In this document: positions 1 to 64,000 of the stretch, in pieces
Position numbering within the stretch: the stretch's first letter is position 1
How the letters are laid out: each line of letters starts with the position of its first letter
Assembly (NCBI RefSeq): GCF_030067705.1
Contig: NZ_JASJEX010000002.1
Coordinates: forward strand, 434,001 to 498,000
From: Kribbibacterium absianum
GTDB taxonomy: Bacteria > Actinomycetota > Coriobacteriia > Coriobacteriales > Atopobiaceae
Direction: 5' to 3'
Length of the DNA: 64,000 nt
Notes under the pieces: generated by a model
Seen by the model: only the letters and a program-made list of their open reading frames with translations
Told to the model about the DNA's origin: nothing
Databases searched by the model: none
Position numbers and translations under genes: made by a program

Positions 1-212
1 CCGCTGCTCGCGGCAAGATGTCGGTGCGGCGCCTCGTGGTGTTCGAGCACGAGAGCGAGCTGGGCAACGAGCCGTCCTACAAGCTGTTCGACCGCGTGAC
101 CTGCCAGAAGAAGGAGGGCGTGGACGTTCCCGGGTCCTTCTCGGACTACGGGCCGATTGTGGTGAACGAGGAAGACATGCCGGCGGGCGTGACGGTCGAG
201 GTGAAGGTCTAG
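1..212 (+). CDS. cas7: Type I-C Cascade subunit Cas7 (Csd2), C-terminal fragment
   Basis: This is the 3' end of a gene that begins before the window; the frame is open from base 3 to the TAG at 210-212, and the ATG at 18 is internal. The visible 69 residues contain the segments VFEHESELGN and KLFDRV, which I recognise from the C-terminus of Csd2/Cas7 of type I-C systems. Cas7 forms the backbone of the Cascade surveillance complex along the crRNA. cas4 starts two bases after the stop, as expected for the order cas7-cas4-cas1-cas2. cas3, cas5 and cas8c are presumably upstream, outside the window. Confidence 0.85.
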   Translation, partial: AARGKMSVRRLVVFEHESELGNEPSYKLFDRVTCQKKEGVDVPGSFSDYGPIVVNEEDMPAGVTVEVKV

Positions 213-214
213 CC

Positions 215-871
215 ATGGACGCCGACGACTCCCTGGCCATCTCCGGTCTGCAGCACTTCTCGTTCTGCCGCAGGCAGTGGGCGCTCATCCACATCGAGGG
301 CCTTTGGAGCGAGAACTACCTCACAGTCTCCGGGGCACTTATGCACAAGCGGGCCCATGACGAGAAGGCCAGGGAGCACCGGGGCGACCTGATCATCGAA
401 CGAGGGCTGGCGGTCTCCTCGCGAAGGCTCGGGCTCCACGGCGTGTGCGACGTCGTGGAGTTCCGGCAGGCGCCGAACGGCTTTCCGCTGCCGGGAGAGC
501 CGGGGCTTTGGTCGGCGGCGCCAGTGGAGTACAAGCGGGGCCGTCCGAAGGCCAACGATGCCGACCGTCTGCAGCTCTGCGCGCAGGCGCTGTGCCTGGA
601 AGAGATGCTCTGCACGGACATCCCCGAGGGGTTCCTCTATTACGGCCAGACCCGCTCGCGGGAATCGGTGGCGCTTGACGCCGGATTGCGGGCGCGGGTT
701 CAGGAGATGACGCAGGAGATGTGGAGCCTTGTTCGCGCGGGTCACACGCCGCGCGCCCGAGCCGGCAGGGCCTGTGGCTCGTGCTCCTTGAAAACCGAAT
801 GCCTGCCCTCGCTCGAGCATCGCGAGAGCGTCGCATCTTACGTGGGCCGGCACGTGCGGGAGGGCCAGTGA
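215..871 (+). CDS. cas4: CRISPR adaptation exonuclease Cas4
   Basis: A 218-residue protein of the Cas4/RecB nuclease family. One cysteine near the N-terminus (C18, in FSFCRRQW) and three clustered near the C-terminus (in ACGSCSLKTEC) give the four-cysteine pattern that holds an Fe-S cluster. Between them are HKRAHD and VEYKRGRPK, the RecB-type metal-binding and catalytic segments. In type I-C systems Cas4 works with Cas1-Cas2 to process prespacers and choose those with the correct PAM. The gene starts two bases after cas7 and its TGA overlaps the cas1 GTG, so translation is probably coupled. Length is normal for the family. Confidence 0.95.
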   Translation: MDADDSLAISGLQHFSFCRRQWALIHIEGLWSENYLTVSGALMHKRAHDEKAREHRGDLIIERGLAVSSRRLGLHGVCDVVEFRQAPNGFPLPGEPGLWSAAPVEYKRGRPKANDADRLQLCAQALCLEEMLCTDIPEGFLYYGQTRSRESVALDAGLRARVQEMTQEMWSLVRAGHTPRARAGRACGSCSLKTECLPSLEHRESVASYVGRHVREGQ

Positions 872-1899
872 GAAAGCTCAGGAACACGTTGTACGTGGAG
901 ACCGAGGACGCGTACCTGGCGCTCGAGGGCGAGAACGTTGTCGTGAAGGGCTCGGACCAGGTGATTGGTCGCGTGCCGTTGCACACGCTCGAGAGCATCG
1001 TGAGCTTCTCGTACCGCGGAGCCAGCCCTGCTTTGATGGGGAAGTGTGCCCAGGACGGCGTCACGCTGGCCTTTTTCAGCCCGACGGGCCAGTTTCTGGC
1101 TCGGACGACCGGCGAGACGCACGGGAACGTGCTCTTGCGGCGCGAGCAGTATCGACGGGCTGACTGCGCCGAGGCGTCCACAGCGGTGGCGCGGGCGTTC
1201 ATTCAGGGAAAGGTGTTCAACTGTCGCTGGCTGCTGGAGCGGAGCGTGCGGGACCACGGGCTGCGACTGGACGGGGAGCGGGTCGCCACGGCGTCGGCTC
1301 GCCTGCAGGCAGCCCTGGGGAGGCTGGAGAGCGCACCGGACGTTGCAACCGTCCGGGCGGTGGAGGGGAATGCCGCCTCGGAGTATTTCGGCGTCTTCGG
1401 CGAGCTGGTGCTTCGCAACCGCGAGTTCTTCTCCTTTGGAGGTCGGAGCCGGCGCCCTCCCTTGGATTCTGTGAACGCGCTGCTGTCGTTCGCCTACAGC
1501 CTTTTGGCCACCGATTGTGCCGGCGCCCTGGAGGCCGCAGGGCTGGACTGCTTTGTTGGGTTCCTCCACTGCGATCGAGCGGGACGGCGTTCCTTGGCTC
1601 TGGATTTGATGGAAGAGCTCCGCCCGGTGTTCGTGGACCGTTTCGTGCTCACGCTGATCAACAACCAGGTGGTGGGGCCGAAGGACTTCGAGACGCGCGA
1701 GACCGGCGAGGTGCGAATCGCGGCGCGGGCGCGCAGGCGCGTGCTGGAGCAGTGGCAGGCGAGAAAGCGCCGTGAGGTCACGCATCCCTATTTGAAAGAG
1801 AAGATACGCTGGGGAGAGGTGCCGTTCGCGCAGGCCATGCTACTGGCCAAGCACCTTCGGGGCGATTTGGACGGCTACCCGCCGTTCTTCTGGAAATGA
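868..1899 (+). CDS. cas1: CRISPR integrase Cas1 (type I-C)
   Basis: A 343-residue Cas1, the usual length for subtype I-C. I chose the GTG at 868, which overlaps the cas4 stop, because the family N-terminus begins at RKLRNTLYV; a longer reading from 721 would add a non-homologous extension. The metal-binding residues are visible as E166 (VEGNAASEYF), H234 (FLHCDR) and D246/E249 (LALDLMEELRP). Cas1 forms the catalytic part of the Cas1-Cas2 complex that inserts new spacers at the leader end of the array, which here begins about 450 bp downstream. The gene is intact, so adaptation may be functional. Confidence 0.96.
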   Translation: MRKLRNTLYVETEDAYLALEGENVVVKGSDQVIGRVPLHTLESIVSFSYRGASPALMGKCAQDGVTLAFFSPTGQFLARTTGETHGNVLLRREQYRRADCAEASTAVARAFIQGKVFNCRWLLERSVRDHGLRLDGERVATASARLQAALGRLESAPDVATVRAVEGNAASEYFGVFGELVLRNREFFSFGGRSRRPPLDSVNALLSFAYSLLATDCAGALEAAGLDCFVGFLHCDRAGRRSLALDLMEELRPVFVDRFVLTLINNQVVGPKDFETRETGEVRIAARARRRVLEQWQARKRREVTHPYLKEKIRWGEVPFAQAMLLAKHLRGDLDGYPPFFWK

Positions 1900-1905
1900 G
1901 CGGAC

Positions 1906-2196
1906 ATGTTTGTGGTCATTGCCTACGACGTGAACACCGAGACGGCCGAGGGGCGCCGAAGGCTGCGCAAGGTGGCAAAGATCTGTACCGACTACGGACA
2001 GCGTGTGCAGGCGTCGGTGTTCGAGTGCTGCGCGGACGCGGCGACGTTCGCCGTGGTCCGAGACAAGCTGTTGGGCGTTGTCGATCTGGAGAAGGACAGC
2101 CTGCGGTTTTACAAGATGGGGCGCGGCTACGAGAAGCGCATCGAGCATCATGGGGCGAGGCCGGGCTATGAGGCGGAGGGGTTCCTCTCGTTCTAG
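1906..2196 (+). CDS. cas2: CRISPR adaptation protein Cas2 (type I-C)
   Basis: A 96-residue Cas2 beginning MFVVIAYDVNT, with the conserved ferredoxin-like first strand and Asp, then VQASVFEC. Cas2 dimers bridge two Cas1 dimers during spacer integration. It starts six bases after the cas1 stop, within the same operon, and is the last cas gene before the leader. No frame damage is seen. Confidence 0.95.
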   Translation: MFVVIAYDVNTETAEGRRRLRKVAKICTDYGQRVQASVFECCADAATFAVVRDKLLGVVDLEKDSLRFYKMGRGYEKRIEHHGARPGYEAEGFLSF

Positions 2197-2343
2197 GTGC
2201 GAAGGTGGGCCGCTCAGGGAAACGCCGGAGGTTCGCACCGTGTTTGGCGCGGCTTTTGTCCTCTCGCCGGCCGTTAGGGCATGGGGCGGTGGGACGAGCG
2301 CGCTCATCTTGTGTCCGTGGGTGCCGCTGCCACATACTGTTGC
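2197..2343 (+). promoter_or_regulatory. CRISPR leader
   Basis: This 147-bp non-coding stretch lies between the cas2 stop and the first repeat. It is the leader by position: the repeats end in the conserved GTTGAAAC, so the array is read left to right, and the degenerate repeat is at the far right end. Seven-base arms GTGCGAA (2197-2203) and TTCGCAC (2232-2238) can pair and may end cas transcription or mark the leader. No convincing -10/-35 pair was identified. Confidence 0.7.
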
Positions 2344-5300
2344 GTCGCCCCTCGCATGAGGGGCGTGGGTTGAAACGGTGATGCGGCAGGCGAACCCCGT
2401 CAGCTTGGATCGCCCCTCGCATGAGGGGCGTGGGTTGAAACAACCACTACCGCAACTATTCCCTTGCGGACATTGATCGCCCCTCGCATGAGGGGCGTGG
2501 GTTGAAACCGACTTGGCGAGATGGTTGCAATCCAATCCGAGGTCGCCCCTCGCATGAGGGGCGTGGGTTGAAACTTGGGGTCGTAAGGGATTATGGGGCT
2601 AATGGTAGTCGCCCCTCGCATGAGGGGCGTGGGTTGAAACCCCTTACGTTGAAGTCCTTGCAGAGAATGCCGCGTCGCCCCTCGCATGAGGGGCGTGGGT
2701 TGAAACATGGTCGCCCCTTCTTCTAGGCAGTCCGTTACTGTCGCCCCTCGCATGAGGGGCGTGGGTTGAAACATCGACTGGCAACTTATACTATGTGACA
2801 GAGGGGGTCGCCCCTCGCATGAGGGGCGTGGGTTGAAACATCTCGCGGTACTTCACACCGTCGCACTCGAAGCGTCGCCCCTCGCATGAGGGGCGTGGGT
2901 TGAAACGCCAACGACGACGGCAAGGACGCAAAGACCATGGCCGTCGCCCCTCGCATGAGGGGCGTGGGTTGAAACAGCATGCGGAAATGAAGCTCCGAGG
3001 TCGGGATCCTGTCGCCCCTCGCATGAGGGGCGTGGGTTGAAACCCCGTGCTTCCGAAGCCGCCGTCACCCCTCTCTGTCGCCCCTCGCATGAGGGGCGTG
3101 GGTTGAAACAGGAACCCTCGCTTGTTGCCGCCCGCCTTCACCGTCGCCCCTCGCATGAGGGGCGTGGGTTGAAACTTTTTCGTGACCACCTTCAAACGCT
3201 ACCAGGTTGTCGCCCCTCGCATGAGGGGCGTGGGTTGAAACAACAAGGGGGCCGTGAACAAGAACTGCGGCCGCTGTCGCCCCTCGCATGAGGGGCGTGG
3301 GTTGAAACCGGTAGCCAATACATTTGCCAAACGAACCGCTCGGTCGCCCCTCGCATGAGGGGCGTGGGTTGAAACAGCCGCGAGTATGACGATAGCTCGT
3401 ATGCCGGTGTCGCCCCTCGCATGAGGGGCGTGGGTTGAAACCAATCAAGACTGACGCAAGCACTGGCATCGCATGTCGCCCCTCGCATGAGGGGCGTGGG
3501 TTGAAACACATACCCGCGCGCATTGCCAGCGACCAAACCGGGTCGCCCCTCGCATGAGGGGCGTGGGTTGAAACGACGATATGTATTCCTACGCTTGCAA
3601 GGTTGCGTCGCCCCTCGCATGAGGGGCGTGGGTTGAAACAAGACGCCCGAAGTCGAGGGGGCTGCGGCGAGCGTCGCCCCTCGCATGAGGGGCGTGGGTT
3701 GAAACTGACGTCTCCGCGCCACGATATGACGTTCTCCCCGACGTCGCCCCTCGCATGAGGGGCGTGGGTTGAAACTCGCGGATTGCGTCAAGCTCCGCGA
3801 AGGTCTTGGTCGCCCCTCGCATGAGGGGCGTGGGTTGAAACTATGCTCCCATGCTGCCTCCTCCCTTCAATCGTCGCCCCTCGCATGAGGGGCGTGGGTT
3901 GAAACGGCTTCGGCTCGCCGCCAGCGGGCATAGGCTCCGTCGCCCCTCGCATGAGGGGCGTGGGTTGAAACCTCGTCATTGTCCTCACCATTGATGATTG
4001 CCATCGTCGCCCCTCGCATGAGGGGCGTGGGTTGAAACACTTTCTGGCAGCTACACGCTAACGGCTGAGACGAGTCGCCCCTCGCATGAGGGGCGTGGGT
4101 TGAAACCAACATGGAGGCCGAGAAGGGAAGGGCGAGCGACGGTCGCCCCTCGCATGAGGGGCGTGGGTTGAAACGGAACTGGGCGCGTCGTGATGGAAAC
4201 AAAGGCGGTCGCCCCTCGCATGAGGGGCGTGGGTTGAAACCAGATTCGATGAAAGCCACCATGCCGTCTGGCAAGTCGCCCCTCGCATGAGGGGCGTGGG
4301 TTGAAACAACGATGGCGAATAACGGTTTCACTTGGAAATGGCGTCGCCCCTCGCATGAGGGGCGTGGGTTGAAACCTTCTGCGCCTGAATCCTTCCTCGG
4401 TACAGGCGCGTCGCCCCTCGCATGAGGGGCGTGGGTTGAAACCTGCCAGCCCTCAGAAGGTACTTGAGGGCGTTCCCAGTCGCCCCTCGCATGAGGGGCG
4501 TGGGTTGAAACCGTAGCTCCCGTTCTGGTCGCACCATTTCACGGCGTCGCCCCTCGCATGAGGGGCGTGGGTTGAAACAGGTTGACGTGTCAAATTACCG
4601 ACCAAAGTTACCGTCGCCCCTCGCATGAGGGGCGTGGGTTGAAACTACTCCGAGGAAGAACTGGAAGAGCTAAAAGAGGTCGCCCCTCGCATGAGGGGCG
4701 TGGGTTGAAACACGACCCCTTCGAGCCACCCTCGTGAGGCGCTGGTCGCCCCTCGCATGAGGGGCGTGGGTTGAAACGTCCGCGCCGGCAAGTGCATCGC
4801 CTGTGGCGACGTCGCCCCTCGCATGAGGGGCGTGGGTTGAAACCAACAGACGGGGGGGAGCTACACGGCCCAGGTGGTCGCCCCTCGCATGAGGGGCGTG
4901 GGTTGAAACACGACGGCCTTGATCTCGTCCAACGTCACGCGGGTCGCCCCTCGCATGAGGGGCGTGGGTTGAAACCGCCAGCGACGGCGTTCAAGTTGCC
5001 TGCTGCCTGTCGCCCCTCGCATGAGGGGCGTGGGTTGAAACGCGTTCGACAGCCGCGAACTCATCAAGGCGAGGTCGCCCCTCGCATGAGGGGCGTGGGT
5101 TGAAACCAGAACGCGCGCTGCTCGTATGACACGAACCGCAACAGTCGCCCCTCGCATGAGGGGCGTGGGTTGAAACGAGGTGAAGAAGAGCGCCGTCCGC
5201 GACAAGCGCGGTCGCCCCTCGCATGAGGGGCGTGGGTTGAAACCTGAGGGAGAACGTGGTCGCCGACCTCGTGACGTCGCCCCTCGCATGAGGGGCGTGG

Positions 5301-8300
5301 GTTGAAACTGCTGTACAAGGACTCGCGCTGCGACATGCGCAGTCGCCCCTCGCATGAGGGGCGTGGGTTGAAACATCGACGCCGTGTCGGTGTACGTGGA
5401 AGGAGAATGTCGCCCCTCGCATGAGGGGCGTGGGTTGAAACTACCATTACGTTGGAGGAAGCGGGGCACAGGCGGTCGCCCCTCGCATGAGGGGCGTGGG
5501 TTGAAACTACGCCTCGGCAATCGATGTCTCGGATGACATGGTCGCCCCTCGCATGAGGGGCGTGGGTTGAAACACCACCAACGGCGATATAGTCATCCTG
5601 CCGACGAAGGGTCGCCCCTCGCATGAGGGGCGTGGGTTGAAACATGAACGAGGACCGCACGAACCGTATCTCCGACTGTCGCCCCTCGCATGAGGGGCGT
5701 GGGTTGAAACGAGTTCTGCGACAAGCGACAGACCGGCCGGCGCGTCGCCCCTCGCATGAGGGGCGTGGGTTGAAACCCCTTCGAGCCACCCTCGTGAGGC
5801 GCTGAGCATGTCGCCCCTCGCATGAGGGGCGTGGGTTGAAACGACCCGTTCGCTGCGTGGAACGCCGACAACGATGCGTCGCCCCTCGCATGAGGGGCGT
5901 GGGTTGAAACGTAGTTCTCGGCCTCCTTCTTGCCGGTTATGAACGGTCGCCCCTCGCATGAGGGGCGTGGGTTGAAACTCGAGCTTGAAGTTGGCGACCG
6001 TGAAGTTGCAGGGTCGCCCCTCGCATGAGGGGCGTGGGTTGAAACACGGACGTCAGCACCTGCCAGCAGTCGGCGCCCGCCGTCGCCCCTCGCATGAGGG
6101 GCGTGGGTTGAAACAGCTCGTCCACCTGCGTCTTGTAGCCCTGCAGCCGTCGCCCCTCGCATGAGGGGCGTGGGTTGAAACTCGCCCATGAGGGCGATGT
6201 CGTCGGCCAGGTCCAGTCGCCCCTCGCATGAGGGGCGTGGGTTGAAACCTCCCCCGGCCCCCACATCACGCAGTAGCCGTCCGTCGCCCCTCGCATGAGG
6301 GGCGTGGGTTGAAACGCCAGCTGGTCCATCTGCCCGGGCATCGCCTGGTCGCCCCTCGCATGAGGGGCGTGGGTTGAAACGAGCCCATCGTGCCCAAGGT
6401 GTCCGGGGTGGTCGGTCGCCCCTCGCATGAGGGGCGTGGGTTGAAACGTCCCGCCCACCTGCATGGAGTCCACCCGGGCCTCGTCGCCCCTCGCATGAGG
6501 GGCGTGGGTTGAAACGACCTCGAACATCGAGAGGGCCATCGACCAGATCGGGAGTCGCCCCTCGCATGAGGGGCGTGGGTTGAAACGACCCGTCGCCGAA
6601 GAAGACGCTCTCTCGCGGCCTGGTCGCCCCTCGCATGAGGGGCGTGGGTTGAAACTCGGGCATGGACGCCGCCATGCGGCAGCTACAGCCGTCGCCCCTC
6701 GCATGAGGGGCGTGGGTTGAAACACGGTGTTCTCGCCGCTCGTCCACGTCGCGGAGCCGTCGCCCCTCGCATGAGGGGCGTGGGTTGAAACTTCTATATA
6801 GGGGTCGGTACTGTACGGGTGTTGGTCGCCCCTCGCATGAGGGGCGTGGGTTGAAACAGCGAAGCGCTGGTGGGTCCTCTCCCGCCCATCAGTCGCCCCT
6901 CGCATGAGGGGCGTGGGTTGAAACCAGCGCAATGACCCCACCTCCTCTGGTTGTGGAGTCGCCCCTCGCATGAGGGGCGTGGGTTGAAACTGCCATGTCT
7001 GGCTCCTATTCGGTCGGAGGTTTGTCGCCCCTCGCATGAGGGGCGTGGGTTGAAACGACACGTCCGCATAGGTCCTCACCGTCATGACCACGTCGCCCCT
7101 CGCATGAGGGGCGTGGGTTGAAACCACTGGAGCCCCGGCTGGCTCGCGAACCCGTTGGTCGCCCCTCGCATGAGGGGCGTGGGTTGAAACTGGGCGTCCT
7201 CCACCGACACGCCGTACATCCCCGTCGCCCCTCGCATGAGGGGCGTGGGTTGAAACCAACGTTGCATCGGCTCCGGCATGTCCATGTACAGCGTCGCCCC
7301 TCGCATGAGGGGCGTGGGTTGAAACCCACATGAACCCGACGAAGTCGGTCCGATGGTTGAAGTGTCGCCCCTCGCATGAGGGGCGTGGGTTGAAACCCAC
7401 CGGGGGCGTCGGGAACCGACTCGTAGCGGATAGTCGCCCCTCGCATGAGGGGCGTGGGTTGAAACCTCGTTCACGAAGCCGAACTTCAGTCCGGCCCCGT
7501 CGCCCCTCGCATGAGGGGCGTGGGTTGAAACGATTCGATCGTCACCTGACCGCTCTCAACAGAAATGTCGCCCCTCGCATGAGGGGCGTGGGTTGAAACT
7601 GTTGGTGACCATCTCGGCCTTCGAGCCGCAGAGTCGCCCCTCGCATGAGGGGCGTGGGTTGAAACTCGATCACGAGGCCGTCCGTCCTGCGGTGGAGCGT
7701 CGCCCCTCGCATGAGGGGCGTGGGTTGAAACGCGAGGCCTTGGTCGATGTCGTGGCCGAGCAGCTGGTCGCCCCTCGCATGAGGGGCGTGGGTTGAAACT
7801 TGCTGGTGAACATGACTCCTCCTTACGCGCCCACGGTCGCCCCTCGCATGAGGGGCGTGGGTTGAAACTCGAATATGGTGAACGCCGCCGCCATCGCTAG
7901 GTCGCCCCTCGCATGAGGGGCGTGGGTTGAAACACCACGGCGCAGCTCGACCGATGCGAGCGCGGGCCGTCGCCCCTCGCATGAGGGGCGTGGGTTGAAA
8001 CCTGCCGGGCGTTGCGCTTGTACCAGAGCCACTCGTCGCCCCTCGCATGAGGGGCGTGGGTTGAAACCCATCTCCTCCTGCACCGTGTGGATGGCCTCCA
8101 CGTCGCCCCTCGCATGAGGGGCGTGGGTTGAAACATCGAGTCCACTGAGACGGAGGCGATGTAGCGTGTCGCCCCTCGCATGAGGGGCGTGGGTTGAAAC
8201 AGCGCCGTCGCATGGGACTACTTCATCTCGATAGGTCGCCCCTCGCATGAGGGGCGTGGGTTGAAACTCGGCATGACGGTTGACGAACTCTGCCGTCTTG

Positions 8301-11300
8301 TCGCCCCTCGCATGAGGGGCGTGGGTTGAAACTTCGGCGTGAGCAACGACAACCCCTCAAGCTCCGAGTCGCCCCTCGCATGAGGGGCGTGGGTTGAAAC
8401 GATGTCGAGCGCGTCATGTCCGACGGCACCTCGTGTCGCCCCTCGCATGAGGGGCGTGGGTTGAAACATCTTCGAGAACACGGCCTTGCAGTCAGCTACG
8501 AGTCGCCCCTCGCATGAGGGGCGTGGGTTGAAACAGCGTGGCACCGCCGACGCTCACGTCGAGCCTCGTCGCCCCTCGCATGAGGGGCGTGGGTTGAAAC
8601 CTATGCGGCTCCATCACGTAGAGCCCCGGCGGCGGTCGCCCCTCGCATGAGGGGCGTGGGTTGAAACCAGACGGGGGGGAGCTACACGGCCCAGGTGACC
8701 TGTCGCCCCTCGCATGAGGGGCGTGGGTTGAAACCTGGACTAGCCATGCGCCAGGACGAGCTGCGCAGGGTCGCCCCTCGCATGAGGGGCGTGGGTTGAA
8801 ACAGCTGGTGCCCAGATGCTCATGGGCAAGTCGAACAGTCGCCCCTCGCATGAGGGGCGTGGGTTGAAACGCCAGAGGGGCATAGCGTGCAATTGGGGTT
8901 CGGTAGCAGTCGCCCCTCGCATGAGGGGCGTGGGTTGAAACCATTCCTCCTGCTCTGGAACCCCTTCAGGCTCGGTCGCCCCTCGCATGAGGGGCGTGGG
9001 TTGAAACCGCACCGAGCGCGGCGACACGGCCGTGCGCCTGGAGTCGCCCCTCGCATGAGGGGCGTGGGTTGAAACTTGACGTGGTGGGCGTACCAGCCGC
9101 GCAGCACCGTGGTCGCCCCTCGCATGAGGGGCGTGGGTTGAAACTCGGACGAGGATTGGTGCGAGGCGGCCATGGCGTCGCCCCTCGCATGAGGGGCGTG
9201 GGTTGAAACCTCGGTGTCGCCCAAGGGGTCCGGCGTCTCGTCGGTCGCCCCTCGCATGAGGGGCGTGGGTTGAAACGCGTGATGGCGCTGATCACGGGCG
9301 AGACGGTCACGGGTCGCCCCTCGCATGAGGGGCGTGGGTTGAAACGCGTACCAGACCGAGGAGGCGGCCGGCCACGCCCACGTCGCCCCTCGCATGAGGG
9401 GCGTGGGTTGAAACGACGAGAAGTCGCGCGAAATGTCAGCAGCAAACGTCGCCCCTCGCATGAGGGGCGTGGGTTGAAACTGGTGAAGACGGCCAGTCAG
9501 CGCGACGTACGTGCGTCGCCCCTCGCATGAGGGGCGTGGGTTGAAACCCGAGGCGAACGGCGGCCAGAGCCTTGCAAAGAGTCGCCCCTCGCATGAGGGG
9601 CGTGGGTTGAAACACGTCCCAGGTGTCGTCGTTCTTCAGCGGCATCGTCGCCCCTCGCATGAGGGGCGTGGGTTGAAACTGCCCGAGGCCGAGCGTGCCC
9701 GGGTGCATCACGTCGCCCCTCGCATGAGGGGCGTGGGTTGAAACCGCGACCTCCACGACGCGGTGCACAGCGGCAAGAGCGTCGCCCCTCGCATGAGGGG
9801 CGTGGGTTGAAACACAGGCTCGGTACCGACCACTACTGCACCTATGAGTCGCCCCTCGCATGAGGGGCGTGGGTTGAAACGCATTCCTCACGCGCCCCGT
9901 CGATGAGGCGCGAGTCGCCCCTCGCATGAGGGGCGTGGGTTGAAACCAGAAGACGCTCAGCGGGCTTGCCGGGACGCTCCAGTCGCCCCTCGCATGAGGG
10001 GCGTGGGTTGAAACTAGGAACCGCATGACGGCAATCGCCCTGACTCTCGTCGCCCCTCGCATGAGGGGCGTGGGTTGAAACCGTTTCCCCATGCGCCGCT
10101 GATGACCTCGTTTGCGTCGCCCCTCGCATGAGGGGCGTGGGTTGAAACCCGAGGAGAGGGCACTCTACAGCGCACTAAAGATGTCGCCCCTCGCATGAGG
10201 GGCGTGGGTTGAAACAATGGGCAAGACCGCAGGCGCTCTGACTACGCCGCGTCGCCCCTCGCATGAGGGGCGTGGGTTGAAACGCTGCCAAGAGCATCGG
10301 AACGGCTGTCGCCAAGTCGCCCCTCGCATGAGGGGCGTGGGTTGAAACTGGCGAGGAGGTGGACGCCATGGACAACGGAAGCCAGGTCGCCCCTCGCATG
10401 AGGGGCGTGGGTTGAAACCGGTCCTCGAACTCGCGGTGGAGCGCCGCCTCTAGGGTCGCCCCTCGCATGAGGGGCGTGGGTTGAAACTGGGCGTTGGCGT
10501 TGGGCGTGACCGGCGTGCGGGTCGCCCCTCGCATGAGGGGCGTGGGTTGAAACTCGGCGAAGCAGACCAGGTCGCAGAGGGTCGCGGTCGCCCCTCGCAT
10601 GAGGGGCGTGGGTTGAAACACGGATACCTCGTCGCTCTGGTGCAGCCGCATGTGGTCGCCCCTCGCATGAGGGGCGTGGGTTGAAACTGGGCATGGTGCG
10701 CGGACGCCGGGGCCGTCCCGGTGTCGCCCCTCGCATGAGGGGCGTGGGTTGAAACGGACAGGACGTACCGACAGTGCCTCATAGAGTGGGGTCGCCCCTC
10801 GCATGAGGGGCGTGGGTTGAAACGGTGATAATGCGCTCGATGCCGCAGCTGCTCGTGTCGCCCCTCGCATGAGGGGCGTGGGTTGAAACAAGAGGACATG
10901 GGAAAGCTGTCGGTCGCGGCGCGTCGCCCCTCGCATGAGGGGCGTGGGTTGAAACCCTGCGGCACCACGTTGGCGGCCGCCGCTCCCAGCGAGTCGCCCC
11001 TCGCATGAGGGGCGTGGGTTGAAACAACATCAGCGTCTGCGACGTAAACGAGGTGCAGTGTCGCCCCTCGCATGAGGGGCGTGGGTTGAAACTTGTGTGT
11101 CGCATTGCATCTCATCGACCCGTCCCGTCGCCCCTTGCATGAGGGGCGTGGGTTGAAACAACGCGGAGGCGGGGGCGCTGGCCGCGAACCTCGTGTCGCC
11201 CCTCGCATGAGGGGCGTGGGTTGAAACCCCATCGTGCTGCTGTCCGAGGGCAGCAAGACCGTCGCCCCTCGCATGAGGGGCGTGGGTTGAAACGGCACGA

Positions 11301-14300
11301 CCTGGCCGACATCAAGGACCTGATTGTCGCCCCTCGCATGAGGGGCGTGGGTTGAAACAACCGTAAGATAGACGCCGACTACTACTACCAGAGGTCGCCC
11401 CTCGCATGAGGGGCGTGGGTTGAAACCACTTCCCCAAGGGCTACGGGGGCGACCTGCGCGGCGTCGCCCCTCGCATGAGGGGCGTGGGTTGAAACTTAGA
11501 GAGGAACCGCATGAACCCCAAGTACCTGGACAGTCGCCCCTCGCATGAGGGGCGTGGGTTGAAACGCCACGGAGCCTGCTGGACGAGCTGTCGGACAAGC
11601 GTCGCCCCTCGCATGAGGGGCGTGGGTTGAAACAAGAACATCGAGCTTGACGGCTTCCTCGCTGGTGCGGTCGCTCCTCGCATGAGGGGCGTGGGTTGAA
11701 ACCGGCACGTCGCAGCACGGCGTCGCCGCCCGCCACGTCGCCCCTCGCATGAGGGGCGTGGGTTGAAACTGCCCGATGTGCGGGGAGGACCTAAGGAGGC
11801 ACGGTCGCCCCTCGCATGAGGGGCGTGGGTTGAAACAGGAAGTGGACGATCGTGCCGCCGGCGTCGTCGTGTCGCCCCTCGCATGAGGGGCGTGGGTTGA
11901 AACCACGGGCGGTTCTCGGCGTTCGAGTCATACGAGAGTCGCCCCTCGCATGAGGGGCGTGGGTTGAAACCGCAAGTACGTGGAGGGTCAGAAGATTCGC
12001 ACGCGTCGCCCCTCGCATGAGGGGCGTGGGTTGAAACAACGCTGGCTCTGGCACTGGCGGTGCCAACTCGCAGAGTCGCCCCTCGCATGAGGGGCGTGGG
12101 TTGAAACAACGCTGGCTCTGGCACTGGCGGTGCCAACTCGCAGAGTCGCCCCTCGCATGAGGGGCGTGGGTTGAAACTACTTCCTCATGCACACCGAGGT
12201 GGGCGACGACGGTCGCCCCTCGCATGAGGGGCGTGGGTTGAAACTAGACCGCCACGTTCGCGTCGGCGATGGGAGCGTCGTCGCCCCTCGCATGAGGGGC
12301 GTGGGTTGAAACCGGGACTCCCGCACATCGCGGTGGAACCCCGTGGTCGCCCCTCGCATGAGGGGCGTGGGTTGAAACCCGCCGGCGCGATCGGGCGGAC
12401 CGGCGGCCCCGTCGCCCCTCGCATGAGGGGCGTGGGTTGAAACAGATGCTTTGGTTGGTACCCGGAGACATCGCTGGTCGCCCCTCGCATGAGGGGCGTG
12501 GGTTGAAACTACGACTCGAAGTACGCGACCCTGGACCAGGTCGGTCGCCCCTCGCATGAGGGGCGTGGGTTGAAACGATGGCCTTATCGAGGGCTGACGC
12601 GGCCGGCGCCATGTCGCCCCTCGCATGAGGGGCGTGGGTTGAAACCCTTGCGGCTGTCCCACCAGCCGAGCAGCTCACGGCGTCGCCCCTCGCATGAGGG
12701 GCGTGGGTTGAAACACGACAAGCTGACCCAGATCGCCGACGCCATGTCGCCCCTCGCATGAGGGGCGTGGGTTGAAACCGGGACTCCCGCACATCGCGGT
12801 GGGACCCCGTGTGGTCGCCCCTCGCATGAGGGGCGTGGGTTGAAACGTCCAGGCTCCTCAGACATTCCGGGCACAGGTCGGCGTCGCCCCTCGCATGAGG
12901 GGCGTGGGTTGAAACTCGGGCACAGCGTCGATGCCGATGCCGTCCGGCTGTCGCCCCTCGCATGAGGGGCGTGGGTTGAAACTCACCCGGAGCCTAGGCT
13001 CCTGCGACCCTCTTGGGTCGCCCCTCGCATGAGGGGCGTGGGTTGAAACGGCTCCCACATCACGCAGTAGCCGTCCGGCGGCACGTCGCCCCTCGCATGA
13101 GGGGCGTGGGTTGAAACCGTTCGGATGGCCGCGCGTTCACCGTCCGGCTCGGTCGCCCCTCGCATGAGGGGCGTGGGTTGAAACGCTCTCCTCGGTCTCG
13201 TCCACGCAGCGCCCGCAGGCGTCGCCCCTCGCATGAGGGGCGTGGGTTGAAACTTGTCCGCGTCGATGATGAAGGTGGTTGACGGGTGTCGCCCCTCGCA
13301 TGAGGGGCGTGGGTTGAAACTTGGAGTAATCGGCCTCCATGGTCTCCGTGACGGTCGCCCCTCGCATGAGGGGCGTGGGTTGAAACCAGCCGCTCGCCAA
13401 CGGCCCCAACCAGGTGGGCTGGTCGCCCCTCGCATGAGGGGCGTGGGTTGAAACTCCTTTCGACGAGCCTCAAGGGCGCGGCGCGCCCTCGTCGCCCCTC
13501 GCATGAGGGGCGTGGGTTGAAACCTCTTTGCCGCGCCTACGCCACTCTGTGATCGTGTCGCCCCTCGCATGAGGGGCGTGGGTTGAAACTTTTATGTATT
13601 GATCAGCCAAAGTCTGAGCTTGGTCGCCCCTCGCATGAGGGGCGTGGGTTGAAACTGAAATCGGGGGGAGCTTCTTCTGAGGTCTTTTTGGTCGCCCCTC
13701 GCATGAGGGGCGTGGGTTGAAACCCCCGGCCGCTCACCAGCACGCCCTTCAAGGCCGGTCGCCCCTCGCATGAGGGGCGTGGGTTGAAACGTTCGGATGC
13801 TCTGCGCACCGGAAGGGCTCGCGTAGTCGCCCCTCGCATGAGGGGCGTGGGTTGAAACCTTCCGGGAGTCACCCGGTGTCGGACACCACCTAGGCGTCGC
13901 CCCTCGCATGAGGGGCGTGGGTTGAAACGACAAGGCCACGGGTTTTGCCCAAGTGGAGGAGGGGTCGCCCCTCGCATGAGGGGCGTGGGTTGAAACTCGG
14001 CCTCCCCGCACCCGCAGGAGCGCGTGTTGCGTCGCCCCTCGCATGAGGGGCGTGGGTTGAAACTATCAGGCCGTCGGCATGATAGACGGCTCCAACGTCG
14101 CCCCTCGCATGAGGGGCGTGGGTTGAAACTCATGTCGGCTGACGTCCCGCTGCAGGCAGTGGAGTCGCCCCTCGCATGAGGGGCGTGGGTTGAAACATCG
14201 TCCGGTTCAGGCTCGTCAGGGCCATCACCGGTCGCCCCTCGCATGAGGGGCGTGGGTTGAAACGCGCTTCCGTTGCCATGCGCGTCACCTCCCGTCTCGT

Positions 14301-15071
14301 CGCCCCTCGCATGAGGGGCGTGGGTTGAAACCACATGTACACAGCCAGATATGGAGGCATGTTGTTGGTCGCCCCTCGCATGAGGGGCGTGGGTTGAAAC
14401 ATTGACCTACTCGGAGAAGCAGGCGGCGAAAGAGAACGTCGCCCCTCGCATGAGGGGCGTGGGTTGAAACGAGTCCATCTCGGCGAACCCCATGATGTAC
14501 TGGGCGTCGCCCCTCGCATGAGGGGCGTGGGTTGAAACGACGACAACCTCGCCAAGATCGCGGACGCCATCGTCGCCCCTCGCATGAGGGGCGTGGGTTG
14601 AAACCGCCTGAACAAGGACGCCGAGGACATTGTCATGGGTCGCCCCTCGCATGAGGGGCGTGGGTTGAAACGTCCTACCGGTGTGGCTCACCACCCAAAC
14701 GTTCAGGTCGCCCCTCGCATGAGGGGCGTGGGTTGAAACTCGTGACCCGCGTACACCATCGCGTCCGGGTGAGTCGCCCCTCGCATGAGGGGCGTGGGTT
14801 GAAACTGGTCAGAGGCCGTGCGTGCCGCACTCAGCGACGTCGCCCCTCGCACGAGGGGCGTGGGTTGAAACACGAAGGGCGGGCGCACCTACACGCCCAA
14901 GGACGTCGCCCCTCGCATGAGGGGCGTGGGTTGAAACACAGGGGACATGCCGCTCAGGTCCAACGTGGTCAGTCGCCCCTCGCATGAGGGGCGTGGGTTG
15001 AAACGCGAACGAGGGTCGAAAGTTCGGGCTGCTGCTGAGTCGCCCCTCGCACGAGGGGCGACGGCTGAAAC
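2344..15071 (+). CRISPR. Type I-C CRISPR array, about 190 repeats and 189 spacers
   Basis: The repeat is 33 bp. It begins GTCGCCCCTCGCATGAGGGG and ends GTGGGTTGAAAC, with an inner hairpin CCCCTC/GAGGGG, typical of type I-C. Counting repeat ends by hand gives 190 repeats. The total length of 12,728 bp then implies a mean spacer of 34 nt, and the spacers I measured are 32-37 nt. Almost all repeats are identical. Exceptions are A instead of G at the first base of repeats 2 and 3 (2409, 2476), single changes at 11127-11159, 11670-11702 and 14839-14871, and a clearly degenerate last repeat (15039-15071). The leader and newest spacers are therefore at the left, next to cas2. Several spacers are duplicates or shifted versions of one another. 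Protospacer origins cannot be determined here. Confidence 0.99.
12005..12144 (+). repeat. Tandem duplication of one repeat-spacer unit in the CRISPR array
   Basis: The 37-nt spacer at 12038-12074 is repeated exactly at 12108-12144, each preceded by an identical repeat. A duplicated 70-bp unit from recombination or replication slippage between identical repeats is the simplest explanation. An assembly artefact is also possible. Confidence 0.9.
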
Positions 15072-15422
15072 ATGCAGGTCAGCGCGCTGGTACCCAGGGT
15101 GTGAGTCGAAGTAGCTCCAACTGTGAGCGATGGGCCGGTTGTCGCTCTCCGTGCGGGGCCGGAGCTCCCGAGGACTCCTCTGGCCAGGCTCTGGGTCATC
15201 TCGGTCAAAGCCCGCTGACTCCAGGTGTCAATTAATCGACACCCGAAGCCAGCGCCGCTAGGAAAACCGCAGATGGCGCCCAGCTCGACCGACCCAGGTG
15301 TCATTCCGGTGACACCCAAACCCACGGCCGACCCTCACGCGCCCGATAAATACGCAAACCACCCGAGATGCGTGGCACCCCAGGAGGAAACCTCCCAGGA
15401 TGCGTGGCACCTCGGGAGGAAA
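15072..15422. other. Array trailer and intergenic region with short palindromes
   Basis: No gene is supported between the last CRISPR repeat and the amidase stop. Two similar palindromes occur, with arms GGTGTC and GACACC at 15224-15243 and at 15297-15316. They are followed by a two-unit copy of the RPT-B element at about 15357-15417. The palindromes could be operators or decayed mobile-element ends; nothing in the sequence decides this. Confidence 0.6.
15357..15417. repeat. RPT-B element, two tandem units (downstream of amidase gene)
   Basis: Two units built on CCTCCCAGGATGCGTGGCAC, each closing with GGGAGGAAA or a close variant; the first unit is more degenerate. CCTCCC and GGGAGG within a unit can pair. 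The element lies just past the stop of the minus-strand amidase gene. A second copy lies past sbcC at 25326-25390, so this looks like a dispersed 3'-end element that could act as a terminator. Confidence 0.75.
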
Positions 15423-16307
15423 TCAGGGATTGTGTGTGCGGTTCGTGCGGTAGTTTGCCAGATGGGTCGCGAACTGCTCGGACGTGTCCACGTTGCCCGA
15501 GCGCCACATCTTGTGGTCGATGATCTCCAGCTGCGTGCCGGACCACTCGTCAATATGGGCGACGAGCCGGTCGAGGGCGTCGAGCTGCGCTTCGGGGTAG
15601 TCCTCGCCCGCCGCGTGGGAGAGCTCGATGCCGATGGACCAGGCGTTCATGGAGTCGACGCCGTAGCGCTGGTAGCTGGCGTCGTCGCCGTGGCCGGCGT
15701 GGTAGGCGACCTGGTCGAGCGGCACGCACTGCGACACGGTGCCGTCGCGGTCGACGATGAAGTGCGAGGCGATCTGGCCGTCGTTGTTGGCGAGCCAGTG
15801 GGCCACCACGCCGTCGGCGGCGCAATCCATCGCGGTGTCGTGCAGCATGATGTACCTGGTGTGGCTCGCGGGCTTGTCTCCGTGGGCGAACGAGGCCTGG
15901 GCGAGGTCCGCGATGACGAGCGGGGCGGGCGTCTCTTGAGCGGCCTGCTCGGGCTTCTCGGCTGCGGGCTCGTCGGCCTGCTCGGGCTTCTCGGACGCGG
16001 CTTCGTCGGCGGCCTCGGGCTCCTTGACCGGAGTCTTGGCGGCGTCGGCGTCCGTGTCGCCGGCGGCCTCCGCCGGCTCAGCGGCCTGCGCCGTGACGGC
16101 CTCCGGTTGCTCGGGCTCTGCGGCTTCCGCTGCGGCTTCGGGTGCCGGCGAGAGGTCGAGGGACGTCGCGGTCACACCGTAGCCCACGGCGAGGGCTGCG
16201 AGCGCGATGGCTGCGACGATGCCCGCGAAGCGAGCGCGGGCCTTGCCGAGCCGGGGGGTGGGCTGTTCGGGGGCGTCGTGCCGCTGGGTGGGGGTCTGGT
16301 GCGCCAT
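15423..16307 (-). CDS. Membrane-anchored N-acetylmuramoyl-L-alanine amidase (Amidase_2)
   Basis: A 294-residue protein with a short cytoplasmic N-terminus and one hydrophobic segment (about residues 28-48) that anchors it or serves as a signal. A long linker rich in Ala, Glu and Pro follows (about 50-125), then an amidase_2/PGRP-type domain. The zinc-binding and catalytic positions are visible in MLHDTA, YHAGHG and IIDHK. The domain hydrolyses the bond between N-acetylmuramic acid and L-alanine in peptidoglycan. The acidic linker probably spans the cell wall. The start is the ATG at 16307, with AAGGACG upstream. It is transcribed alone and away from the DNA-binding protein at 16475. A prophage endolysin is less likely because of the membrane anchor and the absence of phage genes. 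Confidence 0.88.
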   Translation of the reverse strand: MAHQTPTQRHDAPEQPTPRLGKARARFAGIVAAIALAALAVGYGVTATSLDLSPAPEAAAEAAEPEQPEAVTAQAAEPAEAAGDTDADAAKTPVKEPEAADEAASEKPEQADEPAAEKPEQAAQETPAPLVIADLAQASFAHGDKPASHTRYIMLHDTAMDCAADGVVAHWLANNDGQIASHFIVDRDGTVSQCVPLDQVAYHAGHGDDASYQRYGVDSMNAWSIGIELSHAAGEDYPEAQLDALDRLVAHIDEWSGTQLEIIDHKMWRSGNVDTSEQFATHLANYRTNRTHNP

Positions 16308-16379
16308 AGCACGTCCTTAGCTGCTATTGAGATATGTTTCAGGTTCTAAGAACCATACCAAAAGCCCGAGCCTCTATGG

Positions 16380-16395
16380 GTGGGGATGTCCCCAC
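16380..16395. promoter_or_regulatory. Perfect 16-bp palindrome between divergent genes (candidate operator)
   Basis: GTGGGGATGTCCCCAC lies between the amidase gene (minus strand) and the double-HTH gene (plus strand). A/T-rich sequence TATATAAA follows at 16412. The position suits an operator controlling one or both genes, possibly bound by the neighbouring DNA-binding protein, but this is inference. Confidence 0.4.
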
Positions 16396-16474
16396 TTTGT
16401 GAACTGACTCCTATATAAACGCAGTCTTGTACACTGAGGTGCGAAGGCAATGTCATCACGGCGATAGGAATCCC

Positions 16475-16936
16475 ATGGAAGAGACCTTTGAGTCGCGCGG
16501 CCGCAAGTCCTGCAAAGACAAGGTGTATCGCTGGCGTCAAGAGCATCCAGAGGGAACGCGACATGAGGCGTGCGAGGCGCTCGGCGTCACCTATCAGACC
16601 ATCTGCCGTTGGTGGGACTGGGACCCGGAGAATGCGGCCACTGCGATGACCAGCGGGAACAAGGCCCAGGCGGTCTACGACTGGCGCCAGGCGAACCCGG
16701 ACAGCCACATGGAGGACGCGATCTGCGCGCTGGGGCTGACGCCGGCGACGGTGTTCAAGTACTGGGACTGGCAGCCCAAGCCCAAGGTGGTGGCCGGCCC
16801 CAAGGTGACGTCGCTCGTGACGTACCCGGAGAGCTGGGCGCTGGCCATCGACGCTCTCGGCGAGAAGCGCGCGACCTTCATCCGCGAGGCGCTGCGCGAG
16901 CGCCTGGACACGCTGGGCGCGCTGCCTCAGGAGTAG
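16475..16936 (+). CDS. DNA-binding protein with two HTH-like repeats and an RHH-like tail
   Basis: The likely start is the ATG at 16475, with GATAGGAA upstream, giving 153 residues. Two similar modules of about 40 residues follow one another: VYRWRQEHPEG with GVTYQTICRWWDWD, then VYDWRQANPDS with GLTPATVFKYWDWQ. Each has the spacing of a helix-turn-helix ending in a Trp-rich recognition helix. The last 35 residues (YPESWALAIDALG, then KRATFIREALRERL) resemble a ribbon-helix-helix domain of the Arc/CopG type. A protein combining these should bind DNA, perhaps as a dimer over a long site. I do not recognise a named family. It lies upstream of the YhgE/Pip pair and could regulate it. Confidence 0.65.
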   Translation: MEETFESRGRKSCKDKVYRWRQEHPEGTRHEACEALGVTYQTICRWWDWDPENAATAMTSGNKAQAVYDWRQANPDSHMEDAICALGLTPATVFKYWDWQPKPKVVAGPKVTSLVTYPESWALAIDALGEKRATFIREALRERLDTLGALPQE

Positions 16937-17007
16937 GGCCACGGCGTCCCGTCCCCTTTGACTTGGGTACGCACCCGAGGACTGTCCTTTGACCCGAGGG
17001 GGCGTGG

Positions 17008-19638
17008 ATGCGCCAGCGTTTGCGCCGGTATTGGCGCGTGGTCTTTGCCATCTTCCGGCGCGACCTCAAGCGCCTGGTCACGAACCCCGTCGCCCTGTTG
17101 CTGGTGGCGGGGGCTTGTGTGCTGCCGAGCGCCTATGGCTGGTACCTGACGCTTGCCAATTGGGATCCCTATGAGCGGACGGACGGCGTCGCGGTCGCCG
17201 TGGCCAACGAGGACGCGGGCGCCGAGGTGCCCGGAGTGGGCTTGCTCGACGCCGGCGAGGCCGTGGTGGCCGGCCTTCGCGAGAACCACGAGCTGGGGTG
17301 GCGCTTCTACGACTCGGCCGATCAGGGCGTCGCGGCTGTGGAGTCCGGCGAGTGCTTCGCCGCAGTGGTGATTCCCGAGGGCTTCAGCCGCGACTTGGCG
17401 GGCGTGCTCACGGACGGCGAGGACCCGCCCACGCTCGACTACTACCTCAACGAGAAGATCAGCGCCGCGGCTCCCAACTTCACGGACGCGGGCGTCGCGG
17501 CCATCAAGGAGCAGGTGGACGCGTCCTTTGTGAAGACGGTGGCGACGGCGGCCATCGACAAGGGCGTGGCCGTGGCGGGCGCGGCGGGGGCTGCGGGCGC
17601 ATCCGGCGAGACGGACCTTGCGGGAGCCGTGCAACAGGCGACCGACGCGCTGGGCTCGGTGAGGTCCGCGCTCGCGGACGCGGGCCCGGCGCTGGCGAGC
17701 GCCGCCGACGCCGCCGAGAAGTCCGGCTCGGCGCTTGCGGACCTTGCCGCGTCGTTGCCGCAGCTGCGGGACGCGGCCCAGCGGGCGCAGGACGCGCTGG
17801 CGTCGGCGGACGGCGACGTGGCGCGGTCCTCGCTCTCGCTGGCCGGGGCCATGGGGTCTGCGGGAGCAGAGCTGGGCACGGCGGCGACGGAGGCGGGCGC
17901 GGCGCTGGGTGCGACGTCGTCGTCGCTGATCGGTGCCGAGGCGGATGCCCGACAGGCGCTGGCCGGGGCACGGGCGGCACAGACTCAGACGTCGTCGCTG
18001 GTCTCGGCGCTGGAGCCGTTGGCCGCGGACAACGCCGAGGTCGCGGGCGCGCTCGAGGCCCTGAAGTCTGCGGACGCCGCGGCCTCGGACATGCTCGGTG
18101 CGCTCGAGGGGGACCTCTCGGCGGTCTCGGACACGGCGAAGGGTCTGCTCGACGTCGCGCGCACGGTGAACGTCGGCGCCACCCAGGGAGCGGCATCGCT
18201 GTCGTCCGGTGCGGAGGCGCTCCGGGAGAAGCTGGCGCCGGACGCGGGCGGCGCGCTCTCCTCGCTCTCGGCGGCGCTCGGCGCGACGGCTGGGCTGGTG
18301 GGCGCGTTGGAGCCGGCGGTGGCCTCGGCCCAGGCGTCGGTGCAGGGGCTTGCGAGTGCGGTGGCGCAGGCACAGGCCGCGACCGGGGACGCGACGTCGG
18401 CCATCGATGCCGCGAGCGAGTCCCTGGAGGGCACGCTGGCGGCGATCCGTGAGCTGCAGGCCTCGTCGCTTGCGGTGGACGTGCATCAACTCTCGAACGT
18501 CGACGCCGAGAGGACCGCCGCGTTTCTCGCCGACCCCGTCGCGCTCGACACGGTGGCCGTGTATCCCGTGAAGAACTACGGCTCCGGCGTGTGCCCGTTC
18601 TTCACCAACGTTGGCCTCTGGGTCGCGGGGTTCGTGTTCCTCGGTCTGTTCAAGTTGCGCGTGGACCCGGACGGGCTTCCGGACTTCTCGCCCACGCAGG
18701 CGTACCTGGGGCGATGGCTCCTGCTGATGCTGCTCGCGGTGTTCCCTCCGCTCATTGCGTGCGGGGGAGACGTGGCGCTCGGCATCCAGTGCGAGAGTCC
18801 GGCGGCGTTCGTGTTCGCGGGCGTGGTGGCGGGGCTTGTGTACGTGAACCTGATCTACGCGCTCGCCCAGGCGTTCCGGTATGTGGGCAAGGCGCTGGCG
18901 GCGCTCCTGCTGTTCCTGCAGATTCCGGGGTCGAGCGGCCTCTACCCGGTGCAGATGATGCCGGAGTTCTTCTCTGCGCTCCATCCGTGGCTGCCGTTCA
19001 CCTATGCGATTGATGCCATGCGGGAGGCGGTCGCGGGGTTCTACGGGCTGCAGTACTGGCAGGACCTGGCGGTGCTTGTGCTGCTGTTCGTGCCGGCGGG
19101 GCTGTTCATCGGGCTTGCTGTGGGGAAGTGGGCGTACAACCTGACGCTGCTGCTCGATCGCGAGGCCGCCGACTCTGGGCTCTTCCAGGGCGAGCAGGCG
19201 CCGGCGCAGCTGCGGTACCGGCAGGTGACGATTCTGCGGCTGGTGCTGCGCGACCCGGAGTACCGCGAGCGGCTCGCGGGCCGGGCCGCGTGGTTCGAGC
19301 GGCACTACCGGTTGTTGAAGCGCATCGCGTGGGCGGGGCTGGCGCTGCAGTTCATGGCGGTGCCGGTGCTGATCGCGCTCGTGCGGGCCAGCGTGGGCGA
19401 CAAGCTGCTGTTGCTGGCCTGGCTCGTGGCGGTGGTCGTGGTGACGGACGCGTACCTGGTCGTGATCGCGTTCCTGCACGTGTCGCTGCCGGACAAGCTG
19501 CGCGTGCTCGACGCGGACGACACAGACCAGATGAGACAGATCAAAGAGACAGGATCGTCTCATCGGGGTGCGGGCGAGGGGGTGAGACGGTCTCGTCTCT
19601 TTGATCTGTCTCACCCGGACGGGGAGGACGAGCGATGA
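17008..19638 (+). CDS. YhgE/Pip family membrane protein, first of a tandem pair
   Basis: An 876-residue membrane protein of the YhgE/Pip family (homologous to ABC-2 type permeases and the phage infection protein). A membrane segment near residues 24-45 is followed by an extracytoplasmic N-domain with VAVANEDAGA and IPEGFSRDLAGVL. A long Ala/Ser-rich region (about 175-490), probably coiled coil, comes next, then a cluster of membrane segments (about 530-720) and two more near 775-830. Family members are implicated in export or envelope functions; no substrate can be assigned. The ATG at 17008 follows GAGGGGG. The last 35 or so codons run through an inverted repeat (19531-19614), giving a low-complexity polar tail. 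The stop overlaps the next gene's ATG (ATGA), so the two are translationally coupled. Confidence 0.85.
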   Translation: MRQRLRRYWRVVFAIFRRDLKRLVTNPVALLLVAGACVLPSAYGWYLTLANWDPYERTDGVAVAVANEDAGAEVPGVGLLDAGEAVVAGLRENHELGWRFYDSADQGVAAVESGECFAAVVIPEGFSRDLAGVLTDGEDPPTLDYYLNEKISAAAPNFTDAGVAAIKEQVDASFVKTVATAAIDKGVAVAGAAGAAGASGETDLAGAVQQATDALGSVRSALADAGPALASAADAAEKSGSALADLAASLPQLRDAAQRAQDALASADGDVARSSLSLAGAMGSAGAELGTAATEAGAALGATSSSLIGAEADARQALAGARAAQTQTSSLVSALEPLAADNAEVAGALEALKSADAAASDMLGALEGDLSAVSDTAKGLLDVARTVNVGATQGAASLSSGAEALREKLAPDAGGALSSLSAALGATAGLVGALEPAVASAQASVQGLASAVAQAQAATGDATSAIDAASESLEGTLAAIRELQASSLAVDVHQLSNVDAERTAAFLADPVALDTVAVYPVKNYGSGVCPFFTNVGLWVAGFVFLGLFKLRVDPDGLPDFSPTQAYLGRWLLLMLLAVFPPLIACGGDVALGIQCESPAAFVFAGVVAGLVYVNLIYALAQAFRYVGKALAALLLFLQIPGSSGLYPVQMMPEFFSALHPWLPFTYAIDAMREAVAGFYGLQYWQDLAVLVLLFVPAGLFIGLAVGKWAYNLTLLLDREAADSGLFQGEQAPAQLRYRQVTILRLVLRDPEYRERLAGRAAWFERHYRLLKRIAWAGLALQFMAVPVLIALVRASVGDKLLLLAWLVAVVVVTDAYLVVIAFLHVSLPDKLRVLDADDTDQMRQIKETGSSHRGAGEGVRRSRLFDLSHPDGEDER
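19531..19614. repeat. RPT-D: long inverted repeat inside the 3' end of the YhgE/Pip gene
   Basis: The left arm ATGAGACAGATCAAAGAGAC (from 19531) is matched by the reverse complement GTCTCTTTGATCTGTCTCAC (to about 19614). A second inner pair, GTCTC/GAGAC, flanks a GC-rich loop. The whole element is translated as the C-terminal tail of the gene, so a strong RNA hairpin would form just before the ATGA junction with the second gene. It may be a captured mobile palindrome, or a structure that tunes coupling between the two genes. Confidence 0.8.
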
Positions 19639-21770
19639 GGGGCGTCCTTCGCGTGTTCTTGGACGGCTTCCGGCGGCTGCGCGGGAGCCTCGTGGGCTGG
19701 GTGGTCATCGCCGGGCTCGTGTTGCTGCCGTGCCTCTTCGCGTGGGTCAACATCCTCGCGTTCTGGGACCCGGCCGCGAACACGGGGTCGCTCAAAGTGG
19801 CGGTGGCCAACGAGGACGCCGGCTACACGGCGTCGGTGGCGCCGGTCACGGTGAGCGCCGGCGACGAGATCGTCGACGACCTGCGCTCCAACAAGGACTT
19901 CGATTGGCAGTTCACGACAGGATCGGAGGCGTTCGCCGGCGTGCGGTCCGGCGAGTACTACGCGGCGGTGGTGATTCCGGAGGGCTTCTCGGCGCGCCTC
20001 GCCGGCGTGCTGACCGGCGGCGACCAACAGGCGCAGATTCAGTACTACGTGAACGAGAAGCTCAACCCCGTGGCCTCGCACGTGACGTCGATCGGCATGG
20101 GCGACCTGCGGGAAGAGGTGAGCGAGAGCTTCCAGGCCACCGTGAGCCGGGTAGCGCTCGAGGCGCTCGGCGACCTGTCCGGCGACGCCGAGGACGGCGG
20201 CCTTGCGACCTACGGCCGCGAGTTGGCGAACCGGCTGTCGGGCGCGGCGACGCAGCTAGGGAACGACGCGGCGCTCGCGCGAACCTTCGCGGCACTGCTC
20301 GGACAGGCAAAGGCGCTGACGTCGGCGTCGGCGGACGGGCTCGGGCAGGCTCAGGCGTTGTCCGAGGCCGCTGCGCCGGTGGCGGGCGATGCGGCGAGCG
20401 CGCTCGGCAGCGCGCGAGCGACGCTGAGCGACGGGGAGTCGCTGGCGGGGTCTGGGCTGGGCGGCGCGGCCTCGTCGCTCGCGGCGCTGCGAACGTCCGT
20501 GGACCGGGCGTTCGGTGATGCGAGCGGGGACCCGGCGGCGCTGGTCGAGACGCTCGGGGCGCTCCGGGCGGACCTGCAGGCCCTGGACGACGCCTATGGG
20601 GCCGCTGTCGCCGCAGTTGGGGCGGCCGATCCGGACAATGCGGCGCTCGCGGCGCTTCAACAGGCGCAGCAGGCGGTGCAGGCTGCCGAGAGGGGGCTGA
20701 GCGCCGCGACGGCGGCGGCGCAGGACGCGGCAGGCGTTCCGGCCGAGCAGCGCGCGGCGGCGCTCGGGGCCATTGACGCTGCGATTGCTGCGGTCCAGGC
20801 CCTCCAGGAAGAGGCAGCCCGTGCGGCCGGGGCATCGCTGGACGCGGGTCTCGGGTCCTTCGGAGAGGATGTGCAGGCCGCGCTGTCGCAGCTCAAGGCT
20901 GCTGCGTCCCCGCTGGCCACGGCTGGTCGGGACACGGCGGACGCTTTGGGCGACGTGCACGACGCGCTCCTCTCGGCGGCGGCCACGCTGGAGGACGCGG
21001 CGGCCACGGTGCGCGACGGCGCGGCGCGGCTGTCGGCGGCGCTCGATTCTGAGGACCTGGCGGAGGCGCGCAAGCTGATCGGGACGGACGCCGGCGGCCT
21101 CGCCCGCATGATCGCCGCGCCGGTGCGGGTGGACAAGCGCGCGGTGTACGCGGTGGCCAACAACGGCTCTGCGATGGCACCGTTCTACTCGTCGATGGGG
21201 CTCTTCATCGGGGCATTGTTCTCGGTGATCATCCTGCGGGACAAACTGGCGGTGCGTCTCGACGGCGTGCGGCCATGGCAGGCGTACGTGGGCACCTGGC
21301 TGTTCTTTGTGGCGGTGGCCGAGGCGCAGGCGCTGCTCATGGCCACGGGCAACGTGTTCTTCGTGCAGGTGCAGTGCGACCACCTGGGGCTGTGCTATCT
21401 CGCGTTCTGCCTGACGGGGCTCGCGTTCTCGTCCATCGCGTTCGGGCTCACGGCGGCGTTCGGGGACCTGGGCAAGGCGGCCACGCTGCTGTTGCTCGTG
21501 GTCCAGATCGGCGGGTCCGGCGGCCAGATGCCGGTGCAACTCTCGATGCCGTTCTTTCAGGCGCTGTACCCCTGGCTGCCGTTCACGCATTCGATGGGGT
21601 GCATGCAGGGGGCGATCGCCGGGGTGTACGGCGGCGACTTCCTGGTGAACGCGGGGTGCCTGCTGGGCTTTGTGGCCGGGGGCGCCGTGCTGGTGCTGGC
21701 CGTGCGACCGCTGGCGGCTCGGACGGGCGACTGGATCCGCGCGCAGCTGGCGCGCACCGGCATGATGTGA
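19635..21770 (+). CDS. YhgE/Pip family membrane protein, second of a tandem pair
   Basis: A 711-residue paralogue of the preceding protein. It has an N-terminal membrane segment (about 14-36), then VAVANEDAGYTASV and IPEGFSARLAGVL as in its neighbour, an Ala-rich presumed coiled coil (about 150-470), and a C-terminal set of membrane segments (about 515-700). Sharing of the N-domain and overall plan indicates gene duplication; the two proteins may form a heterodimer. Start ATG overlaps the upstream stop. No ATPase gene is adjacent, so energy coupling, if any, is unknown. It ends at a convergent junction with feoB, separated by an RPT-C hairpin. Confidence 0.85.
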   Translation: MRGVLRVFLDGFRRLRGSLVGWVVIAGLVLLPCLFAWVNILAFWDPAANTGSLKVAVANEDAGYTASVAPVTVSAGDEIVDDLRSNKDFDWQFTTGSEAFAGVRSGEYYAAVVIPEGFSARLAGVLTGGDQQAQIQYYVNEKLNPVASHVTSIGMGDLREEVSESFQATVSRVALEALGDLSGDAEDGGLATYGRELANRLSGAATQLGNDAALARTFAALLGQAKALTSASADGLGQAQALSEAAAPVAGDAASALGSARATLSDGESLAGSGLGGAASSLAALRTSVDRAFGDASGDPAALVETLGALRADLQALDDAYGAAVAAVGAADPDNAALAALQQAQQAVQAAERGLSAATAAAQDAAGVPAEQRAAALGAIDAAIAAVQALQEEAARAAGASLDAGLGSFGEDVQAALSQLKAAASPLATAGRDTADALGDVHDALLSAAATLEDAAATVRDGAARLSAALDSEDLAEARKLIGTDAGGLARMIAAPVRVDKRAVYAVANNGSAMAPFYSSMGLFIGALFSVIILRDKLAVRLDGVRPWQAYVGTWLFFVAVAEAQALLMATGNVFFVQVQCDHLGLCYLAFCLTGLAFSSIAFGLTAAFGDLGKAATLLLLVVQIGGSGGQMPVQLSMPFFQALYPWLPFTHSMGCMQGAIAGVYGGDFLVNAGCLLGFVAGGAVLVLAVRPLAARTGDWIRAQLARTGMM

Positions 21771-21771
21771 C

Positions 21772-21860
21772 CTGCAAAAGGGGACGTGTGAAAGGGGACG
21801 GAGCAATTCTGCAGATAGATATCGCAACGACCTGCAAAAACGCTCCGTCCCCTTCTGCAG
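21772..21860. repeat. RPT-C palindromic element between convergent genes (bidirectional terminator candidate)
   Basis: Arms GGGGACGGAGC and GCTCCGTCCCC are flanked on both sides by CTGCAAAA or CTGCAG pieces. The element fills the gap between the second YhgE/Pip stop and the feoB stop, so it can terminate transcription from both sides. A shorter relative occurs at 41674-41704, also between convergent genes, and a piece (GTCCCCTTTGAC) occurs near 16951. Confidence 0.75.
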
Positions 21861-24479
21861 CTAGGCCTCTTGGCGCGCGGGCTTCTCCGTTGCGCGCGGC
21901 ATCGGGCGGAACAGCTGGATGATGATGCCGGCCAGGCACAGGATCGCCACCACGGTCCAGAACCCGAAGTTCCCCAGCGCGAACAGCTCCCACAGCTGGT
22001 TGATGATGAGGCCCACGACCCAGCCGAAGCCGCACTGGTAGGCGATAGCGGCCCAGAACCACTTGGTGTCCGCCATCTGGCGGCGGATGGTGCCGATGGC
22101 CGCGAAGCACGGGGCGTCAAGCATGTTGAACGCCACAAAAGCGAGCATCGCACCGAGGGACAGCGTGCCGCCCACGGTGAACATCTGCGCGAACGTGGCC
22201 CAGAGGAGCGCGGAGCCCTCGCCGACCTCGCCGAGACCGAAGAGCACGCCAAAGGTGGACACGAGGTTCTCCTTGGCGATGAGCGCGGAGAGCGAGCACG
22301 CGGCGGCCTGCCAGGTGCCAAAGCCGAGCGGCGCGAAGATCCAGGCGATCGCGTTGCCCACGCCGGCGAGCATCGACCAGTTCATGTAGTTCTCGGGCGC
22401 GTCGGCCATCTCGGGCAGGAACCCGAAGGCGCCAGAGCCGCTGTCCCAGCCGGCCACGCCGAAGTTGGACAGGAACCACACGCCCACGCAGGCCACGAAG
22501 ATGATCGTGCCGGCCTTGCGGATGAACGCCCAGACGCGCTCCCACACGTGGAGCAGGTAGCTCTTGAGGGCCGGGAGGTGGTACGCGGGCAGCTCCATCA
22601 CGAACGGCGCCGGCTCGCCCGCGAAGGGCTTGGTCTTCTTGAGCATGATCGCGGAGACGATCACCGCAGCGAGGCCGAGGAAGTAGAAGAACGGGGCGAT
22701 CCACCAGCCCTCGGTGCCGCCGATCAACACGCCCATGAGCAGGGCGATGATCGGGGTCTTGGCGCCGCAGGGGATCATCGTGGTGAGCATGACGGTCATG
22801 CGGCGGTCGCGGTCGTTCTCGATGGTCTTGGTGGCCATGATGCCGGGGACGCCGCAGCCGGAGCTCACGAGCAGCGGGATGAAGGACTTGCCCGAGAGGC
22901 CGAAGCGGCGGAACGCGCGGTCCATGACGAAGGCCACGCGGCTCATGTAGCCGCAGTCCTCGAGGAAGCAGAGGAGCAGGAAGAGCACGATCATCTGCGG
23001 CACGAAGCCGAGGATGGAGCCCACGCCGCCGACGATGCCGTCGAGCACGAGGGACTTCACCAGCTCGGAGGCGCCGGCGTCGTCGAGCCAGCCCTCCACC
23101 ACCACCGGCACGCCGGGCACGTAGACGCCGTACTCGCCGGGGATGGGCTCCTCGGCGTTGGCGGCCGCAAGGAAGGCCTCGGCGTCGATGGTGTCGTGGT
23201 ACGCGAGGGTCTGGCCGTCGGAGAGGAGCGGGTCGTCCTCGGCGTCGGTGAGGACCACGTTGCCCTCGGAGTCGAGGAAGTTGCCGTCGGCGTCGTGCAG
23301 CGGGGCGTCGGGGACGGTCACACCGGCCGCGCTCGCGGCCTCGGCAAAGGCCTGGACGCGCGCGGCGTCCCCGCTCTCGATGGCCTCGGCGACGCCGTCG
23401 GTGTCAACGCCGGCGGCGTCGGCTGCGGCGAGGTACTCGTCGACCACGGTGCCGTAGTCCTCGTCGTCGTAGGCGCCCTGGGCCTCCTCGTAGGACTGGG
23501 CGGCGGCCGGTGAGAGGAACCAGCCGTCGCCGAAGAGCCCGTCGTTGGCCCAGTCGGTGCCCCAGGTGCCCACCGTGGAGACGGCCAGGTAGTACACGAG
23601 CACCATCACACACACAAAGATGGGGAGGCCGAGGATGCGGTTCGTGACCACCCGGTCGATCTTTTCGGAGGTGGTGAGGGCCTTGGGCGCCTTGACGACG
23701 CAGCGGCGCATCACGCCCTCGATCCAGTCGTAGCGCTCGGTGGTGATGATGGACTCGGCGTCGTCGTCCAGCTCGGCCTCGACGCCGGCACGGATGGTGC
23801 CGATGGCGGCGAGCGACGCGGCCGGGAGGCCGAGGGTGTCGAGGGCCTTCTCGTCGCCCTCGAAGGCCTTGATGGCGAACCAGCGCTCGGGCTGGCCGGC
23901 GGAAAGGTGCGGCTTGAGGACGTCGGCGGTCTCTTGGATGGCCTTCTCGACGCGCGGCGAGAACACCCGGGGCGCCCGGCCCGTTCTTCCTGTCGTTGCG
24001 AGACTCTCGGCCGTGCCCATGAGCTGGTCGAGCCCCTGGGAGCGGAGCGCGGAGCCCTTGACGACGGGGCAGCCGAGCTCGCTGCTCAGGGCGTCGACGT
24101 CCAGCTGGTCGCCGCTCTTCTCGAGCAGGTCGCACATGTTGAGCCCGACGACGGTGGGGAGGCCGCACTCGAGCACCTGCGTGGTGAGGTAGAGGTTGCG
24201 CTCGAGGTTGGTGACGTCCACGAGGTCGATGACGGCGGACGGTCGGTCCTTTACGAGGTGGTCGCGGCTGACGACCTCTTCAGGGGAGTAGGGCGAGAGC
24301 GAGTAGATGCCCGGCAGGTCCGTGATCACGACGTCCTTGTTCTTGCGCCACGGGGCCTCGAGCTTCTCCACGGTGACGCCGGGCCAGTTGCCCACGTAGC
24401 CGTTGGAGCCGGTGAGCTGGTTGAAGAGGGTGGTCTTGCCGCAGTTGGGGTTGCCGGCAAGGGCAATGGTGATGGCCAT
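21861..24479 (-). CDS. feoB: Ferrous iron transporter FeoB
   Basis: FeoB imports Fe2+ across the cytoplasmic membrane. I place the start at the ATG at 24479, because AGGGAGAA lies just upstream and the protein then begins MAITIALAGNP, directly on the G domain; a start at 24518 would add 13 unrelated residues. The resulting 872-residue protein has GNPNCGKT (residues 9-16), DLPG (about 54-57) and NMCD (about 115-118). A helical domain and the two-lobed Gate membrane core follow; near the middle there is an acidic extracytoplasmic loop of about 150 residues. Around residues 160-167 the sequence TTGRTGRAP is encoded by an RPT-A copy (23982-24001), apparently in a tolerant loop. It lies downstream of two feoA genes on the same strand. 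Confidence 0.95.
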   Translation of the reverse strand: MAITIALAGNPNCGKTTLFNQLTGSNGYVGNWPGVTVEKLEAPWRKNKDVVITDLPGIYSLSPYSPEEVVSRDHLVKDRPSAVIDLVDVTNLERNLYLTTQVLECGLPTVVGLNMCDLLEKSGDQLDVDALSSELGCPVVKGSALRSQGLDQLMGTAESLATTGRTGRAPRVFSPRVEKAIQETADVLKPHLSAGQPERWFAIKAFEGDEKALDTLGLPAASLAAIGTIRAGVEAELDDDAESIITTERYDWIEGVMRRCVVKAPKALTTSEKIDRVVTNRILGLPIFVCVMVLVYYLAVSTVGTWGTDWANDGLFGDGWFLSPAAAQSYEEAQGAYDDEDYGTVVDEYLAAADAAGVDTDGVAEAIESGDAARVQAFAEAASAAGVTVPDAPLHDADGNFLDSEGNVVLTDAEDDPLLSDGQTLAYHDTIDAEAFLAAANAEEPIPGEYGVYVPGVPVVVEGWLDDAGASELVKSLVLDGIVGGVGSILGFVPQMIVLFLLLCFLEDCGYMSRVAFVMDRAFRRFGLSGKSFIPLLVSSGCGVPGIMATKTIENDRDRRMTVMLTTMIPCGAKTPIIALLMGVLIGGTEGWWIAPFFYFLGLAAVIVSAIMLKKTKPFAGEPAPFVMELPAYHLPALKSYLLHVWERVWAFIRKAGTIIFVACVGVWFLSNFGVAGWDSGSGAFGFLPEMADAPENYMNWSMLAGVGNAIAWIFAPLGFGTWQAAACSLSALIAKENLVSTFGVLFGLGEVGEGSALLWATFAQMFTVGGTLSLGAMLAFVAFNMLDAPCFAAIGTIRRQMADTKWFWAAIAYQCGFGWVVGLIINQLWELFALGNFGFWTVVAILCLAGIIIQLFRPMPRATEKPARQEA
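23982..24001 (+). repeat. RPT-A copy within feoB
   Basis: CGTTCTTCCTGTCGTTGCGA reads on the plus strand, antisense to feoB. It keeps the invariant 11-base core and the terminal GCGA. In feoB's frame it encodes part of the segment ATTGRTGRA, between the G domain and the following helical region. Confidence 0.85.
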
Positions 24480-24560
24480 GGTTCTCCCTTTTTTGTCGGT
24501 GCTGAGGTGTGGTCCCACCTCTGCCCGCGTCTGGTCGCGTTGTGTTCGACGCGGGCCTAC

Positions 24561-24587
24561 GAGTCAGAACCCGTCGGGTGCTGACTC
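24561..24587. terminator. RPT-E hairpin overlapping the feoA stop
   Basis: Outer arms GAGTCAG and CTGACTC, with inner ACCCG and CGGGT, form a nearly continuous hairpin that overlaps the minus-strand feoA stop codon. A related element with the same ACCCG/CGGGT-type core lies just after the deoR-like gene stop at 37370-37400. It may attenuate transcription between feoA and feoB. Confidence 0.6.
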
Positions 24588-24807
24588 ATTGACTGACCTC
24601 GATGGTTGCGGCGTCCGCCTTGCGCAGCGACAGCTCGTAGCCGCGCACGGCCAGTTCGAGCGGGTCGCCCAGCGGTGCGACCTTGATCACGGTGACGCGC
24701 GTGCCCCGCGTGATGCCCATGTCCATGATCCGGCGCTTGACCGCGCCGTCGCCCGTGAGCTTCACGACGGTGCACTCACCGCCGATCGGGACCTCTGCCA
24801 GTGTCAT
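24586..24807 (-). CDS. feoA: FeoA-type ferrous iron transport accessory protein
   Basis: A 73-residue protein consisting of one FeoA (SH3-like) domain: MTLAEVPIGG, IMDMGITRG, and ELSLRKADAATIEV. FeoA is a small cytoplasmic protein thought to bind FeoB and support Fe2+ uptake. It starts about 100 bp upstream of the feoB ATG. The start ATG is preceded by GGGAGC. Length and motifs are normal. Confidence 0.92.
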   Translation of the reverse strand: MTLAEVPIGGECTVVKLTGDGAVKRRIMDMGITRGTRVTVIKVAPLGDPLELAVRGYELSLRKADAATIEVSQ

Positions 24808-24884
24808 GTCTGCTCCCTTTCTCTCAAGCGGCGGGTTCGGTACGATGCCGCAGATTGACGTGGTGCTGTGTGACGCATGGGCGC

Positions 24885-24920
24885 GAAAAGCCCGGCGCCT
24901 TGGGGAGCACCGGGCTAGGC
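24885..24920 (-). terminator. Intrinsic terminator after the upstream feoA-like gene
   Basis: On the minus strand AGCCCGG and CCGGGCT (24889-24916) pair around a 14-base loop and are followed by TTTTC. It stands between the two feoA genes, so the upstream one may be transcribed separately or only partly read through into feoA-feoB. Confidence 0.65.
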
Positions 24921-24937
24921 AGGAAAGAGCACGAACG

Positions 24938-25228
24938 TTATTGGGTGGAGATGCGCTTGGCGGTGTCGCGGTCGAGTCCCAGCTGGCATCCCTTGACGCG
25001 GACGATCGTGCCCGAGGCGCCCTGGCTCACGACCTCCACGACGGCGCCGGGGACGAAGCCAAGCTCCGCCAGGTGGCGCGTGAAGTCCTCGCGGCCACGC
25101 ACGCGGGTCACGGTCACGGCGTCGCCGGCGCGGGCCATCGAGAGGGGCAGGCCGGCGCCGGGTCGGGGTGTCGTCGCGTGTCGAGAGGTGCTCCGGGTCC
25201 GCTCTGCTGCCATCAGTGCCACTGCCAT
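24938..25228 (-). CDS. Second FeoA-domain protein
   Basis: A 96-residue protein whose C-terminal two-thirds is a FeoA domain (LPLSMARAGDAVTVTRV, LAELGFVPGAVVEVV, LGLDRDTAKRI). The first 28 residues are rich in Arg, Thr and Pro and unlike FeoA; a shorter start at a downstream Met is possible. Two adjacent feoA genes are common in anaerobes, and both products probably act with FeoB. A terminator separates it from the next feoA, so it may have independent control. The last third contains no metal-binding cysteines. Confidence 0.85.
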   Translation of the reverse strand: MAVALMAAERTRSTSRHATTPRPGAGLPLSMARAGDAVTVTRVRGREDFTRHLAELGFVPGAVVEVVSQGASGTIVRVKGCQLGLDRDTAKRISTQ

Positions 25229-25325
25229 GGCGGGTCATCTCCGAAGAGTTGGCGTTGGTAAACTGATGGCATTCTCGCCCCGTCGAAGGGAGTCTGTCAA
25301 CCTCGGGTTACTTTTGCGAGTGAAA

Positions 25326-25390
25326 ACCTCCCAGGATGCGTGGCACTCTCGGCGGAAACCTACTGGGGTGCCACGCACCCTGGGAGGTTA
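25326..25390. repeat. RPT-B element, inverted pair (downstream of sbcC)
   Basis: The left unit starts CCTCCCAGGATGCGTGGCAC. The right unit is its inverted relative and ends GTGCCACGCACCCTGGGAGG, so the pair folds into a long hairpin. It abuts the sbcC stop on the minus strand and resembles the copy at 15357-15417. Confidence 0.8.
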
Positions 25391-28186
25391 GGCCTCGACG
25401 CGGATGGCGGAGCCTTGCTCGGAGGCCGTGACCACGATCTGCTTGTCGATGGCCTCGCGCATGGCCGGCACGTGGCTGATCGCGCCCACGAGCTTGTGGC
25501 CGCCGGTGAGCCGCATGAGCGTGGACACGGTGCGGTTGAGAGCCTCGGGGTCGAGCGTGCCGAAGCCCTCGTCCACGAAGAGGCAGTCGAGCGACACCCC
25601 GCCGGCGTGGGCCTGCACCACGTCGGAGAGCCCGAGCGCCAACGCGAGCGACGCCTCGAAGCTCTCGCCACCGGAGAGCGTCCCGGCGCTCCGCACCTTG
25701 CCGGTGTACGCGTCTTTCACGCTGATCGCGAGTCCGGAACCGGAGCCGCCGGCCTCGGGGTCGTAACGCACGAGCTCGTAGCGCCCAGCGCTCATGGCCC
25801 GGTACCGCTGGTTGGCGGCGGCGAGCACTTGGTCGAGACGGTGCATCTGCAGGTAGGCCTCGAACGTCACCTTGCCGAGCTTGCCCGTGCGGTTCGTGGC
25901 CGCGCAGAGGGCCGAGAGGTCTCGGGCGCGCTCCTCCAACTCGGCCTGGTCTCGGGCCACGGCGCGCAGTTCTGCGGCACATTGGCGGTTCACGTTGAGA
26001 CGACCGGCCACGGCCGTGCGGAGGTCGTCGTTCGCCTGTTTCGCGGCGGCGATCCGGGCGCTCTCGCTGCGAAGGTCCCCGGCGTCGAGCTGTGGCAGCT
26101 CCTGGAGGCGCCTCGCCAGCCCGTCGCGCCGTCCGATGAGGCGCGAGCGCTCCTCGTTGATGGCCTGAAGGCGTTGCTCTGCCTGACGCGCCGCCGTCTC
26201 CAAGGCGGCGAGCTCGGCCTCTTTTGCCTCGAGCGCGGCGCGGGCCTCCTCCTCCGTCTCGTGGGCGAGGCCCGCCCGCAGGGACGAGACCCGCTCGGCG
26301 GCCACATCGAGCGCCCGGCGCTTCTCGGCGCGCCGGTCCCGGAGGCCCCGGAGCGCGTCCTGGTGTTGGCTCAGGCTCTCGTGCGCGCGGGTGAGCCGCT
26401 GCTGCAGATCCTCGATGCGCGCGATGGCGGCGTCCGCCTCGCGGGTGCGCTGCTCGGCGGCGCGCTGCTCCTCGCGGGTCTCGGCGAGGGCCTTCTCCAG
26501 CGCCGACCGCGCGCCCTCGCGTGCGACGAGCTCTTCCAAAGCCCTGGTCGCAGCCTCGAGCGCCGTCTGCGCTTGGCCACTCGTCACCGCCGCGCGGGAA
26601 CTGGCCTGTTCGGCGGCGCTCATTGCCCGCTCGGCGTCACGCACGGCCTCCTCGGTGGGCACGTCGTGCGCCATCGGCGCCGGGCGCGGATGCTCCCGAG
26701 AGCCGCACACCGGGCAGGCCGTGCCGGGTGCGAGCGCCTGCGCCAGCCGGCCCGCCGCGCCGTCGTCGAAGGCCCGTTTTGCGGCCCGATAGGCGTTGGC
26801 GGCCCGATCCGCCTGCAGTCGAGCAGCGGCGTACGCGTTCGCGGCGTTCTGTGCGTCCGCCCGCGCCGTCCGCTCCTCGTCCGAGAGGCCCGCCTCCTGC
26901 GCAAGGAGCCCTTCGAGGCGCTCGCGCTGTTCGGTCACTCGTCGCATCACTTCCGGTGCCTGAGCGCGCCATTGTCGTGCGTCCCGCTCGGCGTCGGCGT
27001 TCACGTCGGTCTCGCGGAGCCGCGTCTCGAGGTCCTCGACCGTGCGGGCCTCGACGCCTGCGGCCTCGGCCTCCTGGGTCTCCTGCGCCGCCAACGCCTC
27101 GAGAACCTCTCGCGCCTGGTCCCTTTCGGCCGTGGCCTGCGTCAGCGCGGCGTAGGACCCGAGCGCGTTCTTCTCCACGGCGACGGCGTCGCGCAGCTTC
27201 TGGGCCAGGGGCCTCTGGGCGGCGCACCGTTCCACAGCCGCACGGGCCTCGGCCTGTCGCGGCTCCAGCGCGCGCAGCTGCTCCACCGCCGTCGCATGCT
27301 CGCGCTCGCTCTTTTCGCGCTCGGCGACCTGTGCCGTCGCCGCCGCCACGCGCTCCCGCTCCCGGCCGATACGCTCGTCCTCCGCTTGCGCGCGCCGCTC
27401 CTCGGATTCGTCGTGCTCGATCAAGGTGTCCAGGCACGCTGCCGCCTGTTCGGGTCGGGTGCCCTGAGACTCGAGCCAGCCGCTCAGCTCCGTCGCCGCC
27501 TCGGGCGCGGCGCCCTCCTCATCTGCCAACGTCGGATCAACGACGGCACGTCGGGCTGCTGCAAGCCCGCGCTCCCGGACGGCCGCGCTCTCGGCGGCCA
27601 GCGCGCGTTCACGCCGACCGAGCGCCTGCTGCAGGTCCTGGGCCCACCCCGTTTGGAACAGCTGACGGAAGAGCCCCACGCGCTCGCTGCTCGACGCCTT
27701 GAGGAGCCGCTGGAAGTCGCCCTGGGCGATCATCACGATCTGGGCGAACTCGTCCCGATCGAGCCCCAACAGCTCGGCCACCGCGAGGTCGGCCCTTCGG
27801 GTGGAGGTGATGACGGAGCCATCCGGCAGCGTGAGCGTGACGCCGGCCTCTTGCTTGGCGAGCTCCCCTTTCTTGCGCTTGTGGGGGCGCCAGTACGTGG
27901 GGTTGCGCTCAATGGTGTATGTGTTGCCGCGCAGCTCGAACGTGAGGCGCACAAAGGTGGGCGTGTCGGGTTCTGCGTGGTCCGAGCGGAGCGACGCCCT
28001 GTCACGGCCGGGCGTCGCGCCCTCTCCGTAGAGGGCGTACGCGATCGCGTCGAAGATCGTGGACTTGCCCGCGCCGGTGTCGCCGGTCACGAGATAGAGC
28101 CCTTCGGTGCCGAGGCGAGAGAAGTCGACGGTCTCCTCGCCCGCGTAGGGACCGAAGCCGCAGATGGTGAGCGTGGTCGGGCGCAT
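25388..28186 (-). CDS. sbcC: SbcC ATPase subunit of the SbcCD nuclease
   Basis: A 932-residue SMC-like ATPase. From the ATG at 28186 it begins MRPTTLTICGFGPYAG, followed by Walker A GDTGAGKS (residues 35-42). Long coiled coils flank a zinc hook ACPVCGSREH (about residue 490). The C-terminal half has the signature LSGGESFEASLAL and Walker B CLFVDEGFGTLD. SbcCD (bacterial Mre11-Rad50) cuts DNA hairpins and protein-blocked ends. The start overlaps the sbcD stop by one base (TGATG). The upstream extension in the same frame overlaps sbcD and is not used. SbcCD processes palindromes, which is notable in a region so rich in inverted repeats. Confidence 0.95.
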   Translation of the reverse strand: MRPTTLTICGFGPYAGEETVDFSRLGTEGLYLVTGDTGAGKSTIFDAIAYALYGEGATPGRDRASLRSDHAEPDTPTFVRLTFELRGNTYTIERNPTYWRPHKRKKGELAKQEAGVTLTLPDGSVITSTRRADLAVAELLGLDRDEFAQIVMIAQGDFQRLLKASSSERVGLFRQLFQTGWAQDLQQALGRRERALAAESAAVRERGLAAARRAVVDPTLADEEGAAPEAATELSGWLESQGTRPEQAAACLDTLIEHDESEERRAQAEDERIGRERERVAAATAQVAEREKSEREHATAVEQLRALEPRQAEARAAVERCAAQRPLAQKLRDAVAVEKNALGSYAALTQATAERDQAREVLEALAAQETQEAEAAGVEARTVEDLETRLRETDVNADAERDARQWRAQAPEVMRRVTEQRERLEGLLAQEAGLSDEERTARADAQNAANAYAAARLQADRAANAYRAAKRAFDDGAAGRLAQALAPGTACPVCGSREHPRPAPMAHDVPTEEAVRDAERAMSAAEQASSRAAVTSGQAQTALEAATRALEELVAREGARSALEKALAETREEQRAAEQRTREADAAIARIEDLQQRLTRAHESLSQHQDALRGLRDRRAEKRRALDVAAERVSSLRAGLAHETEEEARAALEAKEAELAALETAARQAEQRLQAINEERSRLIGRRDGLARRLQELPQLDAGDLRSESARIAAAKQANDDLRTAVAGRLNVNRQCAAELRAVARDQAELEERARDLSALCAATNRTGKLGKVTFEAYLQMHRLDQVLAAANQRYRAMSAGRYELVRYDPEAGGSGSGLAISVKDAYTGKVRSAGTLSGGESFEASLALALGLSDVVQAHAGGVSLDCLFVDEGFGTLDPEALNRTVSTLMRLTGGHKLVGAISHVPAMREAIDKQIVVTASEQGSAIRVEA

Positions 28187-29340
28187 CAGGCCTCCCGGGA
28201 AAGGTCGTCGAGCACGGAGCGGAGCAGGGCGAGCTGCGGCTCGGTGATCTCCGTGCCGGTCTGGGCCCTGAAGAAGTCGCAGAAGAGCTCGTCCCTGCCC
28301 TTGTCCTCGCTGGGGGGCGCCTCCGAGGGCTGCGAGCTGGCTGCGGTCTCCGACCCCAGGTAACAGAAGCCGAGCACGTTGGGGTAGGCGTCGCGGAGCG
28401 CCGCCATGGGGCCGAGCAGCGGCGTCTGATCCGTGAGCTGGGCGTACACGTAGTCCTCGGCGTTTGCTGCGGACACCACCTCGTCGGAGACCAGCTCGTC
28501 GAGCGGCCCCGTGACCACTCGGAGGTCGTGGAGAGGCTCGAGGGGCACGAGGCGCGTCGCGATGGGCGCAAGACCGTCCGTGGGTTTGGGCCCGATGTCC
28601 ACGATGGGCATCGTCTTGGGCGTGCCCGCTTCGCTCGTGGAGTACTTGAGCGGGGACCCGGCGTAGCGCATGCGCTCGCTGCGCACGCGCTGCGGACGGT
28701 GCAGGTGCCCGAGCGCGACGTACTCGAATCCGTCGAAGATTCTCGCGTCCACGTTGTCGAGGCCGCCGACCACCACCTCGCTCTCCGAGCGCTCCGGCCC
28801 CACCCCGCCGTCGGTCACGAACTGGTGGGCGAGCAGCACGTTGCGGGTTCCGGGCTTCAGCGGCATCGCGGACACGGCTGCTGCGAGTGCCTCCGTGTAG
28901 CTGGCCACGTCGACGCCAAGCGCTCGGCGCACCTCGGGTGGCCGTACGAAGGGCATGGGCCACACGGCGACAGGGCCGTGCTCGTCCTCCAGCAGAATGG
29001 GTTCGATGGGTTGTGTGTAGGCGCCCATCACGTGAATGCCCTGTTGGGCCAGCGGGTCGCTCGCGTAGCTCACGTGCTCTGCGGAGTCGTGGTTGCCCGG
29101 GATGCATACGGTCTCGATGCCGGCCGCTGCCAGTTCCGAGAAGAACCGGCTCACCGTGCTCACGGCCGCAGGGGAGGGCTGGCGCGAGTCATAGAGGTCG
29201 CCGGCAATGAGGAGCGCCTGGACCTGTTCGGCGACGCAGGTCTCCGCCACTTCGTGCAGCACGTGGGCGAGGTCCGTCGCAAGGTCGTGACCGTGCAGGC
29301 GTTTGCCGGCGTGGATGTCGGCGATGTGGGCGATGCGCAT
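28186..29340 (-). CDS. sbcD: SbcD nuclease subunit
   Basis: A 384-residue Mre11-type phosphoesterase. The N-terminus MRIAHIADIHAGK carries the first metal-binding Asp and His. GDLYDSRQP and IPGNHDSAEH supply further metal ligands, and the C-terminal part contains HLHRPQRV. It is the endonuclease and 3'-5' exonuclease partner of SbcC. The start at 29340 has TAGGAGC upstream. It begins 8 bp after the AlbA_2 gene stop and overlaps sbcC, so the three genes form one operon. Confidence 0.95.
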   Translation of the reverse strand: MRIAHIADIHAGKRLHGHDLATDLAHVLHEVAETCVAEQVQALLIAGDLYDSRQPSPAAVSTVSRFFSELAAAGIETVCIPGNHDSAEHVSYASDPLAQQGIHVMGAYTQPIEPILLEDEHGPVAVWPMPFVRPPEVRRALGVDVASYTEALAAAVSAMPLKPGTRNVLLAHQFVTDGGVGPERSESEVVVGGLDNVDARIFDGFEYVALGHLHRPQRVRSERMRYAGSPLKYSTSEAGTPKTMPIVDIGPKPTDGLAPIATRLVPLEPLHDLRVVTGPLDELVSDEVVSAANAEDYVYAQLTDQTPLLGPMAALRDAYPNVLGFCYLGSETAASSQPSEAPPSEDKGRDELFCDFFRAQTGTEITEPQLALLRSVLDDLSREA

Positions 29341-29348
29341 AGGGGCTC

Positions 29349-30614
29349 CTAGTCGGCTTCGGTGCCTGCTGCGTGATAGGTGGTCGAGCGTCCGCCGCCG
29401 CTCCGGACGGCCAGGCCCATCGCGCAGAGCGTCGCCAACGTCTTGCTCGCGGTGGAAGGCGCGAAGCCGGTGGCGGCGGCCACCCGGGCTCTCGTCGAGG
29501 GCCCCTCGGTGACGAGGCACGTGAGAACCCGCCGTTCTGTTGGGGTCAGGTTCGGCTGGTCGTAGGCGGGCAGGTGTACCGTGACGGCACTGTCCCCGAA
29601 CTCGAACATCGGATTGGCGAGGGAGCCCTCGTACGCGGCCCTCATGCTGCGCACTCCCGACCCAAGGTTCGCAACGAGACCGAGGCGGAGGAAGACGGTG
29701 GCCAGTTCGGGGTTCCTGAGCAAAGAAGGCGCGCCGGCCAGGTAGCTGCCCATCGTCATGCCGCTCGGCAACTCGCCCGGGGACGTCACGGTCACCCCGT
29801 GCTCGTCCATCGTGACCACGACGGGCTCGGGGAGAAGCCAGTCCCGCTGCGCGAGCGCCGTGGCCACGGCCGAGCGGAACGCCGGCAGGGGAACCACCTC
29901 GACGGTCTCGAGCTGGCCGTCGCCGGTCACGCGCTCGCGCACGTAGAGGTCGCGGTGCCACGCCTCGGCCCGTTCGAGTGCCTCAAGCACCGAGACCCCC
30001 TGCAGGCGCTCCCTTTTGACAATCTCGTTGTGATCGCGTCCGTACCGGACGAGCTCCATCACGGGAAAGCCGTTCTCGTCGGCCAGGAGGGCTGCGGCAT
30101 TGTCGTAGCCGCGCCCATCCTGATAAAGGCCGAGCGCGCGGAGGGTGTCGGCGTTGAACCCGGCAAGCCCGAGCCCCTCAATCAGCGCTGCTCCAAGCCG
30201 ATGGAACGTGAGGTCCTGACGCTCGGAGGGCAGGCGGTCGAAGGTGATGTCGAGGCCTTGGAGCTCCAGGCGAACACGCTCGGTCTGGTCGACCTCGATG
30301 GCCGCCGTACCCGACTGCCGGTAGGCCTTGGCGCGATAGAGGTAGGGGGTCGCGGGGCCAGGGGCCACGCGAACGACGGCCGCGCCCCTCTCGGGGTCCG
30401 TCTGGACCGAGAGCAAAGGGCGCGGCTCGATGGAGCCGTTGACAGCGTTCTCGATGGCCAGCACCAGCTCGTCCAGGTCGGGTGGCCTCTCGGTGTCTTC
30501 GGCGGTGATCTCCAGGGTGCCGCCACGGCAGTTCGAGAGGGCGCAGGCCATCTTCAGCCATTCGCTCTCTTCGCTGCTTTTGTACTCGAGCACGGGGCTA
30601 CCTCGGCGAGCCAT
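29349..30614 (-). CDS. AlbA_2-domain ATP-binding regulator with winged-HTH C-terminus
   Basis: A 421-residue protein. Residues 9-120 fit an AlbA_2 (Schlafen-like) nucleic-acid-binding domain (LEYKSSEESEWLKMACALSN, RGGTLEI, YLYRAKAYRQSG). A central segment (about 225-345) resembles the RecG-associated ATP-binding domain (VEVVPLPAFRSAV, VTSPGELPSG, LVANLGSGVRSM). The C-terminal 70 residues look like a winged helix (LTPTERRVLTCLVTEGPSTRARVAAATG). Such proteins are usually transcriptional regulators. It is the first gene of an operon with sbcD and sbcC, and a three-site palindromic operator lies immediately upstream, which suggests autoregulation. The start is the ATG at 30614 after GGAGG. Confidence 0.82.
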   Translation of the reverse strand: MARRGSPVLEYKSSEESEWLKMACALSNCRGGTLEITAEDTERPPDLDELVLAIENAVNGSIEPRPLLSVQTDPERGAAVVRVAPGPATPYLYRAKAYRQSGTAAIEVDQTERVRLELQGLDITFDRLPSERQDLTFHRLGAALIEGLGLAGFNADTLRALGLYQDGRGYDNAAALLADENGFPVMELVRYGRDHNEIVKRERLQGVSVLEALERAEAWHRDLYVRERVTGDGQLETVEVVPLPAFRSAVATALAQRDWLLPEPVVVTMDEHGVTVTSPGELPSGMTMGSYLAGAPSLLRNPELATVFLRLGLVANLGSGVRSMRAAYEGSLANPMFEFGDSAVTVHLPAYDQPNLTPTERRVLTCLVTEGPSTRARVAAATGFAPSTASKTLATLCAMGLAVRSGGGRSTTYHAAGTEAD

Positions 30615-30640
30615 GACACCTCCGCCGATTACGTCTCACG

Positions 30641-30707
30641 TCGCGAGGTAAGAATAACAGATTCTTACCACTAGTAGAGATGCAAATAGGGTATTCTTAC
30701 CTCGCGA
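30641..30707. promoter_or_regulatory. Palindromic operator upstream of the AlbA_2-sbcDC operon
   Basis: The arms TCGCGAGGTAAGAATA (30641-30656) and TATTCTTACCTCGCGA (30692-30707) are perfect 16-base inverted repeats. A third half-site ATTCTTACC lies between them at 30661-30669. The element lies 27 bp before the AlbA_2 start codon and after the stop of the small membrane protein gene. Its symmetry fits a repressor binding as several dimers. The AlbA_2/wHTH protein is the obvious candidate. Confidence 0.75.
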
Positions 30708-30720
30708 GCCAATGGCCGCG

Positions 30721-31032
30721 TCACAGCAGCACCGCCAGCAGGAAGACCAAGAGGCCGACGCCCGCGCACGCGGCGGCCGCCCAGAACTTGCGGTCGACGG
30801 GGGCCATGGCGAGACCGGCCTGGATGCGACGGTCGTCGGGTTTCTCGGCGACGGCCTCGCGCCAGACTGCGCGCAGCAGGAACCACAGGCCCACGGCCAC
30901 GCCGGCGCCGAGGAGAGCCGGCCACACCCGTGCGAGGAACGCGCCGAGGGCTTCCAGCGCGGCGCCGACCACGCCGATGCCGAGAATCAACGCGAAGCAG
31001 CCGAAGCATCCCCAGTCGTTGTCGTCGGACAT
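30721..31032 (-). CDS. Small three-segment membrane protein, function unknown
   Basis: A 103-residue protein starting MSDDNDWGCFGCF, with hydrophobic segments at about 11-33, 37-53 and 82-103. A charged stretch (REAVAEKPDDRRIQAG) lies between the second and third. I do not recognise a family. A ribosome site GAAGGGGG lies just upstream of the ATG at 31032. It is divergent from the ECF-type gene at 31125 and followed by the palindromic operator of the next operon. Confidence 0.55.
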   Translation of the reverse strand: MSDDNDWGCFGCFALILGIGVVGAALEALGAFLARVWPALLGAGVAVGLWFLLRAVWREAVAEKPDDRRIQAGLAMAPVDRKFWAAAACAGVGLLVFLLAVLL

Positions 31033-31124
31033 GGTGCCCCCTTCTCGTTAGTGATGCTGATTTCCCTTGAGTGCGGGCGCTATCCTTTGAAAGTGAGCTT
31101 AACAGGACGGATGAGAGGAGCAGT

Positions 31125-31652
31125 ATGGATCGGAACGCGAGACGTGCGGTGGCGCTGCCCGCGCCGACGCAGGCGTGGGCCGTGGGTGCCGCAGTTGCTG
31201 CGGCCGTTGCATTGCCCCAGGTGGTGCACCTTGTGGCCGGTGCGTTGGGGCTCGGCGCGTCCCTTGGCTCCGTGTGGCTGCCGATGCACCTGCCGGTGTT
31301 GCTCGTGGGCTTCTTGGCGGGGCCGGTCGCGGGCGTGGCGGCGGGCGTGCTGTCGCCGCTGGCGAGCTTTGCCGTGACGGGCATGCCGGCCGTGGCGATC
31401 CTGCCCGTGATGGTGGTGGAGCTGGCTTGCTACGGGGCAGTGGCGGGGCTCGTGCGTGAGTCCCGGTTGCCAGTGGTGGTGCAGGTGCTGCTCGTGCAGC
31501 TGAGCGGCCGCGCGTTGGTGGTGCTGCTCGGGCTCGTGCCGCTGGCGGCCGAGGTTGCAGCGACCGCGACCGGCCTGCCGGGCATCGTCGTGCAGTTGGT
31601 CACGATTCCGCTGGTGCTGTCGGCGGTGCGCCGGCGCGACGAGCGCGCGTAG
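31125..31652 (+). CDS. ECF transporter S-component family protein
   Basis: A 175-residue protein with about five membrane segments. WLPMHLPVLLVGFLAGPVAGVAAGVLSPL and GMPAVAILPVMVVELACYG are typical of a widespread ECF S-component group. S-components bind a vitamin or similar small molecule and pair with a shared EcfT-EcfA energy module, which is not in this window. The start is the ATG at 31125 with GGAG upstream; 18 further in-frame codons upstream lack a ribosome site. The substrate is not predictable. The DUF362 gene follows 25 bp downstream, so they are probably co-transcribed. Confidence 0.7.
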   Translation: MDRNARRAVALPAPTQAWAVGAAVAAAVALPQVVHLVAGALGLGASLGSVWLPMHLPVLLVGFLAGPVAGVAAGVLSPLASFAVTGMPAVAILPVMVVELACYGAVAGLVRESRLPVVVQVLLVQLSGRALVVLLGLVPLAAEVAATATGLPGIVVQLVTIPLVLSAVRRRDERA

Positions 31653-31677
31653 CGGCGTCCGGAGAAAGGAGCACCCA

Positions 31678-32691
31678 GTGGCCCAAGAAAAACCGGTTCC
31701 CGGCACCGGCGGCGACGTGTACGCGCCCCCCGAGGAGCGCACCGGCGAGCCGTCGACCGTCTATTTCACGCGCGATCTCTCGGCCGAGGGGCTGCGCAAG
31801 GTCTATCGCGCGGTGTCCGGCCCCGTGCGCGGCCGCGTTGCGGTGAAGCTGCACACGGGCGAGAAGGACGGCCCCAACATCATCCCTCGCGAGTGGGTCG
31901 CGGAGCTGTTCGCGAACGAGCTGGCGGCGGACGACCTGGAGCCATCCATCGTTGAGACCAACACCTATTACCAGGGCGATCGGTACACCACAGAGCAGCA
32001 CCGCGAGACCATCGCCCACAACGGCTGGACCTTCGCGCCGGTCGACATCCTTGACGAGGACGGCACCGTGAGCTGGCCCGTCGAGGGCGGCAAATGGCGC
32101 GACGACATCTCGATGGGGAGCCATCTGGCGGAGTACGACTCGCTCGTGGCGCTGACGCACTTCAAGGGCCACACGCAGGGTGGCTTTGGCGGTTCCAACA
32201 AGAACCTCGGCATCGGGTGCGCCGACGGCCGCGTGGGCAAGGCGCAGATCCACACGACGCCCGGCCAGGACAATCAGTGGGACATCGCCGCCGAGGAGTT
32301 CATGGAGCGCATGACCGAGAGCACCAAGGCCACGTGCGACCACTTCGCGGGCGCGATCACGTTCGTCAACGTGATGCGCAACATGTCCGTGAGCTGCGAC
32401 TGCGAGGGCACGGCGGCGATGCCGGTGGTGACGCCGAACGTCGGGATCCTCGCGAGCGAGGACGTCTGCGCGCTCGATCAGGCCTGCGTGGACCTCGTGT
32501 ACGCAATGAAGCCGGAGGACAACCATGACCTAGTGGAGCGCATCGAGACGCGGCACGGCCTGAGGCAGCTCTCGTACATGGAGGAGCTGGGCATGGGCAG
32601 CCGTGTGTACACGTTGGTTGATCTAGACAACGAGGGCGAGCCGGTGAGCTGCGCTGACGCCGTGGCGCACGTGGTGCCGTTCCAAGGTTAG
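31678..32691 (+). CDS. DUF362 domain protein
   Basis: A 337-residue protein of the DUF362 family. I use the GTG at 31678 because AAAGGAG lies eight bases upstream and the product then starts VAQEKPVPGTGG. Recognisable segments are VYFTRDLSAEGL, VAVKLHTGEKDGPNI, LTHFKGHTQGGFGGSNKNLGIG and NMSVSCDCEG. DUF362 proteins often occur with ferredoxin domains, and some act on iron-sulfur or redox partners. No separate ferredoxin domain is present here, although the CDC pair is conserved-looking. Function is unknown. It follows the ECF S-component gene. RPT-A copies and an inverted pair lie downstream. Confidence 0.75.
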   Translation: MAQEKPVPGTGGDVYAPPEERTGEPSTVYFTRDLSAEGLRKVYRAVSGPVRGRVAVKLHTGEKDGPNIIPREWVAELFANELAADDLEPSIVETNTYYQGDRYTTEQHRETIAHNGWTFAPVDILDEDGTVSWPVEGGKWRDDISMGSHLAEYDSLVALTHFKGHTQGGFGGSNKNLGIGCADGRVGKAQIHTTPGQDNQWDIAAEEFMERMTESTKATCDHFAGAITFVNVMRNMSVSCDCEGTAAMPVVTPNVGILASEDVCALDQACVDLVYAMKPEDNHDLVERIETRHGLRQLSYMEELGMGSRVYTLVDLDNEGEPVSCADAVAHVVPFQG

Positions 32692-32763
32692 GGACTCTCG
32701 GCACGTGGAGCAGGAGGTCGGCAGATCGGCGCGCGCTTCTCAGATCACGGCGAGGCCTTGGCC

Positions 32764-32801
32764 CGTTCTTCCTGCTGTTTCGTGGAACAGCAGGAAGAAC
32801 G
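32764..32801. terminator. RPT-A inverted pair after the DUF362 gene
   Basis: A forward copy CGTTCTTCCTGCTGTTTCG (32764-32782) is followed two bases later by a reverse copy GAACAGCAGGAAGAACG (32785-32801). The two form a compact hairpin with about 17 paired bases between the convergent DUF362 and LCP genes. It probably terminates one or both transcripts. Confidence 0.8.
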
Positions 32802-32849
32802 GCATGCCCGCGTTGTGGCGGGTCGCTTCACCCATCACGTACGACGGGG

Positions 32850-34298
32850 CTAGTACTTGTCGGCCATATCCTGGCCCAGGATCACCACCACTGCGGGGTC
32901 GAAGCCCTCGGGTGTCCCGCTCGGCGCGGCCGTCAGCACGCCCGTCACTGAGAGACCCAGGCGGTCCGCCACTGCAAGTGCGAGTCCTTGGTTGCCGTTG
33001 CCCACCGCGAGGACCTCGGTCGTCGAGTGGTCAAAGGTGTCCGCCGACACCGCCTCGCAGGTGTAGCCGGCGCTCCGCAGCGATGTCGCCACCGACCCAG
33101 CCAGGCCGTTCACGCCCGCCCCGTTCATCACGAGCACCGTGCCGCCGGTCGCGCTGGTCGACCCGCTTGTGCCGCTCGCACCAGAGCTGCTGGAACTGCC
33201 TGTGCCGTCGTCGTTCTTGATGGCGCTCGAGGAGCCCGCGACGTCGCGCGTGAAGTCGTCGTCCTCGCTCGCGTAGGGCGACAGGCCCGCGTTCACGCGC
33301 TCCATCATCGTTCGCCACTCGTCCTCCTTGATCACGTCGTACCAACCGCCGTTGATGTACTTGGACTCGGTGGGGGTGAGGCCGCTCATCAGGTTGGTCG
33401 ACGGGTCGAAGCCCCGGAAGGAGCCGGCGAGCGACAGGATGTCCGTCAGCGACAGGTCCGTGGTCACGGAGCCGGCCAGTTGGTTCACGCTTGCCGCGAT
33501 GGTGGCGGGGCTGCTCGCGAGGATCTTCTTGAGGATGGCGCCGATCACCATGCGTTGGTTCGCGGTGCGGTAGTAGTCGCCGCCTCCGTAGTTGTCGTAG
33601 GCGTGGCGCGCCCGGCAGAGGGCGAGGGCCTGCTCTCCGTTGATGGTCTGCCGGCCCGCCTTGAGGTGCAGCCCGGCCAGGTCGTCGTCCAAATCGATCT
33701 TGATGTCGACGTCGATGCCGCCGATGGTGTCCACCACCTTGACGAACTCGTCGAAGTTGATCTCGGCGTAGTGCGAGATGTCCACGCCCGCCAGTTTGCT
33801 CACCATGTCCACTTCGTAGCCCGCCCCGCCGATGGTGTACGCGGCGTTGACCTTCTGCTCGCCGTGGTCGCCCATGTCCACGAGGATGTCGCGCTCGATG
33901 GAGACGAGCGTCACCTCCTTGCTGGCGGGGTCGATGCGCGCGAGCATGATCGAGTCCGAGCGATAGACGCCGTCGGTGGAGCCGGTCTCCTCGCGCTCGG
34001 CGGACTTGTCGGTGCCGAGCAGCAGCATGTAGAACGGCTTGGTCACGGTGGTGCGCGTGAGCGACGAGAGCAGCCCCGAGTCCACGCCCGCGGACAGGCG
34101 CGACTGGATGGTGCCGAGGTAGATCGCGAGACCCACCACCGCGCAGGCCGCGACGACGCCGACGCCGACCAGGACGCCCTTCACGCCGCGGCGCCGCTTC
34201 TGCTGGTGCCGCTTGGTGACGTAACGGTTGGCGGAGCGCTCGCGCGAGAGCGAGGACGCGTTGGAGAGCTGTCGTTGCGGGCGGTTCTTCTGTGACAA
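32850..34298 (-). CDS. LytR-CpsA-Psr (LCP) family cell-wall ligase
   Basis: A 482-residue protein. It starts with a basic cytoplasmic stretch and has one membrane segment (about 41-63). The LCP catalytic domain follows (about 90-300), with FYMLLLGTD, YRSDSIMLARID, SIERDILVDM and CRARHAYDNYGGGD. A Ser/Gly-rich linker leads to a C-terminal LytR_C domain (about 390-482: VLVMNGAGVNGLAGSVA, VVVILGQDMADKY). LCP enzymes transfer polyisoprenol-linked glycopolymers to peptidoglycan. The start is most likely the TTG at 34298, preceded by AAAGGA. It is a close paralogue of the divergently transcribed gene at 34636; about 340 bp separate them. Confidence 0.92.
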   Translation of the reverse strand: MSQKNRPQRQLSNASSLSRERSANRYVTKRHQQKRRRGVKGVLVGVGVVAACAVVGLAIYLGTIQSRLSAGVDSGLLSSLTRTTVTKPFYMLLLGTDKSAEREETGSTDGVYRSDSIMLARIDPASKEVTLVSIERDILVDMGDHGEQKVNAAYTIGGAGYEVDMVSKLAGVDISHYAEINFDEFVKVVDTIGGIDVDIKIDLDDDLAGLHLKAGRQTINGEQALALCRARHAYDNYGGGDYYRTANQRMVIGAILKKILASSPATIAASVNQLAGSVTTDLSLTDILSLAGSFRGFDPSTNLMSGLTPTESKYINGGWYDVIKEDEWRTMMERVNAGLSPYASEDDDFTRDVAGSSSAIKNDDGTGSSSSSGASGTSGSTSATGGTVLVMNGAGVNGLAGSVATSLRSAGYTCEAVSADTFDHSTTEVLAVGNGNQGLALAVADRLGLSVTGVLTAAPSGTPEGFDPAVVVILGQDMADKY

Positions 34299-34635
34299 GC
34301 TTAGATTCCTTTCGAGCCGTGTCGCAGGCTCATAGTAACGAGCGCACTCTGGGCGGTGGCCTTCTGCACAAGAAGCGCTCCAAACCGAACGCCTGGATCG
34401 AGTGTCCTGTCATTACGCTGATTTCAGTCGCTTGGGCCTTCTGTTGGAGCTTTGGGCTCGGCCGCTCCCGAGGAGACTGATAACGCGCGAGCGTTTACCA
34501 TGGACAGCGTTCAGTCAGCTTGAAGCATCGTGCTGAGCTGCCGAGCCGCCCCTATCCGGAGGGCTGACCGATTGGCCCTCCGTCTCATCTGCCGTCCCCG
34601 CGCGCCTCGCGGGTTCCTCAGTCTGGAGAGGACGA
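34299..34635. other. Intergenic region between divergent LCP genes
   Basis: No gene is supported. The stretch is less GC-rich than the flanking genes and must contain promoters for both LCP genes. I see no -10/-35 pair that is clearly better than chance, and no RPT-A copy. Confidence 0.5.
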
Positions 34636-36096
34636 GTGAAGCAAAAGCCCGATATCCAGGAGCCGCAGACCCCCGACCTGAGCCGCGACAGCGCTCAGGA
34701 GCACTACGGCGCCAAGCTCAAGAAGCGGCGCCTCAGGAAGGGCGTCAAGGTGGCGCTCATTGCCGTGGCCGTTGTGGCCGTGGGCGTCATCGCCGGACTC
34801 GCCTGGTACCTCAACGACGTCCAGTCGCGCCTCAACAAGGGTGTCGACGGCAATCTCTTGCAGGCGCTCACGCAGCAGACCTCGAAGGAGGACCCGTTCT
34901 ACATGCTGCTGCTCGGCGTGGACAAGTCCGAGGAGCGCGCGGAGAGCGACGAGTACGGCAAGGACGACTCCTACTACCGCAGCGACTCCATCATGTTGGC
35001 GCGCATCGACCCGCAGACGCCGCAGGTGACGCTCGTCTCGATACATCGCGACACGCTGGTCGACCTCGGCGAGCATGGCCAGCAAAAGATCAACGCGGCC
35101 TACTCGTTCGGCGGCCCGAGCTACGCCGTGGACGTGGTCAGCGAGTTCGCCGGCGTGCCCATCTCGCATTACGCCGAGATCGATTTCGACCACTTCGCCG
35201 AGATTGTGGACACGCTGGGCGGCATCGAGGTGGATGTGCCCATCGACATCAACGACCCGATGGCCGGCGAGCCCATCAAGGCCGGCCGGCAGACCCTCAA
35301 CGGCCAGCAGGCGCTCACGCTCTGCCGTAGCCGCCACGCCTACGACAACTACGGCGACGGCGACCTGTACCGCGCCGCCAACCAGCGCATGGTGATCGCC
35401 GCCATCTGCAAGAAGATCCTCGCGAGCGACACGGCCACGATGACGGCGAGCATCTCGAAGCTGGCGGACTCTGTGACCACCGACCTGTCGCTCACGGACA
35501 TCCTCAACCTCGCGAGCGAGATGAAGGGCATCAACATGGACACGGACGTTTACACGGGCATGGAGCCCACGACGTCCTCCTACGTGAACAACACCTGGTA
35601 CGAGATCTGTGACACCGATGCGTGGCGCACGATGATGCAACGCGTGAACCAAGGCCTCTCGCCCTATGAGAGCGCCGACGACGACCCCGCAGGCGATGCG
35701 GCCGGCGGCACGACCAACGTGAAGAACGAGGGCGGCACCGCCGCGACCGACTCTACGGCGGGCGCGGGCAGCGTGGCCAACACGTCGGACGACGACTTGA
35801 AGAGAGACCAGACCGGAACCGTCGAGGTGTTGAACGCCGCCGGCGTGGACGGTCTGGCCGGGCGTGTGTCGCAGAGCCTCGCGACCTACGGGTGGGCCAC
35901 GAACGCCGGCACCGCGGTGAACCACTACGACACAACGGCGGTGGTGTACTTCGACGAGAGCCAAAAGGCCAACGCGGAGGCCGTGGCGAAGGCGCTCGGC
36001 GGCGAGGTGCGGGTGCTGAACGGCACGGGGACGTACACGGACAACGGTGCGGATGTGCTCGTGGTGCTCGGCACCGACATGGTGGACTACGAGTAA
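34636..36096 (+). CDS. LytR-CpsA-Psr (LCP) family cell-wall ligase, paralogue
   Basis: A 486-residue paralogue of the gene at 32850-34298, with the same plan. A basic N-terminus leads to one membrane segment (about 36-57). The LCP domain has FYMLLLGVD, YRSDSIMLARID, SIHRDTLVDL and CRSRHAYDNYGDGD. A linker rich in Ala, Gly and Thr follows, then a LytR_C domain (VEVLNAAGVDGLAGRVS to VVLGTDMVDYE). The start is the GTG at 34636 after GAGAGGACGA. Two neighbouring copies suggest different glycopolymer substrates or redundancy. Downstream lie three tandem RPT-A copies and a strong terminator. Confidence 0.93.
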   Translation: MKQKPDIQEPQTPDLSRDSAQEHYGAKLKKRRLRKGVKVALIAVAVVAVGVIAGLAWYLNDVQSRLNKGVDGNLLQALTQQTSKEDPFYMLLLGVDKSEERAESDEYGKDDSYYRSDSIMLARIDPQTPQVTLVSIHRDTLVDLGEHGQQKINAAYSFGGPSYAVDVVSEFAGVPISHYAEIDFDHFAEIVDTLGGIEVDVPIDINDPMAGEPIKAGRQTLNGQQALTLCRSRHAYDNYGDGDLYRAANQRMVIAAICKKILASDTATMTASISKLADSVTTDLSLTDILNLASEMKGINMDTDVYTGMEPTTSSYVNNTWYEICDTDAWRTMMQRVNQGLSPYESADDDPAGDAAGGTTNVKNEGGTAATDSTAGAGSVANTSDDDLKRDQTGTVEVLNAAGVDGLAGRVSQSLATYGWATNAGTAVNHYDTTAVVYFDESQKANAEAVAKALGGEVRVLNGTGTYTDNGADVLVVLGTDMVDYE

Positions 36097-36111
36097 CGCC
36101 GGCCCGTCTCT

Positions 36112-36183
36112 CGTTCTTCCTGCTGTTGCGAGAGGCCCGTTCTTTCTGTTGTTTCGAGAGGTTCGTTCTTCCTGCCGTTTTGA
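36112..36183 (+). repeat. Three tandem RPT-A copies, exactly 26 bp apart
   Basis: Forward copies begin at 36112, 36138 and 36164. Each is followed by GAGGCC or GAGGTT, so the unit is a 26-bp tandem. The middle bases differ among copies (CTGTTGC, TTGTTTC, CCGTTTT) while the core is kept, except TTCTTTCTG in the second. Confidence 0.9.
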
Positions 36184-36185
36184 GA

Positions 36186-36225
36186 GGCCGGGCGCCCCCT
36201 TGTTGGTGGGGCGCCCGGCCTTTTG
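36186..36225 (+). terminator. Strong intrinsic terminator of the LCP gene
   Basis: GGCCGGGCGCCCC (36186-36198) pairs with GGGGCGCCCGGCC (36208-36220) and is followed by TTTT. It directly follows the third tandem RPT-A copy. Confidence 0.92.
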
Positions 36226-36270
36226 CATGGGGCTGCGCGTGGCATCCGATGCGGCGCCTGGGGCGCAGGT

Positions 36271-36363
36271 ACGAAACGACAGGAAAAACGGGGCAGCCTG
36301 TGGAGGCTGCCCCGTGCACGCTTTGGCATGAAGAACGATGTGCGCGTTTTGGCAGGAAGAACG
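36271..36363 (-). repeat. Three reverse RPT-A variants with a terminator hairpin between
   Basis: Reverse copies lie at about 36271-36290, 36319-36337 and 36345-36363. Between the first two is the hairpin GGGGCAGCCT/AGGCTGCCCC (36290-36313). Read on the minus strand, as the PfkB transcript would be, the hairpin is followed by CGTTTTTCCTGTCGTTTCG. The RPT-A copy therefore supplies the U-tract, and its TTCTT has become TTTTT. Confidence 0.85.
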
Positions 36364-36374
36364 ATTGGCCGCTG

Positions 36375-37298
36375 CTACGCCAGCTCCACCTGCGGCTGCA
36401 GCTCCACCACCAGCTGCGCCGGGGCCGGCTGCGTGCCCGTCATCATCGCGTTCGCGGACCCCGTCGCGGTCGCCAGGATCATCGTGTCCTGCGGGCTCAG
36501 GCCTCGCTGGTTCGCGAGCGCCAGCGCCGCCACCACCGAGTCGCCGCAGCCCACGGTCGAGCCCACCTTCACCTTGGGGCTCCGCGCGAGCACCACGGCA
36601 CCGTCGTCCACGAGCGCCGCGCCGTCGCCGCCGCGCGACACCACGACGCGCTCGATGCCCTGCGCCACCAGCTCGCGCGCGGCTTCCACGACCTTCTCGT
36701 CGGTGTCCAGCTTGCGGCCGAGCATGGCGCCCAGCTCGATCTCGTTCGGCTTCACCAGCGACGGCGCCGCCTCCAGCGCCAGCGTGAACGCCTCGCCGTC
36801 CGCGTCCACGAAGACCTTCGCGCCGGCCTCCTTGAGCGCGAGCGTCCAGGTACGGTACGTGTCCGCAGGCGCGCCCTTGGGCAGGCTGCCGGACAGCACC
36901 ACCACGTCACCCTCCTCGACGGTGTCCGAGAGCACGGCGAGCATGTCGTCCAGCGTCTGACGGCCCACGGTGGGGCCCGGCTCGTTGACGTCGGTGTTGG
37001 TGTGCCGCACCTCGTCGACGATCTTGGTGTTGGTGCGCGTCTCGCCCACGACCTCGAACGCCCAGCAGTCCACGCCCGCCTCGGCCAGCATCTCTTGGAT
37101 GTGCGCGCCGGTTGCTCCGCCGAGCAGCGCGAGCGCCCGCGAGTCCCCGCCGAGCGCACGGATCACCTTGGACACGTTGATGCCCTTGCCGCCCGGGTCC
37201 TCGCGGTGCGTGCGCACGCGGTTGACGGAGTCCAGCTCGAAATCATCCACGTAGACGGTCTTGTCGAGCGCGGGGTTGAGGGTGACGGTGTAGATCAC
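36375..37298 (-). CDS. PfkB-family sugar-phosphate kinase (1-phosphofructokinase-like)
   Basis: A 307-residue kinase starting at the GTG at 37298, with AAAGGAG upstream; a longer frame-open extension lacks homology. Motifs include YTVTLNPALDKTV, the substrate-binding PGGKGINVSKV, and the C-terminal PfkB signature VGSTVGCGDSVVAALAL with the catalytic Asp. This subgroup contains 1-phosphofructokinase and tagatose-6-phosphate kinase, which make a bisphosphate for cleavage by aldolase. It is the last gene of a minus-strand operon: zinc dehydrogenase, DeoR regulator, kinase. The neighbouring PTS suggests the substrate comes from an imported hexitol or ketohexose phosphate. Which one is not certain. 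Confidence 0.85.
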   Translation of the reverse strand: MIYTVTLNPALDKTVYVDDFELDSVNRVRTHREDPGGKGINVSKVIRALGGDSRALALLGGATGAHIQEMLAEAGVDCWAFEVVGETRTNTKIVDEVRHTNTDVNEPGPTVGRQTLDDMLAVLSDTVEEGDVVVLSGSLPKGAPADTYRTWTLALKEAGAKVFVDADGEAFTLALEAAPSLVKPNEIELGAMLGRKLDTDEKVVEAARELVAQGIERVVVSRGGDGAALVDDGAVVLARSPKVKVGSTVGCGDSVVAALALANQRGLSPQDTMILATATGSANAMMTGTQPAPAQLVVELQPQVELA

Positions 37299-37369
37299 GG
37301 TGCTCTCCTTTGCTGACCGATGACTGAACCCGCATTGAAACCAGAGTAGAACCGCAGCGACCGCTGTCA

Positions 37370-37400
37370 ATGAGTCAAAACCCGCCGGGCGCTCATTCCT
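37370..37400. terminator. RPT-E hairpin at the deoR-like gene stop
   Basis: The outer pair ATGAG/CTCAT and inner CCCG/CGGGC form a hairpin, starting at TGAGTCAAAACCCG, that abuts the minus-strand stop. It resembles the hairpin at the feoA stop (24561-24587). It may reduce read-through into the PfkB gene. Confidence 0.5.
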
Positions 37401-38178
37401 ACAGCACCTGGACGCCGGCGTCCCGACAGGCGTCCAGGAAGTCCTGGGGCAGCTCGCCGTCGGACACCACGACGTCCACTTGGTCCAATGCGCAGATGCC
37501 AAAGGTGTTGCGGACGTCCACCTTTGAGCTGTCCATGAGCGCGACGGTCTTCTCGGCACGGTTGATGCAGAGCCGCTTGAGGAGCGCCTCCTCGTCGGAG
37601 CCGCAGCTGAAGCCGCACTCGGGGCTGTAGCTGGTCACGCCCATGAAGAACTGGTCGAACGCAAGGCTCTCCACGTGCTGCTGCGCCCGCACGCCGTCCG
37701 TGCAGAGCGAGAAGCGGTTGATGCGGCCGCCGATGAGGAACGACTCCGCGTGGGCCCGATGCGCCAGCTCGCCCGCGACGGCCAGGCTGTTGGTGAACGC
37801 GATGAAGTGCTCGTCGGGGAGCTCTGCGGCCATGAGGGCGGTGGTGGAGCCGGAGTCGATGAAGAGGGTGGTGTTGGGCTCCACAAGCGCGGCGGCCTTG
37901 GCGGCGACGGTCTTCTTCTCGTCCACGTTGCGAACCGCGCGGAGGTCCAACAGGTCGTCCGTGCCCACGACGAACGAAACGGACCGGGCCCCGCCGTGGA
38001 TGCGCACGATGCGGCGCTCCTGGTCGAGGGCCTTGAGGTCCGTGCGGATCGTCATCTCGCTCACGTGGGGGAGGGCGGCCTTGATCTGGGCGAACGAGAC
38101 CGTCCCCTGTTGGTTGACCAGCGCGACGATTCTGTCGCGCCGGGCGAGCATCTCTTGCGTCATCGCGCGCTTCCCCAC
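37399..38178 (-). CDS. DeoR-family transcriptional regulator
   Basis: A 259-residue DeoR/GlpR-type repressor. The N-terminal winged HTH has RDRIVALVNQQGTVSFAQI and MTIRTDLKALDQE, followed by RRIVRIHGGA. The sensor domain has LFIDSGSTTALMAAEL and SSKVDVRNTFGI, as expected for binding phosphorylated sugars. The GTG at 38178 is chosen because AAGGGAGGG lies about ten bases before it. It is placed between the zinc dehydrogenase and PfkB genes and probably controls them and the divergent PTS gene; palindromes in the 39499-39809 promoter region are candidate sites. Confidence 0.93.
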   Translation of the reverse strand: MGKRAMTQEMLARRDRIVALVNQQGTVSFAQIKAALPHVSEMTIRTDLKALDQERRIVRIHGGARSVSFVVGTDDLLDLRAVRNVDEKKTVAAKAAALVEPNTTLFIDSGSTTALMAAELPDEHFIAFTNSLAVAGELAHRAHAESFLIGGRINRFSLCTDGVRAQQHVESLAFDQFFMGVTSYSPECGFSCGSDEEALLKRLCINRAEKTVALMDSSKVDVRNTFGICALDQVDVVVSDGELPQDFLDACRDAGVQVL

Positions 38179-38241
38179 GGTCGCGTCCCTCCCTTTTGCG
38201 TTTCGAAAGGCGGGACTTATCGTATCGCTACTGCCGAGGCG

Positions 38242-39498
38242 TTAGCCCCAGTGGCTCAGCAGGTACTGCTCCGCCTCGGCGCACCAGAGGCCGCGGTTCG
38301 CGTCGACGATGTCCGCCAGCTCGCCGTAGCGCGGGTCCTCGCCGGCCTTGGAGCGCAGGTCGTCGAGCGCCACGAGCGGCATGTCGATCGGCGGGTAGAT
38401 GAGCTTCTTGCCGCCGGGGATCTTCGGCAGGTTAAGCGTGGCCTCGGCCGCCGCGTCCAGGCCGCCCACGTGGGTCACCATGACGGCCGGGTCGATGCGC
38501 CCCTGCGCGCAAAGGTCGAGCGACTCCTCCATGTCGGCCGTGTTGCCGCCGGTGGTGCCCATCACGTGCGTCGAGTTGTAGTGCACGTCATAGAAGTTGA
38601 TGGGGGCCGTGAACTCGGTGTCCGTGGGGCCGGCGAAGAAGTTGAGGCAGCCGTCGCGGCCGAGGATGTCGCTCGACAGCTTCACCACGGCGGCCACCGG
38701 CGCGTAGCAGAGCACGTCGTCGTAGCCGTGCCCGTTCGTGAGGGCGATGAGCTCTGCCGCCGGGTCGGCCATCCCGGCCGTGTTCACGAAGTGCAGGTCG
38801 ATGCCCGTCTCGTCCTTCACGGTTGCGGGGTCGAAGAGCTGCGCCGCGCGGTCGAGGCGCTCCTGGTCGATGTCGTTCACCATCACGAGGCCCGGCCGGC
38901 GGTCGCAGTGGAGCGCGTAGGTCAGCGCGCCGAGGCCCATCGGGCCCGCACCTGCCGTGATGGCCAGGTTGCCGCCCTCCTTGATGCCCATGAAGTGCTC
39001 GTAGACGCCCATCTGCGTGTGATAGGCCGCGTGGAAGGCGCCGATCGAGCAGCTCATGGGCTCGGCCAGGCTCGCCTCGTAGTAGGCCTCGCCGTGGTAC
39101 TTGAGCAGGCAGCCGGCGTACATGACCTCAGCGGGGAGGATGCAGTAGGTGGCGTCGCCGCCGCAGAACTCGTAGGAGTAGCCGGGCGACCACATCGTGC
39201 CCTGCCAGTTGATGGCCGGCTGGATCGTGAAGCGCATGCCCGGCTGGTACTCGTCGGCCCACTTGGCGCCCACCTCGACGATGTCGCCGGCGAACTCGTG
39301 ACCCATGATCGCGGGGTGGTTCGCGAGGTCGCGGGTGCGCTTGTGGTCCTCGCCGAGGGTCGCGCACTTGTAGGTGGACATGCAGATGCTGTCCGAGACA
39401 ATGCGTACGAGGATCTCGTCATCTTTGATGGCGGGGAGCTCGAACTCCTCCAGGCGCAGGTCGTTGGCTCCGTGGAGGCGGACGGCGCGGGTCTTCAT
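38242..39498 (-). CDS. Zinc-dependent sugar-alcohol-phosphate dehydrogenase (MDR family)
   Basis: A 418-residue medium-chain dehydrogenase. From the ATG at 39498 it begins MKTRAVRLHGANDLRLEEF, then MGHEFAGDIVEVG and, in the nucleotide-binding part, TAGAGPMGLGAL. It most resembles the L-sorbose-1-phosphate reductase/polyol-phosphate dehydrogenase group, judging by length and the FCGGDATYCILP segment. It probably oxidises an imported hexitol phosphate to a ketose phosphate, which the PfkB kinase then phosphorylates. This replaces the usual MtlD. The assignment of exact substrate is uncertain. AAAGGA precedes the start. DeoR gene follows 63 bp later. Confidence 0.82.
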   Translation of the reverse strand: MKTRAVRLHGANDLRLEEFELPAIKDDEILVRIVSDSICMSTYKCATLGEDHKRTRDLANHPAIMGHEFAGDIVEVGAKWADEYQPGMRFTIQPAINWQGTMWSPGYSYEFCGGDATYCILPAEVMYAGCLLKYHGEAYYEASLAEPMSCSIGAFHAAYHTQMGVYEHFMGIKEGGNLAITAGAGPMGLGALTYALHCDRRPGLVMVNDIDQERLDRAAQLFDPATVKDETGIDLHFVNTAGMADPAAELIALTNGHGYDDVLCYAPVAAVVKLSSDILGRDGCLNFFAGPTDTEFTAPINFYDVHYNSTHVMGTTGGNTADMEESLDLCAQGRIDPAVMVTHVGGLDAAAEATLNLPKIPGGKKLIYPPIDMPLVALDDLRSKAGEDPRYGELADIVDANRGLWCAEAEQYLLSHWG

Positions 39499-39809
39499 GG
39501 GGAAGGTTCCTTTCACGCGAGGTTGGAACGGAGTGTTCCTGTTGAGCCAAAAGCTGATTTGTATTCTGACAACAGCTCTTCTGTTGTCAAGCAAAAGCGT
39601 GCTGTCCACAGATTTGTTGGAACAAAAACCGTTGGCACCGAAATTCCGACCGTTCGGCGCTAATCCTTTCGTTTTAACGGAAGCTGGATCAAACCTGTCT
39701 ACACTCGTTGCTGTCGTTCCAACACATAGAGGGACGGCAAGCCGACGCGGAGCGCCCCGAGCCCCTCGCCGGGCTCTAAGACAGGCAATCCGTACCAAAG
39801 GAGGCGGCA
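39499..39809. promoter_or_regulatory. Divergent promoter region of the PTS cluster, with operator-like palindromes
   Basis: This A/T-richer 311-bp gap separates the dehydrogenase and PTS genes. It contains a perfect palindrome with arms TGACAACAG and CTGTTGTCA (39567-39589, 5-base loop), adjacent TTTTGCTTG-like sequence, and TTGGAAC or its complement near 39523, 39616 and 39716. These are candidate sites for the DeoR regulator. No single -10/-35 pair stands out. Confidence 0.55.
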
Positions 39810-41672
39810 GTGGCAGCAACGGCAGTTAAGGACAGCGTCACCAAGTTCGGCAAGTTCTTAAGTTCCATGGTCATGCCAAACATCGGCGCGTTCATCGCGT
39901 GGGGCTTCTTGGCGGCCCTTTTCATTGAGAAGGGCTGGTTCCCCAACGAGCAGCTCGCGAGCATCGTGAGCCCCATGCTCACGTACCTGTTGCCGATCCT
40001 CATCGCCGCGCAGGGCGGCTACCTCACCGGCGGGGACCGCGGCCGCGTCGCCGGCGCCATCGCCGCTGTGGGCTGCATCGTCGGCTCCGAGTACACGATG
40101 CTCATGGGCGCCATGGTCATCGGCCCCGTGACCGGCTGGCTCATGAAGAAGGTCGACGCCTTCAGCCAGGAGCACACGCCCGGCGGCTTCGAGATGCTCG
40201 TCGACAACTTCAGCCTCGGCCTGCTCGGCCTCGGCATGTCTGTCGTCGGTTACTACGCCATCGGCCCCGTGATGTCCGTGATCCTCGTCGTGCTGTCCAC
40301 CGGTGTCGGCGCCCTCGTCGACTACGGCCTCATGCCGTTGCTCGCGATCTTCATCGAGCCGGCCAAGGTACTCTTCCTCAACAACGCCCTCAACCACGGC
40401 ATCTTCAGCCCCATCGGCCTCAACCAGGCCGCCGAGACGGGCCGCTCGATCATGTACATGCTCGAGGCCAACCCCGGTCCCGGCCTAGGCGTGCTTTTGG
40501 CCTACTGCCTCTTCGCTAAGGACGAGAAGACCCGCCAGTCCGCCCCCGGCGCCGCCATCATCCACTTCTTCGGCGGCATCCACGAGATCTATTTCCCGTA
40601 CGTGCTGATGAACCCGAAGGTCATCATCGCCCCGATCTGTGGCTCCGCTGCGGCCATCCTGTGGTTCTCGATGACCGGCTGTGGCCTCGTGGCCCCGGCG
40701 TCCCCTGGTTCGATCATCGCCTTCCTGTCCATGGCGCCCGCCGACACGCTGCTCCAGACCGTGATCGGCGTCGGCATCGCCGCCGGTGTGTCCTTCGCGA
40801 TCGCGATGCCGATCGTCCGCACGATGCCCGTCGAGGCCCCCGAGGCCGCCACGAGCGAGAAGCGCGCCATCGCGGGCACGGCCGAGGCCATCGTGATCAG
40901 CAACACCGAGAACGCGAAGATCGTCTTCGCCTGCGACGCCGGCATGGGCTCCTCCGCGATGGGCGCCACCCGCTTCCGCAACCGCATCAAGGCCATGCGC
41001 CCCGACCTCACCGTTGAGCACAGCTCCGTGGACACCGTGCCCGCCGACGCCGCCATCGTCGTGTGTCAGCGCGTGCTCTCCGAGCGTGCCCGGAAGAGCG
41101 CCCCGCAGGCCCAGGTGGTCGTGATCGACAACTTCCTCGACGACCCGGCCCTCGACGCCCTGTATGACTCGTTGACCACGCTCTCCAACGCCGCCGAGCT
41201 GATGGAGACCACCCCCGCCGCCCCCGAGCCGGAGCCCGAGCCCGACACCAACGTGATGGTGCGCCCGAAGGCGATCCGCCTTGGTCTTCCGTCGGTGGAC
41301 AAGGAGACGGCGATTCGCCAGACCGGCCAGGCGCTCGTGGACCTCGGCTGCGTGGACCCGAGCTACGTGGACGCGATGATCGAGCGTGACGAATTGACGA
41401 GCGTCTACATGGGCATGGGCGTCGCGATCCCGCACGGCACCAACGAGGCCAAGGACGCCGTGAAGGAGACCGGCGTGGTCGTGCTGCAGTACCCCGAGGG
41501 CGTCGACTGGGGCGGTGGCGAGAAGGCCCACCTGCTCTTCGGCATCGCTGGCAAGGGCGACGAGCATCTGACCGTGTTGAGCAACCTGGTGGGCCTGATC
41601 AGCGACGAGTCCGTGCTCGACAAGATGAAGTCCACGGACGACGTGGACTGGTTCGACGGCTGCTTCGCCTAA
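39810..41672 (+). CDS. mtlA: PTS EIICBA component, mannitol type
   Basis: A 620-residue single-chain PTS permease. The EIIC membrane domain (about 1-345) starts with KFLSSMVMPNIGAFIAWG and contains GGIHEIYFPYVLMNPK. The EIIB domain has the phospho-cysteine C375 in FACDAGMGSSAMGA. The EIIA domain has the phospho-histidine H542 in VAIPHGTNEAK. It imports and phosphorylates a hexitol, mannitol by homology. The GTG at 39810 follows an excellent AAAGGAGG. It is divergent from a zinc dehydrogenase-DeoR-PfkB operon and no mtlD is present, so the sugar could be mannitol, sorbitol or a related polyol. An acidic Pro/Glu linker precedes EIIA. Confidence 0.93.
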   Translation: MAATAVKDSVTKFGKFLSSMVMPNIGAFIAWGFLAALFIEKGWFPNEQLASIVSPMLTYLLPILIAAQGGYLTGGDRGRVAGAIAAVGCIVGSEYTMLMGAMVIGPVTGWLMKKVDAFSQEHTPGGFEMLVDNFSLGLLGLGMSVVGYYAIGPVMSVILVVLSTGVGALVDYGLMPLLAIFIEPAKVLFLNNALNHGIFSPIGLNQAAETGRSIMYMLEANPGPGLGVLLAYCLFAKDEKTRQSAPGAAIIHFFGGIHEIYFPYVLMNPKVIIAPICGSAAAILWFSMTGCGLVAPASPGSIIAFLSMAPADTLLQTVIGVGIAAGVSFAIAMPIVRTMPVEAPEAATSEKRAIAGTAEAIVISNTENAKIVFACDAGMGSSAMGATRFRNRIKAMRPDLTVEHSSVDTVPADAAIVVCQRVLSERARKSAPQAQVVVIDNFLDDPALDALYDSLTTLSNAAELMETTPAAPEPEPEPDTNVMVRPKAIRLGLPSVDKETAIRQTGQALVDLGCVDPSYVDAMIERDELTSVYMGMGVAIPHGTNEAKDAVKETGVVVLQYPEGVDWGGGEKAHLLFGIAGKGDEHLTVLSNLVGLISDESVLDKMKSTDDVDWFDGCFA

Positions 41673-41673
41673 C

Positions 41674-41704
41674 CTGCAAAAAGGGGACATAGCTTATCTG
41701 CGCG
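41674..41704. repeat. RPT-C fragment between convergent genes
   Basis: CTGCAAAAAGGGGACATAGC matches the left end of the element at 21772-21860 and again lies directly after a plus-strand stop. It is truncated: the GCTCC arm is missing. Confidence 0.55.
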
Positions 41705-42496
41705 TCATTGCAGGGCTGATGGTCCCAGAAGGCTTTCGTAGATGGCCTGGTCGCTGTCCAGGAACGTGTTGAAGACCACCCGCAGGCGCGCTTGCGGGTG
41801 GTTTTTCAGCCACTGGCGGACGGTGCCCACCGCGATCTCGGCCGCTCGCTCTTGCGGAAAACCGAAGACGCCGGTGGAGAGGCAGCAGAGCGCGACGGTG
41901 CGGCACCCGTTTGCTACGGCCGCATCCAGCAGGTTCTCGTAGCAGCGGGCGAGCGCTCGGGCGTCCTGCTCGGTGGCCGGTCGGTGCGCGACCGGCCCCG
42001 TCACGTGGAGCACGAGGCGCGCGGGCAGGTTGAAGGCCGGCGTCACGATCACCTGAGCGGTCACGGCCTCGCCGCCCTGCATGATCTCATGGCAGGCCAG
42101 GCGCAGCTGCAGCCCCGCGTAGGTGTGTATCGCGTTGTCGATGCAGTGGTGGCCGGGCAGGAAGCAGCCGAGCATGGCGTGGTTGGCCGCGTTGGCGATG
42201 GCGTCGGCCGAGAGGCGCGTGATGTCGCCCTGCCAGAGGGAGAGCCCCGAGTTGCCGACACGTTGGGCCACCGGTAGCGTGTCCGCGTCCACCGTGCCCA
42301 CTTCGCGCAGGCGTTCCTGCAAGTAGGCGTCCTGGAGCGCGAGGAGCTCCTCGTTGGCGGCCATCGGCGGCCGCTGGTTCAGCAGGCCGCGCAGGACGAC
42401 GCGCTGCTCCTCGTCGGTGGTGGGGACGTCCGGTGCTTCGCCACGCTCCCTCCACAGCAGCTCGATCAGGCGTTTCCGTCGCTCACACTGCTCCAC
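41705..42496 (-). CDS. Macrodomain protein-ADP-ribose hydrolase (zinc-macro type)
   Basis: A 263-residue protein. I choose the GTG at 42496 because AAAGGAGG is five to six bases upstream; the ATG at 42541 would place that ribosome site inside the coding region. An N-terminal helical extension of about 85 residues precedes a macrodomain beginning LSLWQGDITRLSADAIANAANHAML. The segment GCFLPGHHCIDNAIH carries the Cys-His-Cys pattern of zinc-dependent macrodomains, which remove ADP-ribose from proteins. STGVFGFPQERAAEIAV forms the second ligand loop. These enzymes often accompany SirTM and lipoyl-carrier genes, but neither is adjacent here. Function is inferred from the family. Confidence 0.85.
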   Translation of the reverse strand: MEQCERRKRLIELLWRERGEAPDVPTTDEEQRVVLRGLLNQRPPMAANEELLALQDAYLQERLREVGTVDADTLPVAQRVGNSGLSLWQGDITRLSADAIANAANHAMLGCFLPGHHCIDNAIHTYAGLQLRLACHEIMQGGEAVTAQVIVTPAFNLPARLVLHVTGPVAHRPATEQDARALARCYENLLDAAVANGCRTVALCCLSTGVFGFPQERAAEIAVGTVRQWLKNHPQARLRVVFNTFLDSDQAIYESLLGPSALQ

Positions 42497-42561
42497 GGTG
42501 GCCTCCTTTGATGCTTGGTTAAAATCTAGAGGACTCTGCACCCGCCGTCAGGAGGTTCTTC

Positions 42562-43074
42562 ATGTCGTTCCGAGAATTGGCCGCCGCCCGGTACTCCTGC
42601 AAGAAGTACGACCCCACGCCGGTGGACCCGGGCGACCTCGAGTATGTGCTGAGTTGCGGGCGCCTGGCCCCCACGGCCAAGAACCTGCAGGAGCAGCGCG
42701 TGTACGTTTTAGCAGGTAGAACGGATCTTGATAAGGTGGACTCGATCACGCCCTGCCGTTACGGGGCGCCGGTGGTCCTGCTCGTGGCCTGGGACACCGA
42801 GAACGTGTTCACGTACCCGGGCGGGAAGCGGGACTCGGGCGCCGAGGACGCGTCCATCGTCGCGACGCACCTGATGCTGGCCGCCGCGGAGTGCGGGCTC
42901 GGCAGCTGCTGGGTCAACTTCTTCGATCCCGCCGAGGCCAAGGAGGCCTTCGGGCTGCCGGAGAACGAGGAGGTGCTGATGCTCCTTGATCTCGGCCACC
43001 CGGCGGCCGACGGAGGCCCCTTGGCGAACCACGGGCTGCGGAAGCCGCTCGAGGAGACGGTGGTCCGCCGCTGA
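42562..43074 (+). CDS. Nitroreductase-family flavoprotein
   Basis: A 170-residue nitroreductase-like protein: MSFRELAAARYSCKKYDPTPV, LAPTAKNLQEQRVYV, MLAAAECGLGSCWVNFFDP and LLDLGHPAADGGP. Such enzymes bind FMN and reduce nitro or quinone compounds with NAD(P)H. The residues VLAGRTDLDK are encoded over a reverse RPT-A variant (42705-42723), in a region between the first core and the dimer segment that is variable in the family. It is divergent from the macrodomain gene. Downstream lies an RPT-A cluster shared with the convergent activase gene. Confidence 0.9.
   Translation: MSFRELAAARYSCKKYDPTPVDPGDLEYVLSCGRLAPTAKNLQEQRVYVLAGRTDLDKVDSITPCRYGAPVVLLVAWDTENVFTYPGGKRDSGAEDASIVATHLMLAAAECGLGSCWVNFFDPAEAKEAFGLPENEEVLMLLDLGHPAADGGPLANHGLRKPLEETVVRR
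42705..42723 (-). repeat. RPT-A variant within the nitroreductase gene
   Basis: The plus strand reads CGTTTTAGCAGGTAGAACG. Its reverse complement, CGTTCTACCTGCTAAAACG, differs from the core by one base (TTCTACCTG). The same core variant occurs at 62275. It lies in frame and adds no stop. Confidence 0.65.
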
Positions 43075-43082
43075 AACCGCCC

Positions 43083-43203
43083 CGTTCTTCCTGCTGTTGC
43101 GAGAACAGGGTCGTTCACCTGCGGCGTCGCAATAGCAGGAAGAACGCCGTGCCGCTCTCGCAACAGCAGGAAGAACGACCCCGTCGCAACAGCAGGAAGA
43201 ACG
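43083..43203. repeat. RPT-A cluster: one forward and three reverse copies
   Basis: A forward copy at 43083-43102 reads in the direction of the nitroreductase gene. Reverse copies at 43127-43146, 43158-43177 and 43184-43203 read in the direction of the convergent activase gene. The last two are 26 bp apart. A degenerate forward copy (CGTTCACCTG) lies at about 43112. Each orientation therefore follows the gene that ends there. Confidence 0.9.
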
Positions 43204-43215
43204 ATCCGGCAGCCG

Positions 43216-44136
43216 TCACACGAAGGCGTCGATGCCGAGCGCGCGCAGCTCCTCCGCCATCGGCTCCAGGTCCTCCTCGTGAAGGGGCCTCTCGTCCCTG
43301 AGACCGTACTCGCGCCCGAGCTTGTCGTACTTTCCCTCGCCGAACTGATGGAGCGGGAGGAGCTGCAGCCTCGGGGTGCCCGAGAAGCCCGCCTCGCGCG
43401 CCGCACCGTGCAGCATCTCGGCGATGCCCGCGGCCGCGCCGTCGTTGTAGCCAAAGATCACGGGGGTGCGGAACAGCACCTCGCCGCCCGCCTCGGCCCA
43501 GCGCAGCGCTTGGACGAGATTCTTGCGGATGAGGCCGAGCCCGACCCCCGTGCCGTCCATGTGCCACGCCTCGTTGGGGTGCTTCACGTCGAAGAGCACG
43601 AGGTCGAGTGATTCCAGCGCCCGTGCGAAGGCGGCCTCGCTCACGCAGCCGGTGGTCTCGACCGCCATCGGCACGCCGTGCCCGTGCATCCGTGCCGCGA
43701 GCGCCTCCACGAAGTCCGGCCAGAGCAGCGGCTCGCCGCCGGACACCGTCACGCCGCCGCCCGACTCCTGGTAGAAGGGCAGGTCCTGCAGGCACTCCTC
43801 GGCCACGTCGTCGGCGGTGCGCGTCTCGCCGGCCACGGTCAGCGCGCCGTGGGGGCACAGCCCGGCGACCGCCTCGGCGTCCTTCACGCGGGCGTGGTCC
43901 ACATGCACGCCCTTCTCGTCCAGTGTCACCGCCCCGCTTCCCGCGGCGCACGTCCCGCACCCCACGCACTGCCGGCGGTCCCACAGCACCTGCGGCGCGC
44001 CCAGCTGGCTCTCCGGGTTGGCGCACCACGCGCACCGCAGCGGGCAGCCTTTCAAGAAGACGGTGGTGCGGATGCCGGGGCCGTCGTCCAGGCTGAACTT
44101 CTGCACGTTGAACACGGTGGCGGAGGGAGTCTCCAC
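43216..44136 (-). CDS. Glycyl-radical enzyme activating enzyme (radical SAM)
   Basis: A 306-residue radical SAM activase. The SAM cluster motif CPLRCAWC gives C31, C35 and C38. An inserted ferredoxin-like region follows (CVGCGTCAAG and later LCPHGA), as in activases of the longer type. TVSGGEPLLWPDF and VLFDVKHPN are the usual downstream motifs. The protein generates the glycyl radical on its partner. Its partner is almost certainly the divergent gene at 44248, 111 bp away. The start is the GTG at 44136, preceded by AAGGAGAC. Confidence 0.92.
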   Translation of the reverse strand: METPSATVFNVQKFSLDDGPGIRTTVFLKGCPLRCAWCANPESQLGAPQVLWDRRQCVGCGTCAAGSGAVTLDEKGVHVDHARVKDAEAVAGLCPHGALTVAGETRTADDVAEECLQDLPFYQESGGGVTVSGGEPLLWPDFVEALAARMHGHGVPMAVETTGCVSEAAFARALESLDLVLFDVKHPNEAWHMDGTGVGLGLIRKNLVQALRWAEAGGEVLFRTPVIFGYNDGAAAGIAEMLHGAAREAGFSGTPRLQLLPLHQFGEGKYDKLGREYGLRDERPLHEEDLEPMAEELRALGIDAFV

Positions 44137-44247
44137 GGGGTCTCCTTACCTAACACTGATTACGTACGAAACAACAATAGCTTACGAAACGTCTTCCTGG
44201 TATCCTCTTGCCAAGGATGCTACTCATCGCTTCTTCTCGGAGGAACC

Positions 44248-46725
44248 ATGACCGTCACTGCCGCCCCGCAGGCACCGTACCTGAGCTTCGACAACACCCA
44301 GCCTCAGGACCCCACCGAGCTTTTCGGCGCCCTGACCCCGCGTATGCAGGAGTTCCGCGAGGAGGTGCTGTCCGAGAAGCCCTATATCGACGCCGAGCGC
44401 GCGCTTCTCGCCACCGAGGCCTACGAGCAGAGCAAGAGCCAGCCGCAGGTGATGCGCCGGGCCCGGATGCTGAGCCACATCCTCGACCACATGACCGTGT
44501 ACATCGAGGACAAGACCCTCATCGCCGGCAACCAGGCCACCAAGAACCGCAACGCGCCGGTGTTCCCCGAGTACACGCTCGAGTTCGTGATGAACGAGCT
44601 GGACCTGTTCGAGAAGCGCGACGGCGACGTCTTCTACATCACCGACCAGACCAAGGACCAGATCCGCTCCGTCGCGCCCTTCTGGGAGAACAACAACCTG
44701 CGCTCCCGCGGCGAGGCGCTGCTGCCGGAGGAGGTCCAGGTCTACATGGAGACCGGTCTCTTCGGCATGGAGGGCAAGCTCAACGCCGGAGACGCGCACC
44801 TGGCCGTGAACCATCGTCGCGTGCTGGCGGAGGGGCTCGCGGGGTACGAGCGGCGCGCCCGCGAGGCGTCCGCCGCCCTGGATCTGACGGACCCCGCCTC
44901 CATCGACAAGCGCGTGTTCTATAACGCGGTGCTCGAAACGATCGCCGCCGTGAAGCGCTTCTCCGAGCGCTATGCGGCCCTTGCTCGCGAGCAGGCCGCG
45001 ACCGCGACGCCGGAGCGCGCTTCCGAGCTGCTGGCCATCGCGGACCGCTGCGAGCGCGTGCCCTACGAGCCCGCGCGCACGTTCGCCGAGGCGCTGCAGG
45101 CGGTCTGGATGCTGCAGGTGGTGCTGCAGATCGAGTCCAACGGCCATTCCCTCTCGTACGGCCGCATGGACCAATACGTCTGGCCCTACCTGCAGGCGGA
45201 CCTCGAGGCGGGCCGCATCACCGAGCAGGAGGCCCTGGAGCTGCTCGGCAACCTCTGGATCAAGACCTTGACCATCAACAAGGTGCGCAGCCAGACCCAC
45301 ACGCTCTCGAGCGCCGGCTCGCCGATGTACCAGAACGTGACCATCGGCGGCCAGCGGCTGGTCGACGGCGAGCCGGTCGACGCGGTGAACCCGCTGTCCT
45401 ACCTCATCCTGCAGTCCGTCGCGCAGACGCGCCTCACGCAGCCCAACCTCACGGTGCGCTACCACCATGCCATCGACCCGCACTTCCTCGACCTGTGCGT
45501 CGAGGTCTGGCGCCTTGGCTTCGGCATGCCGGCCATGAACAACGACGAGGTCATCGTCCCGAGCTTCATCCAGTGGGGCGTGGCCCGCGAGGACGCCTAC
45601 GACTACTCCGCCATCGGCTGCGTGGAGACGGCCGTGCCCGGCAAATGGGGCTACCGCTGCACCGGTATGAGCTACCTCAACTTCCCGCGCCTTTTGCTCT
45701 GCACGATGAACGGCGGCGTGGACCTCACGACCGGCAAGCGGTTCGCCCAGGACTACGGCCGCTTCACCGAGATGACAAGCTTCGACCAGCTGATGGGGGC
45801 CTGGGACAAGACGATCCGCGAGCTCACGCGCGCCTCCGTGATCGTGGAGAACGCGATCGACCTCGCGAGCGAGCGCGACGTGCCCGACGTGCTGTGCTCG
45901 GCGCTGACCGACGACTGCATCGGCCGCGGCAAGACCATCAAGGAGGGCGGCGCCGTCTATGACTTCATCAGCGGCCTGCAGGTGGGGATCGCGAACATGG
46001 CCGACTCGCTGGCGGCCCTCAAGAAGGTCGTGTTCGAGGACGAGAGGCTCACGACGCAGCAGGTGTGGGACGCGCTGGTGAGCGACTTTGCCGGCGAGGA
46101 GGGCGAGGCCGTGCGCCAGGCGCTCATGGCCGGCACCCCCAGGTACGGCAACGACGACGACTACGTGGACTCGCTGGCCGTGGAGGCGTACGACCCGTAC
46201 ATCGACGAGGTGGCCAAGTACCACAGCACGCGCTTCGGGCGCGGCCCCATCGGCGGCATCCGCTATGCGGGCACGAGCTCCATCAGCGCCAATGTGGGCC
46301 AGGGCATGGGCACGATGGCGACGCCCGACGGCCGTCACGCGCACGAGCCGCTGGCCGAGGGCTGCTCGCCGGCGCACAACGCCGACCAGAACGGTCCCAC
46401 GGCGGTGTTCAAGTCCATCACCAAGCTGCCGACCGAGAAGATCACCGGCGGCGTGCTGCTCAACCAGAAGATGACCCCGGCGATGCTCGCCAAGCCGCAG
46501 AACAAGCAGAAGCTCAAGATGATGCTGGGGGCGTACTTCAACCGCCTGCACGGGTACCACGTGCAGTTCAACGTGGTGTCGCGCGAGACGCTGCTGGACG
46601 CGCAGGAGCATCCGGAGAAGCACCGCGACCTGATCGTGCGCGTGGCGGGGTACAGCGCGTTCTTCAACGACCTGTCCCGGGCGACGCAGGACGACATCAT
46701 CGGAAGGACCGAGCAGAGCCTGTAG
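44248..46725 (+). CDS. Glycyl-radical enzyme, PFL/dehydratase family, substrate unknown
   Basis: An 825-residue glycyl-radical enzyme. The start is the ATG at 44248, with GGAGG upstream; a long in-frame extension overlaps the activase promoter and is not coding. The thiyl cysteine is C458 in IGCVETAVPGK and the radical glycine is G801 in VRVAGYSAFF. The GCVE context with a glutamate after the cysteine is the pattern of dehydratases and lyases such as glycerol, propanediol or hydroxyproline dehydratase, whereas pyruvate formate-lyase has two adjacent cysteines. I cannot assign the substrate. It lies next to its activase. No microcompartment shell genes are present. Confidence 0.88.
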   Translation: MTVTAAPQAPYLSFDNTQPQDPTELFGALTPRMQEFREEVLSEKPYIDAERALLATEAYEQSKSQPQVMRRARMLSHILDHMTVYIEDKTLIAGNQATKNRNAPVFPEYTLEFVMNELDLFEKRDGDVFYITDQTKDQIRSVAPFWENNNLRSRGEALLPEEVQVYMETGLFGMEGKLNAGDAHLAVNHRRVLAEGLAGYERRAREASAALDLTDPASIDKRVFYNAVLETIAAVKRFSERYAALAREQAATATPERASELLAIADRCERVPYEPARTFAEALQAVWMLQVVLQIESNGHSLSYGRMDQYVWPYLQADLEAGRITEQEALELLGNLWIKTLTINKVRSQTHTLSSAGSPMYQNVTIGGQRLVDGEPVDAVNPLSYLILQSVAQTRLTQPNLTVRYHHAIDPHFLDLCVEVWRLGFGMPAMNNDEVIVPSFIQWGVAREDAYDYSAIGCVETAVPGKWGYRCTGMSYLNFPRLLLCTMNGGVDLTTGKRFAQDYGRFTEMTSFDQLMGAWDKTIRELTRASVIVENAIDLASERDVPDVLCSALTDDCIGRGKTIKEGGAVYDFISGLQVGIANMADSLAALKKVVFEDERLTTQQVWDALVSDFAGEEGEAVRQALMAGTPRYGNDDDYVDSLAVEAYDPYIDEVAKYHSTRFGRGPIGGIRYAGTSSISANVGQGMGTMATPDGRHAHEPLAEGCSPAHNADQNGPTAVFKSITKLPTEKITGGVLLNQKMTPAMLAKPQNKQKLKMMLGAYFNRLHGYHVQFNVVSRETLLDAQEHPEKHRDLIVRVAGYSAFFNDLSRATQDDIIGRTEQSL

Positions 46726-46737
46726 ACCCGCGCGCCC

Positions 46738-47003
46738 CGTTCTTCCTGCTAAAGCGAGCCTGCAGGTCTCGACCGTGATGCGCGCAACAGCAGGAAGAAC
46801 GCGGCGAAGGACGGAGCGCGCCTCTGCGACCCGACCGCGGGGTTCGCGCCCCGTTCTTCCTGCTAAAGCGCCGCTGTCCACAGGGTTCCAAACCGCCCGG
46901 AACGGCATGAAAAACGGAGCCGGCCCAATCAGGGGCTGGCTCCGTTCCTGTTCCTCTCGCAACAGCAGGAAGAACGAGCGGTCTCGCAACAGCAGGAAGA
47001 ACG
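46738..47003. repeat. RPT-A cluster between convergent genes, with a terminator
   Basis: Forward copies lie at 46738-46757 and 46852-46871 (both with the CTAAAGCG variant). Reverse copies lie at 46783-46801, 46957-46976 and 46984-47003 (27 bp apart), plus a variant at about 46899-46916. The hairpin GGAGCCGGCCC/GGGGCTGGCTCC (46916-46943) read on the minus strand runs into GTTTTTC from that variant, ending the aminotransferase transcript. Confidence 0.88.
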
Positions 47004-47011
47004 CGCCGGCG

Positions 47012-48298
47012 CTAGGCCCGGGCCTCGGCCGCCAGCTGCCCCGCCACGAGCTTCGTGCAGGCCACCAGCACGTCGAGCGCCTGCCCCAGCTCCTCCAGCG
47101 TCGGGTAGCTCGGCGCGATCCGGATGTTGCTGTCGCGCGGGTCGTCGCCGTAGGGCCACGTCGCGCCGGCGCCCGTCAGCGTGACGCCCACCTCCCGGCA
47201 CATCGCGACGATGCGCTTCGCCGACCCGTCCGGCCCGTCGAAGGACACAAAGTACCCGCCGCGCGGGTTCGTCCACGTGGCGACGTCCAGGCCCGCAAGC
47301 CCGTCCGTCAGCTTCTGCTCCACCAGCTCGAACTTGGGCCTCAGCACCTCGGCCATGAGCGCCATGTGGTCCACCACCGCCTCGCGGCCGGAGAAGTACC
47401 GCACGTGCATCAGCTGCGTGATCTTGTCGGAGCACACGCGCTGGATGTTCGAGCTCAGCCGGATGTCGTCCAGGTCCTTGGGGCTTGCCGCGACGCACGC
47501 GATGCCCGAGCCCGGGAACGTCACCTTGCTCGTGGACGCGAACTCGTACACGAGGTCCTCGCGGCCGGTCTCGGCCAGCACGTCAAAGATGTTGAGCAGC
47601 TCGTCGTCCTGGTCATAGAGGCCGTGCACAACGTACGCGTTGTCCCAATAGATGCGGAAATCCTCGGCGGCCGGCCGCAGGCCCGCGAACCGCCGCACCG
47701 TCTCGTCCGAGAACGTCACGCCGGTGGGGTTCTGGTACTTCGGCACGCACCAGATGCCCTTGACCGTGGGGTCCGTCTCGACGAGGCGCTCCACGAGGTC
47801 CATGTCCGGGCCGGTCTCGGTCATCGGCACCGGCACGTTGGTGACACCGAAGTGCTCGGTCACCGCGAAGTGGCGGTCGTACCCGGGGGCCGGGCACAGG
47901 AACTTGACCTCGCCCAGCTCGCTCCAGGGCGTCGCGCCTCGAACGCCACGGGTGAACGCGTGGCCCACCAGGTCGTACATCAGGTTCAAGCTGCTAGAGC
48001 CTGCCACGATCACGTGCGCCGGGTCCACCTCGAGCACCTCCGCCATCAGGCGCCGGGCGCTCGGCAGGCCGTCGGGCGCGCCGTAGTTGGCAGCGTCCAC
48101 GCCGTCGTCCGTGAGCGACGACTCGCTTGTCAGCACGTCGAGCACCGGCCGCGACAGGTCCACCTGCGCGGGCGACGGCTTGCCGCGCGCCATGTCCAGC
48201 GTGAGACCCTGGGCCGCCAGGGCGTCGACGTCGGCCTGCAGCCGCTCGGTCTCTCGGGCGAGCGCGGCGTCGTCCATGGTTTCGTAGCAGGTTGGCAT
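47012..48298 (-). CDS. Class I aminotransferase (aspartate aminotransferase-like)
   Basis: A 428-residue PLP-dependent enzyme of the putative aspartate aminotransferase group. Notable segments are TLDMARGKPSPAQVDLS, ANYGAPDGLPSARRLMAEVL, YQNPTGVTFSDETVRR and the PLP-lysine context STSKVTFPGSG. It differs from MocR regulators in having no HTH. Its likely role is transamination of aspartate or a related amino acid in amino-acid metabolism. The start has AAAGGAGGAG upstream. It is transcribed alone, convergent with the glycyl-radical enzyme gene. Confidence 0.88.
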   Translation of the reverse strand: MPTCYETMDDAALARETERLQADVDALAAQGLTLDMARGKPSPAQVDLSRPVLDVLTSESSLTDDGVDAANYGAPDGLPSARRLMAEVLEVDPAHVIVAGSSSLNLMYDLVGHAFTRGVRGATPWSELGEVKFLCPAPGYDRHFAVTEHFGVTNVPVPMTETGPDMDLVERLVETDPTVKGIWCVPKYQNPTGVTFSDETVRRFAGLRPAAEDFRIYWDNAYVVHGLYDQDDELLNIFDVLAETGREDLVYEFASTSKVTFPGSGIACVAASPKDLDDIRLSSNIQRVCSDKITQLMHVRYFSGREAVVDHMALMAEVLRPKFELVEQKLTDGLAGLDVATWTNPRGGYFVSFDGPDGSAKRIVAMCREVGVTLTGAGATWPYGDDPRDSNIRIAPSYPTLEELGQALDVLVACTKLVAGQLAAEARA

Positions 48299-48481
48299 GG
48301 CTCCTCCTTTGACGGGGCGAGCGGGTCTCGAGACTGCTGCGCGTCAGTATACGTGGCCGCGTCCGTCAAAAGGCTCCGTGTAGAATACGCACCGTTCGTG
48401 ATCGTCGATATCGATCGTCCGCGATCGTTTCCGGGCGCCCGCCGGGGCGTCCGTCCGTTTCTTCTCGGAGGAACCCGTCCG

Positions 48482-49390
48482 ATGGCCAAGTCCAAGAAGC
48501 ACCAGAAACCCACCCCGCTCACGCCCGAGGAGCGCGCCGCGCGCAAGGCGGCCCGCGACCAGGCCGAAGAGGCCTCCAAGCAGGCCGAAGAGGCCGAGCA
48601 GGACGCCCGGGTGGAAGCCGAGACCAAAGAGGAGGCCAACGAAGAGGCCGCCCACGAGCTGCCGCCCCTGCCCAAGAAGCAGCGCCGCAAGCGCACCGGC
48701 AAGGAGATCGCCGTCATCGTGGTCTCGGTGATCATGGTGGTCTCGATCCTGCTGCCGTCCTTCTCGCAGATCTTCGCCACGGGCGGCTCGGGTTCCACCG
48801 CTCCCGCCAGCTACGATGAGGCGGCGAGCACCTACGGCCCGCAGGTGGAGGAGCGCCGAGCGGACCTTGAGAAGCACCCCGACGACCAGGCCGCGATGCT
48901 CCGCCTCGCCAACGCCTACTACGAGTGGGGCATCTACGCGACGAGCTACGCGAGCGGCGACGACGAGACGGCCAAGGCCTCTGAGCTGCTGAAGAACGCG
49001 GAGACCACGTACACGGACTACCTCGACGCTGCCGGGAACCTGGACTCGGACGACGCGAGGGGCGCGGCCATCAATCGCGCCTATTGCTACTACTACGAGG
49101 GCGAGAAGGACAAGGCTACGGAGTTGTTAGCAGACCTCGCCAACGAGACGAATTCCGCGACCGTGTGGGCCAACCTCGGTATGATGTACGAGAAGAACGG
49201 GGACACCTCGCAGGCCGAGGCCGCGTACCAGAAGGCGATCGACGAGGCGGGCTCGAGCGAGGCGGACCAGAGCGTGAGGTCCTACTCCGAGTCGCAGCTC
49301 AAGAACCTGCGCGCCAACGCCCAGGAGTCCTCGGGCGGCGCGGCCGGGCTCGCAAGCAAGCTGGACGGCACCGCCGGCACCACCAAGTGA
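48482..49390 (+). CDS. Membrane-anchored TPR protein
   Basis: A 302-residue protein with a long charged N-terminus rich in Glu, Ala and Lys (about 1-75, probably coiled coil). One membrane segment follows (about 78-98), then an extracytoplasmic domain with tetratricopeptide repeats (LRLANAYYEWGIYATSY, AAINRAYCYYYEGEKDKATELL, WANLGMMYEKNGDTSQAEAAYQKAID). TPR domains mediate protein contacts. Partners are unknown. The start is the ATG at 48482 after GGAGG; the upstream frame-open stretch lies over the convergent gene and is not used. The STAS gene follows 67 bp downstream. Confidence 0.85.
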   Translation: MAKSKKHQKPTPLTPEERAARKAARDQAEEASKQAEEAEQDARVEAETKEEANEEAAHELPPLPKKQRRKRTGKEIAVIVVSVIMVVSILLPSFSQIFATGGSGSTAPASYDEAASTYGPQVEERRADLEKHPDDQAAMLRLANAYYEWGIYATSYASGDDETAKASELLKNAETTYTDYLDAAGNLDSDDARGAAINRAYCYYYEGEKDKATELLADLANETNSATVWANLGMMYEKNGDTSQAEAAYQKAIDEAGSSEADQSVRSYSESQLKNLRANAQESSGGAAGLASKLDGTAGTTK

Positions 49391-49457
49391 TCGCGGGGGA
49401 GAAGAGAGACCCGGCGGGTCTTGGAGGCCCGCCTGAGAGCCAAGAGGGAGCACATCT

Positions 49458-49772
49458 ATGAGCCTTGCTATCGATACCCAGGCCGTGAACAACGGCGCGC
49501 GCGTCGTCATCGAGGGCGAGGTCGACGTCTCGAACGCGACCGAGCTCACGAACGCGCTGGACGCCGTTCTCGAGGACAAGGCGCCCGTGATCGACGTGGA
49601 CCTGGAGGCCGTGCCGTACATCGACTCGACCGGTATCGGCGTCCTCGTGGCGGCCGCGCACCGCGCCACCGAGATGGGCAGCGAGTTCACGGTGAGCCAT
49701 CCGCAGCCCAACGTGCTGCGCGTGCTGACGCTTTTGGGCGTTGGTTCCGAGTTCCATGTGAACGAGGCGTGA
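49458..49772 (+). CDS. STAS-domain anti-sigma factor antagonist
   Basis: A 104-residue single STAS domain, with the phosphoacceptor serine S57 in YIDSTGIGVLV. Such proteins release sigma factors from anti-sigma kinases when unphosphorylated. No cognate anti-sigma kinase or sigma factor is present in the window. A short inverted repeat GGCGGG/CCCGCC (49413-49433) lies before it and may attenuate read-through from the TPR gene. Confidence 0.9.
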   Translation: MSLAIDTQAVNNGARVVIEGEVDVSNATELTNALDAVLEDKAPVIDVDLEAVPYIDSTGIGVLVAAAHRATEMGSEFTVSHPQPNVLRVLTLLGVGSEFHVNEA

Positions 49773-49809
49773 TAGCTGGGGATTCTTTGCCCGTGGGCTG
49801 AACGCTTCC

Positions 49810-49839
49810 TTGCACGGCGGAGGCCAGAGGCCATACACT
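49810..49839 (+). promoter_or_regulatory. Candidate promoter for tatB-tatC
   Basis: TTGCAC (49810-49815) and TACACT (49834-49839) are separated by 18 bp. The hairpin GGAGAAG/CTTCTCC with GC-rich inner stem (49863-49893) lies between it and tatB, and could be the STAS terminator or an attenuator. Both assignments rest on pattern only. Confidence 0.4.
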
Positions 49840-49930
49840 GCATAAGTTCAGACGACCCATGGGGAGAAGACCGCCCGCGAGGCGGCCTTCTCCTGTCTAT
49901 TCGCCTTGTATCCCGACAGGAGGTGCCCGC

Positions 49931-50587
49931 GTGTTCGGCATCGGAGACACCGAGCTGCTGCTCATCCTGGTCTTCGCGTTTCTGCTCTTTGGCCCGGACA
50001 AGCTGCCCGCCATGGGCAGGACCCTCGGCAAGGGCCTGCGCCAGTTCCGCACCGCGCAGGACAGCGTCACCAAGGTGGTGCAGAACGAGGTCCTCGACCC
50101 GATGAAGGAGGCGGCCAACGAAGGGTCGCGTGCCGCCAAGGCCAAGGCCGGCGTGGAGGAGGACGCGGACCTCGACATCGAGACCGTCCAGCAGACCCGC
50201 ACCGAGACCTTCGCCGAGCGCAAGGCCCGGCTGGCTGCGGAGAAGGCCGCCAAGCAGGCCGCGGCCGACGCCGCTGCAGCGAACGCCGACGAGGCCGCGG
50301 CCGATGCGCTCGCGAGCGGCGCCCCCGAGACGGGCGGCGAGGCCGCCGAGGCCGCAGCCGCTGCGACGGCCGCTGCAGCGACGGTGGAGGCGCCGGACGA
50401 GCCCGAGCCGGAGCCGGAGGAGGATCGCCGCAGCGTCGCGTCCCTGTACGGCCTCGCGCCCAAGAAGGCCGCCGCGACGCCGGCCGCGCCCGTCTCGGAC
50501 GACGACGCGGACATCGACGCCGGCGCCTCGGATGCGGACGCCCCTGCCAACGCTGGAGAGGAGGACGGCCAGAGCGCTCGCGCCTAA
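49931..50587 (+). CDS. tatB: Sec-independent translocase subunit TatA/TatB family
   Basis: A 218-residue TatA/B protein. The GTG at 49931 follows GGAGG and gives MFGIGDTELLLILVFAFLLFGPDKLPAMGRTLGKGL, the classic transmembrane helix, FGP hinge and amphipathic helix. An acidic Ala/Glu-rich tail of about 170 residues follows, longer than usual. The N-terminal residues (Gly-Asp-Thr-Glu) fit TatB better than TatA; the call between them is moderate. tatC follows 11 bp downstream, so together they form the receptor for twin-arginine precursors. Confidence 0.85.
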   Translation: MFGIGDTELLLILVFAFLLFGPDKLPAMGRTLGKGLRQFRTAQDSVTKVVQNEVLDPMKEAANEGSRAAKAKAGVEEDADLDIETVQQTRTETFAERKARLAAEKAAKQAAADAAAANADEAAADALASGAPETGGEAAEAAAAATAAAATVEAPDEPEPEPEEDRRSVASLYGLAPKKAAATPAAPVSDDDADIDAGASDADAPANAGEEDGQSARA

Positions 50588-50598
50588 GGCCTACGACC

Positions 50599-51414
50599 AT
50601 GCCTATCGGACCTCAGAGAATGCCCTTGATGGACCACCTCGGCGAACTCCGCCGGCGCCTGACCATCGTGGTGGTCGCCCTTCTCGTCGCCGCCATCGTC
50701 ATCTATATGGCGACACCGACGCTGATTCAGATCATGATGGACCCGATCCGTCAGTTTCTGCCCAACGGCGGCCAGCTGACGGTGCTGAGCTCGCTCGGCG
50801 GCTTCACGATCCGCTTCAAGGTGGCGTGCTTCATCGCGATGATCGTGTGCTCGCCGATCATCATTTGGGAGATCATGGCCTTCATCCTGCCGGCCTTGAA
50901 GCCCAACGAGCAGAAGTGGGTCGTGCCGACCGTTGGCGCCATGGTGGCGCTGTTCTTCCTCGGGATGGTGTTCTGCTACTTCGTGATTCAGCCGGCCGCG
51001 TTCGGCTGGATGGCCGAGCAGACCCGCGACTTTGCCGTGCAGGTGGCCGACGCCGAGGACTACCTCAACATATTCATGCTGTTGGAGATCGGCTTCGGCG
51101 TGGCGTTCCAGGTGCCCCTCATCATCTTCTACCTGTCGATCCTGCACATCGTCACGTACAAGACGTTCCGCACCAACTGGCGCTTCATCTATGTGGGGCT
51201 GCTCGTTTTCTCGGCCGTTGTGACGCCCGACGCGTCGCCGGTGACGATGTTCTTCATGTTCGCGGCGCTCGTGTTGCTGTACGAGGCGTCGCTGACGGTG
51301 GCCCGCGTGGTGATCGTGCGGCGGGACGGCGCGGCGGCCCTGCAGTGGGATCGTGAGGACTACGAGCGCGCGGCTGAGGAGAAGGCCGAGAAGGCCATCG
51401 CGAAGTCGCGCTAA
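50599..51414 (+). CDS. tatC: Sec-independent translocase subunit TatC
   Basis: A 271-residue TatC. The start is the ATG at 50599, with AAGGC upstream. Six membrane segments can be traced. The N-terminal MPLMDHLGELRRRL is the conserved family start, with the Glu that contacts signal peptides; FILPALKPNEQKW is the conserved loop. TatC binds the twin-arginine signal. The C-terminus is a charged helix (AEEKAEKAIAKSR). A likely client, a lipoprotein with RR in its signal, is encoded at 55061. Confidence 0.95.
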   Translation: MPIGPQRMPLMDHLGELRRRLTIVVVALLVAAIVIYMATPTLIQIMMDPIRQFLPNGGQLTVLSSLGGFTIRFKVACFIAMIVCSPIIIWEIMAFILPALKPNEQKWVVPTVGAMVALFFLGMVFCYFVIQPAAFGWMAEQTRDFAVQVADAEDYLNIFMLLEIGFGVAFQVPLIIFYLSILHIVTYKTFRTNWRFIYVGLLVFSAVVTPDASPVTMFFMFAALVLLYEASLTVARVVIVRRDGAAALQWDREDYERAAEEKAEKAIAKSR

Positions 51415-51447
51415 TCCTGCTCGACCTGCCCAATCTACCTGCGGTTT

Positions 51448-51689
51448 CGTTCTTCCTGCTGTTTTGAGAGGGGCGCCGGCGACGGTGCCCCTCTCGTTTT
51501 CGTTCTTCCTGCTGTTGCGAGGGGAGCGTTCTTCCTGCCGTTTTGAGATGGTCGTTCTTCCTGCTGTTGGAGCTCCTCGACTCTGAGCCCCTGCGCGAAA
51601 CGACAGGAAGAACGGGCGCGGCTCCGGATGCGCGAAACGACAGGAAAAAGGGTTCGTGACCCCGGATGCGCGAAACGACAGGAAGAACG
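51448..51689. repeat. RPT-A cluster after tatC: four forward, three reverse copies
   Basis: Forward copies begin at 51448, 51501, 51527 and 51553; the last three are 26 bp apart and the first gap is 53 bp. Reverse copies begin at about 51596, 51633 and 51671, 37-38 bp apart. The hairpin GAGAGGGGC/GCCCCTCTC (51466-51495) followed by GTTTT terminates tatC; its left arm includes the last bases of the first RPT-A copy. Confidence 0.9.
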
Positions 51690-51741
51690 AGAGGGCGCCC
51701 GCAGGCGCTGCAAATCCCCTGAACGTTTGCCGGCTCGCCCC

Positions 51742-51769
51742 TTGCCCGTTTGGGAAATCCCCGTATAGT
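51742..51769 (+). promoter_or_regulatory. Candidate promoter for the topoisomerase gene
   Basis: TTGCCC (51742-51747) and TATAGT (51764-51769) are 16 bp apart, about 115 bp before the topoisomerase start. The match is reasonable but unproven. Confidence 0.4.
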
Positions 51770-51883
51770 GAGTCCCCACGAGCAGGCTTCGAGGTTTGAG
51801 ATCGTCCTCCGGTGATACAAACCCACGAGCCATCCAGGTCATCCACGCGGGTCCCGAGGCCCGCTCCAGAGGGGAGCCCACCA

Positions 51884-60158: not shown

Positions 60159-60291
60159 CGTTCTTCCTGTCGTTGCGGACTGGCTCGTTCTTCCTGCCGT
60201 TCCGGACGTGCCGTCGAACCGCATCCGTTCTTCCTGCTGTTGCGCGAATCCGCAGCGTGCGGCCGCCATTGTCGCAATAGCAGGAAGAACG
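60159..60291. repeat. RPT-A cluster: three forward and one reverse copy
   Basis: Forward copies begin at 60159, 60186 (27 bp later) and 60226; a reverse copy with CAATAG occupies 60272-60291. They follow the stop of the surface protein gene. Confidence 0.9.
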
Positions 60292-60405
60292 GCCGCGCCC
60301 TCCGGTTTGTTACAACCGCCCGCAGAACCCCGCGCCCTGGGTGGACTTTCGCTTCCGTCTCACTCATAGTGGCCCCACAGAGAACCCCGCACCCAAGGAA
60401 CCGCC

Positions 60406-61533
60406 GTGATCGAGCTCAAGCACCTCAACAAGGAGTTCAAGGCCGCCGACGGCGGCACCCTCCATGCCGTGCGCGACGTCTCGCTCACCGTCAACGACGG
60501 GGAGGTCTTCGGCATCATCGGTTTCTCGGGCGCCGGCAAGTCCACGCTCGTGCGCTGCATCAACCTGCTCGAGCGTCCCACGTCCGGCGAAGTGGTGGTC
60601 AACGGCCAGAACCTTATGGACCTGCGCCCCAAGCAGCTCCGTGCCGCCCGCAAGAAGATTGGAATGATCTTTCAGCAGTTCAATCTGTTGGAGCAACGCT
60701 CGGTGCTCGCCAACGTCCGCTACCCCATGGACATCGATGGCGTCCCCCGAGCCGAGGGCGACCAGAAGGCCCTGCAGCTGTTGGAGACCGTGGGCCTCGC
60801 GGAGAAGGCCAAAGCCTACCCGGCCCAGCTGTCCGGCGGCCAGAAGCAGCGCGTCGCCATCGCGCGCGCCCTGGCCAGCGACCCGGACATCATCCTTTGC
60901 GACGAGGCCACGAGCGCCCTCGACCCCGAGGCCACTCGTTCGGTGCTCGACCTGCTCAAGTCGCTGAATCAAAGGCTCAACGTCACCATCGTCGTGATCA
61001 CCCACGAGATGAAGGTCGTCGAGCAGGTCTGCGACCGCGTGGCCGTGATGGCCGACGGCTCGGTCCAAGAACAAGGCGCCGTCCGCGAGGTCTTCCTGCA
61101 CCCGCGGAGCGAGACGGCCAAGCGCCTCATCGAGCCCGCCCTCGACCATATCGAGGGGCGCCTCGGCGGCGAGCTGCCCCCGCGCATGATTCGCATCGCG
61201 TTCAACGGCGAGCAGTCGTCGCTGCCGGTGGTGAGCGACCTGTCCCTCACCTGTGGCGTGCAGGTCTCGATCATGGGCGCGAACACGCAGGACATCGGGG
61301 GCCACGCCTTCGGCCAGATGCTGTTGCAGATGCCCGAGGACGAAACGGCCTGCGATAAGATCCGCACCTACCTGCACGAGCATGACATCCATTTCGAGGA
61401 GGGGCCGTCCCTCTCGCCGGCTTCTGTCCGCGCCGGTGACGCCAACGGCGACGCACGAATGTCCAGCCGTGCCGGCGACGCCAACGGGGACGCGCGAATG
61501 CCCGGCGGCGATGGCACCAACGACGGATCGTGA
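60406..61533 (+). CDS. metN: Methionine-type ABC transporter ATPase with NIL domain
   Basis: A 375-residue ATPase. Walker A is GFSGAGKST, the signature [15 protein letters not shown] and Walker [17 protein letters not shown]-terminal NIL (ferredoxin-like) domain spans about residues 260-345 ([29 protein letters not shown]). NIL domains bind methionine and inhibit the transporter. The tail after residue 344 contains an imperfect repeat (GDANGDARM twice), not expected in MetN. The GTG at 60406 follows AAGGAACC. The order ATPase-permease-binding protein matches metNIQ. Confidence 0.93.
61435..61500 (+). repeat. Short tandem repeat at the 3' end of metN
   Basis: GACGCCAACGGCGACGCACG (about 61438) recurs as GACGCCAACGGGGACGCGCG (about 61477), 39 bp apart, encoding two copies of DANGDARM. 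It probably arose by slippage. Confidence 0.8.
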
Positions 61534-61558
61534 TGCGACGGAGAAGGGGTAGGGCGGC

Positions 61559-62218
61559 GTGAGCCAGCAGATGATCGACCTCCTGGTCCAGGGGACCTGG
61601 GAAACGCTGTACATGACGTTGGTCTCGACGGCCATCGCCTATGTGATCGGCGTGCCCCTCGGGGTCGTCCTCTATATCACCGGGCGCGGCGGCATCGCCG
61701 AGAGCCGCGTGGTGAACCTCATCGTGGGCGTGGTGGTCAACATCCTGCGCTCCGTGCCGTTCCTCATCCTGCTCGTCGCGATCCTGCCCTTCACGCGCCT
61801 CGTGGTGGGCACCACCATCGGTTCCACGGCGACCATCGTGCCGCTCGTGGTGGCTGCCGCTCCCTACGTGGCGCGCATGGTGGAGAGCTCGCTCAAGGAA
61901 GTGGACAGCGGCGTGATCGAGGCGGCGCGGGCCATGGGCTCGTCGCCGTGGCAGATCGTGACCAAGGTCCTCATTCCGGAGGCCGGCCCGTCGTTGCTCG
62001 TGGGAGCCTGCATCTCGCTGGCCACGATCCTCGGCTACTCGGCCATGGCCGGGTTCGTCGGGGGCGGCGGCCTGGGCGCCATCGCCATCAACTACGGCTA
62101 CTACCGCTACCAGTCCGACATGATGCTCGTCACGGTGGCCCTGCTCGTGATCATCGTGCAGATCTTCCAAGAGGGCGGCCTCAAGTTGGTTTCAAAAATT
62201 GACAAGCGGACCCGCTAG
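61559..62218 (+). CDS. metI: Methionine-type ABC transporter permease
   Basis: A 219-residue MetI-like permease with five to six membrane segments and the ATPase-contacting loop VIEAARAMGSSPWQIVTKVLIPEA. It begins 25 bp after metN with a GTG at 61559, preceded by GGGGTAGGGCGG. Length is normal for the family. Confidence 0.93.
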   Translation: MSQQMIDLLVQGTWETLYMTLVSTAIAYVIGVPLGVVLYITGRGGIAESRVVNLIVGVVVNILRSVPFLILLVAILPFTRLVVGTTIGSTATIVPLVVAAAPYVARMVESSLKEVDSGVIEAARAMGSSPWQIVTKVLIPEAGPSLLVGACISLATILGYSAMAGFVGGGGLGAIAINYGYYRYQSDMMLVTVALLVIIVQIFQEGGLKLVSKIDKRTR

Positions 62219-62233
62219 CCGTCCTGTCCCGCC

Positions 62234-62294
62234 CGTTCTTCCTGCTATTGCGAGAGGAGCCGCTGCGCCGGCTCCGTTCTACCTGCTGTTTCGT
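62234..62294 (+). repeat. Two forward RPT-A copies between metI and metQ
   Basis: Copies at 62234-62253 (CTATTGCGA) and 62275-62294 (core variant TTCTACCTG, then CTGTTTCG). They lie inside the transporter operon. Confidence 0.85.
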
Positions 62295-62374
62295 GCATTG
62301 TGGCTCCGACCTTGCGGTTTGTGCGCTCCTCGGGGGAGAGGCGCCGGAGCCCAGAAGACCTGAAGGAGAGAGAC

Positions 62375-63235
62375 ATGAAGAACCTGTACATCGAGCGCCG
62401 CGGCGCCCTCGCCCTTGCTCTGACCGCCCTTGCCGCCCCGCTCGTCGGCTGCGGCAGCTCCGATTCGACCGCCGATGCCACGACTGGCGCCTCCGCCTCC
62501 TCCGGCGACACCACCATCACGGTCGGCGCGAGCCCGACCCCGCACGCCGAGATCCTCAACGCCGTCAAGGACGAGCTGGCCAAGGACGGCTACACCCTCA
62601 AGGTGGTCGAGTACAACGACTACGTGCTGCCGAACACGGCGCTCGAGGACGGCGAGCTGGACGCCAACTACTTCCAGCACATCACGTACCTGAACGACTT
62701 CAACGAGGAGAACGGCACGCACCTGGCCAGCGCGGGCGCGATTCACTTCGAGCCGTTCGGCCTCTACGCCGGCAAGACCAGCTCCTTGGACGACCTTGCC
62801 GACGGTGCCACCGTCGCCGTGCCCAACGACACCACCAACGAGGCGCGCGCGCTCCTGCTGCTGGAGCAGGAGGGGCTGATCACGCTCAAGGACGGCGCCG
62901 GTCTCAACGCGACGGTAGTGGACATCGAGGACAACCCCAAGAACCTGCAGATCGAGGAGGTCGAGGCCGCCCAGCTGCCGCGCGTGCTGCAGGACGTGGA
63001 CCTTGCGGCGATCAACGGCAACTACGCGCTGGGCGCGGGGCTGAACGTGAGCGACGCGCTTGCCGTGGAGAGCGACGAGGGCGAGGCGGCCAAGGCCTAC
63101 GGCAACGTCATCGCCGTGAAGGAGGGCAACGAGGACTCCGAGAAGACCAAGGCCCTGGTGAAGGCGCTGACGAGCGACACGTGCAAGCAGTACATCGAGG
63201 ACACCTACGACGGTGCCGTGGTGCCGCTGTTCTAG
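62375..63235 (+). CDS. metQ: Methionine-type ABC transporter binding lipoprotein (MetQ/NlpA family)
   Basis: A 286-residue lipoprotein. The signal MKNLYIERRGALALALTA ends in the lipobox LVGC (C26). The mature part starts with ITVGASPTPHAEIL, typical of the NlpA/MetQ family, and contains GELDANYFQHITYLNDFN and AINGNYALGAGL. It delivers methionine (by homology) to MetN-MetI. AAGGAGAG precedes the ATG at 62375. A strong terminator follows. Confidence 0.94.
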   Translation: MKNLYIERRGALALALTALAAPLVGCGSSDSTADATTGASASSGDTTITVGASPTPHAEILNAVKDELAKDGYTLKVVEYNDYVLPNTALEDGELDANYFQHITYLNDFNEENGTHLASAGAIHFEPFGLYAGKTSSLDDLADGATVAVPNDTTNEARALLLLEQEGLITLKDGAGLNATVVDIEDNPKNLQIEEVEAAQLPRVLQDVDLAAINGNYALGAGLNVSDALAVESDEGEAAKAYGNVIAVKEGNEDSEKTKALVKALTSDTCKQYIEDTYDGAVVPLF

Positions 63236-63252
63236 CATCTGGCCTGCGGTTT

Positions 63253-63451
63253 CGTTCTTCCTGCTGTTGCGAGTTGGTGTTCTTCCTGCTGTTTCGTGAA
63301 GCGGGCGCTCCTCAAGGGCGCCCGCTTCCGTTCTTCCTGTCGTTTCGCGTTGTGGCGAACCCTCCGCTCTGCTGCAGCGGAGCTTGTGGTGGCGCACCGT
63401 TCTTCTTGCCAATGCGACGCAGCAGCGGCTCTCGCAACAGCAGGAAGAACG
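63253..63451. repeat. RPT-A cluster and terminator after metQ
   Basis: Forward copies begin at 63253, 63278, 63329 and 63398; a reverse copy is at 63432-63451. The hairpin GCGGGCGC/GCGCCCGC (63301-63325) is followed by TTCCGTTCTTCC, so an RPT-A copy again forms the pyrimidine tail. The reverse copy follows the convergent Elp3-like gene. Confidence 0.9.
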
Positions 63452-63460
63452 GAAGGCGTC

Positions 63461-64000
63461 TCAATCCAGGAATCGCCGCTGGTAGAGGCCGTCGTCCTCG
63501 AAGCCGAGCGCTCGATAGTAGCCGCGCGTCCCGACCGCGCTGATCACGGCAACGGAGACCCGTCCGGCTGCCCGTGCCTGACGGCACGCCTCCTCCACCA
63601 GCTCGCGGCCGAGGCCACGGTGCTGGGACCACTGCCCCTCCTGGTCCAGCCGCGCTGCGCGTCCGTACACATGCACCTCTCGGATCATCGCCGCATCGGC
63701 TCGGGCCGGTGTCGAGGAGGGTCTCGCAACGGCAGGAAGAACGGGCTCCGTCGCAACAGCAGGAAGAACGGGGAGTGAGAGGCGCAGGAAGCCGTGCAGG
63801 GTCCCATCCTCGGCCACCCATTCGAGGAACCGCTCCTCGGACACGGTGGTGAAGTAGCGCAGAGTTCGCAGGCGCAGATCACTGGGACCCTCCGGCGCCA
63901 ACGCCACTTCTCGGAACCGGATCTCCTGCACCGGGAGGTCCCGGTCGCGCAGGCGCCGCTCGACGTCCTGTCGCAGGTTCGCCTGGCGGTTCCCCGCCAC
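63461..64000 (-). CDS. Elp3-like radical SAM/GNAT tRNA-modification protein, C-terminal part
   Basis: The 3' end of a gene whose start is beyond the window; the frame is open to the edge. The visible 179 residues match the C-terminal acetyltransferase half of Elp3: ANLRQDVERR, EIRFREV, then MIREVHVYGRAA, QHRGLGRELVEEA and VISAVGTRGYYRALGFEDDG. Elp3 makes the carboxymethyl-type modification at the wobble uridine of tRNA; the radical SAM half would lie upstream. Between GFLRLSLP and the IREVHVYG segment there is an extra loop, LPAVATEPVLPAVARP, encoded by two RPT-A copies. The loop is where family members vary in length. Confidence 0.88.
   Translation of the reverse strand: MAGNRQANLRQDVERRLRDRDLPVQEIRFREVALAPEGPSDLRLRTLRYFTTVSEERFLEWVAEDGTLHGFLRLSLPVLPAVATEPVLPAVARPSSTPARADAAMIREVHVYGRAARLDQEGQWSQHRGLGRELVEEACRQARAAGRVSVAVISAVGTRGYYRALGFEDDGLYQRRFLD
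63723..63770 (-). repeat. Two RPT-A copies in frame inside the Elp3-like gene
   Basis: TCGCAACGGCAGGAAGAACG (63723-63742) and TCGCAACAGCAGGAAGAACG (63751-63770), 28 bp apart, read in the sense direction of the gene. Each encodes PVLPAVA, so the protein carries that heptapeptide twice. Confidence 0.92.

Follow-up and report, generated by a model that had tools for sequence, protein, structure and literature searches.

Short repeats in bacteria are usually distributed genome-wide, and the restriction of a motif to one chromosomal domain is known from matS/MatP of the terminus macrodomain. The Rickettsia palindromic elements of Ogata et al. are reportedly palindromic insertions of 100-150 bp that lie in frame in conserved genes. 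In addition, accumulation of REP sequences in regions of up to 200 kb around rayt genes has been reported (Nunvar 2010, PMC2817692). This RAYT-proximal accumulation is the closest known counterpart of RPT-A, a 22-nt repeat found in the draft genome (2.18 Mb in 7 contigs) of a bacterium of the class Coriobacteriia, part of which is the window (G000:C2:434001-498000), the whole stretch of 64,000 nucleotides analyzed here. RPT-A resembles REP, BIME, and REPIN sequences (PMC2817692, PMC3116915) in being short, intergenic, located at gene 3' ends, tandem or inverted, species-specific, and present in many copies, and it also shares the regional accumulation within 200 kb, as all copies lie within 142 kb; family H of the same genome, described below, is another such case. 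Unlike these sequences, RPT-A shows no association with RAYT, no self-palindrome, and no pairing of convergent arms, and 14-17% of its copies are intragenic, many of them without a change in gene length. RPT-A appears to be either a mobile repeat that stays local or a group of protein-binding sites, of a type for which no clear earlier description is known.

The RPT-A consensus, CCGTTCTTCCTGCTGTTGCGAG, was taken from a position matrix built on strict matches, in which the positions TT.T.C..G.......G are near-invariant and constraint is strongly uneven (0 to 80 mismatches of 160 by position). Since the matrix was trained on the copies it scores, single-copy scores are relative, while background counts are independent. 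The score distribution had two modes and showed no surplus of weak matches, and the two orientations were balanced among the strict matches (41/45). The self-folding energy of the consensus (-0.7 kcal/mol) was no better than that of shuffled sequences, and the imperfect palindrome that characterizes each REP unit was not found in RPT-A.

The copies were confined to one part of contig C2, where about 177 of them occupy 142 kb and almost none occur elsewhere. The strict pattern matched the genome 86 times, 85 of these on C2 between 457983 and 599427, and the matrix (threshold of at least 13 bits) identified 175 copies in C2:457981-560327, a density of approximately one per 0.6 kb. In a scan of about 99% of the genome (~2.16 Mb), further copies above 20 bits were found only at C2:592930 and C2:599408, beyond a copy-free gap at C2:561-592 kb. 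Outside the core region, scores exceeded 18 bits at just four places, the best after these two outlying copies being 19.9 and 18.6 bits, and the top score in 794 kb outside the region was 16.7 bits. Approximately 93% of the genome is free of RPT-A. Among 398 other Coriobacteriales genomes, all from other genera, the pattern occurred at most twice per genome. The region contains core genes in conserved order, including topA, rplM, glmS, alr, and tsaBD, and carries the native repeat family B at or above its normal density; therefore, it is native chromosome, and the core genes rule out a foreign island. A terminus macrodomain, hinted at by a local change in GC skew, was also considered and dropped, since dnaA lies at C2:200481 and the skew is weak everywhere, too weak for placing the terminus. 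The region is located 0.26-0.40 Mb from dnaA and from a parS-like site at C2:194519; parS sites of canonical type were found near dnaA only.

Within the region, 145 of the 175 copies are intergenic, although intergenic DNA makes up only 15% of it (gene models are our own calls), so RPT-A shares with REP sequences the property of a short repeat with many extragenic copies. Behind genes, 65 gaps measure 45 bp or more; RPT-A is present in 50 of them, and in 45 of these 50 the first copy behind the stop codon is in sense orientation, mostly at a distance of 3-21 nt. Tandem copies prefer spacings of 25-29 or 36-41 nt and convergent pairs mostly 44-46 nt, with unconserved linkers. Adjacent tandem copies were more similar to each other than random ones. 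Complementarity of the arms of convergent pairs was no higher within pairs than between pairs (17.38 vs 17.33 of 22; p=0.43, 26 pairs), and inverted pairs are not kept complementary as they are in REP sequences. Selection for a transcription terminator or an RNA hairpin was rejected, as the arms show no covariation, and an apparent 10.5-bp rhythm that might have indicated helical phasing faded once the main mode was removed and is not claimed. The features of the window are listed in Table 1.

Table 1. Locations of RPT-A copies and related features, in window coordinates.
Feature	Position	Strand
CRISPR spacer s22 (31 nt), with a full-length genome match at C2:506653-506683, inside an RPT-A array	3842..3872	+
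Leftmost copy in the region, antisense in feoB (LATTGRTG), ungapped against solved FeoB	23981..24002	+
RPT-A pair forming a near-perfect palindrome	32763..32802	
Intergenic array, 3 plus and 3 minus copies	36111..36364	
Degenerate RPT-A in nitroreductase (YVLAGRTD, 22.7 bits), ungapped against solved homologues	42703..42724	-
Intergenic array downstream of the nitroreductase gene	43082..43204	
Intergenic array downstream of a pyruvate formate-lyase-like gene	46737..47004	
Intergenic array downstream of tatC	51447..51690	
Largest array of the window, downstream of topA; 4 plus copies followed by 4 minus copies	54462..54708	
Two copies in the N-terminal region of an ABC permease (56231-56252, 56338-56359)	56231..56359	+
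Intergenic convergent pair and a further copy, 12 nt past the permease stop codon	57356..57460	
Intergenic array, first copy 11 nt past a stop codon	58257..58407	
Intergenic array	58941..59046	
Intergenic array, 3 plus and 1 minus copies	60158..60292	
Intergenic pair after an ABC permease gene	62233..62295	+
Intergenic array, 4 plus and 1 minus copies, between NlpA-lipoprotein and Elp3-like genes	63252..63452	
Elp3-like gene, 3' part, hosting five RPT-A-like copies (full ORF C2:497461-499362, 633 aa)	63461..64000	-
Two tandem copies (27 nt apart) in the Elp3-like gene, encoding PVLPAVATEPVLPAVAR	63723..63771	-

The conserved gene cluster rplM-rpsI-glmM-glmS-acpS-nnr-alr-udg-tsaE-tsaBD, whose order is kept in five relatives, allowed the junctions with and without RPT-A to be compared. 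Junctions with RPT-A were mostly ~50-290 bp longer here than in the five relatives, with the exception of acpS-nnr, which is shorter here than in relative G011; the rpsI-glmM junction is longer by 1.2-1.4 kb, where a gene was also gained. Junctions without RPT-A had the same length within ~20 bp across the five relatives, the exceptions being glmS-acpS in G015 and two comparisons of tsaE-tsaBD, which are non-adjacent in the relative. Because the junctions with RPT-A are longer and those without it essentially unchanged, the intergenic arrays represent DNA gained relative to these relatives. This supports, for the intergenic arrays, the initial sequence-only reading, put forward for coding DNA, that the element spreads or is gained; that reading also finds a parallel in kind in family H within GltB and GltD (see below). 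The conserved operons of this genome display before-and-after states of array gain. The gene at the rpsI-glmM junction (C2:503769-505100) has RPT-A on its flanks and is absent at this junction in the five relatives.

Thirty copies overlap called genes, essential ones among them, and the number of coding sites in the region far exceeds that expected by chance: 24 sites of at least 18 bits were observed vs a mean of 0.7 after synonymous recoding, and 14 of at least 24 bits vs 0.08. The in-frame copies described in FeoB, the permease, and the nitroreductase are real. The statement that all such copies keep the reading frame was also correct, although it carries little weight because the consensus is free of stop codons in all six frames and most in-gene copies are length-neutral. 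RPT-A resembles the Rickettsia palindromic elements as a repeat in frame within conserved genes, but differs from them in its 22-nt non-palindromic units and in its mostly length-neutral in-gene copies.

An insertion-like case is the Elp3-like gene, in which two in-frame copies between the conserved segments FLRLSLP and IREVHVYG were confirmed at 63723-63771. These copies (63723-63744 and 63750-63771, minus strand) encode PVLPAVAT and PVLPAVAR, and 11 more residues (SSTPARADAAM) precede IREVHVYG. The tandem fills a loop that varies from ~3 to 30 residues among 31 aligned homologues, and none of the 31 has these residues, as the initial reading had anticipated. Judged from these alignments, the tandem appears insertion-like. 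Three further RPT-A copies in this gene lie past the window end, at 64324, 64679, and 65076 in window numbering. The copy encoding FTLWQEER adjoins a 7-residue insertion, and the other two (RGIAGET and VLQAKPR) are aligned without gaps. The named relatives of this protein were only Coriobacteriia MAGs, and a scan of genome contigs with Elp3 gave only two distant loci.

The proposal that the element enters coding DNA where loops tolerate it is only partly right: it is supported for the Elp3 tandem, but not for FeoB or the nitroreductase, in which the copies are ungapped against solved homologues. Insertion likewise fails to account for GlmS AVLYADAP, Alr TVLHAETH, UDG VGAAGKKL, TsaBD LGKAGRTM, and the two ungapped Elp3 copies, and the permease region with RPT-A is, if anything, shorter than in the one close homologue. 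A second GlmS copy, SRLSRKNA, sits within a 3-residue insertion. In total, at least eight of the in-gene copies leave the length unaltered (judged from alignments to relatives of ~50-75% identity or to solved homologues) and match the motif largely via rare codons; their residues are family-typical in several cases, and their codons, such as GTT, CTT, AAA, and AGA, are rare for this GC-rich genome. The length-neutral copies fit the motif by way of substitutions, largely to rare synonymous codons, and not by a clean insertion of 20-50 bp. Insertion leaves them unexplained, and they suggest a preference for the motif as a DNA sequence as well. Such copies, fitting the motif via synonymous codons, provide a means of testing insertion against selection for a DNA site.

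The genome also contains other repeat families and five RAYT-type (PF01797) genes, none of which is on C2. Family B consists of 33-nt units (TGGACGCTTCGGAGAGAGCCATTTGTCCACG; ~223 sites genome-wide), flanks its RAYT gene (C1:174277, L091) on both sides, and has a three-fold higher density within 75 kb of it. Family G flanks another RAYT gene. Family H is a palindromic repeat (GGGACACAGGTGTCGGACACGTGTCCC) that folds into a hairpin of -7.8 kcal/mol; of its 130 sites, 104 lie on C5, around the RAYT gene at C5:60009. It ranges over C5:11-147 kb, where copies inserted in core genes such as GltB and GltD, and also in HisA and others, keep the frame and encode GTQVPDASVP-like peptides. Compared with solved homologues, GltB has gained 25 and GltD 49 residues in frame, largely as such peptides. 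Family C is a 33-nt near-perfect palindrome (ATGTGCATTTAGGGACAGTCCCTAAATGCACAT) with 70 sites genome-wide. RPT-A resembles family H in its confinement and intragenic share (14% vs 17% for family H), but lacks a RAYT gene, a self-hairpin, and pairing of convergent arms. No RPT-A was found at the four RAYT loci examined, no copy of at least 20 bits lies near any of the five, and no RAYT gene is flanked by RPT-A. Furthermore, no transposase was detected in the RPT-A region by the genome RAYT search, by Pfam analysis of ~60 genes, or by inspection. RPT-A is not filed as REP, because palindrome, arm pairing, and RAYT linkage were each tested and found to be absent. One genome thus presents, side by side, a regional repeat with RAYT (H), a genome-wide repeat with RAYT (B), and a regional repeat without RAYT (RPT-A). 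In relatives of genus g3, which belongs to the same taxonomic family (e.g., G002 and G106), a motif, GGTTCTTCTCGCC, occurs genome-wide in both orientations, reaching several hundred copies in a genome (GTTCTTCTCGC, 413 copies in G002; GTTCTTCYYGC, 568 in G106), and it has the core GTTCTTCYYG in common with RPT-A.

Our leading explanation, tentative and close to evenly balanced, is that RPT-A is an orphan regional repeat similar to REP/BIME, inserted mainly behind stop codons. A short non-autonomous unit would have multiplied and been inserted as tandem and convergent arrays, mostly just behind stop codons and within ~140 kb of its starting point, with occasional entry into coding loops that tolerate it, as in Elp3. 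The transposase responsible would now be lost or have escaped recognition; we infer this enzyme, its hopping over short distances, and its subsequent loss. Observed facts in favour of this explanation are the regional confinement, the gained DNA at junctions, the position at stop codons, the similarity of tandem copies, and the existence of family H as an analogue; the enrichment of family B near its RAYT gene, the published REP regions of up to 200 kb, and the native character of the region also speak for it. Against it stand the lack of a transposase, a self-hairpin, arm pairing, or isolation by distance, and the length-neutral in-gene copies. Present-day local copying from parent to neighbour was rejected, since isolation by distance among copies was not significant (Mantel p=0.15).

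The substitution-type coding copies, the uneven constraint, and the unpaired arms point to selection for a DNA-binding site, instead of or in addition to insertion. Accordingly, the main rival explanation, possible but on the doubtful side, is that RPT-A is the site of a sequence-specific protein that marks and organises (or silences, or protects) a domain of 100-140 kb, its arrays having been gained and its in-gene sites having arisen by selected substitutions. The rare-codon, length-neutral copies in conserved enzymes and their excess over synonymous recoding are consistent with this, as are the preferred spacings with unconserved linkers, the absence of isolation by distance, and the arms, which evolve independently like separate sites and unlike a hairpin. 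However, a candidate protein is lacking, the density of copies is far above that of known macrodomain sites, the sense orientation directly behind stop codons is unexpected for a pure DNA-binding role, and the bimodal scores without excess weak matches do not favour it. As in matS/MatP, the motif is limited to one chromosomal domain, but RPT-A is ~50 times denser, is arrayed, lies at the above distance from dnaA, and shows no centring on the terminus. That RPT-A marks a single 100-140 kb domain as putative protein sites, under selection strong enough to have bent synonymous codons in GlmS, Alr, TsaBD, UDG, and Elp3 to the motif, seems rather unlikely; if true, the bacterium would have a chromosome-marking system that is dense and limited to one region.

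Import of the region by recombination, as a block from a close relative that has RPT-A genome-wide, is improbable. It would fit the sharp limits, the core genes inside, the copies without spatial structure, and the absence of family C from the region (0 vs 4.2 expected, p=0.014). Nevertheless, the donor would need family B too, since this family is present inside, and would carry some 3,700 copies at such a density, while no cluster was found in any of the 398 other Coriobacteriales genomes. A DNA-uptake-type signal, by which motif-bearing DNA would be preferentially taken up and recombined so that the motif accumulates, is similarly improbable: the conserved core, the equally frequent orientations, the convergent pairs behind genes, the synonymous in-gene copies, and the genome-wide motif of genus g3 with its common core recall the uptake sequences of Neisseria and Pasteurellaceae, but those are genome-wide, whereas RPT-A is restricted to one region and was gained as multi-copy arrays, and uptake drive leaves such inserted arrays of 50-290 bp unexplained.

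The window also contains a CRISPR array of type I-C (2344-15071, 190 repeats) with cas genes on its left; cas3, cas5c, cas8c, cas4, cas1c, and cas2 were confirmed by model, and cas7 by position only. Of its 189 spacers, only s22 had a full-length match in the genome sequence examined, within the RPT-A array of the glmM-glmS junction, where it is flanked by two identical 38-nt copies bearing RPT-A (C2:506614-506720). For type I-C, the TTC criterion applies. The match has the exact limits of the spacer and no TTC in front, and because of these features and its repeat-spacer-repeat build, the structure suggests off-target integration by Cas1-Cas2 with target duplication. A search of viral contigs and phages for the source of s22 gave no match. 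CRISPR adaptation as a general origin of the arrays was rejected, as a spacer with duplication occurs at one RPT-A pair only. Structures of the same repeat-insert-repeat build are present at C2:87553 (35-nt repeat, 33-nt insert) and C2:556074 (36-nt repeat, 31-nt insert), with inserts that are not in the CRISPR array. Additionally, two inverted paralogous genes, 77% complementary over arms of 490 nt, were identified at 33427-35513 of the window, one of which belongs to the LytR-CpsA-Psr family (Pfam).
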